NCBI GenBank assembly: GCA_964036195.1
Contig: OZ038454.1
Span: forward strand, 27,018,315-27,082,314
Length of the DNA: 64,000 bases
Direction: 5' to 3'
Origin: Sphaerolaimus hirsutus
Taxonomy: Eukaryota > Nematoda > Chromadorea > Monhysterida > Sphaerolaimidae
In this document: positions 1 to 64,000 of the stretch, one piece after another
How positions within the stretch are numbered: position 1 is the stretch's first letter
Layout: every line of letters starts with the position of its first letter
Position numbers and translations under genes: made by a program
The notes under the pieces: generated by a model
What the model saw: only the letters and a program-made list of their open reading frames with translations
Database searches by the model: none
What the model was told of the DNA's origin: nothing

Positions 1-1079
1 TCATACTCAGCACACTGTTTACCTAGTTCGGTAACAATTTCTGTATTTTCCGCAAGGGCTTTAGCATCTCTCTGCACCTTTCCCTGATCGTGTAAGTAGA
101 CCACCCCAATATAACAGTAACGCTTTTCCCACATACATTTAACCCACAGTACATTAGAGGTAGTCTCCCAGAAGCCACCCCCCGCTATCACGGCTTGTAT
201 ACTGTCAGCTGTGTATATGGCAAGACCACCTGTCCCCTTTTCGGGACAGGGTGATATATTGAGCGTGTATCCAGGTACCACAGGTAACCCTAAACGTGTT
301 TTTGCTCCAGTTTCGCAAAGTGCAATCACATGCGACCCCATGTTACAGATATTTTTTACCTGCTCATGTTTATTTTTAAGTGTATTTACATTTTGGAAAT
401 ACACCTGTAAATTTTCATTCCCACATGTACCAGATCTACATGCAGGTTGCATCGAGATTGCACCATTGCTTTTTCTATAACTATCTATGCCATGTGAGAT
501 AGGCTTATTCCCAAGTGACTTCCCGAAACCCGGCAAACAACCCCCTGCACCGTATAAGGTAGTACTTGCAAATCTTAGTGATTTCTTTCTTACCATACAT
601 ACTAATGGAAGGGCGATTGCATTTATCATACACCGGCATCGGCAAAGACATTGATCATAGTTGTATATCATAGCGCATTGCAGTAGTTGCGACACACGAA
701 TCAGTTGTAAGTGTTTCACTTTTACCCTAAGCTCGAAATCGTCTATCACGATCACCAGCTTACTAAACACACGCCACACCGCGTACACAATACCGCAATC
801 TGCGTTTTTTCTGAACATCAACCTATTGCAGACACATAGTGATGATAGATGTTCCAGCACAGATAAACCTAACATCACCAATAAGATACAAACCGGTCGC
901 TTAGTTGACATAGGAGCCAGGTTTTCTCTATCGCCTTTTATATGTGCTAGTACACCTAACATCAGAAAAAAAAGGCACCACGTTAACGCGAGAACAAAAA
1001 AATAACATCTTCTCTCCCCGCCACCTTTCGGTCTCCTAAACGTTGCCGCTAAAGCCGAACCCGGTCTTCTGCCTGACAT
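1..1079 (-). CDS. Non-LTR retrotransposon ORF2, N-terminal part with AP-type endonuclease (runs off left edge)
   Basis: The minus strand is open from an ATG at 1079 to the window edge (359 codons). The last ~130 residues fit the endonuclease/exonuclease/phosphatase fold that nicks target DNA in LINE retrotransposition: YFQNVNTLK with the metal-binding Asn near residue 230, ALCETG with the catalytic Glu near residue 256, then GGLAIYT, LWVKC and YIGVVYLH in the usual order. The reverse transcriptase would lie beyond the left edge. The ~220 residues before the endonuclease are not recognised; they contain two hydrophobic stretches and a Cys-rich patch. The ATG is 8 bases after the stop of ORF1, so the two frames look like neighbours on one element transcript. 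The endonuclease assignment is fairly secure; the start and the function of the N-terminal extension are uncertain. Confidence 0.75.
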   Translation of the reverse strand, partial: MSGRRPGSALAATFRRPKGGGERRCYFFVLALTWCLFFLMLGVLAHIKGDRENLAPMSTKRPVCILLVMLGLSVLEHLSSLCVCNRLMFRKNADCGIVYAVWRVFSKLVIVIDDFELRVKVKHLQLIRVSQLLQCAMIYNYDQCLCRCRCMINAIALPLVCMVRKKSLRFASTTLYGAGGCLPGFGKSLGNKPISHGIDSYRKSNGAISMQPACRSGTCGNENLQVYFQNVNTLKNKHEQVKNICNMGSHVIALCETGAKTRLGLPVVPGYTLNISPCPEKGTGGLAIYTADSIQAVIAGGGFWETTSNVLWVKCMWEKRYCYIGVVYLHDQGKVQRDAKALAENTEIVTELGKQCAEY

Positions 1080-1087
1080 CCGGCGCC

Positions 1088-4000
1088 CTAGCGTGCGTTT
1101 TGCCTGGCGCTGCGGCCGCCATAGCCTCCGCGTGCGCTGCCACCTCTGCCGCCGCGAGAACCGCCCGAATACGGTCCCCCGGTGGGAGGAGTGGGTAGCC
1201 AGGCCCAAGTCCCATGCTCGTCGGATCTGTATAAGTATGTTTGAGATACCCAAAATTTCAAATAAAATTTTGTACAGACCTTCCCTAATACCCGGTAAGC
1301 ATATACACCACATACATACACATATTAATGTGGTACACCCCCATATACTTACCCCACAAACCAGTATAAAACCCGAGCTCCCCTCCCCCAGACCACACTC
1401 ACCCTTGTGGCGGCTGGATGAAGGCGCCTCGGTTGAACTTAGGCCCGCCCCTATTAAAAGGCCGGCCGCCCCCTCGAAATCCCCGGTTTCCCCTTCCGGT
1501 GCCAGAGCTGCCTGCGCGGCCGGTGCTGTGTTGGGACCCAGGACTACCGCTACGGCCTCGTTGGCCACCTGAGGAGGTTTCCAGTGTAAATTTCTCTGAG
1601 TATATCTATTCTCCAACACATTTTCAATGTTGCAGTTAATATACCTTGTCTGCCAGCTCCATTTCCCCCGCCAGAATCCTCTGCTCCACCGATGTCGGCC
1701 CGGGCGCGCTTTTCGACCCGTGGCGAGTCCGCCATCTGAAATTATTACCAAATTTAGATACCGGATGCTAGCTACCCTACCTCGGCTCGAATAAGCACAC
1801 CTGTTTGCATTCACCGCGCCCATCTTCTCAAGCGCTAGCACTACATCGCGCGCCAAGAGTCTACCCAGCCAGCTTTCCCCGAACACCGTCAGATGTATCC
1901 CATCGGCTTTGGGGATCGCCGCAAACACTTCAGTAAGCGCAATGTCTTTTTTCGGGGCCATTTTTTGCCAGTTGCGAAGCATGTAGCCAAACGGCTCGCA
2001 CACCCACACGCCACGCACCCTATTGCACACCTTGGCCACACACGCTTCAATGTCCCGCCCCATGCGCAGTAGGAGAGCCTCCGCATACCTATGCCGAGCC
2101 AATCCAGGCTGCGCTGGATACAGCGGCTGGGTCACGCACAGCACAATTGGGATGTGCGGCGAGTCGCACTTATCCAACTCGTGCCGCAGTTCCAAGCACA
2201 AAACGTACACGTTTCGCACAAATATTTCGATCCAGTGCGCACCATCGCCTTTGATTGTTAGATAGACAGTGTCCATGTAATCCAACACCGCCTTAATAAC
2301 AATCACATTGACGCGCGTAAAATCCATCAGAATAAACGCTCCTTTCACCGACGCTAATCTGCACCCCCTATAGATCTCAGCGCAGCTCGACACTTCCACA
2401 GTGTCCAGCCGACGCTCGGCATCCGTATACTGGAAGCTAAGGCGGAGATTTTCGTACAGTGCATGCCGCACGCCACACGCCGTACTGTCTCCGATCAGCC
2501 ACACACGCAGCGGTGCATACTCGACATCCACACCCAGGTGCAGAAAGTCCCTATCACCTGTTCTGTCACGACCAAATTGGTCATCTTTGGCAAAGCGATT
2601 GCAAAACGCTACGCGCAATTGGAGATTCGGACCAAGTCGGGGGAGCCCAGGTGACCTTCCTCCGAATGTCCCTCCCCAAATTATATTGCCATTCGCCAGC
2701 CCTAATTTGAAACCCCCGCATGAAATCAACAATTGTGCGGCGGCCTTTGCCATACACAGAAACAGGTTCGTCCCAGTCAACAGAGCCCCCTTTGCCATCG
2801 ACAATTAGCGCCAACCGCGCCACTTTTAACGCTTCTTCACATCTGTCACTGACGTGATGCGGGCTCAGATCGGCAGTGTTCAGCCGAACCGACCCAAACC
2901 ACTCTCTTAAAGGATTGTCGGGTAAGGCCAAATGATAACGCAATTTTACCTCGTGGTCAACATCCGGCACCGGTTCCGGATCCGCTACCCGGGCCTGACC
3001 CGGGTCTGCCGACACCTCCGCCTTGGCCCGCTTCGCCGAGCCAGATTGCGCCGGTGTCCCCATCGAGGCCGCGTGCGCTGTGTTGTGTAGGGATATGTTA
3101 TTGTTTGGTACAGTTACACAGTTGTACCCATCATACACTATGATCACTGAGCCAAACACCCATTCATAAATTTCCCCTTCTTCCAAAATCAATTTTGATT
3201 GATATTTCAGAAAATGTGAAATTGATTGAACTGTACAATCGAATTTTTTCGCATTTACTTCATTTGAGTCAAAACCCCCAACCCTACCATTTTGAATTTC
3301 GGTCAGGCGCCTTCTGTGTTCCGCCAAATTTGCGCCGACTGTCCACAAGTGGTCCGCTTTGTCCGCAACAAATTCAGCCCCGTACATATCTAGGTCGGCC
3401 TGGCTGATTAGCGCCCCCCTGAAATCTTCAGAGGCGCGCACCTCCTCCCAGGCCAACCCGTACGCGTTCAGGTCCGTGCCCTTCTTGGACTTCGAGATCC
3501 CGTCCCAGTTTGTCTTTGTGTGCCCGTTGCCCAAACACTTGTGGGCACGCGCCGCATTGACAAACGTTTTTGGGTTGCTGTTGCGCAAGTACACCGCCAG
3601 CTTACGGTTGGTCGCAACCGCAGCCGCCAGCACTCTGACCAACGAGCGATACAAGTTGGACGCGCGCATGACAGTCACGTCCGTGGTGCCAGGATCATAC
3701 CAGGTCTCTGGCAGGCTTTCACCACCGCCGTACTTGTCCCAGCATACAGATCTCCAGTCCACCCAAGAGCGCTGCACCGCAACGGCTGCATCCGAGTTCC
3801 ATTCAACAAAACTCGCATTCAGCCTTATCGCGGTTTCTTTCAATTTGGCATCATTTAAGATGTCTTCCTTGTCCCACATTAAAGCGGTTCCAAGCGAACG
3901 CCATTTGTGTCCCGCGTAGAAAAACTCATTCGCCGCAAAAAGCGAGAATGGGTCCTGCGGGTCTTGCGAACTGATCATGAAGACAGCGTTAGTGTCTAGC

Positions 4001-5089
4001 ATGTCCAGCTGCACGCCTTGCATACTCAGCGCCTTGTTAATTTTCAAAATTTCCTCCTTTTGCTCGCGGAGCTCATCCAACATTCTCTTCTGATGCTCCG
4101 CCAGACCTGACATGTTGGTTTCCATAATCAGGGTCTGGCCGACATCAATTTTTGCCGACAGGTACGCCGCGGTGTTCAGGGCCGATAGAGCTGTGGTGAT
4201 GTGCGTCACCACCACATCCACCGGAACCTGCGTGGGCGGGTTCAAGTTTACATTAACAGTCCTGCCAACATCTGCTCCCATATTATTATTAGGGTCTTCT
4301 ACGGACATAGATACCATTTTTGAAACAATTTCTGACCATAATACCCCGCTACCAACCGGGCCGCTTTTGGCTTGGGCTTTGGTTAGCGCGCTTATGCATT
4401 CCTTAATTGTTTCCGCCTTCGCCACCCGCTGCTCTGCCAATTTATTCAAATACGCCACCCTGTCTTCCGGCTTCAAAATTTCAAGCTCTCTGCGCATGCT
4501 GGCCGCTTCTGCACCCCCTATCGTGGGGGACAGAGTTGGCGCCGCCAGATCACGATGCTCCATCATGGTCTGCTCGCGTTTGAGCTGAATTTCAGCTGCC
4601 TGTAACAGATATGCAGATGAAATTTTTTGAAATTTTGAATTTTTTTGTAGCAGCATTTTTGCGAATTGAACACCCTTACTTTTTGCCACTATCCGACATT
4701 CCAAAGTTTTAACTCTCACCACACACCAAACCGCACCCTTAGGTGCCCACTCTCCGGGCATACTTGTTTCCCAAACAAATCCTGCCCCCGGTTTGTCGAC
4801 CCAAGTTTTCGTGGACATACTCAACCCTGAAAACTGCAGCCTGCCTGAGAAACACAGAGAAGTGCTCCCCTTCAGACTTACAGTGTCCCATGTCCCAACG
4901 TACCGTGTCCCTGGTCGGTTTCGTTGTTTTCTTAGCCTTGTAGTCCCGTGGCCCCCTAGTCGCACTGCGAGTGCGTCTGCGGGACACGCCAGCAGTTTCC
5001 GCTGCTGTCGAGCTATCCAGCGGGTCTTGCGAAATGTCTGCGGAATTGTCATCTTGTTCCAACAGCAGTTCACTCCCGTCTGACGCCAT
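1088..5089 (-). CDS. Non-LTR retrotransposon ORF1, apparently spliced: gag-like region, SGNH esterase, RGG tail
   Basis: A gene model with introns explains the frames. Exon 1 starts at ATG 5089 (acidic, then basic RRRTRSATRG) and ends at donor GTACGT (4903) or GTAAGT (4881). Exon 2 starts at 4599 after CTGTTACAG. A probable in-frame intron spans 3287-3078. The next exon holds the esterase and ends at 1815. Two short introns (1814-1736 and 1644-1569) and one of 176 bp (1402-1227, donor GTGAGT) follow; phases match at each of these three joints. The stop is TAG 1090-1088. The esterase signature is VWLIGDST at ~2501-2481 (GDS at 2492-2484) and DGIHLT at ~1904-1887. The C-terminal exons encode an RGG/FRGG-rich nucleic-acid-binding tail. 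Esterase-bearing ORF1 proteins are known in CR1/L2-type LINEs. The frame shifts by +1 between about 2770 and 2600: a short missed intron or an indel. A continuous frame (5661-2581) also covers exons 1-2, and its first part is probably leader. Confidence 0.65.
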
Positions 5090-5880
5090 CTCTGAATAAT
5101 TAAAAAAAGCGTGTTCTCTTTGAACAGTTGACAGTTATGCTCAACAGCCCTCAGAGCCCCCGCTTTAAACTCGTAAACGCACCCAAAAATAATCGCGCGT
5201 TTAACACACTTTATGCCACACGCGCCGCTTTCCCCCGAACCGTCCCTCGTACAGGAAACGCTCCGCGCCGAACTTAACGCACACTTATTTACGTGCAAAT
5301 AACACACCCGATATTCTTTTTTTAATAAACGGGGCGAAATTATACGGTCACGCACTCTAGCAATCATAAATCTATACGCTTGCACAACCACCCACGTACG
5401 CTTTTTATCGCGTAACCAACTTAAACCACTCTCACATAGCATTTTCTCTTCATTACATACGCGTTGATCCCAGGGCGACGGTACGCCACCGCGATTTCCC
5501 CGAACTCTCATTAATTCGAACTTCGGTTTATGCGTATAATTCTCGCCACTTAATTTCGCCCTACGTTCAATATCGATTGCATCTGGCATTATGCCAAATG
5601 TTACGATAGTGAACATCGTAGCAAAAATAAGTGACCGACGCCATGCGCTGACGTCATACATTGGGCCTTGGCACTCTGCCAGGACTCACTAACTAGCGTC
5701 AGTCCTGTCGTACAGAGCGTTTATCGGCCCAAACTTCTTTACAAACTCAGTGAGGGTCGGTGACGGCCCATTCAAGGGCTAGCCAAACCGCACCACACGC
5801 TCCTACAGTTCCGTTTACCTTTTATTTACCTCGCTTCACTCATCTGTATTTCCCTCGTTTTTTTGTCTGTTCGTGATGTT
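5090..5880. other. Probable LINE leader and flank
   Basis: The minus strand stays open up to 5661, but in a different frame from the likely exon 1, and no domain is recognised. This is probably 5' leader of the LINE. The 5' end of the element is not identifiable by eye. Confidence 0.35.
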
Positions 5881-6634
5881 TTATAAGGTGAATTATCACC
5901 AAATTAGCATGCACAAAATTTTTGCAAGATGGTTATACCCACCGATGCATATTCTTTGGGCGGGTGTGTAAAATTATTCAGATTAGTCTCAAATTTGGCA
6001 TGCGTGTACTCCTTTGTTTAGTGAGTACGCATGCCAAATTTTAGCTCCGGGCGGTTACCGGTTTTTATTTTATTCATATTTTAATTTTTTTGATCACTGT
6101 ATTTTTGTATAGTGATCAAAATCCTGCCGGGGCCCTGTCCCCTGCAATGTCGAAATGGCCCCGACCGGGGTCAAACGTCCCCGGTGAGAAAAAATTTTTT
6201 TCAGTAATTTTCAGTAAACAAAGAATTTTTGTCCCCGACTGGGGACGTTCGTCCCCGGCAGGGGACTAAAAATTTGTCCCCTGCCGGGGACAAACGTCTA
6301 CTGAAAAAAACGGAAAAACGGAAAAAATTTGTTTACTGAAAAAAAAATTTCGGGGCCATTTCGACATTGCCGGGGACCGGGCCCCGGCAGGATTTCGATC
6401 ACTATACAAAAATACAGTGATCGAAAAAAATCAAAGTATGAATTAAATGAAAACCGGTGACCGCCCGGAGCTAAAATTTGGCATGCATACTCACTAAACG
6501 AATGAGTACATGCATGCCAAATTTGAGACTAATCGGAATAATTTTACACACCCGCCCAAAGAATATGCATCGGCGGGTGTAACCGTCTTGCAAAAATTTT
6601 GTGCATGCTAATTTGGTGATAATTCACCTTATTA
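5881..6634. repeat. 750-bp foldback element with nested hairpins
   Basis: Two arms of about 370 bp are near-perfect inverted copies. The left arm begins TAAGGTGAATTATCACC and the right arm ends GGTGATAATTCACCTTA. The centre is a G/C-rich palindrome (TCCCCGGCAGGGGAC near 6252, repeated inverted to 6291). Each arm holds smaller palindromes, for example a GATCACT...AGTGATC hairpin near 6090 and a GGCATGC...GCATGCC hairpin near 6000. TTA flanks both ends, which would fit a 3-bp target duplication. No coding capacity. It is a MITE or foldback transposon of unknown superfamily. Confidence 0.75.
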
Positions 6635-7276
6635 ACATGCAAATAACCCATACACGCCAATTATTCACTTTTGACTAAAAATTATTTTTTGCAGGGTCCC
6701 GGTCCCCGGCCGGGACCTGTGTAAATAGCCTTTTTATTGTTATTTTGAAATTTTCCATTTTTTTATTTTATTTTTTTATTAAATTTTTCATTTTATTTTT
6801 ATTTTTTTCTAAGATTTTGCCAACAGTGTTCTTGAGATATCAAATGTAAAACGAAAATTTCGCTATTTGAAAATCTCAACGAGAAATGTTGCAAACAAAT
6901 AGCGAAATTTTAGTTTTTCTTTGATATCTCAAGAACCACTGGAGCTTTTTGGATAATTTTTGGACACGATGTAGATATCAGTTAGTGCCTGTGACGTGTC
7001 AATCTAGGGATGGATATCTACAAGCGTTATTGAGTAATAGAATTTGCGGTGACATGTAAATATTTGTCGCTTCAGCTTCTATTTATCGTTGTGCTGTAAC
7101 TCCGGCTTAATGAGTGGCGCACACAACGCACAATATTTAAGCAATTCAAATCGGGTGATTTTTTGAAATATAGCATAGGACCCTGGGGGTGCTACACAGC
7201 TGTGTAACACACCAGGTGTCATGCAATGGGGGTTCTTTACACGGAGAAATACGGTAATCACTGTGATCTATCAAAG
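6635..7276. other. AT-rich non-coding stretch
   Basis: It holds a short G/C palindrome near 6695-6718 and a T-rich TTTTATTTTT tract (6720-6825) ending TTTTGCCAACA, like the right side of the hAT-type MITE at 26949-27319. No supported gene. Confidence 0.5.
6829..6953. repeat. Inverted repeat, ~40-bp arms
   Basis: TTCTTGAGATATCAAA at the left and TTTGATATCTCAAGAA at the right, followed inward by matching AATTTCGCTATTTG and CAAATAGCGAAATT. Confidence 0.7.
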
Positions 7277-7670
7277 TACCGTATTACCTCGAATTATCCC
7301 CCCCTTGATATAACCCCCCCCTCGAATTAACTCCCTCAAAATGGGCTGGGGAAATAATAAACCCCCCCTCGAAATACCCCCCCTCCCGAATGATGTACAT
7401 CAATTATGCAATGTACATGATGTATTTATTACTACTTATTTGCATCGCAGCTACACTTTTACGTTCATTTGTGTACAGATGTACATCTAAGGCCCCAATA
7501 TAACCTATTTTCTCACATTTATTACCGTTGTCATATAAGAAAAAGCGTATACTTTCCTATGAATTTCACAAAAATTTCTGGCGAAATAATAAACCCCCCC
7601 TCGAATTAAATCCCCTCTAATTTTGCTGGCGAAATAATAAGTCCCCGGGGGGTAATTCGAGGAATCTATA
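7277..7670. mobile_element. TA-flanked MITE, family A, right end degenerate
   Basis: The left end TACCGTATTACCTCGAA with C-homopolymer blocks and the centre GATGTACATCA...TACATGATG match the full copies at 14072, 17526 and 22131. The right end (GGTAATTCGAGGAATC) has lost the final TIR bases. Non-coding. Confidence 0.7.
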
Positions 7671-8173
7671 AAAGTATCTACAATGAAACTCACCTTCTGA
7701 TCACTCTGTGCCACACATGGCTTAGCCTATTTTCACCCACACTCATAGGCGATTGCTCGGTCATAAATGCAGCTATTAAACTTGAATCTGGCATTTCAGG
7801 CCATCGAGGATTCGGGAATGTGTATGGCGGTTGTATGTTTTCGGGATAGGAAAATGCTATGAATCCCGATGGAAATATCTGCAATTGAGGTTGGGGGGGG
7901 GTGTATTTACCTATAGTGATTCGGGTGTCAACTGCTGAAAGTTGATTTTTTGATGCTAAAAGTGTTGGAAAAAAAATTAAGTGTTGCGCCCAGCTATTTT
8001 TTCATGTTTCATTTACTATTTTCCACAAAATCTCCGACCATTCAAAAAAGCCTTCCTTAATTTTTTACCCTTTTTCAAGAATTACATTTTGACAATTTTT
8101 CACAAGTCAGCAAGAGGTCAATAAGTCCACCCAAAATTTAGAGATAAGTTTAAAAGTCAACTCTAATGGCGCT
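7671..8173. other. Non-coding, nothing recognised
   Basis: AT-rich sequence without a supported ORF, RNA gene or repeat copy found elsewhere in the window. Confidence 0.4.
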
Positions 8174-8358
8174 GCACACTAGTTGACTGCCAGCTTTTGG
8201 TAAACTCCTTAATCAGCTTTGAATGCACTTGAGTTCACCAGAATGAGGTGTCTGTCAACTGCAGTTGATGAGGATGAAGAGTAACTCAATCCAGTAAACT
8301 CAAAAGCATTAAAAACCGATTTATGGGTTGACCCAGATCTGGCAGTAAACTAGTGTGC
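8174..8358. mobile_element. Short MITE with CACACTAGTT inverted ends
   Basis: The left end GCACACTAGTTGACTGCC is matched inverted by GGCAGTAAACTAGTGTGC at the right. It is related to the ACTAGTGTG-ended element at 16387-16619. Non-coding. Confidence 0.6.
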
Positions 8359-8664
8359 GCACGCGTATTAAAATCATACCATTAAAAATATAAATCTCCC
8401 GAGGCTGAGGATTTTTCAATTCTGATAATTAAAGACACAAATATCAAAATTTGCACATCAAAATGCATAAAAAAGGTCAAAACGCACAAATGTATAGTTG
8501 AATAAAAAGCCATAATAAGGGAAGAAAAAATCTAAATCTATTTGTTTGTCGTTCCACGGCCGTTCCATCAGATCTGAGTCGTAGGCAGATTCCCCAAAGG
8601 GGTACAAGTGGTTCCACGCTGTGAAATAGGAATTATATGATTGTTTTTATATAATTAAAGTTAC

Positions 8665-8812
8665 TACTGTATTATCTTGAATTAACCCCCCCCCCAAATG
8701 GGCTGGGGCCACGATAAACCCCCCTCGAAATACCCCCCTGGAATGAAGTACATCATGTACGCAATGTACATGATGTATTTATTGCGACCAAAGTGCATCG
8801 CAACTACACATC
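8665..8812. mobile_element. Family A MITE, left half
   Basis: Begins TACTGTATTATCTTGAATTA, with C-rich blocks and the ATGTACATGATGTATTTATT centre. The right half is absent; the sequence changes to GTAAACG-type repeat after about 8812. The 8359-8664 stretch before it holds nothing recognised. Confidence 0.6.
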
Positions 8813-9337
8813 AGAGTTGAGTTAAAAGTACTGAATTTTTTTGAAAGTAAACGTAACTGTAAAGTATTCATTTTATACTCACAGGTGAGTACAGAAAACG
8901 TAAAGTATTTTTAAAATACTTTTACACTGCGTAAAACGTGCGTAAATTACTTTTTTTCAGAGAAAACATAAAAATGAGTATTTTTCCAGGGAAAATGTAA
9001 AAATGGGTATTTTATTCACAGGAAATGTAAAAGTGGATATTTACTCTCACAAAAATAATGTAAAAATCAGTATCTTTTTCGATGTTCACTCTGGAATACA
9101 TCAAAAATGTGTTTTCTCTCCTAAGTAGTTTTTCTTCTATTTTTGTCACTTTCTGTCTGGAAAAATGATATTTTCTGTCCCCGACGTATATTATACGGAA
9201 AAAATACGTTTTCCATACTCGCGTACTTTCAAAAATAAGCGAGTATATGAGTGCCGGTATTTTTCGGGAGGAAATATAAATGTATTTACGCAGTACGCGT
9301 TTACGCGTACGAGTAAACGTCAATACGTTTTAACAAC
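8813..9337. repeat. Degenerate GTAAACGTAA-type repeat block
   Basis: Repeated motifs such as AAACGTAAAGTATTTTTAAA and GAGTATTTTTCCAGGGAAAA resemble the inner parts of the hAT elements at 23557 and 47140. No ends could be assigned. The short ORFs here are low-complexity. Confidence 0.45.
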
Positions 9338-9911
9338 TACCGTATTTCCACGAATAACCCCCCCGGAGGGTTTATTTTTTCAGAGTGAAAATTTTGAGAG
9401 AAAAACGTGAAAAATGCGACAATAACCACCATTTATAAGTTTTTACAGCCTTATAAACACCTTCCCGGTCACGTCCGGCACCCTATTTTTGATCTTACTT
9501 GTGACACCCTATCTCCAGTTCTGGGGCGCGCCAGAAGCTGAAACTTGGGGGAGATATTGGCGCAACCCCCCTCTACTTCGCATGAATTTGGGGGGTCGCG
9601 GCGACCCCTCTCAGGGTGGGTCGCCGCGACCCCCCAGATTCATGCGAAGTAGAGGGGGGTTGCGCCAATATCCCCCCCCCAAGTTTCAGCCTCTGGGGTG
9701 CCCTAGAACTGGGGAAAGGATGTAAGAAGTAAAATCAAAAAATGGATGCTGGACGTGACCGGGAAGGTGTTTATAAGGATGTAGATGGTATAAACGATGT
9801 TCTAACGTAACACAGTAAGTGTTATGCATTTACCGGACCACAAATTCATAGTGCCCATTTTGAGGAGGGGGGGGGTGTTTCGAGGGGGGGCGTTTTCGAG
9901 GAAATACGGTA
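9338..9911. mobile_element. Family B MITE (TA TSD) interrupted by a foldback
   Basis: Ends are TACCGTATTTCC and GGAAATACGGTA. The inner sequence matches the copies at 11673 and 18784. It carries the 330-bp foldback at 9449-9778. Confidence 0.75.
9449..9778. repeat. Foldback element nested in family B MITE
   Basis: The left end CCTTATAAACACCTTCCCGG is matched inverted by CCGGGAAGGTGTTTATAAGG at the right. The arms continue inward almost to the centre near 9612, with a GGTCGCGGCGACC palindrome in the middle. Non-coding. Confidence 0.8.
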
Positions 9912-10142
9912 CGCTACACATAGAGACTAGTTTGTGTAGCGATGCATGTTGATACGTCCTAATACATATATCCTGTTTGAATGCATTTATTACCTGTTTT
10001 GGGTACGAAAATGCCTACGCTTTAGTACAATACTTCTGAAAATTTCTGACGAAATAATAAAAAAAAACCTCGAATTAACCCCCCTCAAATTTTCCTGGCG
10101 AAATAATAACCCCCATGTGGGTATTTCGAGGTACTACAGTAT
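9912..10142. mobile_element. Family A MITE, right half
   Basis: CTACACATAGAGACTAGTTTG through GGTATTTCGAGGTACTAC matches the right half of the copy at 22131-22594. It abuts the end of the family B copy directly. Confidence 0.65.
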
Positions 10143-10265
10143 GTGTATTTCGGTGTCAGTTTTCCGTTTTCAGGCGGTAAAATTTTTACTTTTCCGTTTT
10201 CCGGATGCCAAAATTATTTTATCTTTACGTTCTCCGTTCAAATTTATTTTGACACCCTTTTTGCA
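10143..10265. repeat. TTTTCCG-rich repeat with GTGTCA ends
   Basis: GGTGTCAGTTTTCCG at the left and TTTTGACACCC at the right bracket TTTTCCGTTTTCCGG repeats. This resembles both ends of the hAT element at 24611-26560 joined together. No target duplication seen. Confidence 0.5.
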
Positions 10266-10738
10266 GCGAAATTTACTAGATAGGTAAATACCTACTGTAT
10301 ATACTCTAAATACACAGGGCGTTATTTTTCGCCTGCAAAAATTTGCTTTATTCGAGGGATGCTATTCAAGGGTTTCTTATCAATTTTTGCTGGAAAAAAA
10401 CATTGACTTTGAGGGAGTTTTATAGATATGGGACAAAAATTCTCAAATTCAAAAAATCGGAAATTTGAAAACGTTTTTGTTCATAAATTTTGTTTACTGA
10501 ATTTGCCTAAAGATGATTTTACATTGAAGGCACATTGAAATTTGTCTGGGGTTATTTCGAGGGTAATTAATTCAGAGGAAAATAAGGGATTACAGGAATT
10601 ACAGTATTTCTTCACTGACATTCTTCACTCCTTCTATCAACATTCATCCAATCAATATCATTCAAGTTTTCTGCTGTGATAGACGACCGCTGTTGCCCTG
10701 TAAAATTTAACTAGGTAGATATTGTCGCTGCATACAAC
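10266..10738. other. Non-coding, nothing recognised
   Basis: AT-rich sequence with no supported gene or clear repeat ends. Confidence 0.4.
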
Positions 10739-10979
10739 CAGGGGCCAGTTCCGCAAGTTAAAAGTAGATAGTAAAAATTGGAGAGTAAACTGGCAAGTGG
10801 CAAGTAAAGAGTAGAGTGAAAATTGAAGTGTGAAGTAAAAATTGAAGAGTAAAGTAATAAGTAGAGTAAAAATTGAAAAGTAAAGAAAAAAGCGAAAAAT
10901 GCCAAATGTAGTGTCAACTGTGTATCCTAATCTTATTTTTCGTATCCAAATATTATGTTTTTGTATCCAAATCTTATGT
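10739..10979. mobile_element. hAT-like element left end (CAGGGGCCAGTT), cut by gap
   Basis: CAGGGGCCAGTTCCGCAAG followed by AAGTAGA-type repeats matches the start of the element at 46380. The rest is lost in the N gap. Confidence 0.6.
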
Positions 10980-11179
10980 NNNNNNNNNNNNNNNNNNNNN
11001 NNNNNNNNNNNNNNNNNNNNNNNNNNNNNNNNNNNNNNNNNNNNNNNNNNNNNNNNNNNNNNNNNNNNNNNNNNNNNNNNNNNNNNNNNNNNNNNNNNNN
11101 NNNNNNNNNNNNNNNNNNNNNNNNNNNNNNNNNNNNNNNNNNNNNNNNNNNNNNNNNNNNNNNNNNNNNNNNNNNNNNN
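10980..11179. other. Assembly gap of 200 N
   Basis: A run of exactly 200 N, probably a fixed-length scaffold gap. Open frames called across it are artefacts. Confidence 0.98.
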
Positions 11180-11448
11180 CGTGCTTAATCTACTATTAAT
11201 GGTTCACACACCTTGAAATATCTATTTAAACATCACTTAAGTTGAGAGATTTTTCTGAGATTTTTTTGAAATGCAAGAGATTTTCTCAGAGATTTAAATT
11301 ATATTTTCGAAAATGACCAAGAGATTTAATTCTATTTTATTCTCGAGAGATTTTGTGAGATAATATTTAATTATATTTTCTCAAAATCGGCCATTTTTTT
11401 CAATCCTAGTCACAAATCCGCAGCTTTTTTGATCTACGTCCTCTTTAC
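11180..11448. repeat. GAGATTTTCTGAGA-type degenerate repeat
   Basis: Multiple imperfect copies of AGAGATTTTCTCAGAGATTT. No gene. Confidence 0.4.
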
Positions 11449-11573
11449 ACTCAATTTGGGGGGGGGGGTATTTCGAGGGGGGTGGGTAATTATTTATTTC
11501 ATAGTGACCATTTTGAGGGGGATATTTTCGAGACGGGGTGTTTCGGAGGGGGTAATTTCGAGGAAATACGGTA
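11449..11573. mobile_element. Family B MITE, right end
   Basis: GGTATTTCGAGGGGGG through GGAAATACGGTA. The left half is missing. Confidence 0.65.
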
Positions 11574-11672
11574 GTTTCTCATTAAAATTGGATTGTATTG
11601 GTGGTTTCTCATTCGGGCAGCATACGGTAGATTTTCTCACTGATTTTCCAGTCAGTACTACAGTACAGTGAG

Positions 11673-12130
11673 TACCGATTTCCTCGAAATACCCCCCGGG
11701 GGGTTTATTTTTTCAGAGTGAGAATTTTGAGGGGGGTAAACGACGGGGGGGTATTTCAAGGGGGGTTATTATTTCGCTAGAAATTTTTTGAAAACCAAGT
11801 ACTAAATTGTCGTCTGAAACGTACGCAGACGTCGAAAATGCAACAAAAATCGCCATTAATAAGACTCTAAAGACTTGTATAAGTGTGTAGACGTATAATC
11901 ACTGTTCTCACATAACAGAATCATCGTTTTTAACGTGTGTTTTTGCATTACCCAGATGACAAACCGCAGCCTTTGTCATTTACGTTCTCTATACACTAAA
12001 TTGGGGGGGGGGGGGGGTATTTCGAGGGGGGGGTTTATAAGTTCATAGTGTCCATTTTGAGGGGGGTATATCGAGGGGGTATTTCGAGGGGGGGTGTATT
12101 TCGAGGGGGGTATTTCGAGGAAATACGGTA
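11673..12130. mobile_element. Family B MITE, full copy with TA target duplication
   Basis: Starts TACCGATTTCCTCGAAATA and ends GGAAATACGGTA. It contains the family core (AACGTACGCAGACGTCGAAA). Non-coding. Confidence 0.8.
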
Positions 12131-12446
12131 TTTAGACTACCTCAATTTAATTATATGGACAATAATTGTATGTATTGCATCAACTCAGAGCCTTCATAAG
12201 TACCATCTGATTACCATTGGGATGAAAACGTGACTTCTGCAATTCTATCCAATGTGTTATTAATTTGTTATTTAGTACGTGTCGACATCTTGAAAGTCAG
12301 ATCACAGAAACACAGGGGCTGGTTCCGCTGGAGGCACAGTTTAATGACAAATGATCAACGCAAGATAAAATGTCAAATGGCAAGTTAAGAGTAGGTAAAT
12401 TCGAGCATACAAAATCTGTAGGGAGAATTAAATCCGGCGCCTGGAT

Positions 12447-12866
12447 TATTGGGCTGTGGCATAAGTTTTTGCCGTTTCCGCGTCGTCTCTCGTTGGACCG
12501 TTTCAACCGGGTATATAATCTGGATGGAATTAATTGGTATGTTAAATTTTCCCACGAAATTGAATACATGACAGTGGATACAATATTGATTCACCCCCTA
12601 ATCGTGTCCGAAACTCAGCATGCACTGTCGTCGTTTCCGGTTTTACCGATTTTTCAATGAAATTTCGATGTAAAATCATTTAGAAACAAATGTGGATATA
12701 AGATGTATCATCCACTTTTGTGCAACTGATTTTGTGGTAAATTTTTGTGCTTGAATTTTTCACTGAGCTTGAATTCCAGCTCACACAGCCCGGTTTGAAT
12801 GTCACCATCCAGGAGGATCCAATGGATCCAATGCGGAAATGGCAAAAACTTATGTGACAGCCCAAT
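12447..12866. repeat. Inner inverted repeat
   Basis: ATTGGGCTGTGGCATAAG at the left and CTTATGTGACAGCCCAAT at the right, extended inward by matching GTTTTTGCC and GGCAAAAAC. Confidence 0.7.
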
Positions 12867-12914
12867 ACATGAGTTGACAGATTGCATTCATACAATGAAT
12901 TATGTCAAAGTTTT

Positions 12915-12994
12915 CTGGGGAAAAAATAACTCGCACTCAAAAACTCCTGATGAAAAAATAACCCCCCTGGGGTCTTATTCGAGGACATGCGGTA
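12915..12994. mobile_element. Family C MITE, right end
   Basis: Ends CTTATTCGAGGACATGCGGTA, like the right end of the full copy at 15357-15718. Confidence 0.6.
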
Positions 12995-13072
12995 AATTTT
13001 CTTGTCAATTTACATTTATCTCTCAACTTGTCATTTGTCCTTTAACTTTGCCTCTAGTGGAACAAGCCTCAG

Positions 13073-13513
13073 GGAGCTTTTGGAAAGCCATCCATGAAAT
13101 TTTATTCTAATTATGATTCATGGCCTTACAATCTTGAGGAATTATCTGTAGCCCTAATTGCTCTAATTGCAAGGAATGCAAACATGCCAATTAATAATAT
13201 GCTTGGTCGGAAAGTTTCCGCCACGCTAAGAAAATGACCCAGTCTCAGGAATGGCAAGAACTTTCCTGCCAAACTACCTATTATTTATTCAAACAAAATT
13301 CAAGAAATATGGCTGAAACTTTTAACCGTTTTTTGAAACTTTTCCACGCAAAGCATTTTTTCACAATTGGGAGTTTTTTCAAGCAACGACCTTAGCAAGA
13401 GCTAATATTTAATTAGCATAATAGGCCTAATTATGCACGGGGGACCACAAAATATGCATCCAAATTTACTCATTTCATAGTCGAAAAACGCTCGGACATG
13501 GTACTTATGCCTC
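13073..13513. other. Non-coding, nothing recognised
   Basis: AT-rich sequence without a supported feature. Confidence 0.4.
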
Positions 13514-13733
13514 GATGGTATCCCTCGCCGAAAGCGCCATGGCGCTTTTCTGAACCCTAGCGCCAAGCGCCAATGGCGCCAGAGGGTAATGGCGCCATGG
13601 CGCTTTTCGGAAACACGGCGGCAAGCGCCAATGGCGCCACAGCATTTAAGCGCCAAGCGCCAAAAGCGCCATGGCGCTTTTGGCTTTGGCGCTAGCGCCA
13701 GGCGCCAGCGCCATGGCGCTTTCACATCACTAC
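13514..13733. repeat. GGCGCC foldback repeat (family D)
   Basis: Alternating GCGCCATGGCGC and GGCGCCAAGCGCC units make the block self-complementary. It ends CATCACTAC, as other copies do. The ORFs predicted here are repeat translations. Confidence 0.75.
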
Positions 13734-14071
13734 TCAGAATTGGTTCTGCACATTTTTCACCATTTTCCAACTTTTTTCAATGATAATTGCCTCTTTTAAA
13801 CTGTCAGATTTAAATACATTTGGAATGCTCTTAGGAACAATTTTACAGGATTTCAAGCAATAATTCAATAACTTAATAACTGTTGAGTCCAACAAGAAGC
13901 CAATAATTCCACTCTTTTTGTAGGGAAAACAGTGAATATGTGTTTAACCAATGTGCTGCTGACTTCAAAAAGTCTAACAGTGAACAAATTGCCAATAACT
14001 CAAATTTACTGTGGCGTGGAAAAAGTTTTTGTTACAGACAATAAGTCCAATTGTTTACTGGACTTCTTACC
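13734..14071. other. Non-coding, nothing recognised
   Basis: AT-rich sequence without a supported feature. Confidence 0.4.
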
Positions 14072-14503
14072 TACCGTATTACCTCGAATTAACCCCCCCC
14101 CCTTGAATTAACCCCCCCCCCCTCGAAATACCCCCCCTAAATTTCGGCTGAGGAAATAATAAACCCCCCCCTCGAAATACCCCCCTGAAATTTAGTGTAA
14201 CGTGAACGTACATGACAAATACCGCAGTTTGTGATCTGTACAATGCAGAACACACGTTAAAACTGATGATTAAGTGACGTTAGGAAAGGGTTTTTGTGTA
14301 TATACAGTTATATATGCCTATAAACACATATACATCTATATAATTGTTCAAATTTTCTACGTCTGCGTATGGGGAATTTCCGAAAATTTCTGGCGAAATA
14401 ATAGACCCCCCCTCGAATAAACCCCCCCCTCGAATTGTCCCCCCCCTCAAATTTTGCTGGCGAAATAATAAACCCCCTGGGGGTATTTCGAGGTAATACG
14501 GTA
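14072..14503. mobile_element. Family A MITE, full copy with TA target duplication
   Basis: TACCGTATTACCTCGAATTA at the left and TATTTCGAGGTAATACGGTA at the right. Runs of C break the reading frames. Non-coding. Confidence 0.85.
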
Positions 14504-14594
14504 GATGCTTTTTTTGTTCATGTCCAAATGCACTTTGCAAATCAAAATTGATCAACTGGAGTGTCGGTTTCATTCCATAAGAATTTTATATAAT

Positions 14595-14734
14595 CACCGT
14601 TGGCGCTTTTTTGGCGCCATTCAAAATGCTGGCGCCAGGCGCCAATAGCGCCACCAGAAAATGGCGCCAAGCGCCAAAAGCGCCATGGCGCTTTTCCATC
14701 ACTACCCATGGGTGTATTTCGAGGAAATGTGGTA
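14595..14734. repeat. Family D GGCGCC repeat plus a family B end
   Basis: GGCGCC/GCGCCA units to CCATCACTAC (about 14704), then GTATTTCGAGGAAATGTGGTA, a family B right terminus. Confidence 0.6.
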
Positions 14735-15356
14735 ATTTAAATTAATTTGTCAGATGTCCATGTCTGCAAACTACTTGTTCATCTGTAAATAACTTATCTA
14801 TTTACAGCAACTTCGCGTATTCCTCTATTCGATTGTGTATTCCCTCCCCTAGAATGCGTTCTGGTGCATTGTGAATTTTATGCCCTGCATAATGACAAAA
14901 GCACGTTTGCCATTTCCAGATAATTGTCTGCAACTTTTGACACATTGCATGCCGCTTGACATCTTCCATGGCATTTTCCATGACTTCCAAGTTTTTTTAG
15001 CTGTGTACTCGCATCAACATCCTGTAGTAAAGATTTGAATGTTTGTTATTGCAGATAATCAAATCAGGCAATGCTAACGATGGCAAACAACTGCAAGAAA
15101 AATGTTTAAATTTAAATGTGCTTTTAAAATAAGTTTTGGAATTCACTTTTTCCCTTTTTTTAGATTTGTATATTTTTACCCATTTTACCTCTATGTTTTC
15201 CACCAGCGAAATGTCCATGTAAAATTGACAATACATACAGTATTTCTTCAAATAGGAGGTCGCTCTCCTATCTTTTCATCAACTTTTTAGCCGCCCTTCT
15301 ATTGCAGACCGCCCTTCTATTTTGTTCGCCAACAGAGGCATTTTCAAGTCAAAATC
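14735..15356. other. Non-coding, nothing recognised
   Basis: AT-rich, with several short unrelated ORFs that show no recognisable domain. Confidence 0.4.
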
Positions 15357-15718
15357 TACCGTAAATCCTCGAATAAGTCCCCCCCTCGAATAACTCCCCC
15401 CTCGAATAACCCCCCCCCTGGTGAAAAAGAAGTCCATGAATAAATAACGTATTTATGTATACGTTCATTAAAATAATGCATTATTTTGCATTGATGCACA
15501 CTAACATTGATTTCATTGCATGAGTTAATGGATTTCTATACTGGCTTACACGTTAATGGAACCTACTTAACCCCATTTAGATAATATATTGATCATGCTT
15601 TTTACTCAATATTCCGACGAAAAAATAATTCCCCCCCCCTCGAATAAGCCCCCCCCCCCCTCAAAAAATTCTGAGGAAAAAAAAACTCCCCCGGGGACTT
15701 ATTCGAGGATTTACGGTA
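15357..15718. mobile_element. Family C MITE, full copy with TA target duplication
   Basis: TACCGTAAATCCTCGAATAAG at the left is mirrored by CTTATTCGAGGATTTACGGTA at the right. The centre is AT-rich with GCATTGATGCA. Non-coding. Confidence 0.85.
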
Positions 15719-15921
15719 ATCTAAAAATTCAAAAGTTGTTTGTCAATTCTGATATTTCACTTTTTTGTTTGTTCAAGAAAGTAGTTTCTTTATTGTTCAT
15801 AATTGCAATTTTTACTTTTTTGCCATCACTCTCACACTGCTTCCTCCACAAATGGCCCTATGCACAGCACACATTGTGATCCCACTGTTCAAATGCACAC
15901 GCCGCAATACTGAATATTGCG

Positions 15922-16040
15922 TACCGTATATACTTGAATAAGTCCCCCTTCTCGAATAACTCCCCCATCTCGAATAAGTTTAATAGTTTTATTGTGAGTG
16001 TGAGGAAACAATAACCCCCCTCGAATAACTCCCCCACATT
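15922..16040. mobile_element. Family C MITE, left part
   Basis: TACCGTATATACTTGAATAAG and C-rich blocks. The right terminus is not found. 15719-15921 holds nothing recognised. Confidence 0.55.
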
Positions 16041-16114
16041 ATGATAGGTAGAAATCATTCGTTCAACATTTCCCCCTTACGAAAAACGTTTTATGTATAG
16101 TTTACATCTAAATA

Positions 16115-16910
16115 CAGGGGTGGGCATTTTCAGTTGCCGATGGAAAAACGCGATAGCATGAGCTACGATTGAGCTATCACAATGAAATTTTAACACAATA
16201 GAGTAGACTCCAAAGGACACCTATTCTGAAGTTTGCAATCCAAACGGCCACATTTTGGGTGAGTTGTGGAACACACAGTTTTTAGTGTAATTTTGTAACT
16301 TGGTATCACCTCTAGCTTTTGGTCTAAGCGTCTGTGACTACTGGCTATGGGGACATGTCAAGAAGTTTGTCTACAGCAATGGCCGTACACACACTAGTTT
16401 TCACCGTGACTGATGTGAAAACTGAAATGGCCACATGGCCACATCCAGCCTACTCATTTTGTATGCTTTATGTGTTTTAGTTTTCAAATTTTCAAAGTTT
16501 AACTATCATTTATTTAAACTCAAATTTAAATAAAATAAAATCATTCAACCGTGATTATTAATTTGCATTTGAAAAAATTTCAGTTTTCACACGAAGTCAC
16601 GGTGAAAACTAGTGTGTGTAGGCACAATAAGACAACATTCGACACAGTTGACATGTTGATCTAGGTGATACAGGGATCATTCGAAGAGTTGAGCACTGAG
16701 ATCAGAGTGAAAGCTCTCCTGTCATTCGAGAACCATTTGAATGTGATATTGGAGAAGGATGGTGGATATATCACGTGATAGTTGTTGTGATTGTGTTGAG
16801 TGATGAATTTTGAAAACAGCTGTTTTGAAACATTTCCCCTCATAGTGATAGCTCAACTGTATCTCAAACTATCGCGTTTTTTCAGCGGCAACTGAAAATG
16901 CCCAGCTCTG
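16115..16910. mobile_element. hAT-like element with long TIRs
   Basis: CAGGGGTGGGCATTTTCAG at the left and CTGAAAATGCCCAGCTCTG at the right. The match goes further inward (CGCGATAG and CTATCGCG). TIR sequence and size suit a non-autonomous hAT. The flanking 8 bases no longer match exactly. It contains the element at 16387-16619. Confidence 0.65.
16387..16619. mobile_element. MITE with ACACACACTAGTTTTCACC inverted ends
   Basis: The two terminal 24-mers are perfect inverted copies. AT-rich centre, non-coding. A related right end lies near 19340-19365, and a shorter relative at 8174. Confidence 0.75.
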
Positions 16911-16997
16911 TACATGTATTATCTTGCAGCTAGAGTTCACTAACATTGATTTCACTGCTTGAATTGTGAATTTTGTATTCCTACATATGAGTTCTGT

Positions 16998-17246
16998 TAT
17001 ACTCGGCGTACATGAGACTCTGCCCTCGGACTGATTTATGTCTCGTATTGGAAGCATGCCAATGATTATTTAATCATGCGATTTCCGTAAAAAGATCAAA
17101 AAAATCCATCGATTTGAATATGTCAATGAATAACATTATAACAACGATCAATTTTGTCATCTTTTTATGAAACTCGCACGCGTTAACCATCGTTGGCGCA
17201 CTTCCAACGGGAACCACGCGTGCAAGGTGTAAAGTAACCGGAGTTA
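16998..17246. repeat. 250-bp repeat H, copy 1
   Basis: Runs from TATACTCGGCGTACATGAG to GTAAAGTAACCGGAGTTA. The same unit occurs inverted at 61281-61529 and, split by insertions, at 47106-47139 plus 62093-62315. The ends ACTCGG/CCGAGT are short inverted repeats. Non-coding. Confidence 0.75.
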
Positions 17247-17525
17247 GCATTCGAAAAAATCACCGATTTTTTTGAATATATATATAAATATATCACTCCA
17301 ATATTGGAAAAAATATAAATATATATAAATCACTCTAGGTCTCCAGAAAATATAATTAAATTACTGAAAAAATAACTCTAAGCTCGAAAAAAATCTCAAA
17401 AAATCACTTGTGCTTTATTTCAATTTCAAGCAATATTCTGGGCTTTATTTAGCATTTGCAAGCACCAAAAATGTACTCTAAGATACCACAGTCCATTTAC
17501 TATCATTCCACAAGCAGTATTCATT
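17247..17525. repeat. AT-rich ATATATAAATATATCAC repeat
   Basis: GCATTCGAAAAAATCAC followed by ATATAAATATATCACTC units. The same sequence appears inverted around 19540-19675. Confidence 0.55.
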
Positions 17526-17966
17526 TACCGTATTACCTCGAAATACCCCCATGGGGGTTTATTATTTCGCCAGCAAAATTTGAGGGGGGGTTAATTCGAG
17601 GGGGGGGTTTATTCGAGGGGGGGTCTTATTATTTCGTCAGAAATTTTCATAAGGATCGTAGTAAATAGTAGGCATTTGCATGCCCAAAACAGGTAATAAA
17701 TGTGTACAAACAAGATATATTTGGACATAAAAACGTAGATTAGCTACACAAACATGTCCATGTGTAGCTGCAATACAAATAAACAGTAATATACATCATG
17801 TACATCGCATACATGACGTATTTATTATGTACATGACGTACATCATTCCGAAGGGGGGGGGGTATTTCGAGGGGGGGGTTTATTATTTCCCCAGCCGATT
17901 TTGAGGGGGGGTTAATTCGAGGGGGGGGTTAATTCAAGGGGGGGGATAATTCGAGGTAATACGGTA
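17526..17966. mobile_element. Family A MITE, full copy, inverted orientation
   Basis: TACCGTATTACCTCGAAATA to AATTCGAGGTAATACGGTA with TA on both sides. The centre is the reverse complement of that at 22131-22594. Confidence 0.85.
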
Positions 17967-18259
17967 TACAGTTTTTTACAAGTGAAAACATCAAGCAAAT
18001 ATCACAGAAAAATTCAACCTTCAGTTCAACCTCAATGAAAACTTCAAAAATATTTTGCACTGCAAATATTTAGCTCTCAACCTATAGCGCCTGGTTGTGG
18101 CAATGGACGTTTGACTAAATAGGTGCTCATGCTCAGCACTTTTTCATTGGTGATGTGCTGTGAAAACTCATTTTTGGGCTCATGGCTATGTTTTGGCAAC
18201 ATTATGATGACACTAGTGGCTCTGGTGACACCATGGTGACAGTTTTCCACAGTTGTTCC
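17967..18259. other. Non-coding, nothing recognised
   Basis: No supported feature. It ends with the 8-bp target duplication GTTGTTCC of the next element. Confidence 0.4.
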
Positions 18260-18393
18260 TAGGGTTGGAACGATATATCGTATCGAATATCGGATATCGA
18301 CCATTTTTTCATATCGAATATGGAATATCAATATTGAAAATTTTGAAAAAATATTGAATATCGATATCGAAAAGTCATATCGCCCCAACCCTA
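18260..18393. mobile_element. 134-bp hAT-type MITE, TSD GTTGTTCC
   Basis: TAGGGTTGG at the left, CCAACCCTA at the right, and a direct 8-bp repeat GTTGTTCC at 18252-18259 and 18394-18401. The body is an ATCGAATATCGATATCG-type tract. Confidence 0.85.
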
Positions 18394-18401
18394 GTTGTTC
18401 C

Positions 18402-18783
18402 CAATATTTGACAACAGCCGACATTGTTGCATGTCACCAAGCATCGTCAGTTTTCAAAAATGGTAAACTGAGCTTGCAATCACTGTAGATAAATTTTGAT
18501 CACATCAAATTGGTGTTTTTTGATTTAAAGTCATGTTTTATGTCAGAAAAGTATGTTAAAAGATAGAGAGATGCTTTATACCTAAAACATAACCATAGAA
18601 TTCATGGCAGGATGACATAAATAAAAAGTTACTAAAACAGTTTACATTTTTGTCACATACAAAATGAAAACTAATTGATAGTGATGTCACCATTTGCCAT
18701 CATTTGAGTTTGAGTTGTGATCAAACTAGTGATTTGCCAACACCACCCCACCAAAATTGATGCCATTTGTGAAAACTGAACAT
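18402..18783. other. Non-coding, nothing recognised
   Basis: No supported feature. Confidence 0.4.
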
Positions 18784-19267
18784 ACTGTATTTCCTCGAAT
18801 TACCCCCTGGGGGGGTTTATTTTTTCAGAGTCAAAATTTTGAGGGGGGTCAAACGAGGGTGGTATTTTGAGGGGGGGGGGGGGTTATCATTTTTCCAGAA
18901 ATTTTTCAAATCCCATTTCTAAATTGTTGTTTGAAATGTACACAAACGTCGAAAAATGCAACAAAAACCGCCATTTATAACAATCTATGGACTTATATAT
19001 GTATGTAGACAGTATATAACCAGTTCTAACATCACACAGTCATTGTTTTTAACATGTGTTCTGCATTTCCCGCATCACACACTGCATTATGTTCTCTATT
19101 CAGTAAATTGGGGTGGGGTATTTCTAGGGGGGTTATAAGTTCATAGTGCCCATTTTGAGGGGGGTATTTCGCGACAGGGGGGGGTTTATAAGTTCATAGT
19201 GCCCATTTTGAGGGGGTATTTCTCAACAGGGGGTATTTCGAGGAAGGTATTTCGAGGAAATATGGTA
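18784..19267. mobile_element. Family B MITE, full copy
   Basis: TACTGTATTTCCTCGAATTA to GGAAATATGGTA. The core GTACACAAACGTCGAAAAAT matches the copy at 11673. Terminal bases have diverged. Confidence 0.75.
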
Positions 19268-19737
19268 TATAGCATTCAGTAGTGGAAAACTTGATGGAAA
19301 CATGTCACCATTTTTGGCCATTTCAGTTTTCAAAAACGTCAGGGTGAAAACTAGTGTGTGTAGGCTAACAATATTTACCTGCTTCAAATACAATTTTAAC
19401 CCAATAATGCTCTACATGAACAGAGAGATTTTCTGGAGAAAATCCGTGGAAATTTCTCTTGCACAGATTGCATGTTTTAGCCATAAAGCGCAATCATTGC
19501 ACCACAATGTATCAAGTATGAGTGATTTTCTCAGTGATTTTTTTTCAAATTTAAAAAATATATATAAATATATCACTCAGAATTTGAAAAAATATATAAA
19601 TATATATAAATCACGGGTTATTTATATTTATTGTGATTTTTGAAAATATAAATCACGGGTTATTTTTCGAATGCTAACCGGAGTATACCAAATTTACCCC
19701 ATTTGTGCAGTACAGCAATCATACATATTACTGAAAA
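19268..19737. repeat. Element fragments and AT-rich repeat
   Basis: It holds the right end of an ACTAGTGTGTGTAGGC element (to about 19368) and the inverted ATATATAAATATATCAC repeat (about 19540-19675), followed by CGAATGCTAACCGGAGTATA. Confidence 0.5.
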
Positions 19738-19871
19738 TTCTGACGAAAAAATAACTCCCCCTCGAATAACCCCCCCCCCCCCCTCGACGACCCCCCCTCG
19801 AATAACTCCCCCCTGAAAAACTTCTGACGAAAAAATAAATCCCCGGCGGACTTATTCGAGGATATACGGTA
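19738..19871. mobile_element. Family C MITE, right part
   Basis: C-rich blocks, then GGACTTATTCGAGGATATACGGTA. Confidence 0.6.
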
Positions 19872-20576
19872 TGTGCATTCGAACATCGCTCTGCGGCTGG
19901 TCAACTAAATCTGAATTGACAGTGAAACCAGTTGACACACAGGGTACAACTAGTGTGTATCGCAGAGGCAGCATTCTATTGAGCGGTTTTTGTTGTTGAA
20001 TTTTTTCCGTTTTCGAGTTTCACTTAACATAGACATCGCGTACACGAATAAATTAAGGTTTTTTCCTCCCGCCCACGGACGTATTTCTCATCTTGAAAAG
20101 CAGGCTTGGTAAATTGACCCTCAACTTTTTTGGTTGACATGCCTTTCAGTTCCGTTTCCAGTGATTTTGATTCCACTCATTTCAGTGTTGAAGGTTTTGG
20201 TCACATATGGTTTTAGTATAACTGAATTTTTACACATTTTATTTTCATACATAATGGGCCACAAACAGTAGGTAATGCTAGAATCAAGCTTTGAGGTATA
20301 TCGTATTTTTCTTTACAATCTACCGGCCGTTTACAACTTTTAATATTCTTGGCCGGAGCATTTCTCGCAGTCACGTTACTTACGATTTTGTAAATATAAC
20401 CGTGCACGCACGTCTTTGTTTTTACTACCCAGAGCTGAAACCCAGAGTTGCAAAAGCGTGAGCAAAAGCGTTGCAAAACCCAGACTTACCCGAAATATCC
20501 AGGTGAATGGGTATTTATACTTACGCTTACGATTAGGTACGTTATTATACTTACGCTTTTCCGGCCAAAATAAATA
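19872..20576. other. Non-coding with a hAT-like right end
   Basis: Mostly unrecognised. 20446-20576 carries GCAAAAGCGT and ACTTACGCTTAC motifs of the GTAAGCG repeat seen in the 23557 element. Confidence 0.4.
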
Positions 20577-20931
20577 TACCGCATTACCTCGAAATACCCA
20601 AAATGGGTTTTTTATTTCGTCAGCAAAATTTGAGGGGGGTTAATTAGAGGGGGGGGGTATTATTTCGTCAGAAATTTTCGTGAAATTCATAGTAAAGAAT
20701 ACGCTTTTTCGTACACAAAAACGGTAATGAACGTGATAAAATTGGTTATATTGGGGCCATAGACGAACATCTGTAAACAAATGAGCGTACGAGTAAAATA
20801 CAACATGTATACATTGCAAACATGATGTACATCATTCCCGGGGGGGGGGGGTTTCGAGGGGGGGTTAAATCATTTCCCCACCCCTTTTAAGGGGGGTTAA
20901 TTCAAGGGGGGTGATTCGAGGTAATACGGTA
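20577..20931. mobile_element. Family A MITE, full copy, inverted
   Basis: TACCGCATTACCTCGAAATA to GATTCGAGGTAATACGGTA with TA flanks and shorter G/C runs. Confidence 0.8.
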
Positions 20932-21280
20932 ATGGTGAGATGTGAATTGGCAAGTATAATAAAAAAGGTTTAAAAAATAATAGACAAGTTTTACGTGACC
21001 AAAACATACGGACCTGAATCATATGGAACCGAATCACTTGAACCAAAGTTAACAAAGCCAATTTTTTAGTGCAACAAACGTTCAAATCAGACGTTCTACG
21101 ACGATTTAAGCAAAGGCATGTCATTCCACGTGATTTGAAATCAGCATCCAAACAGGCTGTAGACGCCTTTAGGCTATAGCATAGCGCGGGGATATGTTGA
21201 GCATGCAAAACAGGCATATTCACATCTGGGGCAGTCCCGCACACTGTCATGAGAATGTCAGTAGAAATAAAATATTGTAT
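20932..21280. other. Non-coding, nothing recognised
   Basis: No supported gene. The ORF crossing it extends into the neighbouring MITE. Confidence 0.4.
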
Positions 21281-21683
21281 TACCGAATTTCCTTGAAATA
21301 TCCGCCCCCTTGAAAAACCCCCCGTCTTGAAATACCCCCTCAAAATGGACACTATGAATTATTAGCCCCCCCTCGAAATACCGCCTCCCAAAATTGACTG
21401 TAAACAGAACGTAAGTGACAAAAACTACTGTTTGTGATCCGGACGATGCAGAACAGACGTTAAAACAATGACTACCTAAATATGTTACGTAAGAACCTGT
21501 TTTACACCATCTATATACTAATGTAAGTCTATACACTCTTATATATTATGTACATAGTGCTTTTTGTTGCAATATTCGATGTCAGCACTCAGCGTATGTT
21601 ACAAGAAAATTTTATTACTGGGAGTTCCAAAAAATAACTGGCAAAATAATAAACCCTTCTGGGGTATTTCAAGGAAAAATGAC
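21281..21683. mobile_element. Family B MITE, inverted, degenerate right end
   Basis: TACCGAATTTCCTTGAAATA at the left and GGTATTTCAAGGAAAAATG at the right, with the family core inverted. Confidence 0.65.
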
Positions 21684-22130
21684 AGTTTATTTATATTACA
21701 TCATTATTTTTTATGTGAGATGGATAAAAAACCTACCTATAAAATTAGGAATGTGCCAATAGCCCCACTTTGGGCCCCCCCACCAATCACTTGACAGCCA
21801 ATCACCCGTCAACTAAATGTAACATTTTTTGTTGTCAAAAACGACTAGTTGTGAAACACGTTTTTGTCGCGTGCCGAGGTGCAGTAAGTAAAAATGAGGC
21901 TCATTCCCATTTTCTGATGGTGCGAAGCATTAAACACATGCTTTAACCGCTATCTAAGCGCCCTCACATCCGGCGGTTGCACGATACACAATTTTTTATC
22001 GAATCTTAACACAAAATTTTGATAAAAAATTAGTGAATCGACTAGATCCACTCGCCAGTTGACTTAGTTTTTAGGTTTGCAAACCCGACCAGCGAGAACA
22101 CTTTATCCGTTATCACAATATTTACAATGG
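21684..22130. other. Non-coding, nothing recognised
   Basis: No supported feature. Confidence 0.4.
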
Positions 22131-22594
22131 ACCGTATTGCCTCGAATTATCCCCCCCCCTTGAATTACCCCCCCCCCCTTGAATTAACCCCCCCCCCTCG
22201 AATTAACCCCCCTCATAATGGGTTGGGGAAATAATAACCCCCCCTCGAAATACCCCCCCTTCGGAATGATGTACGTCATGTACATAATAAATACGTCATG
22301 TATGCAGTGTACATGATGTAAATATATTACTGTTAAGTTTCATTGCAGCTACACATAGACTAGTTTGTGTAGCTATCTACGTTTTTGTGTCCAAATATAC
22401 CCTGTTTGGACACATTTATTACCTGTTTTGGGTACCGAAATGCCTACTATTTACTACGATCCTTACGAAAATTTCTGACGTAATAATAACCCCCCCCCTC
22501 GAATAAACCCCCCCGTCGAATTAACCCCCCCCCCCCTCAAATTTTGCTGGCGAAATAATAAACCCCCATGGGGGTATTTCGAGGTAATACGGTA
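22131..22594. mobile_element. Family A MITE, full copy
   Basis: ACCGTATTGCCTCGAATTA to ATTTCGAGGTAATACGGTA. This is the most complete family A copy, with the GATGTACGTCATGTACAT centre and the CTACACATAGACTAG unit. Confidence 0.85.
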
Positions 22595-22717
22595 CTTTTA
22601 TTGATATCATTATTATAGGACAACGGCACGCTATGGCATCTTAAAGTGGCATTGGATCGGGTTAATTTTTCCCATATTTTCCTATCCTCAAAATATTTAC
22701 GTTGGTCAGTATTTATT

Positions 22718-22860
22718 TACCATATTTGCTTGAATAATTCCCCCGACAATATTTGTTCGTAAGACTTTTTGAGGGGGGAGGGGGCTATTCAAGGGGGGCT
22801 TATTTGAATAGTAGGACTTATTCAAGCAAAGTTCAACCTATTCAAACCCTGGTTGTTTAC
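22718..22860. mobile_element. Partial relative of family C MITE
   Basis: TACCATATTTGCTTGAATAA and GGGGCTTATTTGAATAG indicate a diverged copy. No clean right end. Confidence 0.45.
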
Positions 22861-23556
22861 AGAATGGACTATTTACAGATTCTTTAAAGTGTCCTCAAAT
22901 TATAAATATTATTCTTAGTGGCACCACACAGCCATTTAGCCACGCGTTTTTATAAGATTTATTTACCAGGAATCATAAATTATTCACCGAAATGAGTAAC
23001 GATAGTTATTTATTTTATTATCTGAAGTTTCGCATGTGCCAGATAAAGTCCAGACAGGTCACAGTTCAGGTGCCAGTCCCGCACCCTGTAAATTGTAAAG
23101 CCAACTGTGAAAAGTGATGTTAGATGTCATACAAATTTGTCAATTGTCATCCAAAGACTTGACATTGTCACAATGTTGGCAGCGAGTTGTCACAGACCTG
23201 CATATCCCTCCCCACCCAAAACTGTTTCTGTTTACAGTGCACAGACACAATCTATTTGTTTTCAATTTAAATACTCAGCCCTACGTCGCATACGTTTGTT
23301 ATTGCCCGGCCAGCTTTCACATCAACTTGGAAATAACCTAGTTGTGTGAGATCTTGCACATATGCTAGCGCGTGGTTCAATGCGCCCGCGCACACTAGTT
23401 GTCAGATTGAAAACTTGAATTTGAAAACTCGTGAATCAGTTTTGCACGCGTTCGAGTTTGTTGGAATGAGCGATTTTTGATCCCCGTCAACTGGAGTTGA
23501 CGGAGATGTCATTTCGGGAAACTCAAATGTGGTTTATAACTGTTTTATGGTTTTTG
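22861..23556. other. Non-coding, nothing certain
   Basis: A left end of the CACACTAGTT family is visible near 23389. No gene. The last 8 bases, GGTTTTTG, are the target duplication of the next element. Confidence 0.4.
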
Positions 23557-24310
23557 CAGAGTTGTTAAAATACCGGTATTTTTGGAAAGCGTAAGCGTAA
23601 GCGTAAATACACTTTCCAAATTTTGAGTGTGGATACTGAAAGCGTAAGGTATTTTTAAAATACCTAGGAAAGCGTAAAAAAAAGCGTAAGCGTAAAAAAA
23701 ATGTATGAAGTGGTCTTGCTGTTGAGCAGTCTAGTAGGGGGATTGTGGGTTGCCCAAATAAAATGCCCAAACCCAACTTTTAATCCCAGAGGTTGCTCAG
23801 CTATCAATCCTCCTGAGGCTCAGTACCTATTGATTCCCAGAAACCCCAGACACTCAGCCACCCCCCTCCCCAGAAAATGCTTCACCTTCTTACTCAGACT
23901 AAGTCTGTCGACGGTGAAAAAATCGTCGTCGTAATCCTAAATTGGCCCCAATATTCCTAATATAAAGCTACGCTTGACAGCACAAATTTCACCAGACATT
24001 TGTGTTTCAAGGCATTTTTTACATGTGCCGCTATGTTCAGTGCGTTATTGCACTCACGCAGTCATTTTTTTAGTACGCCTCCTCGTTCGCTTCTCGTTCA
24101 CTTTCTTTTTTTTTGTGGTTTTATGCTTTTTCAAAAGCGTAAAACTGGACCGTGTGAAACGTTTTTTACGCTTTTAGTACCCGGGTATTTTGGCCGGGAA
24201 AGCGTAATAAAGCGTATGGGTATTTTATGAAAGCGTAAGCGTAAGCGTAAATATAAATACCCATTCACCCAGGTATTTCGGGTAAGCGTAAATACGCTTT
24301 CGCAACTCTG
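23557..24310. mobile_element. 754-bp hAT-type non-autonomous element, TSD GGTTTTTG
   Basis: CAGAGTTG at the left, CAACTCTG at the right, and the direct 8-bp repeat GGTTTTTG at 23549-23556 and 24311-24318. Subterminal GTAAGCGTAAGCGTAAATA repeats occur in inverted orientation at both ends. No transposase is recognisable. Confidence 0.85.
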
Positions 24311-24318
24311 GGTTTTTG

Positions 24319-24610
24319 TCAACTTCGCTTGCGAACTAGTTTGCGTAGAGCCTGCGAGAAATCTGCGCGCGGTCCCGAATGAATTTCCTTCGACGGAGTA
24401 TCATTTAGCTGAATTTGAAGAACCGTAATTTGTCGTGAAAACAGTAAACAAGGATTTTTTCGACGCACTTCTCGAAATACATATAAAAATACAACCTGCT
24501 ATTTGATACCGAAATATAAACAGTACACAGTGTCGCCGGGAGCAATATTTAAATGATATATATTTACCTAGTAGGTAAATACTTGGAGCACCCAAGAACT
24601 CACTTGTGCA
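24319..24610. other. Non-coding, nothing recognised
   Basis: It ends with CTTGTGCA, the target duplication of the following hAT element. Confidence 0.4.
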
Positions 24611-25098
24611 TAGGGTGTCAAATTTCCGTTTTCCGTTTTCCGCAGGCAAATTTTTCCGTTTTCCATTCCGTTTTCCGGCTGCTGAAATTTTTTTCGTTTT
24701 CCGTTCCGTTTTGCGGTCTTTTTTCCGTTTCCGTTTTTCCGGCTCAGTTTCCGTTTTCCGGCTAAATTTTCAGTTTTTCCGCTTTTTCCATTTTCTGACT
24801 AAATTTTCTGGGTTTTTTTCCTGTATTTTGCCAACAATGTGTTTTAGCTATTTCTTCCAGTGCATTTTTTTCACTTCACTAAAACACCTTTGCCTATCAT
24901 ATTTTGCAGTTTAGCTGTTTTGTGCTGCTTCTGATATATTTCTGTATCCAAATCGAATGGAAATTTTTTTTTTATAACTAAAAAAATTGTTTTATGTTTT
25001 AAGGGTAGCGGACTGGCAGGGGTTGGAGTTGCACCTGGCAACTGCACCAAAATTCTCAGCTTGACTACTGGAAACAAAATCAGGCAAGGTTTCCAGTT

Positions 25099-25281
25099 TT
25101 GGCAAAACTGGTGGAAAAAGTTTTTGTCTTCCCCTGCAACATCAGTGCCAGTGAACAATTGTTCAGCATTGCTGGCAGTAATTACAATGAATGCAGTAGC
25201 AATTTGAAGGCAGAAACTGCTGAGAAAATGTTATTGCTACATCAGTTGCTGCCTCAAATCGATTATGCTTACACTTTGTGA
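25099..25281 (+). pseudogene. hAT transposase C-terminal dimerisation domain, relic
   Basis: The 60-residue frame includes FPCNISASEQLFSIAG, then LKAETAEKMLLLHQLL, the usual pattern of the hAT dimerisation motif (Ser-x-x-x-Glu-x-x-Phe-Ser-x-x-Gly followed by a helical segment). It opens with TTG and has no transposase catalytic core upstream, so it is a remnant of the autonomous ancestor of the surrounding element. Confidence 0.75.
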
Positions 25282-25433
25282 AATTTGCAGTTTGCCATTT
25301 TCAGTTTTTGTGTGATTTTGCAGTCATCATTTTGCTAAATGCTGGATATTGCTGATGTTTCATTATTTGACATGATATTGTGTTGTTGCTTCAGGGACAT
25401 AAATTACAAGTGGCAGAATCGGGAGGATCCAAT

Positions 25434-26198
25434 GAAACATGTAAGCACACAAAACATTTTGTATCATTACACACGCACACGCTCCCATGAAACACTTTGT
25501 ATCATTACACACGCCCACGTGCCCATGAAACACGCGCACGCGGTGTCATAGCAATGCGTGAGTGCGCAATCTGTATACTGATAATTTGTTAAGTAGAGTG
25601 TTGATAATTACTCTGATTGGCAGGGCGTGAATGCGCGGCTGGCAGCATGGATCATTTGAATGTGCCCAATATTGATTACCGTGAGCGTGAGCATAGTGTA
25701 AATCTGTTCATACGTCAGTTGAAAAAATATCATAAATTCATTTTTCTTGCATAATGGCCGACTTTGGCCATGTGTTAGTGAGGAGTTCCCTGCCGGATTG
25801 ACAATAAAAGGAAAGAATCCTTTATACTTTTATCAGTCCAGGGATTGGCCAGGCCATGTCTTCAAATGGATCACTCCAATGAATTAATTGCTTATTTTGA
25901 CACAATTAACACATCTAACAATGTTTACTGTGCATGTTTAACTATCAGAGGCATCAAACGCAATTTAGCACGCATGTAAATAAGTAATATAGAGCGCTGA
26001 AAACAGTTGATTATACTTACAAAAAAATGATTAAATGTGACGCGCGCACATACATTGCTATGACACTGCGCGCGTGCATGTTTCATGGGCAAACCGGCAT
26101 GTTTCATGAGCGCATGGGTGTGTGTAATGATACAAAGTGTTTCATGGGCGCGTGTGCGTGTGTAATGATACAAAATGTTTTGTGCGCTTACATGTTTC
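25434..26198. repeat. Inverted repeat with ~130-150-bp arms inside the hAT element
   Basis: GAAACATGTAAGCACACAAA at the left matches TTTGTGCGCTTACATGTTTC at the right. Both arms carry ATGAAACA and TGTATCATTACACACGC units. About 480 bp separate them. Confidence 0.75.
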
Positions 26199-26568
26199 GT
26201 GTAGCACACTTGCAGAATCAATAGTTGATAATAAGCTACCACAGTGAGAGCCAAACTGGCAAACCTGCATGCAGGTTTTTCATAAATTAGGCAAATTTTC
26301 TCTGCTTCTGACAAAATTTCAGCAATTTTTCCATTTTCCTACAAAATTTCATAATTTTTTTCCATTTCCGTGCAAATTTCATTTTTCCATTTCTGTTGTC
26401 CCGGCCCATTTTTCCGTTTTCCGGCTGCTAAAATTTTTTTTCCGTTTCCGTTTTCCGCCAAGTGCAATTTTTTCCCCATTTTCTGTTCCGTTTTCCGGCC
26501 GCTGAAAGTTTTTTTCCGTTTACGTTTCCGTTTTCCGTAAAAAAATTTTTTGACACCCTACTTGTGCA

Positions 26569-26948
26569 TACTTCAGTTCTTGTAACAAATATAAGCTAAA
26601 TTTCGCAAAAACATCATTAGCCGTGGCGCGACGCAACGTTTTTACGCGTGACTTAGCTCAAACTAGTACCTATTTAGACGGTGTGGAGTTGTGGAGTTGT
26701 GTGGTGATGTCTTGTGGTGAACAGTTAAAAAGTGGGTGTTTTTCACACATGCGCTGAGTGAGTTGTAACTTTTTTGTAATCTCGCCGCTGAAGTAACTCA
26801 AGAAAGAATGGCAGGATTTTTTTGCAGAATGGCACCTTGCCGGTGCGGTGCCATTTTTTTTGGTGCCCAAGGTGCCACGCGCCCTTTCTGAGGGTTGCGG
26901 TGCGGTGCGGTGCGGTGCCACATTTCCCGGTGCTTTTAACATCACAAA
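26569..26948. other. Non-coding with GGTGC simple repeat
   Basis: GGTGCGGTGCGGTGCGG near 26897-26922. No gene. Ends with target duplication ATCACAAA. Confidence 0.4.
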
Positions 26949-27319
26949 CAGGGTTGGTTTTAGTAAAATTCTTTTTACTAAAATTGTATTTTATTTTTAT
27001 TAAAATTGTATTTTATTTTTATTTTATTCTTCAATTTTCCATTTTATTTTTATTTTATTTTTCAATTTTCCATTTTATTTTTATTTTATTCTTCAATTTT
27101 TCATTTTATTTTTATTTTATTTTTATTTTTTATTTTAGTTCGTGACCAGGATTGATTTAAGTAAAATTCTTTTTACTAAAATTGTATTTTATTTTTATTA
27201 AAATTGTATTTTATTTTTATTTTATTCTTTAATTTTACATTTTATTTATATTTTATTCTTTAATTTTCTATTTTATTTTTATTTTATTTTTATTTTTTTC
27301 TGAAATTTTGCCAACCCTG
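26949..27319. mobile_element. 371-bp hAT-type MITE, TSD ATCACAAA
   Basis: CAGGGTTGG at the left, CCAACCCTG at the right, ATCACAAA at 26941-26948 and 27320-27327. The body is two tandem rounds of TAGTAAAATTC followed by TTTTATTTTTATTTTA tracts. Confidence 0.85.
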
Positions 27320-27327
27320 ATCACAAA

Positions 27328-27971
27328 CGACCACATCACTGGACAACCGCGGTGCATGGCTTGTCTGTAAAAGAACAGTGTGCAAGATGAACGATGAACC
27401 TCTTTAAATTTAAGAACACTTTTAAAAAACATGAGTTTCCACTTGAGTAGAACTACATAAATATTAAAAAGTTGAGTTTCTACTTAATGATGATTTTGCT
27501 GGGTAACCCGTACAGTAAATTTCAAACAAGAAGTGAAATGACTTTGAAAAGTCGAAAACGTTTTAGTGCATCCTTCCCACATGCCATGTGTATTTCACAT
27601 TCAACGTTTTACTTCTCATTTTTAATTGTTATATACTTGTCCACTTACGGAATTCAGGCCAGGACAAAGTTTTTTTATAGTTATGCCCAAGCCAGCATTT
27701 ATAAGCATTTACACAACACAATTCAGTTTTCGTATTTTTAAAATAGGTACGTAGAATACGTAGTGGCAGGGCAGGTAACGATGGCAAACCCCCTGGCATT
27801 TTTTCTTCAAGTTTAAAGTGTTTTTTCTACAAATGACTTTTCGAATTTTGATTTTTTTTCCCACAAAATTATTGCGTTTTCGAATATTTCTGCGGAATTT
27901 TAATGTTTTACGGCTTTCCAAGCTGTTACTGCGCACACATTTGCACAATTTCCGTTCTGCCGCTACGAATA
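27328..27971. other. Non-coding, nothing recognised
   Basis: AT-rich. The last four bases AATA (27968-27971) are the target duplication of the Gypsy element. Confidence 0.45.
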
Positions 27972-29900
27972 TGTCATGAATCCGTGTATTCAGCTGTTTT
28001 TCGATTACACGATTCACGAGGTTTTTTACCGCACTTTTCCCTCTATTCCCACTTCACCGGCCGCTTGCCGCTGCAGTGCACTGCACTGGGCCCGGGGGTC
28101 CAGGGTATAAATGCGTGTTGTAAATTTTAAGGAAACGTGTCCGAAGACGGTAGGTTTTTCAGAACGTGCGATGAACCACTCGGTGGCTCACGCTGTTCCG
28201 TTTCCCGCAGCACGCACAGCACTTACACTCAGCATAAGCAGCGCAGTAATTAGAGCAGTTGTTAATTAGCTAACTAAGGGGAAAAGTTAGTACTTAGTGC
28301 CAATACAAAAAAGGGGGTCCAAGTTGGGTTGAGAAGAGAGTTTATTTTTTGGGCGATGGAAGAACAGTAGCGGCAGAGTAGAAACAAAATCAGCTTACGT
28401 CGCATCGACGAAGTTGGGGGAAAAAACAATTTCGGCTACTTATAAGGCAATCAAGACTACCATAATTGACTTGAATAAAAAGCAAAAAGGACATAAAATT
28501 GCGAAGTTACAAAGTCACTTTCAAATCACATAAGCTCTGATGTAAGCACTTAGTAAAATCGTACGTAACGCAGCTGCTTATGAGAAGAGTACTAATTAAT
28601 ATCAGCTAACAAAAGTACTTAAAAAGTTTCATGCGACATGGGGCTAAGCCTATAAGTTACAAGCTTATTCGGTGCAACAATTACTCACTTCCATAATTAC
28701 CTACAAATCCCTACTTAATATAAAACGACTTAAAACAGATAACAATGCAGTGCAACGCATTTTCACAAAAACAGAATGAACAAAGTACATACCAAGGCAA
28801 TTACGGCATCATAATCCAACACAGCAATTTAAGCTAATCAATAATTAGACAGCTAACACAAGCTTACAACTAATGTTAATTAATTAAGATACAGAACGAT
28901 TAATTAAGCTCGTGGGAATGAAAGGCATTGGCGTGAAACGACATGTACAATAATTTCTACATGTCACATGGAAACTTTGCTTGGGGGTTTTGTATTCATA
29001 AGTTACGGTAGCTAGAGAATGCTCGCGGGCGCGAAGTGCTTATCACCTCCAGTCCCGCGACCCACTATTGTGACTATCCGGTCAGCTAGCGCCCGTGAGA
29101 AAGGTTTCAGCCCGATGGCCACACCCTTCCGAGCGCGAGGAGATATTTATGCTAGGGCGGCGGAAAAGTATTTTTTGGACTGCGACTTGTCACTTGGGGC
29201 GTTATCAGAAGCTGTTCCTACCACCCACCGATACTAGATGACGCACGCCAATCTAGTCAACATGGGGAGGAACGCGGAACAGTGCTTTTGTATTTTTTTT
29301 GAGTGAAATTCATTGTTCCTGGCTTCCGGTCGCCACCTACCTATCAGCCGTCAGTCTCCGCCTCTGCCCAAAGATAAGTAAAGGGTAGAATGTGCTTTAG
29401 ACCGCCCAGAGAGTCACAACAGTGTGCCGGCGTGCCCAAAGGCGGCCACACGCCGCGCCGCGGCATTTCAAAGTAAAAAGTGTGAAATTCCCCTCTCACC
29501 TTATGCCATGTGGAATGCAGTTACGCCTAAACTAGACATAACCTAGCCGATTCGACTAAAATAGGTTTGGCGCACAAAAATAGTAATTAAGATTGGGGTA
29601 AGGGAACGAAATTGTGCAGAGCACTACAACCACTATAAAACATGGCGAACTCGGTCAGCCCATGTAGCGGCGTTGATCTTGCGATGCAGTGCTCTGACGG
29701 GGTACTGCGCAGCCCACTGCAGGGCTGTGCATGCCATGCAGTCCCCGTTGCCGTCGAAAAGCCGCCGTAATGTCTGAGAAAGTTTGCCCAAATTTAGTTT
29801 ACGAAATACATAGTAGTTTACGTTCCGTGAATTATTATTGCATTTGTTTGTCTAAAATTTTGTGGGGTGGTGTTTTTCCCATCGTAAAAACGCTCTTACA
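27972..29900 (-). repeat. 3' LTR of the Gypsy element
   Basis: 1929 bp, reading TGTAAGAGCG to CATGACA on the minus strand. AATAAA on the minus strand at 28346-28341 is a candidate polyadenylation signal. The 72-codon plus-strand frame at 29019-29237 is antisense and is not taken as a gene. Confidence 0.95.
28341..28346 (-). terminator. Candidate polyadenylation signal AATAAA in 3' LTR
   Basis: AATAAA on the coding strand of the element, also present in the other LTR at 44465-44460. Confidence 0.45.
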
Positions 29901-30495
29901 ACCCACCAGCCATTGCGGTTTACCTCCTGGCTAAACTATTGAGGTGTGACCGGTGATTATTTTTACGATCGCATGCACAAAATTTTTCGTTAAATATAAA
30001 AGTTGTTCATCTTTTCGAAATTTTCAAAAAGTGGTTGTTTGCATGCAAAATGGCTTGCGTATATTTCACAGTCGAAAATCAAATTCCGAAACGTGGCTGG
30101 CAACTACAGAAATGCAATAATAAGCTGAGAACGGTATGGGAGTTAATCAACTGCCCTGCCTTTTGCAGTCGTGACTTTATAATGGAATTGCCAATTGGGT
30201 TCTGGAGGTATTTCCATTTTCAAAATTATTTTACTCTTTTCAAATTTACAAAAACCTTGTTTTTTATTCAGAAAAGTGCCAATTTTGGACGGTCAACTGG
30301 GGGCGGTGGTTACGTTCTTCAATTCGGGGGGACAAAATGCGGCCATTCGGTGCCGCAGCGAACGTCTTGGAAACTATTTGGTGTGTGATTTCGAGATACT
30401 TGGTTAATTGTTTTGTTTGTTTCACTGTTGGTTATAGTTTCCATTACGTTATTAGTTTCCAAAAAACTTTCAAAACAAAAATGTCCGGGGTTCAC
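29901..30495 (-). other. 3' untranslated region of the Gypsy element
   Basis: Lies between the helicase stop and the 3' LTR. The polypurine tract just upstream of the LTR is weak (ATGGCTGGTGGGT). No coding sequence supported. Confidence 0.5.
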
Positions 30496-33400
30496 TCAAA
30501 CTCCCTCGTCAGTGCCCTCCATCGGCACGTCTTCTTCGGCAGCAACCTCGGGCTGCATGTCGTCCTCTTTAGCCGGCGCCGGCGCAGCGACCGCCACGGG
30601 TTCATCGGGCTCGATGTCGCCGTCGGGGGCTAGCGGCGCCTCCTCTTCCGGTGCGGAGAATGTGGCGTCGTCGCCATCGCCATCGGAGGTGCTGGCGATG
30701 TCCTCGACCTCGTCCGTGGGGTCGTACGGCAGCGGCTCGTCCGCCGGCTGGGGCGCGTTTTGTACGTCCACGGGCTCGTCCATATTGACGTCCGGTTGGG
30801 CGAGCTCGGTCTGGACGGCTTCGTCGTCATCGTCGTACTGGTGCTCGGGGCAGTGGGCCTGTGGCCTCCAGTCGGGCGACCAGGTCCATATCCTGGATCC
30901 CCAGATTTTCTCTGCGTGGTACTGGTAAAGACCAGCCGAAGCGAATTCATACGAAAAGAAAATGTGGAAGAAGTCAGACCACAACAAGGTCTCCACGTTG
31001 GCCACCACGACTCTGGCGCAACGCGAGCGGGAGGTGGCCACGTTTCCACGCTCCAGCTGAGCCACAAAGCCGACTCGAGTGGTCTGCTGGGAATACTGGG
31101 TGGTCAACCTGTCGCGCGCGGGCGGCTCGCTGCTGCGCACGCATGACACGATGGTCACCTCAGCTTCTCTGGCTTGCGCCTTGTCGGCGGTGAGCACTCG
31201 AGTCGCCCAGAATTCTCGCCCGTAGTGCTTCAACGACGGGTCGGTTGCCAATTTGTCGATCAGCGCGCGCTGTTGCGCCGCATAAAAAGTGACCACCAAA
31301 ATGGCATCCGCCCGACTCAAATCACTCCAGGGCACGCCGCCCTGGTTCGCCAATTCGACAAAATGTTTAACCAACTGCACTACGATGAGCTGCTCGGGTA
31401 CGTTGACGGTCGACGTGCCCTCCTTGGTCTCCAGTCCGGTGTGGTTGATGACCGTGGACAGCGGGATCGGGACGTTGTCGCCCGGCATGCGCGGCAAGTT
31501 GTCGTCCCGGCACGGCGATTTCTGATGATAGGGGCGGAGCCGGCCCTCGTACGCCGCGTGCGAGTTGGCGTTGATCAGCTGGGGGTGCCCACGGAAAACC
31601 GTTTCCAGCCGCAGCAAGGGGCACATTTTGGACGCTGTGAGTCCATCAATCAAAGATGGAGAGGGATTAAGGAAGGGTTCAACCCATCGCTGGGTCTGAA
31701 CTTTGCGGGTGAGTTGCTTGCTGTCGCCGAACAGCAAGACTAAGCCGTTGTGGGGGAGCGACACGGGGTTCAACGCTGTGACCATGGAAATGTTCGTGGC
31801 GAGCGACGCCTCGTCCACTATCATGGCACAGTACCTGATGTGCTTGATGCGCACATCATGTGTCGAATCGACAGTCACGTGGATCTGTCCTGGCTGCAAC
31901 AAATCCAGAACGTACTTGTGCAGCTTGACGGTGCCCTTGGCGTACCTCCGGGCGGCCCGGCGCAGCACGCGGCCCCAGTCCGTGTCCTCGAGGTCCGGGT
32001 CGTTCACATCGACGCCCGTGCGACCCGCTACGATCTCGTCGTTGTCGTCGTCCCATTCTTCGTCGTCGTCCTCGCCAGTGACGACCAGGTGCGGCACCTT
32101 CTCCATTAGCGCCTTCATCACCTGCTGGGGGGTTTGATTGGGACCTGCGACGATGGAGTGCACGGTCTCGTACTCAGTTTTCACCGCCCAGTACTGGTCT
32201 ACCAGCTCTATCCACTGGGCGTCGATCCGCGCGACCGAGAAAGGGGTGTCCTGCGCTATTTTGTGCAGCGCGGGCAGGTCGTCTACAGCGAGGTCGCTGT
32301 AGACCTCCTGGGTTTCCAACAGGGGGCTCAGCACCCTTACAGCGAACGCCGCTCTCAATTTCAAATATTCGACGTACCCGGGCTCTTGCAGCATGTCCTT
32401 AACTTGTGCGGCGGGCAATTCGGACCACTGCTTGCGGCCCAGCAGCAGGCGGCGCACGGCATTGTGCACGCCGTCGCAGCCGGTGCGCTGCATGTTTTGC
32501 ACAGCGCGCCTAGCGCTCTCGTCCGTCGCCGAGTTGACGGTGCACGTGACGATGGTGGAGTGGTATTTGGCGTTGGAAGTGATGTCGGAGGAAAGGGTGG
32601 AATTACTGTCTGGAAATGGGCGACCATTAAACTGGTTGAAGTACAACGAGCACATGTACGCCACCTGGTTCTGCACAGTGGTCTTGCCAGTGCCGAACGG
32701 GGAGTCGCACATGAGCAACAGCGGCCACGCCAGCTTCAAGGCGGCTAAAACGGCCGCCAGGGTTTTCGCCTGGCCGCCCAACGGCTTGAACTCGCCGGGC
32801 TTACTCACCAGCAGTGCTTCGGACGTGCCCTGACGGATTTCGTCTTCTAGGGGCGCGGCCGTGGCGCGGATGTGCGACCACTGGGTGAACGTGTCGGACA
32901 ACCGATCATCATACACAATGGCAATGGCGATCTGGTCACCCAGTTTTAGGACATTGCCCAAGCGTATGTTGGACGGTCTCCAACCTTCGTTCAGGCGCTC
33001 GATAGCGCCTTGCAAAGAGCGCATGGTTCGCACATAGTTGGGCGACTCATTGGTGGTGCGCACCATGTAGTCGCCGTTCTCGAGCTCGGACGGGAGCGCC
33101 GCCTGGCTCAACTTCAAGTCCAAATTGCCCACAATTACAGCCCGCTCCGGACTTACCTCTAAGGTGGCCACTCGCAGTTGCAACTTTGGCTGCGTCGGGT
33201 CGGGCCTGTCGTCGTCGGGCATCGCCTTGGTCAACGTCAGCACCGACATCGGTCCGGCGCCGACCAGCAGCTGGGGTAGCGCGTTAATTTGCGCGTTCGC
33301 GCGTCTCTGCTGCTCGTCCATCTGCTCCTGCTCGTCGTTGACGGCGTCGGCCAGGTCCGGCCTGTTGATCGTGATGCACGCCTTGGTACCTGCGTCGGTC

Positions 33401-34500
33401 GCTTCCCACTCAATTAGCGCGCGCACCGCCGTGGCGCGTGCCGCTCGGAAACGCAACAAGGACTCGTGGTACATGTATGCTGCGGCCAGCATCACGTACT
33501 TGGTGCGCAGGTGCGGCGGGTGCACCCGGTTCAATTCCACCTCGTGGGGGTCGTGGAAGTAAAAATCTTCCAGCGCCGATTTTTCGAGCAAGAAAACGCC
33601 ATACGCATGCGCGTAATAGACGTTGTCAAACACGTCGTTGTTCAGGTCGTGAAACTCGACGTGTGCAATCCCCAACATACCTGCACTCGGGATCAGGTTG
33701 CCGGGCATGGTGTATTCGCGGTGGGCGAACGCCAAGCGCTCCGGGCCGCAATCGTTGCGTTCGCCCGCGCCCAACTCTGGCAGTTCCTTGTAGCGGCGTG
33801 GCGTGAACGCGACGCGCAGCCTTAGCAAGCGCCAGTTCGTTGAGTAGCGCTGGTAGCCGACCTCGTCGCGCTGCGCGTCGTACTCATTGTCGGCCGGGGC
33901 GCGTCCCTGTACGGTTACGACGACGGGCACTGCCACCAATAGGGGGCTAGCGCTTTTGTTCATGTCCAATTTAATGTCAAAGAACTCCCAGTAGTCGGGC
34001 TTGGCAGTGCAACGCTGCACATACCTGGCCGTAAACTTCATACCGTGTCTGACAAGCGGCAAGTGCAGCTCCGGGCCGTACTTCTCGTTGACGCTGGCGT
34101 ACTGCGCCACCACGACCGACGTGCGGCGGTCGCGGGCGTTGCGCGCGATGTTGGTCGAGTAGGTGAAGAACGGGTACACGTTGTCGGCGTCGTTCCATTC
34201 GTCGTTCTCGGCCAGCTCGGCCAGCGCATCATCGTGAAGCCGCACGTGGGCTTGGTAGTACTCCCGGTCTGCAGTGTCGTGTCTCCAGTAGACACGGTCC
34301 ACCCAGCCGGCGAACATTCGCTTCGCGTAGACGGGCGGCGGGGGCCGCTGGTTCTCTCCCCACTGGTGATCCACCTTGGGGGGCGGTATGGTGGCGCCCG
34401 GTTCGCCACGTTGGGTGGTGGCTTTCGTGAAGCCCGAGCCCGCGGTGCTGGCGCGCCGGCCATTGTGCTGCCGTTTGGCGCCCATGCTCCTTCCGGCCAT
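30496..34500 (-). CDS. UPF1-like superfamily 1 helicase encoded by the Gypsy element
   Basis: 1334 residues from a true ATG. All SF1 helicase motifs are visible in order: Walker A GTGKT at 603-607, motif Ia TIVTCTVNSATDESARR at 649-665, Walker B VDEAS at 895-899, motif III FGDSKQLTRKV near 924-934, motif IV ETVFRGHPQLI near 966-976, motif V TADKAQAREAEVTIVSC near 1104-1120 and motif VI VGFVAQLERGNVATSRSR at 1143-1160. Pattern and spacing are UPF1-like (SF1B), so ATP-driven 5'-3' unwinding of RNA or DNA is expected. Residues 1-570 are not recognised. A long acidic segment occurs near 810-830 and the tail after 1220 is strongly acidic. The ORF lies between integrase and 3' LTR, 261 bases after the pol stop, and is visibly more GC-rich than pol. 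Expression may need a spliced or internal transcript. The helicase call is firm; its role in the element is unknown. Confidence 0.93.
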   Translation of the reverse strand: MAGRSMGAKRQHNGRRASTAGSGFTKATTQRGEPGATIPPPKVDHQWGENQRPPPPVYAKRMFAGWVDRVYWRHDTADREYYQAHVRLHDDALAELAENDEWNDADNVYPFFTYSTNIARNARDRRTSVVVAQYASVNEKYGPELHLPLVRHGMKFTARYVQRCTAKPDYWEFFDIKLDMNKSASPLLVAVPVVVTVQGRAPADNEYDAQRDEVGYQRYSTNWRLLRLRVAFTPRRYKELPELGAGERNDCGPERLAFAHREYTMPGNLIPSAGMLGIAHVEFHDLNNDVFDNVYYAHAYGVFLLEKSALEDFYFHDPHEVELNRVHPPHLRTKYVMLAAAYMYHESLLRFRAARATAVRALIEWEATDAGTKACITINRPDLADAVNDEQEQMDEQQRRANAQINALPQLLVGAGPMSVLTLTKAMPDDDRPDPTQPKLQLRVATLEVSPERAVIVGNLDLKLSQAALPSELENGDYMVRTTNESPNYVRTMRSLQGAIERLNEGWRPSNIRLGNVLKLGDQIAIAIVYDDRLSDTFTQWSHIRATAAPLEDEIRQGTSEALLVSKPGEFKPLGGQAKTLAAVLAALKLAWPLLLMCDSPFGTGKTTVQNQVAYMCSLYFNQFNGRPFPDSNSTLSSDITSNAKYHSTIVTCTVNSATDESARRAVQNMQRTGCDGVHNAVRRLLLGRKQWSELPAAQVKDMLQEPGYVEYLKLRAAFAVRVLSPLLETQEVYSDLAVDDLPALHKIAQDTPFSVARIDAQWIELVDQYWAVKTEYETVHSIVAGPNQTPQQVMKALMEKVPHLVVTGEDDDEEWDDDNDEIVAGRTGVDVNDPDLEDTDWGRVLRRAARRYAKGTVKLHKYVLDLLQPGQIHVTVDSTHDVRIKHIRYCAMIVDEASLATNISMVTALNPVSLPHNGLVLLFGDSKQLTRKVQTQRWVEPFLNPSPSLIDGLTASKMCPLLRLETVFRGHPQLINANSHAAYEGRLRPYHQKSPCRDDNLPRMPGDNVPIPLSTVINHTGLETKEGTSTVNVPEQLIVVQLVKHFVELANQGGVPWSDLSRADAILVVTFYAAQQRALIDKLATDPSLKHYGREFWATRVLTADKAQAREAEVTIVSCVRSSEPPARDRLTTQYSQQTTRVGFVAQLERGNVATSRSRCARVVVANVETLLWSDFFHIFFSYEFASAGLYQYHAEKIWGSRIWTWSPDWRPQAHCPEHQYDDDDEAVQTELAQPDVNMDEPVDVQNAPQPADEPLPYDPTDEVEDIASTSDGDGDDATFSAPEEEAPLAPDGDIEPDEPVAVAAPAPAKEDDMQPEVAAEEDVPMEGTDEGV

Positions 34501-34761
34501 GTTACGTTTTTAAGTTTTAAGGAAGAGTGCAATTAATCACAATCAATCACCGGCACTGCAGTGGACTCTCGGAGCCCACTAGTGTACCAGCGAATTACAA
34601 CCGCACTCACACGCACACGAACACGCAGTCACACGCACTTGGGATCACAAGTTTGTCAAACTTACGTGATGAGGGAATTATTCGAATTACGGGAACACAA
34701 TTAATTAGTTTGTTCAGTGGCTACGTCGATAGCCACTTAAGGGCTTTACCGCAATGAGAGT
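34501..34761 (-). other. Spacer between pol and helicase
   Basis: 261 bases with a CACACGCACACG simple tract. It may contain a splice acceptor or internal start for the helicase message; none could be fixed by eye. Confidence 0.4.
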
Positions 34762-37545
34762 CTAAGTAGGGCCGAGATTCTGCGTACAGGTGGGGATAAT
34801 GTTTTCAAGCGTTGGTTTACAGCGATCCGCATGCACTACATAAATCTTATCATTAGTATCATTATAAATAGTTACAAGCGGATGAGCATAGCGAATGCAT
34901 TCGTAGGGGCCTAAAAAGAAAGCAGCAAATTTTTTACAAGGGCCGGTCTGATCGGTCAAGCGCGGAGTGAAAATACGAACTGCTTGGCCCGGCTTCAAAT
35001 TCAAATGGCGGGCGCGGCGATTGGCGTAGTATTGCTCTTTCAATTGAGCATTCCTAAGCGCGGTATGCGCCGCATTGCGCGCCGCCGAGAGACGCTGCGC
35101 GAGCTCGGTGGGTTCACCGTGCTTATCTGTCGACTCGGGTAGCATTGCGCCAGGCGCGGGGGGCGTCAACATTCTTTCCCATAGCGACGCGGCTGGGCGC
35201 CCAAACAAAAGTGCGTACGGCGTGGTGCCCATTGCCGGGTGTTTCGACGTATTGTACGCATGCACCGCGGCGCCTAAGTGGTAATCCCAATCGGAATGAG
35301 TTTGGTTCACGTAATGGGACACGATTTCCATCAGAACACCGTTTCGGCGCTCCACCATTCCGTTGCCTTTTGGCATATACGCAAATGAGCGATGCTGAAG
35401 GGTATTGAAATACAATAACAATCTTTTGAATGCCCCTTCGACAAAGCTTGGCGCGTTATCGCTCAAAATGGCGCCGGGTACGCTAAATGTGGGAAGAATG
35501 TGTAGCAAGAATGCAAATGCTACAGTATCCTGCCGGATATCGGGTACCGGAACAGCGATACCAAATCGCATGCACTGGTCAACGAAAACCAACACGTGTT
35601 TATGCCCGCGCCGCGTGCGTGGCAGCGGGCCAACGGCGTCGACTGCGATGACATCGCCGGGAGATCGCGCGATTTTCCGGCACGCCATCAAAGTCTGCAT
35701 CGACTGCCTGAGTCCTTTTCGCGCACAACACAAAGGGCACGTGGCGACCCAATGTGCGCTTTCAGGGCGCATATTTGGGAACCACGCAAATTCCTGTAAT
35801 CTTTCGAAAGTTTTCATTATTCCCAAATGTCCCGCTGTAGGGTGATTGTGTGCTAGTTCGAATACTAGCGGGCACAGTGAGGCTGGAATACACACAGGAT
35901 CATACAACTTGATCCCCGGTACTATTGAAGCCTCAGCCCTTTTTCGCATGATTCCATATTGATCAATGAAAAACGGTGGCACACATTGTCCAGGTGCATC
36001 CTTACAAACTTCCATCAAATTCACTATATACGCTTCTTGCATCTGCAAGCGCTTCAATTCAATTATGGGGACAAACGGGGGCAAAACGTGATCAGTGTGA
36101 AAACCGTTGACGCGCACTTCGGTAGCCGCGGGGCCACCAGCCATTGTTTGTGGACCTACGGTAGTGAGTCCGGTAATTGGCTCCACCCCATTGTTCGCCG
36201 GCTGTCGCGTGTCCATTGTCCCAGGGTTGCGGTCACGCGCCACAGACTCCGCCCTCGCACGCGCGCGTGTCCTCATTGGTTCCTTGGTAGGCGCGCGTCT
36301 GGAAACAGTAGCTACCGTATCCCACGGGTCAATTGCGGTCTGCGTCGCGACAGTTTTGTTGTGCGATATTTTAATGAGTGCAAATTGCTCAAATGCCTCG
36401 TCAAGTTCCAATTTCTCGTCGAAAGTTATTGGCGCATCGCGCCTTCGGGACAGAGCATCTGCGAGCTCATTGCATTTTCCTTTCAAGTGCTTGAATGTAA
36501 TTTGATACGGGGCAATGGCCAACGCAAACTTATGCAATGCGGCGTGTGGTGTAGCTTCCAAATTGGGGTTTTTCACCCAAGGGATACTTTTGGCATCAGT
36601 CCACACTTCAAAGGGGCGTCCCGCCAGGTAGCAATGCCAATTTCGAACGCTCTCAAAAATTGCGTAAGCCTCTAGAGTGATGGCGGGCCATCTGCTCTGA
36701 ACCTCTGTCAACTTCCGGCTGTAGAAAGCGCACGCATGCAGTCCAGATTTTTCATCGGCTCGCTGCACCAGCACTCCGGCGACCGCAATTTGTGAAGCGT
36801 CTGTAATTACGATGAACGTTTTACCTGGGTTCGGATATTGCAAACAGGGGCTGTGTAATAAAATTTCTTTTAATTGGAAGAAAGCTCTCAGAGCCTCAGG
36901 GTTATCGTTGAGATCTACCGGCGCATTTCCATCGTAGTTCTCGCGCGGACCGGTGCGTGTCAAATTCGATAGCGGCACTGCTATTTCGGCGCACCTGTGT
37001 ATCATGCGTCTGAAAAATCCCACTGCTCCCAAAAACCCTTTGACTTCCTTGACAGTTTTCGGGAGGGGCCATTCTGAGATAATATTGCGTTTGTCCATGG
37101 GAATGCAAATGCCCTCACGGCCGATCATAAAGCCCAGAAATTTTACCGCAGTGATGCGTGCGAAAAAACACTTACGGGGACTAATTTTGAAGTTATTTTT
37201 GATCAATCGATCCAAAATTTGGCCAATGTCACTCAAATGGGTTTTCCAATCCTGACTGTAAATTAACAAGTCGTCAATGTACAATAGCACATTGCGATGA
37301 ATCAATCCCGCCATTGCAAGCTCAAAACACCTTTGTGCCAAACTTGGTGAGCATTTTAATCCCATAGGTAATCTCTTTAATTGGAATTGACCAAAAATAT
37401 TACGGAATGAAGTGATGTGTCTGTCGTCGGGATGCAGTGCAATGTTATAGAAAGCCTGATTAATATCGGCACTGCTAAAAAAACTTGCAGTTGCTGAGTG
37501 CATCCACGGTGTCATCCAGCCTCGGCAATGGAAATTGCGGCGCAT
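34762..37545 (-). CDS. Gypsy pol: RT (continued), RNase H, integrase
   Basis: 927 residues as an open frame; the true entry is by frame change at the T run 37483-37477, not at the ATG at 37545. RT: FFSSADINQAFY near 22-33 (catalytic Asp) and YIDD at 89-92. RNase H: VITDAS (Asp249), LEAYA (Glu292), WTDAKS (Asp317). Integrase zinc region: His568, His573, Cys603, Cys606; catalytic triad Asp636, Asp696, Glu732 with the typical 35-residue spacing between the last two. Order RT-RNase H-integrase and the sequence style place it in Ty3/Gypsy. A Thr/Arg-rich linker (about 400-480) separates RNase H from integrase. The stop is followed by the helicase ORF on the same strand. Confidence 0.93.
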   Translation of the reverse strand: MRRNFHCRGWMTPWMHSATASFFSSADINQAFYNIALHPDDRHITSFRNIFGQFQLKRLPMGLKCSPSLAQRCFELAMAGLIHRNVLLYIDDLLIYSQDWKTHLSDIGQILDRLIKNNFKISPRKCFFARITAVKFLGFMIGREGICIPMDKRNIISEWPLPKTVKEVKGFLGAVGFFRRMIHRCAEIAVPLSNLTRTGPRENYDGNAPVDLNDNPEALRAFFQLKEILLHSPCLQYPNPGKTFIVITDASQIAVAGVLVQRADEKSGLHACAFYSRKLTEVQSRWPAITLEAYAIFESVRNWHCYLAGRPFEVWTDAKSIPWVKNPNLEATPHAALHKFALAIAPYQITFKHLKGKCNELADALSRRRDAPITFDEKLELDEAFEQFALIKISHNKTVATQTAIDPWDTVATVSRRAPTKEPMRTRARARAESVARDRNPGTMDTRQPANNGVEPITGLTTVGPQTMAGGPAATEVRVNGFHTDHVLPPFVPIIELKRLQMQEAYIVNLMEVCKDAPGQCVPPFFIDQYGIMRKRAEASIVPGIKLYDPVCIPASLCPLVFELAHNHPTAGHLGIMKTFERLQEFAWFPNMRPESAHWVATCPLCCARKGLRQSMQTLMACRKIARSPGDVIAVDAVGPLPRTRRGHKHVLVFVDQCMRFGIAVPVPDIRQDTVAFAFLLHILPTFSVPGAILSDNAPSFVEGAFKRLLLYFNTLQHRSFAYMPKGNGMVERRNGVLMEIVSHYVNQTHSDWDYHLGAAVHAYNTSKHPAMGTTPYALLFGRPAASLWERMLTPPAPGAMLPESTDKHGEPTELAQRLSAARNAAHTALRNAQLKEQYYANRRARHLNLKPGQAVRIFTPRLTDQTGPCKKFAAFFLGPYECIRYAHPLVTIYNDTNDKIYVVHADRCKPTLENIIPTCTQNLGPT

Positions 37546-40500
37546 GCAAAACCAAATTTAATCGCCTGTAATCAATGACCATGCGTTTAGAACCGTCAGG
37601 TTTAGAAACAACTAATGTGGGAGCGCAGTATGGGCTTGTGCTTGTTTCAATTATGTCGTGTTCAATTAGACAGCGCAGGTGCTTTTCCAAGTATTGTTGG
37701 TCATCCAGGCTCAACCGATACATGCGGCACGCAATCGGTTTTCGATCGGTCAATTGCAGTCGATAATCAACTAATTCGCTGTACCCTATGTCGTACTTAT
37801 GTCTCGCAAAAGCGCCTTTGTGCTTCAAAAGTACGGCTGCAAGTTCCTTGCGCTCATTTTCTGACAATGTTTGGGGCACAGAAAATTCCATTTCGTGTCC
37901 ATCTGGACATTTCACATGCAATGGCTCACCTAATTGGTCTTCAATTACTTTTTCTGGAACGCTTGAAGATACCGGCTCTGTTGCTTCGTTGGCGCGGCAC
38001 TGCCGTATCCATTCCTCCGGGGGGTCGCCGGCTTTGACTTTCAGAACACAATCGACGGGCTCAACCAAGCCGATTTTTTGTTCCATCTGCAAGGTAACCG
38101 GTTGATCACGCACGTTTGCGACCCTCATTAGAAACACCTCGTCACTTGTTTCATATGCTGCAGATGCAGCAACTACCCCATCCTTCAAGTTTACGGATTC
38201 CAGCCCAGTGACCGTAAATGTGCGATAGCTAACTGGAGCTGATAGGCGCACCGGCACCATTGCTTCATGCCTTGCCTTGATTTCGGTAGCCGCTGTGACT
38301 AATGCAAACACTGCACGAATCTGCACGTCCGGCTTGTGGTTATCAAAGGGAATGCTAACGCCTACTGAGGGGATTTTTAACAGGCGCGCGGGCATATCAA
38401 TTATCATGTGCCGCAGCACATCCGCGCCCAAAATTAAATTGTCAACCAGGCCATCGATGGCTTGAAAGACAACACGAAACGTGTGTCCCCCTATGTCAAT
38501 GGGCATTTCCAACTGACCAATTATCATTAGCTTGGAATCCGCAGCGCATCGCATGTGGGAAATGGGAGAAGTTTCTTCAACGGCGTCGTGTCCATGTCGA
38601 TGCTCCTGGAACACGTCTCTGCTGCATAACGAGCGCATGGCGCCGGTGTCCAGCAAACATCTGTGGTACATGATGCCGTCCATGCACACGGGCACTGCAG
38701 GACTGTAGTAGACATGCACAGGCCCGTTCCGCCTCGCGACGACAGACTTTATATTTTCCTGTTCATCTTTTGATAGCGTAATCATTCTGATTCTCTCCAC
38801 CGATGGGCTCATGGAAATTTCCGCCATTTCTAATTGGTGATTATATTCAATTGATGGGAACATCTGTACCGTTACCGTGTCATCTGATGCGCGCTCGGAC
38901 GCACCTGTTGTCGGATTCAACACGGTCAATCGGCCGTCATAGCTTTTCATAAAGCTACGCTTACCTGCGTCTCTGTGTCTGGTAATTAGCGGCCTCGACT
39001 CCCGTCGCAGTCGTCGGCGCGCTCGTTCAATTAGCGTCGCAGCTGCCGGGGGCGCGGCGGCTAACAGAGCTGCTAATAAATACTGGCAAGTCACTATGGC
39101 GCACACCAGGTAAATCCATATCTGCAGCCATGACCTTAAGGCGTCAAAATCCCAAAATCCCACGCTTACCATTGACCTGGCCATTAATCGATGCGATTGT
39201 AAACTGCCATCAACCGCATGCGTCGGCATTCCATGCACGCGCCGCACAATCGCGTATGAGTGCCACACGTCGTTCAGCGTGGTGGTCGGCAGCAGCTCAG
39301 ACAAATTGTACATTGTCGTTGCGGCAAAGATCTGATGGTGCACATCCGTCGGTCGTTCGAGCTGCCACCTGTGTGGGAAACTGTGGGTGTTGTAAACGGG
39401 GATATGTTCCAGGGCGCCTTTCTCAGGTAAATACTTGTACCACTGCCCATGCAATTTCAACACACGGTTGTGGCGATTTGTGCACGTTCCCATAACCGGC
39501 TGGAACAGAAGGGCATTTGTAATTGTATCCAAATGCAAGGTCACATTCTGTCCATGCAATTTCATTCGTATTGGGACCGTAGCGTGGCACGCGCCTTTAC
39601 CTGTTTCGGTGCCCAACTGATAAGTCTTTACCGCAAAGCACTTATGCACTAGAAATCCGTCTGGCGCCGCCTTGGCCAATATCTCATTGTCGCGCATGTA
39701 CCAGCGCGCTGTGGTCGTCGGGTGCTCGGTCATGGCTAAGCGGAGAAGTTCCTGAAAGTGTTGCACATGCCTACAAGTAGACACGGCCTGTGCACGCATA
39801 GTTTGCTCAGATGTCTCGTACACCGCTTGCATCGCGGCGGCCAAGTGACCGGTGTCCACTACGCCAAACCCAGGGCATGCTGTGCGACGCTTTTCCCTCA
39901 CATACCTAATTGGGGGGATTTCGAACGGTGCTACAACAATATCCTGGTCTGATTTCCATAATTTTTTACCACATGAAATGATTTCTTCTTTTGCTCGAAA
40001 TGACAATGCCAAAGTGTGATCACGCGCGAGCCAAATGTCTTGTCTAATTAGCCCAGCTATTTCTTGCCATTTCTCATAGGGGCATTCAGCCTTTGGATTT
40101 GGTTTCCAGACTAATTGGCTACCGTCGGGTAAGGTACAGGTGCCCTCCTCGTAATTACACTTTGACACTTCTCCTAACGTACTTTGCATAACCTTGGCGC
40201 CATAGCGCATGCGTACATCTCCCTTAAATAACCCACACTGCGGGGTCTTGGTAATTAACCAGCTGCAACAATACAGCCCGTGCCCCGAATAACTTACGTT
40301 TGTCGGGTATTGAGTGTCCCATGCGTTGCTCAGCTCGTCCACTGGCTGAAGCGCGCCGTCGTTGCACTTATGGTATTTCATCATGCTCTCACACTCCGAG
40401 GGATCTACCGCACGCGGCTGCGAGTCAAAATGTTCCAAAGTGACGTCACCCCAGAAGTTCTGGTATGTATGAGCCGACCGCGTGGCCGCTACACATCGAT

Positions 40501-43500
40501 ACGCAGTGGCACGATACTCTACCATATTGCGTTTGTAAATAGTAAGTTTCAGGGGAACCGGTTTAGTCAACGACACAGCAGAATCGACTAACGCGGTGCA
40601 GTTGGGCAGGTCGGGGTAGGTGTACAAGTCGTAATGATCGGTCAGGTCGCTGCACAGCAGTGGCGTATCCGGCATCGTCGTGGCCACCGCCAAAGGCATC
40701 AAGCTCAAGCACGCCATCACCACGGCGATGGTGAACACTGTAAACAAAGCGCCAAAGACTTGATTATTATACGGTGGCTCAGAATACGCTCGCTGGCGAG
40801 GCACTGCGGACGTTTTGTCTCTAAATTCGGCCATTTTATCAACGCATGTGCTCGAAAACGTACGCGGGGACAAAATCACCGGGGGCTCATTTAGGAATGG
40901 GTCTAATGGGGCGTCACGCAAAACCCTCCACTCGATTCTAGTAAGCGTATCATTGTGGTCGTCATGCGGGCGACAGTCTGGGAGCACCACACAATCTTCA
41001 TCCTTCAGATCATGCATTGCAGTGCGCCGCAGATAATCTAACCAACTGGTACGAAATAGGATTGACGTGGCTTCGCGTTGATACGCCCAGTGGCTAATCC
41101 ACTGTTCCCGATCTACCATGAGCGCGTGCATTTTACACTGAAGGCTAGCTACAGGTTGCTCCTCCATCTCCTCCTCCTCGTCAGGGGCTTCCGGTTCCAG
41201 CCCTTGCAATGTCAATAGTTGATCATGATGGAAGAGAATTCTAGCATAAGACGGCGGTGACTCGGTCACGGCCTTGTAAGTGCATTCACCCACCTGTGTC
41301 ACTGTCGTCGGGTTCAACAGCGGCACGCTGCTGCTCTGGCCTTGCTGCGATTCCAACGGCCGTTGTGCCGGTTGTGGCTGCGGGTGCCATCCGATGGCCG
41401 CGGGCTGCTGGCTCTGAACGTACACAGGCTGCATCATCTGCGAGGAAGGCACGGTCATAGGCTGACTTAATTGCATCGGTACCCATCCACCTGGATACCC
41501 AAAGTTTTGTGGGTATTGTCCTCCCTGTCCACGGCCTCGCCCTCGGCCGCCACCTCTACCGCGCGCACGAAAGTCGCCTCCGCAGCCACGCTGATTGCTA
41601 TCGTTGCCGGCAGATGGCTCGGGAGGGGGCTTATTTGGACATTGGTAGCGAAAGTGATCAGGAGATCCACATTCCCAACATCCATTTTCAAACCTTTTGG
41701 GCGGTAACTCACGCCTCGGGCGCGGTGCACCCATCATCTTAGCTTCCTGGGCGTCGAGTTTTTTCTGTCGTTCGTCGAGCGCCCGTTCCTTGGCCTTGAG
41801 CTTCGCATTCTCGGCACCCTCTGCCTCCATCGACTGGACCGAGGGGTGCAGGTTCATGGCCATGATGCGCTCCATGACCTGGTTCGACGTCTCGGCGACG
41901 ATCTCGCTGGCCGACTTCGCATGTTCCTTCTGAACGGTTTCAAGGTTTTTGTAGCTTTCTTGCATGCGCGCATTATCAACTAATTCCTTCCAGCTTATAT
42001 TGGCGTGCACCGCCAGGTTGCGTCTAATGTCCTTGTCCAACCCCTGGTGAAACTTAGTGATGCACATGCCTTCCCTTTGGGCGGAATGCAGCATTGGATA
42101 GGCGCGCTTTACTGCACGTTCCAATCTAGTTGCCCAGTCCAGCACAGACTCAGTGGGACTTTGAGTTGACTCAATAAACTCGCGCTGTGCATGATGCTGG
42201 GCGTTTGGGTTTGCAAACAATTCTTCCAAACGATCCATCATGGCTTTGTAATCGAGTGCGCGCAGTTCCCGCCTTCTAGCTACAAAAATAGAATTGGCAT
42301 TCTTTTGTAAGAAGATAGGCAGCAACTTTTGCCTAGAGCGCATTGACACACCTAGCGCATCGCACAAAATATCCCACTTACGTCTCCAATCCTTGAAACT
42401 CTTGTCAGCCCTTCCAGTGAATGCATCGCACTGCGTAGCCAGGGCGGTCAGCGTAGCGGCCGTGCCGTGCGGCACCTGGTGCTGTGCCAGATAGTCTGGA
42501 TCCGTAGGATTAGGTGCAGGTGAAAGCGATCCTGACGATCCTGGGGAGGAGGGACCCGGCTGTCCCGCCAAATTGATTACACTGGTAGCTGGTTGAGCCG
42601 TAGCGTTTGCAGGCGCAGGTGCCGCTCCACTGCCGCCCGCTGATCCGCTTACACTCGCCGGCGGGGGCACAGTCTGCGCGGTTGTGTTACCAGGGGCCGT
42701 TCCCGCGCCTAAGGTAGCATTAGCTGCCGATGCAATGGGTGGAATTAATCCCCTGTTAGAACAAAACGCCAAAAATTGAGTTGTGGCCTGCTCCAACGCG
42801 CTGGGGTTACCTACGCTGGTGTACATACTTAAACCTAGCCTAATGGCCTGTAGCTTATTTTTATCTGCTGTGGAAGCATTGACTGAAATCGCCGCTGGTC
42901 CCGCGCGGTTAAGTTCCCCAGACCACTGGTGCAATAGTTGTATCATGCCCGGGAAGGTCCAACCTTCTCTGGTGTACCCAGTGGTTTCCCTGCCCGGGTC
43001 CGCCGCGGTCGCCGCCGTCAGGATCTGGCCCGGCGTCACTTGGTTTGCCGCCGCCGGGGTAGTCGTCACCGTTGTGAGCGTGGCCGGCGCGGTCGTCACA
43101 CTCGAACCTGGGGGCGGAGTGCTAGTCATTCTACTTTGATTTATGGGAGACGGTCCTACGATTCTACGCCGTGCTCTATTCGAAGAGACACAGCTTTCAA
43201 TCGAGCCTTGCGCAGATGCAAGCTCACGTGGTGTGGAAGAACTTCGCGGGGCACTTAATTGAAGCTCCCCCAATGAATTTTCCGCCTCTTCGAGCTCTTC
43301 GGCTAACGAGGGAAATTCAATATTTATATCTGGGATCGCTACTGGGGTGTCAATTAGATTTACGGAAGTCTCACCACTTCTACGCTGGTATGCAGACGAA
43401 CTCACGGGCTCGTCTTCACCAGCGTACCCTGCTGAATCAGCCTGTGATCCAGACCCTGTCGACACCGGGGAGCTACGGCCGCTTTTTCCCCACGGTCGTC

Positions 43501-43984
43501 GAAATAAACCCCACTTACTTGATTTCCGCTGCTCTCGCCCGGGCTCAGCACTTACTGGCCTGTCGGGTCGCAGGAGCGGACTATCTGGTGGGCGTTCTGT
43601 TTCTGTGCCTCCACTGGACGCTCGTCGAGCCGCCCCAGTCGGTAGCGCACCTGGCGCGCAAGCCGGCGTATCCCAACGGCTGCCGCCTGTTCCTGCACGT
43701 GCAATTCCAAATTGCAGCACTGGCCGGACGACGGGAGTGCTATCCTCTGTGCGTCTGGTCCAAGTCGCTGCTTCCTGTGCGCGCTCGGCTTCCGCTTCCG
43801 CTTCCTGCGCACCTGCTTCAACTCTTACCTGTTCAACCTCAGCGTCCTGCGCGTCCGCAGTCTGCTGTGCCCTGCGCAAAGCCGCTTCTCGGCGCGTGCG
43901 CTTCTGTAGCTGTTCTGCAGCTCTCCACACTTCCTCAACTGACCCTGGGATCGACGCTGGCCCTCCTGACCGCAGCGTTTCCAC
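37475..43984 (-). CDS. Gypsy gag - envelope - protease - RT N-terminus in one frame
   Basis: 2169 codons, open from about 44008. Gag: coiled coil about 23-76, Pro/Thr-rich linker, capsid-like region about 500-690, CCHC knuckle CWECGSPDHFRYQC at 769-782 and RG-rich tail 805-822. Envelope: hydrophobic signal/anchor at 1076-1103, Cys-rich ectodomain about 1104-1615 with AYRC at 1161 and NFWGDVTLEHF at 1176, four Asn-glycosylation sites, transmembrane segment about 1618-1645, then a basic RRRLRRESR tail. Protease: LLDTGA (Asp1779) and ILGAD at 1851. RT start after 2075, with ending CKFF before the stop. The codon at 43984 is GTG and the first in-frame ATG is codon 286 (43129), so the start is unresolved. 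An envelope between gag and protease is unusual; in Ty3/Gypsy errantiviruses env is normally 3' of pol. Confidence 0.9.
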   Translation of the reverse strand: METLRSGGPASIPGSVEEVWRAAEQLQKRTRREAALRRAQQTADAQDAEVEQVRVEAGAQEAEAEAERAQEAATWTRRTEDSTPVVRPVLQFGIARAGTGGSRWDTPACAPGALPTGAARRASSGGTETERPPDSPLLRPDRPVSAEPGREQRKSSKWGLFRRPWGKSGRSSPVSTGSGSQADSAGYAGEDEPVSSSAYQRRSGETSVNLIDTPVAIPDINIEFPSLAEELEEAENSLGELQLSAPRSSSTPRELASAQGSIESCVSSNRARRRIVGPSPINQSRMTSTPPPGSSVTTAPATLTTVTTTPAAANQVTPGQILTAATAADPGRETTGYTREGWTFPGMIQLLHQWSGELNRAGPAAISVNASTADKNKLQAIRLGLSMYTSVGNPSALEQATTQFLAFCSNRGLIPPIASAANATLGAGTAPGNTTAQTVPPPASVSGSAGGSGAAPAPANATAQPATSVINLAGQPGPSSPGSSGSLSPAPNPTDPDYLAQHQVPHGTAATLTALATQCDAFTGRADKSFKDWRRKWDILCDALGVSMRSRQKLLPIFLQKNANSIFVARRRELRALDYKAMMDRLEELFANPNAQHHAQREFIESTQSPTESVLDWATRLERAVKRAYPMLHSAQREGMCITKFHQGLDKDIRRNLAVHANISWKELVDNARMQESYKNLETVQKEHAKSASEIVAETSNQVMERIMAMNLHPSVQSMEAEGAENAKLKAKERALDERQKKLDAQEAKMMGAPRPRRELPPKRFENGCWECGSPDHFRYQCPNKPPPEPSAGNDSNQRGCGGDFRARGRGGGRGRGRGQGGQYPQNFGYPGGWVPMQLSQPMTVPSSQMMQPVYVQSQQPAAIGWHPQPQPAQRPLESQQGQSSSVPLLNPTTVTQVGECTYKAVTESPPSYARILFHHDQLLTLQGLEPEAPDEEEEMEEQPVASLQCKMHALMVDREQWISHWAYQREATSILFRTSWLDYLRRTAMHDLKDEDCVVLPDCRPHDDHNDTLTRIEWRVLRDAPLDPFLNEPPVILSPRTFSSTCVDKMAEFRDKTSAVPRQRAYSEPPYNNQVFGALFTVFTIAVVMACLSLMPLAVATTMPDTPLLCSDLTDHYDLYTYPDLPNCTALVDSAVSLTKPVPLKLTIYKRNMVEYRATAYRCVAATRSAHTYQNFWGDVTLEHFDSQPRAVDPSECESMMKYHKCNDGALQPVDELSNAWDTQYPTNVSYSGHGLYCCSWLITKTPQCGLFKGDVRMRYGAKVMQSTLGEVSKCNYEEGTCTLPDGSQLVWKPNPKAECPYEKWQEIAGLIRQDIWLARDHTLALSFRAKEEIISCGKKLWKSDQDIVVAPFEIPPIRYVREKRRTACPGFGVVDTGHLAAAMQAVYETSEQTMRAQAVSTCRHVQHFQELLRLAMTEHPTTTARWYMRDNEILAKAAPDGFLVHKCFAVKTYQLGTETGKGACHATVPIRMKLHGQNVTLHLDTITNALLFQPVMGTCTNRHNRVLKLHGQWYKYLPEKGALEHIPVYNTHSFPHRWQLERPTDVHHQIFAATTMYNLSELLPTTTLNDVWHSYAIVRRVHGMPTHAVDGSLQSHRLMARSMVSVGFWDFDALRSWLQIWIYLVCAIVTCQYLLAALLAAAPPAAATLIERARRRLRRESRPLITRHRDAGKRSFMKSYDGRLTVLNPTTGASERASDDTVTVQMFPSIEYNHQLEMAEISMSPSVERIRMITLSKDEQENIKSVVARRNGPVHVYYSPAVPVCMDGIMYHRCLLDTGAMRSLCSRDVFQEHRHGHDAVEETSPISHMRCAADSKLMIIGQLEMPIDIGGHTFRVVFQAIDGLVDNLILGADVLRHMIIDMPARLLKIPSVGVSIPFDNHKPDVQIRAVFALVTAATEIKARHEAMVPVRLSAPVSYRTFTVTGLESVNLKDGVVAASAAYETSDEVFLMRVANVRDQPVTLQMEQKIGLVEPVDCVLKVKAGDPPEEWIRQCRANEATEPVSSSVPEKVIEDQLGEPLHVKCPDGHEMEFSVPQTLSENERKELAAVLLKHKGAFARHKYDIGYSELVDYRLQLTDRKPIACRMYRLSLDDQQYLEKHLRCLIEHDIIETSTSPYCAPTLVVSKPDGSKRMVIDYRRLNLVLHAPQFPLPRLDDTVDALSNCKFF

Positions 43985-44070
43985 CCGGCGCGACAGATCG
44001 TTTGTTACTTATCACTTAACGGCTTGGCGTTGATCAGGCGCCGCACCGTTCACTGAAGTGAATTAAGCTA

Positions 44071-44087
44071 ACCACTCGCTGCTACCA
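44071..44087 (-). promoter_or_regulatory. Primer-binding site of the Gypsy element
   Basis: Three bases after the 5' LTR, TGGTAGCAGCGAGTGG would pair with a tRNA 3' end finishing ...CTACCA. The tRNA (perhaps Leu-type) is not assigned. Confidence 0.6.
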
Positions 44088-44090
44088 AGT

Positions 44091-46018
44091 TGTCATGAAT
44101 CCGTGTATTCAGCTGTTTTTCGATTACACGATTCACGAGGTTTTTTACCGCACTTTTCCCTCTATTCCCACTTCACCGGCCGCTTGCCGCTGCAGTGCAC
44201 TGCACTGGGCCCGGGGGTCCAGGGTATAAATGCGTGTTGTAAATTTTAAGGAAACGTGTCCGAAGACGGTAGGTTTTTCAGAACGTGCGATGAACCACTC
44301 GGTGGCTCACGCTGTTCCGTTTCCCGCAGCACGCACAGCACTTACACTCAGCATAAGCAGCGCAGTAATTAGAGCAGTTGTTAATTAGCTAACTAAGGGG
44401 AAAAGTTAGTACTTAGTGCCAATACAAAAAAGGGGGTCCAAGTTGGGTTGAGAAGAGAGTTTATTTTTTGGGCGATGGAAGAACAGTAGCGGCAGAGTAG
44501 AAACAAAATCAGCTTACGTCGCATCGACGAAGTTGGGGGAAAAAACAATTTCGGCTACTTATAAGGCAATCAAGACTACCATAATTGACTTGAATAAAAA
44601 GCAAAAAGGACATAAAATTGCGAAGTTACAAAGTCACTTTCAAATCACATAAGCTCTGATGTAAGCACTTAGTAAAATCGTACGTAACGCAGCTGCTTAT
44701 GAGAAGAGTACTAATTAATATCAGCTAACAAAAGTACTTAAAAAGCTTCATGCGACATGGGGCTAAGCCTATAAGTTACAAGCTTATTCGGTGCAACAAT
44801 TACTCACTTCCATAATTACCTACAAATCCCTACTTAATATAAAACGACTTAAAACAGATAACAATGCAGTGCAACGCATTTTCACAAAAACAGAATGAAC
44901 AAAGTACATACCAAGGCAATTACGGCATCATAATCCAACACAGCAATTTAAGCTAATCAATAATTAGACAGCTAACACAAGCTTACAACTAATGTTAATT
45001 AATTAAGATACAGAACGATTAATTAAGCTCGTGGGAATGAAAGGCATTGGCGTGAAACGACATGTACAATAATTTCTACATGTCACATGGAAACTTTGCT
45101 TGGGGGTTTTGTATTCATAAGTTACGGTAGCTAGAGAATGCTCGCGGGCGCGAAGTGCTTATCACCTCCAGTCCCGCGACCCACTATTGTGACTATCCGG
45201 TCAGCTAGCGCCCGTGAGAAAGGTTTCAGCCCGATGGCCACACCCTTCCGAGCGCGAGGAGATATTTATGCTAGGGCGGCGGAAAAGTATTTTTTGGACT
45301 GCGACTTGTCACTTGGGGCGTTATCAGAAGCTGTTCCTACCACCCACCGATACTAGATGACGCACGCCAATCTAGTCAACATGGGGAGGAACGCGGAACA
45401 GTGCTTTTGTATTTTTTTTGAGTGAAATTCATTGTTCCTGGCTTCCGGTCGCCACCTACCTATCAGCCGTCAGTCTCCGCCTCTGCCCAAAGATAAGTAA
45501 AGGGTAGAATGTGCTTTAGACCGCCCAGAGAGTCACAACAGTGTGCCGGCGTGCCCAAAGGCGGCCACACGCCGCGCCGCGGCATTTCAAAGTAAAAAGT
45601 GTGAAATTCCCCTCTCACCTTATGCCATGTGGAATGCAGTTACGCCTAAACTAGACATAACCTAGCCGATTCGACTAAAATAGGTTTGGCGCACAAAAAT
45701 AGTAATTAAGATTGGGGTAAGGGAACGAAATTGTGCAGAGCACTACAACCACTATAAAACATGGCGAACTCGGTCAGCCCATGCAGCGGCGTTGATCTTG
45801 CGATGCAGTGCTCTGACGGGGTACTGCGCAGCCCACTGCAGGGCTGTGCATGCCATGCAGTCCCCGTTGCCGTCGAAAAGCCGCCGTAATGTCTGAGAAA
45901 GTTTGCCCAAATTTAGTTTACGAAATACATAGTAGTTTACGTTCCGTGAATTATTATTCATTTGTTTGTCTAAAATTTTGTGGGGTGGTGTTTTTCCCAT
46001 CGTAAAAACGCTCTTACA
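44091..46018 (-). repeat. 5' LTR of the Gypsy element
   Basis: 1928 bp, nearly identical to 27972-29900. Minus-strand TTTTATAGTGG near 45745 and TTATAAG near 44560 are TATA-like candidates. Plus-strand TATAAA near 44226 could drive antisense transcription. Confidence 0.95.
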
Positions 46019-46379
46019 AATACACGATGTTTTGAATCGTTTTTATGCAGTTTATGCGCATTTTCAGCAAAAAATACTGAAAAAGGATCTATTTTTAAGT
46101 GTCTTTTTCTAGGGGTGAATGGAAATTCGAAAACTACATAAATTCGAAAATTCGAAAACGGTTTTAACTTTCAAAAATTTTTTGCCATCGTCGGCAGGTG
46201 CCTCGCATTTTAATTACGTCAGGACAGTTATGATGTGGGTTCAATCAACGATACTATACACTGTAAATGCTATAATTAATCATATCGCACACCCGCACGC
46301 TATGCACATTTGCCCTTTGCTATCTTCGGCGGACCGCAAAGTATGCGCCCAAAATTACTTATGTCTTTCGAAATAAGTC
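46019..46379. other. Flank of the Gypsy element, nothing recognised
   Basis: Starts with target duplication AATA. No supported gene. Confidence 0.4.
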
Positions 46380-46955
46380 CAGGGGCCAGTTCCGCAAGTT
46401 AAAAGTAGAGAGTAAAAATTGGAGAGTAGAGTAAAGTTAAAATTGAAAGGGAGAGTAAAAAATAAAAAGTAAAGTAAAAAGTAGCGTAAAGGGATAAATT
46501 GAAAATAACAATAGAAAAGCGTGACATGTTGCGGTATGGACATATGCTGTCCCCGCATGGCCACTTTTCAAAACTTTATGGTGATTTTTTTTCTTTTTGA
46601 GCAATATTTTTTGGATACATCCCTGCAAAATACATGATCGGTTCGAAATTTGCAAAGGCAACTGCAAAATCGGTACATTCTGTTCAAATTCCTCAGTATC
46701 CCTGTTGGAAACTATACTATTTACATCCGTATCCATTTTTTATATTTTTTATTATTTCAATTTTATCATTATTTTCAATTTATCCTTTTATTCTACTTTA
46801 TATTTTTACTCTGTTTCAATTTTTACTATACTTTTTACTTTACTCTTCAATTTTTACTCCACTCTTCAATTTCTACTCTACTCTTTACTTGCCATTTGCC
46901 ATTTTACTAGACTCTCCAGTTTTTACTCTCTACTTTTAACTTGCTGAACTGGGGG
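46380..46955. mobile_element. hAT-like element with CAGGGGCCAGTT end
   Basis: CAGGGGCCAGTTCCGCAAG at the left. The right end TTAACTTGCTGAACTGGGGG is an imperfect inverted copy, followed inward on both sides by matching AAAAGTAGAGAGTAAAA. A second left end is at 10739. The short ORFs inside are low-complexity. Confidence 0.6.
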
Positions 46956-47367
46956 TAAAACAGGGGGGGGGGTATTTCGAGGAGGGATTCATTTTTTTTG
47001 ACAGAATTTTTTTTAAATCACAGTACTAAATTGTTGTTTGTAACATACACAGACATCGAAAAATGCACCAAAAACCACCATATATAAGCCCTATAGACTT
47101 ATGAGTATACTCCGGTTACTTTACACCTTGCACGTGTGGCAGAGTTGTACAAATACTGGTATTTTTAGAAAACGTAAACGTAAACGTAAATACCTTTTCC
47201 AAATCAAAAGTATAAATACTAAAACGTAAGGTATTTTTAAAATACCAAGGAATACGTAAAAAAAAGCGTAAACGTAAAAATGTTTATGTGTCATATTTGC
47301 CGCTGTGATTTGGAAAATACCATTATTTTCACCTTTGGATGGGTCAATCGCTGATTTTCATGATATG

Positions 47368-48654
47368 TGTGCTGACCGTGGCAAAATGGATGGATAAAGA
47401 AATACAGAGAATTGATAATTAGGCTCATATTCGCACATTTACTTATTTGCACTATTTACTTTTCATGTACTATATTTATTTACCACGCAAATTGTATTTC
47501 ATATACTTATTACGTATCCATGGAGAATATTCAATTAGGAAAGTGTTTTATAAGTTATTGATAGGTTTGTGTGGAATGTTTAGGTTAAAAGGTCAAATAT
47601 GTTATTATTAGGTGTATTAATATAAAATTAGGCTCATTCAACTCGCCGTAATTTTCTGATCATGATTATATATACATTTGCATAGTTTACTTGCAGTTTA
47701 CAAAAGTCAAATCTTGTAAATATTTACATGCTGCGTAATTATCTAGGCCAGCGTCCTAATAGAGAAATGGTGCCCTGCGTGCAACTAGCATTTACTTTAC
47801 AAAGCCCTTCGCATAGGTATAATTGTCATAACCCTGTTCACAACTATTTATATTTGCTTAATAATTATAATACCTTGCTCAATCGAATATATTATAAACT
47901 CTGCTCATTTACAATACCCATTTACCTTAAATAAGTCCCAATTTGCTAGATTATTCAACATACGTTTCCAGGAAGTGATTATTATTATCATGTTGAATAT
48001 ACCTTATTCTATTTACGTCATTAGGAACATTTACACTACTATTTACAGTTTTCAGACCCTATTTTATTAGTTCCAATGTGCGTCAATGTTTCTGACAAAT
48101 TGAAGCAAATTAGTAAATCGGCCGAGTTTGCCGACTTCGCGCCTCTCAAGATTAATAGTTTTCCATTAGCCCAATTTGTACCTGGTATTTCTTTACCATA
48201 ATTATTTGAATGTATGCACGCGCAGTATAAGGCAACTGTTTCGGCTAGATGTGTTTATTTGTTGCATTTATGTCTTATTTGTGCATTTGTATTAGGAAAT
48301 TACTGTAACTGTTTTTCTATACATGATTTCCGTGTCTTAGCTACTTTGAGAGTTTTTACTTCAGTCTGCGGACCCACCCCAAGTGAACAAAATAAGCTAG
48401 CGATAGAAACTTCGACTAGGAAGCTCGCTAGACTTTGCGCTTTTGTAACACGCTGTATCTGATCGAAATAAAGTACCTGAAACAATTCGAACCCCCTTTC
48501 AACACGCAACCACGAAATAAACTCAACTTGGCTGTCGACAAGTGGACGTTCGGCAACAACGGGAAATCAACCACTCTAGAGGCCGTTTCTCACTACGGTC
48601 TTGAAGCAGCCGGATTCGGTGGTAGAAGACGCTGACTTCGGTGGCTTCATCACA
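47368..48654 (+). repeat. 5' LTR of the BEL/Pao element
   Basis: 1287 bp. TATATATA near 47667 is a promoter candidate; AATAAA at 48467-48472 is a polyadenylation candidate. The small ORFs inside are repeated in every copy and have no recognisable domain. Confidence 0.95.
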
Positions 48655-49561
48655 TGGCCGTCCTAATAGAGAAATGGTGCCCTGCGTGCAACTAGCATTT
48701 ACTTTACAAAGCCCTTCGCATAGGTATAATTGTCATAACCCTGTTCACAACTATTTATATTTGCTTAATAATTATAATACCTTGCTCAATCGAATATATT
48801 ATAAACTCTGCTCATTTACAATACCCATTTACCTTAAATAAGTCCCAATTTGCTAGATTATTCAACATACGTTTCCAGGAAGTGATTATTATTATCATGT
48901 TGAATATACCTTATTCTATTTACGTCATTAGGAACATTTACACTACTATTTACAGTTTTCAGACCCTATTTTATTAGTTCCAATGTGCGTCAATGTTTCT
49001 GACAAATTGAAGCAAATTAGTAAATCGGCCGAGTTTGCCGACTTCGCGCCTCTCAAGATTAATAGTTTTCCATTAGCCCAATTTGTACCTGGTATTTCTT
49101 TACCATAATTATTTGAATGTATGCACGCGCAGTATAAGGCAACTGTTTCGGCTAGATGTGTTTATTTGTTGCATTTATGTCTTATTTGTGCATTTGTATT
49201 AGGAAATTACTGTAACTGTTTTTCTATACATGATTTCCGTGTCTTAGCTACTTTGAGAGTTTTTACTTCAGTCTGCGGACCCACCCCAAGTGAACAAAAT
49301 AAGCTAGCGATAGAAACTTCGACTAGGAAGCTCGCTAGACTTTGCGCTTTTGTAACACGCTGTATCTGATCGAAATAAAGTACCTGAAACAATTCGAACC
49401 CCCTTTCAACACGCAACCACGAAATAAACTCAACTTGGCTGTCGACAAGTGGACGTTCGGCAACAACGGGAAATCAACCACTCTAGAGGCCGTTTCTCAC
49501 TACGGTCTTGAAGCAGCCGGATTCGGTGGTAGAAGACGCTGACTTCGGTGGCTTCATCACA
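48655..49561 (+). repeat. 903-bp tandem partial LTR joined by TGGC
   Basis: 48659-49561 repeats 47752-48654 at equal length and with no difference noticed. The joining bases TGGC (48655-48658) equal the first four bases of the primer-binding site at 49562. The first 384 bp of the LTR are absent. Confidence 0.9.
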
Positions 49562-49577
49562 TGGCGCAGCGAGCAGG
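49562..49577 (+). promoter_or_regulatory. Primer-binding site of the BEL/Pao element
   Basis: TGGCGCAGCGAGCAGG immediately follows the LTR end. The complement implies a tRNA with acceptor GCAGCGA and a G discriminator, which would fit tRNA-Ser. The tRNA assignment is inference. Confidence 0.7.
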
Positions 49578-50790
49578 GTGATTGCATGACATTGTGCTAT
49601 CACCAAGCCGGAACGGACATTGTGCGGCAGTTGGCAGAACTTCAAAAGTCCTGCTGAACATCAATTGGCCTTGGCTGAGCGTTGGCTGTTGATTTGCAGA
49701 CAGCATTGTGCCAAAGTCACGGCACTCCTGTCTACATCCTGGGAGCGGTTCTACGCTCACGCGCGGAGGACACTGGAGTTCTGACAAGCCTGTCAGGATT
49801 TCAGGCAGCTTTCACCAGTGTTCTGGCAAGGTGCTAGACGCTGGGCGGCACCGGCATTTGACAAGGAGTCATTGTCGGACGGTGGTCAAACTTTCGCTGG
49901 ACGCTCCTGGACATCTGGACACCAGTGACCGCTCGCACGTCCTTCCTATGCCAAGGGAGGGTGACCTGACGGAGACAGGATCGCCACAGAGCCACGCTAG
50001 TCAAAGGGCTGTTTTTTGGGCATTCGCGGAGGTCCCTCGCTCCACTGGGTAAGAGTGGACTCATACCTCGGAAGTGCAAAAGTAGGGGTATCAGTGTACA
50101 AAGGGCTGTAGCTGACAGAGGGCTGTAGCTGACAGAGAGTGGATTTGAAAACCAAGTATTAGGATACTTGGTAGCGTGTAGGGGCTTTGCGGAGCTCCCA
50201 TCAAATATACACGCTGTGCCTGCTCGGTACCATCAGATCAGACAGCACAAAAGTGCCAGAATACTGCATTGCACAGGCGCAATTGCAGAGCAGTGTACAG
50301 AAACACTGCCCAGAGTCAGAAAGTGCACCAGAGTGCACAGAAACGTGTCACAGGCGACACGGCAAGCGCAGCACTGCGCACAGCGGCACAGGAGCCGCTC
50401 AGGAAAGCAAGTGGCCAGCGCGGTCACAAGGCACACAGGCGTGCCAGAAAGAGCGCCAGAGCGCTCAGAAAGAGTGTGTACGGACCCTCTTTGGGCGCAC
50501 ACTGCTGGGCAAAGAACTTGTTTATTGTCCAGGTGGATTTGACCGGTGTGTTGAAGTCAACGCGTGTAAACAATCACGTCAGGGGCTTTAGGAACACACC
50601 TGGTGCCAGTGCAGTAAAGGTCAACGCGTGAGAACACGTCAGGGGCCTGTAGGACTGCATTGGTATTGTGCGTGGCACAACAAATCCGTAGTGCACAGAG
50701 CACTACACAGAAAGACGCAGAGAAGCGTCCCAAGCGTCACAGGCGACGCACTATAAAGAGAAACAGTGAAGGAAAAATTCGTCAGCAAAA
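49578..50790 (+). other. BEL leader (5' untranslated region)
   Basis: 1.2 kb of GC-balanced leader. A near-direct repeat TCAACGCGTG...CACGTCAGGGGC occurs at 50558-50586 and 50621-50646, and AGGGCTGTAGCTGACAGAG occurs twice near 50101-50138. These may be packaging or translational elements. ORFs here have no recognisable domain. Confidence 0.6.
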
Positions 50791-53700
50791 ATGGTTTCGC
50801 CAACAGGTCACATCAGAAAGACCCTGGGGCCAGCAAAGCACAGGGTGGAAAGTAGATTGGCAAGAGAATTTGCCAAATATGACCTGGAACTATTTGCGGA
50901 AGCATCAAAGGATGATAAGAGAACAGAGATGAGAAGAGTGATTGCATCTGTCAAACAGGAGGGTGCAAAATTGGAAAGTGCAATGAATGCAGTGAAAACT
51001 CAATTTGACGCATGGAGGGATATCGTCAAGGACATTGACGAACCCGACCAGATGGAACAAGAACAGAAGATATACCAAGACTCATATGAGGAATATGCAA
51101 ATATGTCAGACTTGGTGACACAGAAAGTAGTAGCCATGAATGTGTACATCGAAGAGTTGCAAGACATGATCCAGCAACAGAGCGGAAATACCATGTATGA
51201 AGTCAATACAGCATTCATACAGCAGATGGCTGCCCAGATGGCTCTGACAGCTCAGGGAGCTGCTCCGGGGGCCAGTTCAACCAATGCAACCACTGCAAAG
51301 AGCGTCAAATTACAGAAACTGGAAGTGGAACAGTTTACTGGAGAAATTGTCAAATTTCGATCATGGTGGCAAATGTTCGAATCCCACATCCACAATCGGA
51401 CAGATTTGGAGGACATTTCCAAGTTCTCATACTTGAGGAGCTTGCTGAAAGGCTCAGCATTTGGCATGATCAGTGGATTGAGTGTGACCGCAGAGAATTA
51501 TGCACCCGCAATTGCAATGCTCAAAAAGAGATATGACCAGCCAGTTGTGGTCAGAAACACGCTGATGAGTAATATCATGAAGCTGCGACAGGCCAGGAAT
51601 ACCTGTCAGGATATGAGAATTTTGTTTGATGCAATTGAAAGGCTGCTCCAGCAGTTGGAGTCACTGGGCGAATCAGTGGAACATCCAATGCTGTTGAGCC
51701 AGCTGCAACAGAAAGTGCCACCCGAGGTTCTCAGAGAAATCCAGAAGGAACAGGGAACTGAGGAAGCCTTGACGGTGGAAAAATTCAGAGAGCTGTTTGG
51801 CAAGCAGCTAGCGCTCAGTGAGGCTGTACAGCACGCACAGCAAACTGAGGCACCAGTTCAGCAATCGCGCCAAGGATTCGGGAATAATCCACGCGCACAG
51901 CAATTGAATAATCGATTCCAAGGCAATGGGAATCGATTCAGAGGGCCAGAGAATCCTAGGACCAGCACAGGGAGCATGTCTGTGATCCAGAATGGTCAGA
52001 GTGCACCACAGGCTGGATTCATGAATCCTGGGAGGCCGTGTGTGTTCTGTAATGACACACAGCAATTACACTTTAATGATAAGTGTCCAAAGTTCAAAAC
52101 TGCCAGAGAAAGGAGAGTGATTTTGTCAAAGGCAGAGCGATGCCTGAGATGCCTGCAGAAAGGGCATTACATGAATCAATGTCAATTTACGAGAAGTTGC
52201 TTCTATTGCAAGTCCAATAGGCACCACACCGCGGTGTGCCCAGAGAAATTTGGTGACAATGGCAATGGAAACGCTGGACGGCAAATTCCAGCATTCAGAG
52301 CGAATGGTCAACAGAATGGCCAGCAATCAGCAAACAATGGCAGAAAGTCTGTGCCGACGGCCGGTCGACCAGCACAGAGCCAACAGAGAAAGGCCACAGT
52401 AAATTGTGTTACTGTGGAAGAAGCTGGACCAGAAATGGTAGAGACAGAAACCATATCCAGCACAGTGGTTACAGAACCAAATACAAAGCAACAAAATACG
52501 TCAGTGAACCTGTCAGTAAACAAGAATATGTCAATGTTGATGACAGCCAGAACCGTGATTGAGGCTTCAGAAATGGATACAGAGATGGAGCCTGAACAGC
52601 CACCACTACAGATTCAAGCGTTTCTGGACACAGGATCCCAGGGAACGTACATGTCAGAGAAAGTGGCCAAGAAACTCAATTTGAAGAGTACAGGTGAACA
52701 CCACATCCAGGTGTACACATTCGGAAGTGAAAAGCCGCACTATAAAGTAGTACAGCAAGTGGAATTCAGAATGCGGCTCAGAAATGGCCAGAAAGTGGAA
52801 ATGGTGGCAGATGTGGTCCCGACGTTGACCACAGAACAAGTCAAAGTGCCTGTGTCAGAACAGGACGAAAAGTACCTGCAGAAGTATTTCCCAGATGAGA
52901 GTTACTTTGCAGACAGAATTCCCAAGGAAAAAGGGACAGAGTGCAAGTTCAAGCCAGACATTATAGTGGGCTTGAATTATTTCTGGGACTTGATGTCCAG
53001 AAACACCAGCACCACCAGACTTCCGTCAGGATTGTATGTCATTCCATCAGAATTGGGATTGCTGATGGGAGGTGGGCAGCTGACGAGCAACAGAAATCAA
53101 TGGACCACGGATGGCGCATATCCGGTGGTGGTCAATACAATTGTGCATCAAATTCAGAGAGAAAAGTGGTACGAGGAAGCACCGTTGTCAATTGCTCCTG
53201 TACCAAATGTCAAAGACATGGATAGACTGGATACCATTGGCATAATGGATCAGCCAGACCTCGTCGAGGATGATGAGGCCATAAAGCAATTCAATGAGAG
53301 TGTACAGAGAAACCCAGATGGACGGTACTCTGTTAAGTTCATGTACAAGCCAAATTTGCATGAACTTCCAGACAACAAAGCAATGGCGTTCAAGAGGTTC
53401 AGGTACCTCACCAACAGGCTCAAGAGAGACCCAGAATTACTGGAGAAAATTCAAGCAATCATGAAAGCACAAGAGGAGCAAGGAGTAATTGAGAAAGTCC
53501 AAGAGGATATTATGGATGGCAGAAAATTCCATATATTGCCTCATCAACCAGTGATAACGCCAGAGAAAACTACCACAAAGGTCAGAGAGGTATATGACGC
53601 CTCAGCGAAACCGCCAGGCATGCCAAGCTTGAATGAGTGCATGTACCGCGGTCCAGTGATACTACCACAGCTGGTAGGGATGCTGATGCGATTCCGGTTG

Positions 53701-56700
53701 CATGGAATCGCCCTGGTTGCAGACATAGAGAAAGCATTTCTGCAGATCAGTCTGCAGGACAGTGACAGAGATGTGACAAGATTTCTGTGGTACAAAGATC
53801 CCACGAAACCATCCATGGAGGACAACATTCAGATTTACAGATTTGCCAGAGTACCATTTGGTATAATCTGCAGTCCAGCGCTGCTGGCGCTGACAGTCAG
53901 ATACCACCTGAATCAAGCTGGCACAGAGAATGCAAAATTGATCGATGAAAATCTGTATGTGGATAATTTGATCCTCAGTGTGGATACAGAGCAGAAAGCA
54001 ATCGAATTGTACCAGGAATCCAAAGTGCTGTTCACAGAGGCACAGATGAATCTGAGAGAATGGAACAGCAACAATAAGAGCTTTACTTGGCAATTGGCAG
54101 AGTCAGATGTGGCCAAGGAAATTGTCACAACAGTCCTAGGAATAAAGTGGGACACAGAAAGCGACCAGATGTGGCTAAAAACGCCAAAGACAGTTCAGCA
54201 ATCACAGTTATCGGAAACTGACCAGAAAATCAAACTTCCCACGAAAAGGACAGTTGCAAAGGTGACTGCGGGATGTTTTGATCCAATGGGACTCGTTAGT
54301 CCTGTCCTACTGCCAGCAAAGAGATTTTTGCAGACATTATGGCATTCAGGACCAAGTGCCAAAGAATGGGATACTCCCCTGTCTGAGGAACAGACAGCAA
54401 TTTGGCAGCAATTAGAGACAGAATTGCTCAAGGTTGGACAGATCAAGTTCAACAGAAATTTGAATTATCAGAGTGGTGCAGATGCACAACTGCACATTTT
54501 CGTTGATGCCTCAGCAATGGCATACAGCGCAGCGGCATACATATGCCAGAAAATAGAAAATGACAGCGGCACGTCAAGCCTGCTGTACTCCAGATTGAGA
54601 CTCGCTCCAAAGAAACCAGAAGTGACAATTCCACGGCTGGAATTGTTAGCAATGTTGATCGGCAGCAGAATGTCAAAGTTTATTCACAAAGAACTCAAGG
54701 ACGTCAAATTCAGTCAAACAGTTGTATGGTCAGATTCAACCTGTTGTCTTAAGTGGCTAACAACAGCGAAGCCACTGGCATGTTTTGTCAAGAACAGATT
54801 GGATGAAATCAGGAAAATTCAGAGTGAGACAGAGAACATGCACATCAGACACATCGCAGGACTGGAGAACCCAGCTGACATGGCCACAAGAGGCATGAAT
54901 ATGTCAGAGTTGGAAGGCAGTAACCTGTGGTGGAAGGGACCAGAATGGCTAATGACTGGAGAGTGGCCAGAGCCAAAAGTGGAGCCAGTTACGCCAGAAG
55001 TAATGGCAGAAATCAAGAAAGAAGAGCTCAAGTTCCCAAAAGCCAGTCCAATTTACCTGGGCGCCACACAGCAAGTGGTCAGTGACCCAGATGCCAGCAA
55101 TGTGCAAGCTGATGAAAGCAAGCAAAGCAATCCATTGGGAATTGAGATTCAGAGATTCTCGTCACTGACAAAGTTACTTGATTCAACAGTATACGTGATG
55201 AGATTTGTGCAACAGATGCACAAAAAGCGCAGCAAAAATGACAGTCAGAATGGATTGTCAGAAATCATGAAAAGTATCTGTGGTACAATAAAACCACAGG
55301 GAATTATCAGTATTGAAGAGAGAGAGATTGCGTTGAAATATTGGATCAAAGTGACGCAACAGAATCATTACAAAGGAGTGGCAGAGATTCTGGCAACAGG
55401 CCACAGCAGAGGCAGCCAGAATAGCAAGAAAACAGCTGCAGACCAGCAGTTGATCAAATGGCTCAATGTGCAAATGCATCAGGATGGAATCCTGAAGTGC
55501 CATGGCAGAATGGAGCATACTGACCCACAGGAGGTCACAGTGCCACTCATACTGTTGCCAGCAACGGCTACAGTGACTCAGCTGATCGTCAGAGACCAGC
55601 ATGAAAAGTTGATGCACGCAGGAGTGCAACACACATTGGCAGCGATCAGACAAAAGTACTGGATTACACAGGGCAGACGGGTGATCTACAATGTGACCAG
55701 AACTTGCCCAACCTGTAAGAAGTTGGGAGCGAAGCCGTACCAGCTTCCACCAATGCCAGATTTGCCAGAAACCAGAGTTCAGAGAGCCAGACCGTTCCAG
55801 TACACGGGCTTGGATTATTTAGGACCAGTTTGGTACAAAGTGGACAAAGATCACAGGAAAATGTGGATCTGTTTGTTCACATGTATGGTGACACGTGCAG
55901 TTCACCTGGAAGGTGTGCTGGACATGACAGCACAGGAATTCCTGAACGCAGTCAGGAGATTCATCGCCAGGCGTGGAAAGCCTGAGGCAGTAATTTCAGA
56001 CAATGCGACGCAATTCAAATTGACAGAGAAAGTGCTCAGCTCAAGCACTGACAAGGCCATTAATACTGGGAAAGAATGGTCAGAAATGGTCAAAAGTAAA
56101 GCAGTACAGACTTACTGCTCACAGCAACAAATCCAGTGGAACATGACTACTCCTATGGCACCATGGCAAGGAGGAGTCTATGAGAGAATGGTGGGCATCA
56201 CCAAGAAACATTTCAAGGCAGCTGTGGGGCACAGAATGTTAACCCTGCAAGAGCTGTTGACACTTCTGCCAGAAGTTGAGGCAGTGATCAACAGCAGGCC
56301 AATCTCTTACATCTATGGTGATGTGAAGAGCCTCAGGGTGCTAACGCCAAAAGACTTCCTGACAGGGGAAGGTCAGATTGGAGCACCACAGTTTGATGCA
56401 GACAAAGATGGAGAATTTGTGCCCAGAATGGATAACGCAGCGAAACTGCAGAAATATTGGGAGACAACCCAGCAAACTTTGGATAAGTTCTGGGACTTAT
56501 GGCATCAAGAGTACATTCCGAGCTTGAGGGAAAGAACTCAGGTGACACACAAACATGGCAGATTGACAGCGACTCAAGAACCCAAAGTGAATGAAGTTGT
56601 ACTGATTTATGAAGAGAACATGCCCAGAGGTGCATGGAGGATGGGTCGCATCGAGCAGTTAGAGCCCAGCAAAGATGGACAGATTCGCTCAGCAAAAGTC

Positions 56701-59493
56701 AGAACTGCCAACAGAAATGTGGTCAGCAGACCACTCAATCAATTGTATCCGCTGGAAATCAATTCAAAGACAATGGATGTCCCAGAGACAGCAGTGACAG
56801 TCAAAGTGGATTTACTGGACCCAGCAATTGTCCAGAAACATGTCAGAAATCAGAGCTCAAACAGAGACTCTGTACCAAACCCTGCTCAGAGGAACTCAGC
56901 ATCGGATAGAGTCCTGAGAAGTGCAACAGGGAAAGCCACAGCAACCACCAGCAGTCTGGTGATTGGAATGCTGTGCATGGTGTTGATGCTGACAGGCATG
57001 TCAGAGTCAGCAACGCTGAGAGAAGCTAGCAAAGCTTACAGCGAAGTATTTTCCAGAACATACGTTCTAGAAACCTCGACAGTAAGGCCACCATCATTGG
57101 CAGCGCATCATGGATTGCCGCCTTTGCCTTCAGAATGGCCACCAAAATCTGTCAGAGAAATGCAGACTTATGAGAGATTCAAGGATGCAATTAAGGATCA
57201 TCCTGTGGAACAAGTGATCAGCTCACAAAGCCAGAAGTATCAGATTTGCACCAGTGGAAGGCATGGACATGCGCTTACAGTTCCTGAAGAAGTGCAGTGC
57301 CATATCCCACCAAGGAATTTTGTCAAGGCAATGAAGGTTACACTTTACGCACAAAGACAGATTCCACAGAAAGAGAAAGCATACAGATGCTACATCAGAA
57401 TCAAAGAAATCATCACACATACCAGTTTCTGGGGAGCGAAAGGCATTACAGGCAATTTTGAGAAATACCAGCAAGTTGGCGTGGTAGCCTGTAACTATGC
57501 AAGAATTCACAAGATGTTCAGAGGAACACCTTTGGTGGAAATGGAGCCCAGAGTGTGGACAACCAATCAAACCTTGAAAGTGGAATATTCATGGTGTTGC
57601 CATGACAAAGAGAATGTCGTCAGTAACTTCTACATGGAAGAAGGAACCGTGGCTTCACTCGATGGAAAGACTGTAATCAGCGACTTGCAAGATTTCAGCC
57701 AGTGCAGAGCCATGATGGGACATTGCAGAGACCACAATTATGGAATCACAGTGTGGGATACGGAGAACTTCAAGCATCAATGTGCATATGAGAGAATTGG
57801 CAGATTCAAATCAGAAATATCTGGCCAGACAATTATTGTATCAAAATTGCAAGCAGCATACTCCCACAGCAACAAGACGAAGAGGCCAATTGGTTCAGAA
57901 TGTGTTCCGGGAGACACATACTATACCGATCAAGGAGGTGTATTCATCCAGTTTGACAGAAGAGAAGATGTGCCTGTGGAATGGGCAATGCCAGGAAAGA
58001 TAGTGGAGGCAAGAGAGTCAACAATCAGTGGAACATTGTATGCCAGATTGGACGACAGAAACTCCAAGTTTCAGTTCCTGCAACATGTGGTCAGAGAGAT
58101 GACTCAGGCACAATTTGCGATTGTATGGCATCAGCTATGTCAACTTCGCAAGAACCAGCTGGACATGTTGACTCAGCTTTTTCGCATCGATCCAACATTG
58201 GGGATTCGAGCCATGCTGGGAAGACAGGATGTTCATGCAGAATGGGCTGGAGAAGCAATTATGTTTTGGGAATGCAAGGAAGTGCAGCCATACATAGTTT
58301 ATCAGACAGGAAAAGTGGGAGAGACATGTTACAAGTACACACCAATGAGATTGGACAAAGACGGGCCCTTGTGGTTCAAGAGCCCAGGTAGCAGAGACTT
58401 GGTGGAGAAATCACCAGAAGAGGACTGCAGCCACACCACACCGCACCTGTACAGAAATGAGCATGGACAGTGGAAGTCCGCACATGGAATGGTGCATGTC
58501 ACAGAGATGCCGATTGAAATGACATGGAAAGGACAATGGCAGGCCTTCACGTTTGATGCGCCTCACCTGTTCACCAACATTGTCAACAGAGCGACCAATT
58601 TCATGGATGTCAGAGGCCAGATTCAGAGACTACAGAATTTGGAGCATGTGCAGAACCAGTTGATCGATTACACGGCAGATATGTCATTGGATCCCAGAGT
58701 GATCAGAAATTCAATAGAAGGCATTGGAGCTGGAATTGGACAGACAGCAGCAGGAATCGGCAAAGCATATGGTCACTATATATCTGGAGTGTCAAAAGGG
58801 TACACCAACTTTATGGGAGGAATGCTGAAAGGACCCTTTCAAGTGATCATCAACACAATCGCAATGCTGCTGGGAATCACAATCTTGGTAGCTGGAATTG
58901 TAGCTGCAGGATACCTGTGGTACAATTGGAGAATTGCCACAGGGAAACCAGTGATTCCACCATGTGTATACACATGCATATGGAAATGCATAGTGTGTCC
59001 ATTCAAGTGCATATGGCTATGCTTCAGAGCCATCAGATACACTATCAAGAAATCAACTCAGAAAGAGACCAATTATCCGCAAAGAAAAGTGCGCAGAACA
59101 GAGTTGAGACCAGCAATCAAGAGGAGAGCCAGATCCAACTCAACACAGTCCGTCAGATTTGCCAGGAGAGCAGAAACAGAGGACAGAATGGCAAAGTCAC
59201 TATCAGCATACGTTCAGCCAGATGAAAGTTCAGCTGATGAAGGACAAGTCAGAGCCAGGAACAGAGACAGTGTTCACATGCCTGATATCCGCAAATTCAC
59301 CACACGCGAACGCGCAGGAAGCGACACGGGCAACTATCTGCTTCATCATCAGGCTAGGTCGGCGTTGGCATCACCAGCAACCGGACCTGCAACTTCACGC
59401 ACGCCCACGACTTCGCGCACGACCACGTTCACCACCGAGGCGACTGTGGAAACGCCACTCATCACTTTGGCGCCCACCACCACCAGCATGTGA
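50791..59493 (+). CDS. BEL/Pao gag-pol-env polyprotein
   Basis: 2900 residues from AAAATGG. Gag about 1-410, with a region typical of BEL/Pao gag (about 170-345). Zinc knuckles: CVFC at 417, CLRCLQKGHYMNQC at 451-464, CFYCKSNRHHTAVC at 470-483. Protease FLDTGSQGTYM (Asp613). RT: VADIEKAFLQ (Asp978) and YVDN at 1056-1059 instead of the common YVDD. RNase H: FVDAS (Asp1239), RLELLA, WSDST. Integrase: His1604/His1609 region, Cys1639, Cys1642, catalytic Asp1675, Asp1737, Glu1798. Envelope from about 2055: hydrophobic signal MLCMVLMLTG, Cys-rich ectodomain with AYRC at 2197 and SFWGAKG at 2212, Gly-rich amphipathic stretch 2640-2680, transmembrane segment about 2685-2712, a Cys-rich juxtamembrane segment (2725-2745) and a basic tail. 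Gag, pol and env share one frame, so proteolytic or signal-peptidase processing must separate them. Domain calls are firm; the envelope's fusion class is inferred. Confidence 0.95.
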   Translation: MVSPTGHIRKTLGPAKHRVESRLAREFAKYDLELFAEASKDDKRTEMRRVIASVKQEGAKLESAMNAVKTQFDAWRDIVKDIDEPDQMEQEQKIYQDSYEEYANMSDLVTQKVVAMNVYIEELQDMIQQQSGNTMYEVNTAFIQQMAAQMALTAQGAAPGASSTNATTAKSVKLQKLEVEQFTGEIVKFRSWWQMFESHIHNRTDLEDISKFSYLRSLLKGSAFGMISGLSVTAENYAPAIAMLKKRYDQPVVVRNTLMSNIMKLRQARNTCQDMRILFDAIERLLQQLESLGESVEHPMLLSQLQQKVPPEVLREIQKEQGTEEALTVEKFRELFGKQLALSEAVQHAQQTEAPVQQSRQGFGNNPRAQQLNNRFQGNGNRFRGPENPRTSTGSMSVIQNGQSAPQAGFMNPGRPCVFCNDTQQLHFNDKCPKFKTARERRVILSKAERCLRCLQKGHYMNQCQFTRSCFYCKSNRHHTAVCPEKFGDNGNGNAGRQIPAFRANGQQNGQQSANNGRKSVPTAGRPAQSQQRKATVNCVTVEEAGPEMVETETISSTVVTEPNTKQQNTSVNLSVNKNMSMLMTARTVIEASEMDTEMEPEQPPLQIQAFLDTGSQGTYMSEKVAKKLNLKSTGEHHIQVYTFGSEKPHYKVVQQVEFRMRLRNGQKVEMVADVVPTLTTEQVKVPVSEQDEKYLQKYFPDESYFADRIPKEKGTECKFKPDIIVGLNYFWDLMSRNTSTTRLPSGLYVIPSELGLLMGGGQLTSNRNQWTTDGAYPVVVNTIVHQIQREKWYEEAPLSIAPVPNVKDMDRLDTIGIMDQPDLVEDDEAIKQFNESVQRNPDGRYSVKFMYKPNLHELPDNKAMAFKRFRYLTNRLKRDPELLEKIQAIMKAQEEQGVIEKVQEDIMDGRKFHILPHQPVITPEKTTTKVREVYDASAKPPGMPSLNECMYRGPVILPQLVGMLMRFRLHGIALVADIEKAFLQISLQDSDRDVTRFLWYKDPTKPSMEDNIQIYRFARVPFGIICSPALLALTVRYHLNQAGTENAKLIDENLYVDNLILSVDTEQKAIELYQESKVLFTEAQMNLREWNSNNKSFTWQLAESDVAKEIVTTVLGIKWDTESDQMWLKTPKTVQQSQLSETDQKIKLPTKRTVAKVTAGCFDPMGLVSPVLLPAKRFLQTLWHSGPSAKEWDTPLSEEQTAIWQQLETELLKVGQIKFNRNLNYQSGADAQLHIFVDASAMAYSAAAYICQKIENDSGTSSLLYSRLRLAPKKPEVTIPRLELLAMLIGSRMSKFIHKELKDVKFSQTVVWSDSTCCLKWLTTAKPLACFVKNRLDEIRKIQSETENMHIRHIAGLENPADMATRGMNMSELEGSNLWWKGPEWLMTGEWPEPKVEPVTPEVMAEIKKEELKFPKASPIYLGATQQVVSDPDASNVQADESKQSNPLGIEIQRFSSLTKLLDSTVYVMRFVQQMHKKRSKNDSQNGLSEIMKSICGTIKPQGIISIEEREIALKYWIKVTQQNHYKGVAEILATGHSRGSQNSKKTAADQQLIKWLNVQMHQDGILKCHGRMEHTDPQEVTVPLILLPATATVTQLIVRDQHEKLMHAGVQHTLAAIRQKYWITQGRRVIYNVTRTCPTCKKLGAKPYQLPPMPDLPETRVQRARPFQYTGLDYLGPVWYKVDKDHRKMWICLFTCMVTRAVHLEGVLDMTAQEFLNAVRRFIARRGKPEAVISDNATQFKLTEKVLSSSTDKAINTGKEWSEMVKSKAVQTYCSQQQIQWNMTTPMAPWQGGVYERMVGITKKHFKAAVGHRMLTLQELLTLLPEVEAVINSRPISYIYGDVKSLRVLTPKDFLTGEGQIGAPQFDADKDGEFVPRMDNAAKLQKYWETTQQTLDKFWDLWHQEYIPSLRERTQVTHKHGRLTATQEPKVNEVVLIYEENMPRGAWRMGRIEQLEPSKDGQIRSAKVRTANRNVVSRPLNQLYPLEINSKTMDVPETAVTVKVDLLDPAIVQKHVRNQSSNRDSVPNPAQRNSASDRVLRSATGKATATTSSLVIGMLCMVLMLTGMSESATLREASKAYSEVFSRTYVLETSTVRPPSLAAHHGLPPLPSEWPPKSVREMQTYERFKDAIKDHPVEQVISSQSQKYQICTSGRHGHALTVPEEVQCHIPPRNFVKAMKVTLYAQRQIPQKEKAYRCYIRIKEIITHTSFWGAKGITGNFEKYQQVGVVACNYARIHKMFRGTPLVEMEPRVWTTNQTLKVEYSWCCHDKENVVSNFYMEEGTVASLDGKTVISDLQDFSQCRAMMGHCRDHNYGITVWDTENFKHQCAYERIGRFKSEISGQTIIVSKLQAAYSHSNKTKRPIGSECVPGDTYYTDQGGVFIQFDRREDVPVEWAMPGKIVEARESTISGTLYARLDDRNSKFQFLQHVVREMTQAQFAIVWHQLCQLRKNQLDMLTQLFRIDPTLGIRAMLGRQDVHAEWAGEAIMFWECKEVQPYIVYQTGKVGETCYKYTPMRLDKDGPLWFKSPGSRDLVEKSPEEDCSHTTPHLYRNEHGQWKSAHGMVHVTEMPIEMTWKGQWQAFTFDAPHLFTNIVNRATNFMDVRGQIQRLQNLEHVQNQLIDYTADMSLDPRVIRNSIEGIGAGIGQTAAGIGKAYGHYISGVSKGYTNFMGGMLKGPFQVIINTIAMLLGITILVAGIVAAGYLWYNWRIATGKPVIPPCVYTCIWKCIVCPFKCIWLCFRAIRYTIKKSTQKETNYPQRKVRRTELRPAIKRRARSNSTQSVRFARRAETEDRMAKSLSAYVQPDESSADEGQVRARNRDSVHMPDIRKFTTRERAGSDTGNYLLHHQARSALASPATGPATSRTPTTSRTTTFTTEATVETPLITLAPTTTSM

Positions 59494-59535
59494 CGTTGCT
59501 GCAACAACGGGGTGCAGCAATTCTTCCGCCCGGAG

Positions 59536-60822
59536 TGTGCTGACCGTGGCAAAATGGATGGATAAAGAAATACAGAGAATTGATAATTAGGCTCATATTC
59601 GCACATTTACTTATTTGCACTATTTACTTTTCATGTACTATATTTATTTACCACGCAAATTGTATTTCATATACTTATTACGTATCCATGGAGAATATTC
59701 AATTAGGAAAGTGTTTTATAAGTTATTGATAGGTTTGTGTGGAATGTTTAGGTTAAAAGGTCAAATATGTTATTATTAGGTGTATTAATATAAAATTAGG
59801 CTCATTCAACTCGCCGTAATTTTCTGATCATGATTATATATACATTTGCATAGTTTACTTGCAGTTTACAAAAGTCAAATCTTGTAAATATTTACATGCT
59901 GCGTAATTATCTAGGCCAGCGTCCTAATAGAGAAATGGTGCCCTGCGTGCAACTAGCATTTACTTTACAAAGCCCTTCGCATAGGTATAATTGTCATAAC
60001 CCTGTTCACAACTATTTATATTTGCTTAATAATTATAATACCTTGCTCAATCGAATATATTATAAACTCTGCTCATTTACAATACCCATTTACCTTAAAT
60101 AAGTCCCAATTTGCTAGATTATTCAACATACGTTTCCAGGAAGTGATTATTATTATCATGTTGAATATACCTTATTCTATTTACGTCATTAGGAACATTT
60201 ACACTACTATTTACAGTTTTCAGACCCTATTTTATTAGTTCCAATGTGCGTCAATGTTTCTGACAAATTGAAGCAAATTAGTAAATCGGCCGAGTTTGCC
60301 GACTTCGCGCCTCTCAAGATTAATAGTTTTCCATTAGCCCAATTTGTACCTGGTATTTCTTTACCATAATTATTTGAATGTATGCACGCGCAGTATAAGG
60401 CAACTGTTTCGGCTAGATGTGTTTATTTGTTGCATTTATGTCTTATTTGTGCATTTGTATTAGGAAATTACTGTAACTGTTTTTCTATACATGATTTCCG
60501 TGTCTTAGCTACTTTGAGAGTTTTTACTTCAGTCTGCGGACCCACCCCAAGTGAACAAAATAAGCTAGCGATAGAAACTTCGACTAGGAAGCTCGCTAGA
60601 CTTTGCGCTTTTGTAACACGCTGTATCTGATCGAAATAAAGTACCTGAAACAATTCGAACCCCCTTTCAACACGCAACCACGAAATAAACTCAACTTGGC
60701 TGTCGACAAGTGGACGTTCGGCAACAACGGGAAATCAACCACTCTAGAGGCCGTTTCTCACTACGGTCTTGAAGCAGCCGGATTCGGTGGTAGAAGACGC
60801 TGACTTCGGTGGCTTCATCACA
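59536..60822 (+). repeat. 3' LTR of the BEL/Pao element
   Basis: 1287 bp, same as 47368-48654. AATAAA at 60635-60640. It starts 42 bases after the polyprotein stop; no strong polypurine tract is seen before it. Confidence 0.95.
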
Positions 60823-60848
60823 ATATGTTCATGTTGTTAGCACTACAT

Positions 60849-60946
60849 TAGTGATGGAATAAGCGACAAGGTTTTAGCGCCAAGTGCCAGAAGCGCCATG
60901 GCGCTTTTTGCTTTGGCGCTAGCGCCATGGCGCTTTTCCATCACTA
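60849..60946. repeat. Family D GGCGCC foldback, complete small copy
   Basis: TAGTGATGGAA at the left and TTCCATCACTA at the right enclose GCGCCATGGCGC units. Confidence 0.75.
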
Positions 60947-61280
60947 CACTTTATGCTCACCATAATCAACAACATGAGTGAGACAACTATTATTATTATT
61001 AATTATTAACTAATTATTTTAGCAAATTTCACAAGCCCATGGCTAAATGGTCACTCTACAGCCACCTATGTAAGGGGAACAGACAGTAATTTCAGTGCTT
61101 TGAAACTTTTAAAATTGTTTTATGTCTATTTTGGAAAAACACTCCATCAAATATACTGTGAAATCTGCCACACCTATCTGAAGAGGGTACCTGGAATTGT
61201 GTTGAATTTTAAATCAAAAATATGATATTTATTTCAGTATTTTGTTCATAATTTGTTGTCCGTTCATTACAAAATACAGT
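60947..61280. other. Part of the split hAT element, nothing else recognised
   Basis: AT-rich, with a short ATTATTATT tract near 60989. No gene supported. Confidence 0.4.
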
Positions 61281-61529
61281 TATACTCCGGTTACTTTACA
61301 CCCTGCACGCGTGGTTCCCGCTGGAAGTGTGCCAACGATGGTTAACGCGTCCGAGTTTCATAAAAAGATGACAAAATCGATTGTTGTTATAATGTTATTC
61401 ATTAACATATTCACATCGATGAATTTTTTTCATATTTTTACGGAAATTGCATGATTGAATAATCATTGGCACGCTTCCAACACGAGACATAATCAGTGCA
61501 AGGGCAGAGTATCACGTACGCCGAGTATA
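61281..61529. repeat. Repeat H, inverted full copy
   Basis: TATACTCCGGTTACTTTAC to CGCCGAGTATA, the reverse complement of 16998-17246 with scattered differences. Confidence 0.75.
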
Positions 61530-62092
61530 CCTACATTCTCTGTGCGGCATCGACTATGGTCGGTGGACAATGGTGACTATGTGTCAGAGTTTATAAAATG
61601 TTTTAGCTATTGTTTGTAATCATCCTAATCGCTGCGCTTAAGTGATCGCCACATCATTCTGATCATTTTAGGTGCTCCACGATCAAAATCTGTAGAGAAT
61701 TCATTGAAATACGCAGTTCCGTCTGAGGGCGCGGCCACTAAGAAACTACTATTATTATTATTATTAACGAGATCGGGAGCCATACCTCCTTGGAGGTTTC
61801 GCTCCTCTCCCATTCAGCTACACTTATTCACCATTTTGTTTTCCCTACTTTTTGTCCTCGTATATACATCTACGAATCATTGCATTACACTGCTTACGAT
61901 GTGCATGACACACATTTGCTTGCAACTACTAAATATCAGAATTTTTACGTTTTCCCTGGTACCCGGGTATTTTGGTCAGGAAAACGTAACAAAACGTAAT
62001 GGTACTTTTGGAAAACGTAAACGTAAACGTAAATATAAATACCCGAATAACCGGGTATTTCGGGTAAACGTAAATACGTTTTTCCAACTCTG
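61530..62092. other. Right part of the split hAT element
   Basis: It ends with GGAAAACGTAAACGTAAACG subterminal repeats and CAACTCTG. No coding region supported. Confidence 0.5.
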
Positions 62093-62454
62093 ACGTGTGG
62101 TTCCGGCTGGAAGTGTGCCAACGATAGTTAACACATGCAAGTTTCATTAAAATACGACAAAATTGATTTTTGTTATAATCTTATTCATAAACATATTCAC
62201 ATAGATGAATTTTTTCATCTTCTTACGGAAATCGCATGATTTAATGATCATTGGCACGCTTCCAACGCGAGACATAAATCAGTGCGAGGGCAGAGTATCG
62301 TGTCCGCCGAGTATATGTAGATATTGTATAAACCCTGTTCTAACATAACACAGTCATGTGTTAAAACATGTGTTCTGCGTTTCCCGGATCACAGAGGGGG
62401 GTTTATAAATTCATAGTGTCCATATTGAGGGGGGGTATTTCGAGGAAATATGGT

Positions 62455-62877
62455 AAGAAGGAGTGTTTTTTCCAGAAACGATTTTTTTTGTTCTGAACAA
62501 TTCCTATTTTATAAATGATGACGTCATGATGGAGTGTTTCCTTCAGAAAGAGTGATAGCATACAGTCAGCCGAGTATTTATAGTTGCATTCTCTGTGCAA
62601 TTTACCAGCCAGTTCCTCATTCTAATTGCTAGAACTTAAATACCGCACTATATATTTTTGGGGCATTTACTGTACGAAAAAAAGTCACTGAATTTTTTCC
62701 TTTCCGTATTTTATCGTCTATTTTCAAAATGCAAATTTAAAAAATAAATAAATAAGTGAGAGGTGTTTTACCTAAAGCGTACAAAAAACGGATGATCAGA
62801 AATGTGCCGACGTGAAATCAATTACACCTTCTTGACTTATTTCAATTTGATAACAGTTCATGAGTATGATCAGCATA
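62455..62877. other. Non-coding, nothing recognised
   Basis: AT-rich, no supported feature. Confidence 0.4.
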
Positions 62878-63034
62878 AGTGATGGAAAAGCGCCAGAAAA
62901 AAGGGCGCCAGGCGCCAAGGGCGCCACGGAAAGAGGGCGCCAAGCGCCAAGGGCGCCACGGAAAGAGGGCGCCAAGCGCCAAGGGCGCCATGGCGCCATT
63001 TGTAAATCACGGCGCCAGGCGCCAAGGGCGACAA
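62878..63034. repeat. Family D GGCGCC foldback
   Basis: AGTGATGGAAAAGCGCC start, then repeated GGCGCCAAGCGCCAAGGGC units. The matching right terminus is degraded. Confidence 0.7.
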
Positions 63035-63512
63035 GATAAATAATCGCGTATGATACTGTGTGTGCTAAAAATGTTTCTCCAACACAGTATTGCAAACATT
63101 TACTTCTCTATTCACATTCTCCAGGGTGTAATCAACAAAAATGAGACTACCAACAAAATCTTTGCATCAAATCACACTCACACGTGACGAAAACTCAATA
63201 CTCAAACACAATGAAAATTGCCAAAACAATACATTCACATGAAATAGTTTTTTCCAGTGGATGTTCTCTTGAAGTGGACGAAAACAAAATTACCGTGATT
63301 TTAATCCGTTCATTTACGAGTTTGCACGTTTGACGGTCTATCATTCTCAGCTTCTGATCCATCAGATGCCTCCGATGAACCATTGGAGAAAATATTTCTA
63401 TCCACTCGCACAACTTCGTCCATTTATCCAGCGACTTTCGCTCCTCCACCGTCGCGCTTTTTTTATTTTTTACTCATTTTTTTTCAATTACGCACACCCA
63501 CCTTGAAACCCT
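63035..63512. other. Non-coding, nothing recognised
   Basis: No supported feature. Confidence 0.4.
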
Positions 63513-63718
63513 GCTGGCGCCATTTTGGCGCTTTTTTAGAGCAGGGCGCCAGGCGCCAAGGGCGCCACGGAAAAAGGACGCCAAGCGCCAAGGGCGCCAT
63601 GGCGCCTTTCGGAAAGTGGGCGCCACAGAAAAAGGGCGCCAAGCGCCAATGGCGCCATGGCGCGGCGCCCTTTGGCGCCCTCAAATGACGCCTGCGCCAT
63701 GGCGCCATTCCATCACTA
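63513..63718. repeat. Family D GGCGCC foldback
   Basis: CTGGCGCCATTTTGGCGC to GGCGCCATTCCATCACTA, self-complementary blocks throughout. Confidence 0.7.
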
Positions 63719-63807
63719 ATCAGAATGCTCGCGACCGGGCATTTACAATTCTATATGACTCTGGTGATGTTGCAGTGCAATGCAAACTTTTGAATGTTTT
63801 TTTCGAT

Positions 63808-63911
63808 TACCGTATATACACGAATAATCCCCCCGGGGTATAATTTTTTCGTCGACTTTTTTGATGGGGGAACGATTCGAGGGGGGGGGGATTTTTCAAG
63901 GGGGAAACAGG
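63808..63911. mobile_element. Truncated CCGTAT-type MITE
   Basis: TACCGTATATACACGAATAA with C and G runs. The right end is replaced by the BEL fragment. Confidence 0.55.
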
Positions 63912-64000
63912 GTGCAACAGGGAAAGCCACAGCAACCACCAGCAGTCTGGTGATTGGAATGCTGTGCATGGTGTTGATGCTGACAGGCATGTCAGAGTCA
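63912..64000 (+). pseudogene. Fragment of a second BEL/Pao copy, start of env region
   Basis: 89 bases identical by eye to 56921-57009 of the BEL element, covering the segment that leads into the envelope signal peptide (GMLCMVLMLTGMSES). It continues beyond the window, so its extent is unknown. Confidence 0.9.

What the first reader, a model, noticed from the sequence alone, without database searches (positions are those of the whole stretch)
30496..34500. An LTR retrotransposon that carries its own UPF1-like helicase
Seen: a 1334-codon intact ORF with all SF1 helicase motifs lies between the integrase ORF and the 3' LTR of one element, on its coding strand, inside matched LTRs with a 4-bp target duplication. 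Known: Ty3/Gypsy elements normally encode gag, pol and sometimes env; helicases are typical of Helitrons and of large RNA viruses such as nidoviruses. Inferred: at 18 kb this element may use a helicase to help copy or translate a very long RNA, or as a UPF1 mimic that protects its multi-ORF RNA from nonsense-mediated decay.
Basis: partly seen in the sequence, partly recalled or inferred. Interest (0 to 1): 0.93.

Follow-up and report, generated by a model that had tools for sequence, protein, structure and literature searches.

The report
Retrotransposon family with built-in UPF1-like helicase
Two large families of virus-like jumping genes in one eukaryotic genome carry a UPF1-like helicase gene just after their integrase gene, selection has kept its protein sequence nearly unchanged between copies, and the enzyme would probably work on the element's own very long RNA.

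Summary
Confirmed. An 18,047-bp Ty3/Gypsy-type element (27972-46018, minus strand, TATT duplication) has an intact 1334-codon ORF with SF1 helicase motifs between integrase and the 3' LTR. It is neither a one-off transduction nor an assembly join: all 40 integrase copies scored are followed by helicase sequence, all 35 helicase matches scored are stop-free (scoring favours good copies), and dN/dS over 20 copies is 0.067, as for integrase. Seven of 12 other copies have identical LTR pairs, so the family was recently mobile. A second family (helicase 45% identical, pol end 62.5%, about 148 probable copies, many decayed) keeps integrase then helicase in 4 of 4 copies read. The fold is Upf1-like SF1B, but UPF1's cysteine-rich domain is missing and ordinary host UPF1 lies elsewhere, so a UPF1 decoy is not supported. 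Best reading: a catalytic RNA helicase acting on the element's own roughly 16-kb RNA (inferred). Both families also have a viral-type glycoprotein between gag and protease and a shared frame change inside RT. SF1 helicases in LINEs and fused to Copia parts are in print; eight paper searches showed no UPF1-like helicase ORF in an LTR element.

The parts
44091..46018 (-). 5' LTR (TG...CA), 1928 bp
27972..29900 (-). 3' LTR, 1929 bp, 99.84% identical to the 5' LTR
46019..46022 (.). target-site duplication TATT, 5' side
27968..27971 (.). target-site duplication TATT, 3' side
44072..44087 (-). probable primer-binding site (TGGTAGCAG...), resembling the initiator-methionine tRNA 3' end (recalled, not tested)
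37475..44008 (-). ORF-A, 2177 codons stop to stop: gag, glycoprotein, protease, first part of RT
42101..42412 (-). gag capsid (PNMA-like, E=6.4e-4, below Pfam cut-off)
39347..40180 (-). Monjiviricetes-type fusion glycoprotein (E=1.3e-6, 27.1 bits against a cut-off of 27) inside ORF-A, between gag and protease
   Evidence: same order in one family-2 copy
38408..38665 (-). aspartic protease (E=0.004, below Pfam cut-off)
37475..37483 (-). frame change inside RT: ORF-A stops here and RT goes on in another frame; probable programmed frameshift, shared by 7 of 7 other copies in which the site was read and by 2 family-2 copies
34762..37557 (-). pol ORF: RT, RNase H, integrase (Ty3/Gypsy type)
34501..34761 (-). 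261-nt spacer between integrase ORF and helicase ATG, possible splice-acceptor region (inferred)
30496..34500 (-). UPF1-like SF1 helicase ORF, 1334 codons
30994..31656 (-). AAA_12 domain (C-terminal part of the helicase core, up to motif VI) within the ORF
32680..32697 (-). motif I / Walker A, FGTGKT
   Evidence: FGSGKT in family 2
31804..31815 (-). motif II / Walker B, DEAS
29901..29924 (-). probable priming tract next to the 3' LTR, identical in all 21 copies read and nearly so in the one family-2 copy read there

Best explanation
The ORF is a UPF1-like SF1 helicase gene that is a regular, selected part of a recently mobile Ty3/Gypsy-type retroelement bearing a viral-type glycoprotein, and its protein is predicted to be an ATP-driven RNA helicase that likely works on the element's own roughly 16-kb RNA. 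Shown: position, intact motifs, presence beside every family-1 integrase copy examined, purifying selection as strong as on integrase, and a second family with helicase after integrase. Inferred: it is made from its own (probably spliced) mRNA, since it is a separate ORF 261 nt after pol with its own ATG; it binds genomic RNA and clears structure or bound proteins, so that the long RNA is exported, translated, kept from decay or silencing, or copied through. Inferred too: the gene was taken from a cellular Upf1-like gene (not recently from the present host UPF1) before the two families split.
For: Helicase sequence lies next to integrase in 40 of 40 integrase copies scored: 37 by coordinates, 3 by reading the first 739-1199 nt of the helicase. 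ORF unbroken in 21 of 21 copies read and 35 of 35 scored by tblastn. dN/dS 0.067 (codon bootstrap 0.046-0.092), helicase core 0.046-0.048, integrase end 0.068. 7 of 12 other copies have 100% identical full-length LTR pairs, 10 of 12 a matching 4-bp duplication. Family 2: pol end directly before helicase in 4 of 4 copies read, 45% helicase and 62.5% pol-end identity, motifs conserved (FG[TS]GKTT, DEAS, GDSKQL, FRGH, GNVATSR), dN/dS 0.054. Fold: profile of both families, host UPF1 left out, hits a SETX-type helicase at 1.3e-8 and UPF1 at 1.9e-8; Foldseek puts yeast and human UPF1 first, 1.5e-11 and 2.3e-11, then Aquarius. Ordinary host UPF1, split over several exons, lies elsewhere; element helicases are a clade apart from it (100/100).
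Against: No transcript, protein or activity data; substrate and step are inferred. Several rivals predict the same sequence evidence. Copies scored and fetched are the best-scoring ones, so the share of intact copies is overstated to an unknown degree; in family 2, 49 of 147 typed rows have open frames under 1300 codons. The AlphaFold model is weak (mean pLDDT 53; TM about 0.3). No close relative outside this genome was found, so the source is unknown. The splice acceptor is not shown. For insect elements, SF1 helicase domains were judged accessory to retrotransposition (PMC6338049, passage read).
Confidence: 0.5

Rival explanations
1. Silencing or restriction antagonist: the helicase strips or unwinds host small-RNA machinery or double-stranded element RNA, and so shields the element from RNA silencing or from host helicases of the MOV10/ZNFX1 kind.
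For: Transposon-encoded SF1 helicases were reported to suppress RNA silencing weakly in a plant test (PMC6338049, passage read). Catalytic motifs are kept. Helicase diverges faster than the pol end between families (45% against 62.5% identity).
Against: dN/dS is as low as integrase's within family 1, with no sign of an arms race. No shared domain beyond the Upf1-like core.
Confidence: 0.22
2. UPF1 mimic: the protein competes with host UPF1 and shields the multi-ORF RNA, with its long stretch after the first stop, from nonsense-mediated decay.
For: Upf1-like fold. HTLV-1 Tax inhibits NMD through UPF1 (PMC5789848) and retroviral full-length RNA has features that NMD recognises (PMC2925335); for both I saw only the start of the abstract in a listing. 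A link to RNA quality control was proposed for TRAS helicases (PMC5563155, passage read).
Against: No cysteine-rich CH region: 3 Cys in 560 residues in family 1, 7 in 545 in family 2. Not nearer to UPF1 than to a SETX-type helicase by profile. A decoy would not need conserved ATPase motifs.
Confidence: 0.15
3. Reverse-transcription helper: the helicase is packaged in the particle and acts only with RT on structured template or cDNA strands.
For: Long genome; position next to pol; nidoviruses pair long RNA genomes with Upf1-like helicases (recalled; SARS-CoV-2 nsp13 is among the Foldseek hits from rank 42 on).
Against: It is a separate ORF, not fused to pol, so packaging would need another signal. 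Other long LTR elements have none (recalled).
Confidence: 0.1
4. Passenger: a captured host gene carried by hitchhiking, without use to the element.
For: Gene capture by retroelements is common (recalled).
Against: dN/dS 0.067 and 0.054 in two families, 35 of 35 scored copies stop-free, present beside 40 of 40 integrase copies scored.
Confidence: 0.02
5. Assembly join between an element and a helicase gene.
For: None found.
Against: Same neighbourhood at 40 places on many contigs, different flanks in the copies read, and a second family.
Confidence: 0.01

Closest known systems
TRAS and Jockey LINEs with virus-derived SF1 helicase (PMC5563155, abstract and passages read)
   Same: Retroelement carrying an SF1 helicase with its motifs kept.
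   Different: Non-LTR elements; helicase lies in ORF2 or ORF1 and is of plus-strand RNA virus type. Here: LTR element, separate ORF, Upf1-like; Viral_helicase1 gave no hit in family 1 at E 0.1 and a sub-threshold 0.058 in family 2.
SF1 helicase fused to Copia RNase H or integrase in Aedes aegypti and Leptopilina boulardi (PMC5563155, passage read)
   Same: LTR element parts joined to an SF1 helicase.
   Different: Fused ORFs of viral type; no whole element, copy series or selection shown in the passage read.
Bdelloid rotifer LTR elements with enzymatic ORF3 (DEDDy exonuclease, GDSL esterase; PMC5408684, passages read)
   Same: Extra enzyme ORF besides gag and pol, shared by diverged families.
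   Different: Other enzymes; the word helicase occurs once in that text, in the reference list.
Cer1 with CERV, an extra protein needed for export of genomic RNA (PMC10309623, abstract read)
   Same: LTR retrotransposon with a further protein acting on its own RNA: the functional analogue I favour.
   Different: CERV is described as a novel protein made from a spliced mRNA, not as a helicase.
Anakin BEL/Pao elements with chuvirus glycoprotein (PMC7642597, passages read)
   Same: Viral-type glycoprotein captured by an LTR element; the neighbour at about 47.4-60.2 kb looks like this.
   Different: Anakin is BEL/Pao; here the element is Ty3/Gypsy type and the glycoprotein lies between gag and protease.
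Cellular Upf1-like SF1B helicases (UPF1, SETX/SEN1, IGHMBP2, ZNFX1)
   Same: Helicase core and motifs.
   Different: No CH domain, about 290 residues between motifs I and II, acidic C-terminal tail, carried by a retroelement.

Membership tests
Ty3/Gypsy (Metaviridae) LTR retrotransposon | LTRs with TG...CA ends and 4-6 bp target duplications | tested here: met
   TATT on both sides of the window copy; 10 of 12 other copies match over 4 bp; L019 was not fully covered and L020 did not match
Ty3/Gypsy (Metaviridae) LTR retrotransposon | Protease, RT, RNase H, integrase in that order, without BEL/Pao domains | tested here: met
   RVT_1, RT_RNaseH and Integrase_H2C2 over cut-off; rve (1.6e-6) and protease (0.004) below theirs; no Peptidase_A17 or DUF1759, which the neighbouring BEL element does show
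Ty3/Gypsy (Metaviridae) LTR retrotransposon | RT placed within the clade on a tree | not tested
   no reference RT set was at hand
Upf1-like SF1B helicase | Motifs I, Ia, II, III, V, VI with AAA_11/AAA_12 core | tested here: met
   AAA_11 below curated cut-off
Upf1-like SF1B helicase | ATPase and 5'-3' unwinding | not testable with these tools
   needs purified protein
UPF1 orthologue / UPF1 mimic | N-terminal cysteine-histidine (CH) zinc domain | tested here: not met
   3 Cys in the first 560 residues, 7 in 545 in family 2
UPF1 orthologue / UPF1 mimic | Closer to UPF1 than to other Upf1-like helicases | tested here: inconclusive
   single sequence: UPF1 best in the PDB, 2.6e-5; profile without host UPF1: SETX-type 1.3e-8, UPF1 1.9e-8; NCBIfam IGHMBP2 41 bits, far below cut-off; Foldseek: UPF1 first
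Virus-derived SF1 helicase as in TRAS/Jockey | Viral_helicase1 (PF01443) domain | tested here: not met
   no hit at E<=0.1 in family 1; 0.058, below cut-off, in family 2
Helitron | Rep/helicase protein and no LTRs | tested here: not met
   LTRs, RT and integrase present; no Rep domain at E<=0.1 in this element's three ORFs
Anakin-type element (chuvirus glycoprotein in BEL/Pao) | BEL/Pao pol with the glycoprotein after it | tested here: not met
   Gypsy-type pol, glycoprotein before protease

The most novel reading that the evidence does not exclude
A lineage of glycoprotein-bearing reverse-transcribing elements that found the nidovirus solution on its own: a very long RNA genome, a frame change that controls polymerase output, and a dedicated Upf1-like RNA helicase that makes so long an RNA workable. 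It would be the first retroelement group with a gag-env-pro-pol-helicase plan.
Probability: 0.3. Interest if true: 0.92.

Novelty: new variant of a known kind. Interest (0 to 1): 0.76.

Why it matters
LTR elements and retroviruses are generally held to borrow their RNA helicases from the host (recalled). A lineage that brings its own, and keeps it under selection as strong as on integrase, gives a natural test of what limits retroelement genome length and of how element RNA is exported, kept from decay or copied. The same element shows two further oddities: a glycoprotein between gag and protease, and a shared frame change inside RT.

Tried and rejected
Single transduced host gene: rejected. 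Assembly join: rejected. Recent capture of the host's own UPF1: rejected, host UPF1 is a separate, diverged, multi-exon gene. Viral SF1H of the TRAS kind: rejected on domain. Frame break in RT as a defect of this copy: rejected, it is shared by 7 of 7 other family-1 copies in which the site was read (the eighth piece fetched, L048, did not match the region) and by both family-2 copies read.

Led nowhere: protein-database searches with the core (E up to 0.001) and the N-terminal part (E up to 10) gave no hit among 7987 and 7994 scored candidates; a profile that included a host UPF1 exon gave six distant helicases, one of them named as bacterial. Viral contigs gave none. The first AlphaFold job with near-identical rows failed, pLDDT 34; the second reached 53. 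A helicase tree with named UPF1, SMUBP1, SETX and nidovirus sequences was not made because I did not obtain those sequences; the 12-row tree has long branches that the tool warns about. The host species was not identified (the rRNA searches never got an answer), nor was a search with PF13086 answered. Whether helicase-less relatives exist in other families was not tested. PMC12440569 (Troyka) was read in part (part 1 of 5) and not used.

Left out before counts: L021 (6-nt deletion) from the helicase dN/dS; L017 (partly covered) from the integrase dN/dS. Four of 41 helicase places have no integrase among the 40 scored and were not read.
Full report
Observation. The window is part of a 348-Mb eukaryotic assembly without a name. 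On its minus strand lies an 18,047-bp element, 27972-46018, between LTRs of 1928 and 1929 bp that differ by 2 mismatches and 1 gap, with TATT on both flanks. Three long ORFs follow each other: ORF-A (37475-44008), the pol ORF (34762-37557) and the helicase ORF (30496-34500, 1334 codons), then 595 nt that end in the probable priming tract, then the 3' LTR.

What the ORF is. Pfam finds AAA_12 (E=2.7e-23) and AAA_11 (4.3e-5, below its cut-off). Motifs I (FGTGKT), Ia, II (DEAS), III (GDSKQL), V and VI are present. The single sequence matches UPF1 at 2.6e-5 in the PDB. A profile of both element families, with host UPF1 left out, matches a SETX-type helicase (1.3e-8), UPF1 (1.9e-8), NAM7 and SMUBP2; a profile that included a host UPF1 exon is biased towards UPF1 and is not used for ranking. 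A moderate AlphaFold model (mean pLDDT 53) finds UPF1 and then Aquarius, SETX, IGHMBP2 and others in Foldseek (best 1.5e-11), with TM scores of only about 0.3. So the family is Upf1-like SF1B, and the nearest member is not settled. The cysteine-rich domain of UPF1 is absent: 3 Cys in 560 residues.

Is it part of the element? Twenty further copies, taken from the top of the ranked list of 40, were fetched with integrase end, helicase and 3' LTR; all 20 keep the order (L017 matches only part of the integrase end), all have an open helicase frame (21 of 21 with the window copy), and the sequences after the 3' LTR differ, except that L017 runs into the leader of a second element, a tandem pair with L016. 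By tblastn 35 of 35 scored copies (614 candidates) match over the whole length without a stop. A search with the integrase end returned 40 scored copies of 392 candidates: 37 have a listed helicase within 6 kb, and the other three, read over 739 to 1199 nt of helicase, have it too, so 40 of 40. Only the best candidates are scored: counts of copies are lower bounds, and decayed copies are under-represented.

Selection and age. Across 20 copies of equal length the helicase has dN 0.0022, dS 0.0336, ratio 0.067 (bootstrap over codons 0.046-0.092); the integrase end (413 codons, 20 copies) gives 0.068. In the helicase core it is 0.046-0.048. Of 12 copies whose 5' LTR was also fetched, 7 have fully identical LTR pairs, L010, L012 and L014 differ by one or two bases (L014 over 1844 nt), L020 is at 98.1% and lacks a matching duplication, and L019 could be compared only over 287 nt. 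The family was thus recently mobile, with the helicase in place.

A second family. The AAA_12 profile scored 150 places of 454 candidates: two are host UPF1 and 148 are others that, by eye, do not include the family-1 places. Of 147 rows typed, 98 have open frames of at least 1300 codons and 49 are shorter, so a third look decayed; one of the 148 has a stop inside the domain. Four were fetched and all four belong to a second element family; that the remaining 144 do is inferred from score and length. Its helicase is 44-45% identical to family 1 over 1220 columns, the pol end 62.5% over 611 columns. In 4 of 4 copies the pol end lies directly before the helicase; the priming tract and the start of an LTR after it were read in one copy only, and the two LTRs of family 2 were not compared. 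dN/dS among the four is 0.054. One copy, L052, has a decayed start. The helicase therefore most likely predates the split of the two families.

Origin. The host's own UPF1 is a multi-exon gene found on two contigs with the usual DESTQ motif II. Element helicases form a clade apart from it, 100/100, on a long stem (the tool warns of long branches, and only one host exon was used). No relative was found in the protein collection with the element's own sequence, and none in viral contigs. I infer an old capture from a cellular Upf1-like gene; a viral source is not excluded.

How it may work. The separate ORF with its own ATG after a 261-nt spacer suggests a subgenomic, probably spliced mRNA, as reported for ORF3 of other LTR elements (PMC5408684, passage read). 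Conserved ATPase motifs under strong selection argue for catalysis. The RNA would be about 16.1 kb (element minus one LTR, inferred). I favour work on the element's own RNA as an RNP-remodelling helicase, at about even odds; silencing antagonism, UPF1 mimicry and help to RT in the particle are the rivals.

Two further features. First, a Monjiviricetes-type glycoprotein (E=1.3e-6, just over the cut-off; 6.2e-7 in one family-2 copy; the class holds the chuviruses, recalled) lies in one continuous frame between gag and protease in both families, so that the helicase sits where env normally is. Second, RT is split by a frame change at the same residue in both families: ORF-A ends there and RT goes on in another frame, in the window copy, in 7 of 7 other family-1 copies in which the site was read, and in 2 family-2 copies, where the surrounding run of T has another length. 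Since the downstream pol frame is under selection, the change must be passed in translation or transcription; a programmed frameshift is my inference.

Comparison with print. SF1 helicases in LINEs and two fusions with Copia parts (PMC5563155, abstract and passages; PMC6338049, passages), enzymatic ORF3s in rotifer LTR elements (PMC5408684, passages), CERV in Cer1 (PMC10309623, abstract) and Anakin (PMC7642597, passages) are the nearest. Eight searches of the held library showed no LTR element with a separate UPF1-like helicase ORF in their listings; most subscription papers and Repbase were not searched. Hence: a new variant of a known kind, resting on solid evidence for the gene's membership and on inference for its role.

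Noticed in passing
37475-37483; L041-L047; L055; L057: A frame change in the middle of RT, at the same residue in two families whose pol ends are 62.5% identical: a probable programmed frameshift at an unusual place.
   Followed up: partly
39347-40180; L056, residues 395-652 of the frame: A viral-type fusion glycoprotein lies between gag and protease in one continuous frame in both families, instead of after pol.
   Followed up: partly
about 47367-60219 (+): A BEL/Pao element with one 2907-codon ORF ending in its own Monjiviricetes-type glycoprotein (Anakin-like), 22% identical to the glycoprotein of the helicase element. Part of its terminal repeat occurs twice at the left end, at 47752 and 48659.
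   Followed up: partly
L016, L017 (C9, about 24.53-24.55 Mb): Two helicase elements in tandem that appear to share one LTR, with identical helicases.
   Followed up: no
L053 (C65) and L054 (C14): Host UPF1 appears on two contigs with nearly the same exons, perhaps alternative haplotypes.
   Followed up: no
2581-5685 (-): A 1034-codon open frame at higher GC than the sequence that follows it, not identified.
   Followed up: no
7300-22600: Many related G-rich/C-rich repeats (CCCCCCTCGAA...) in both orientations.
   Followed up: no
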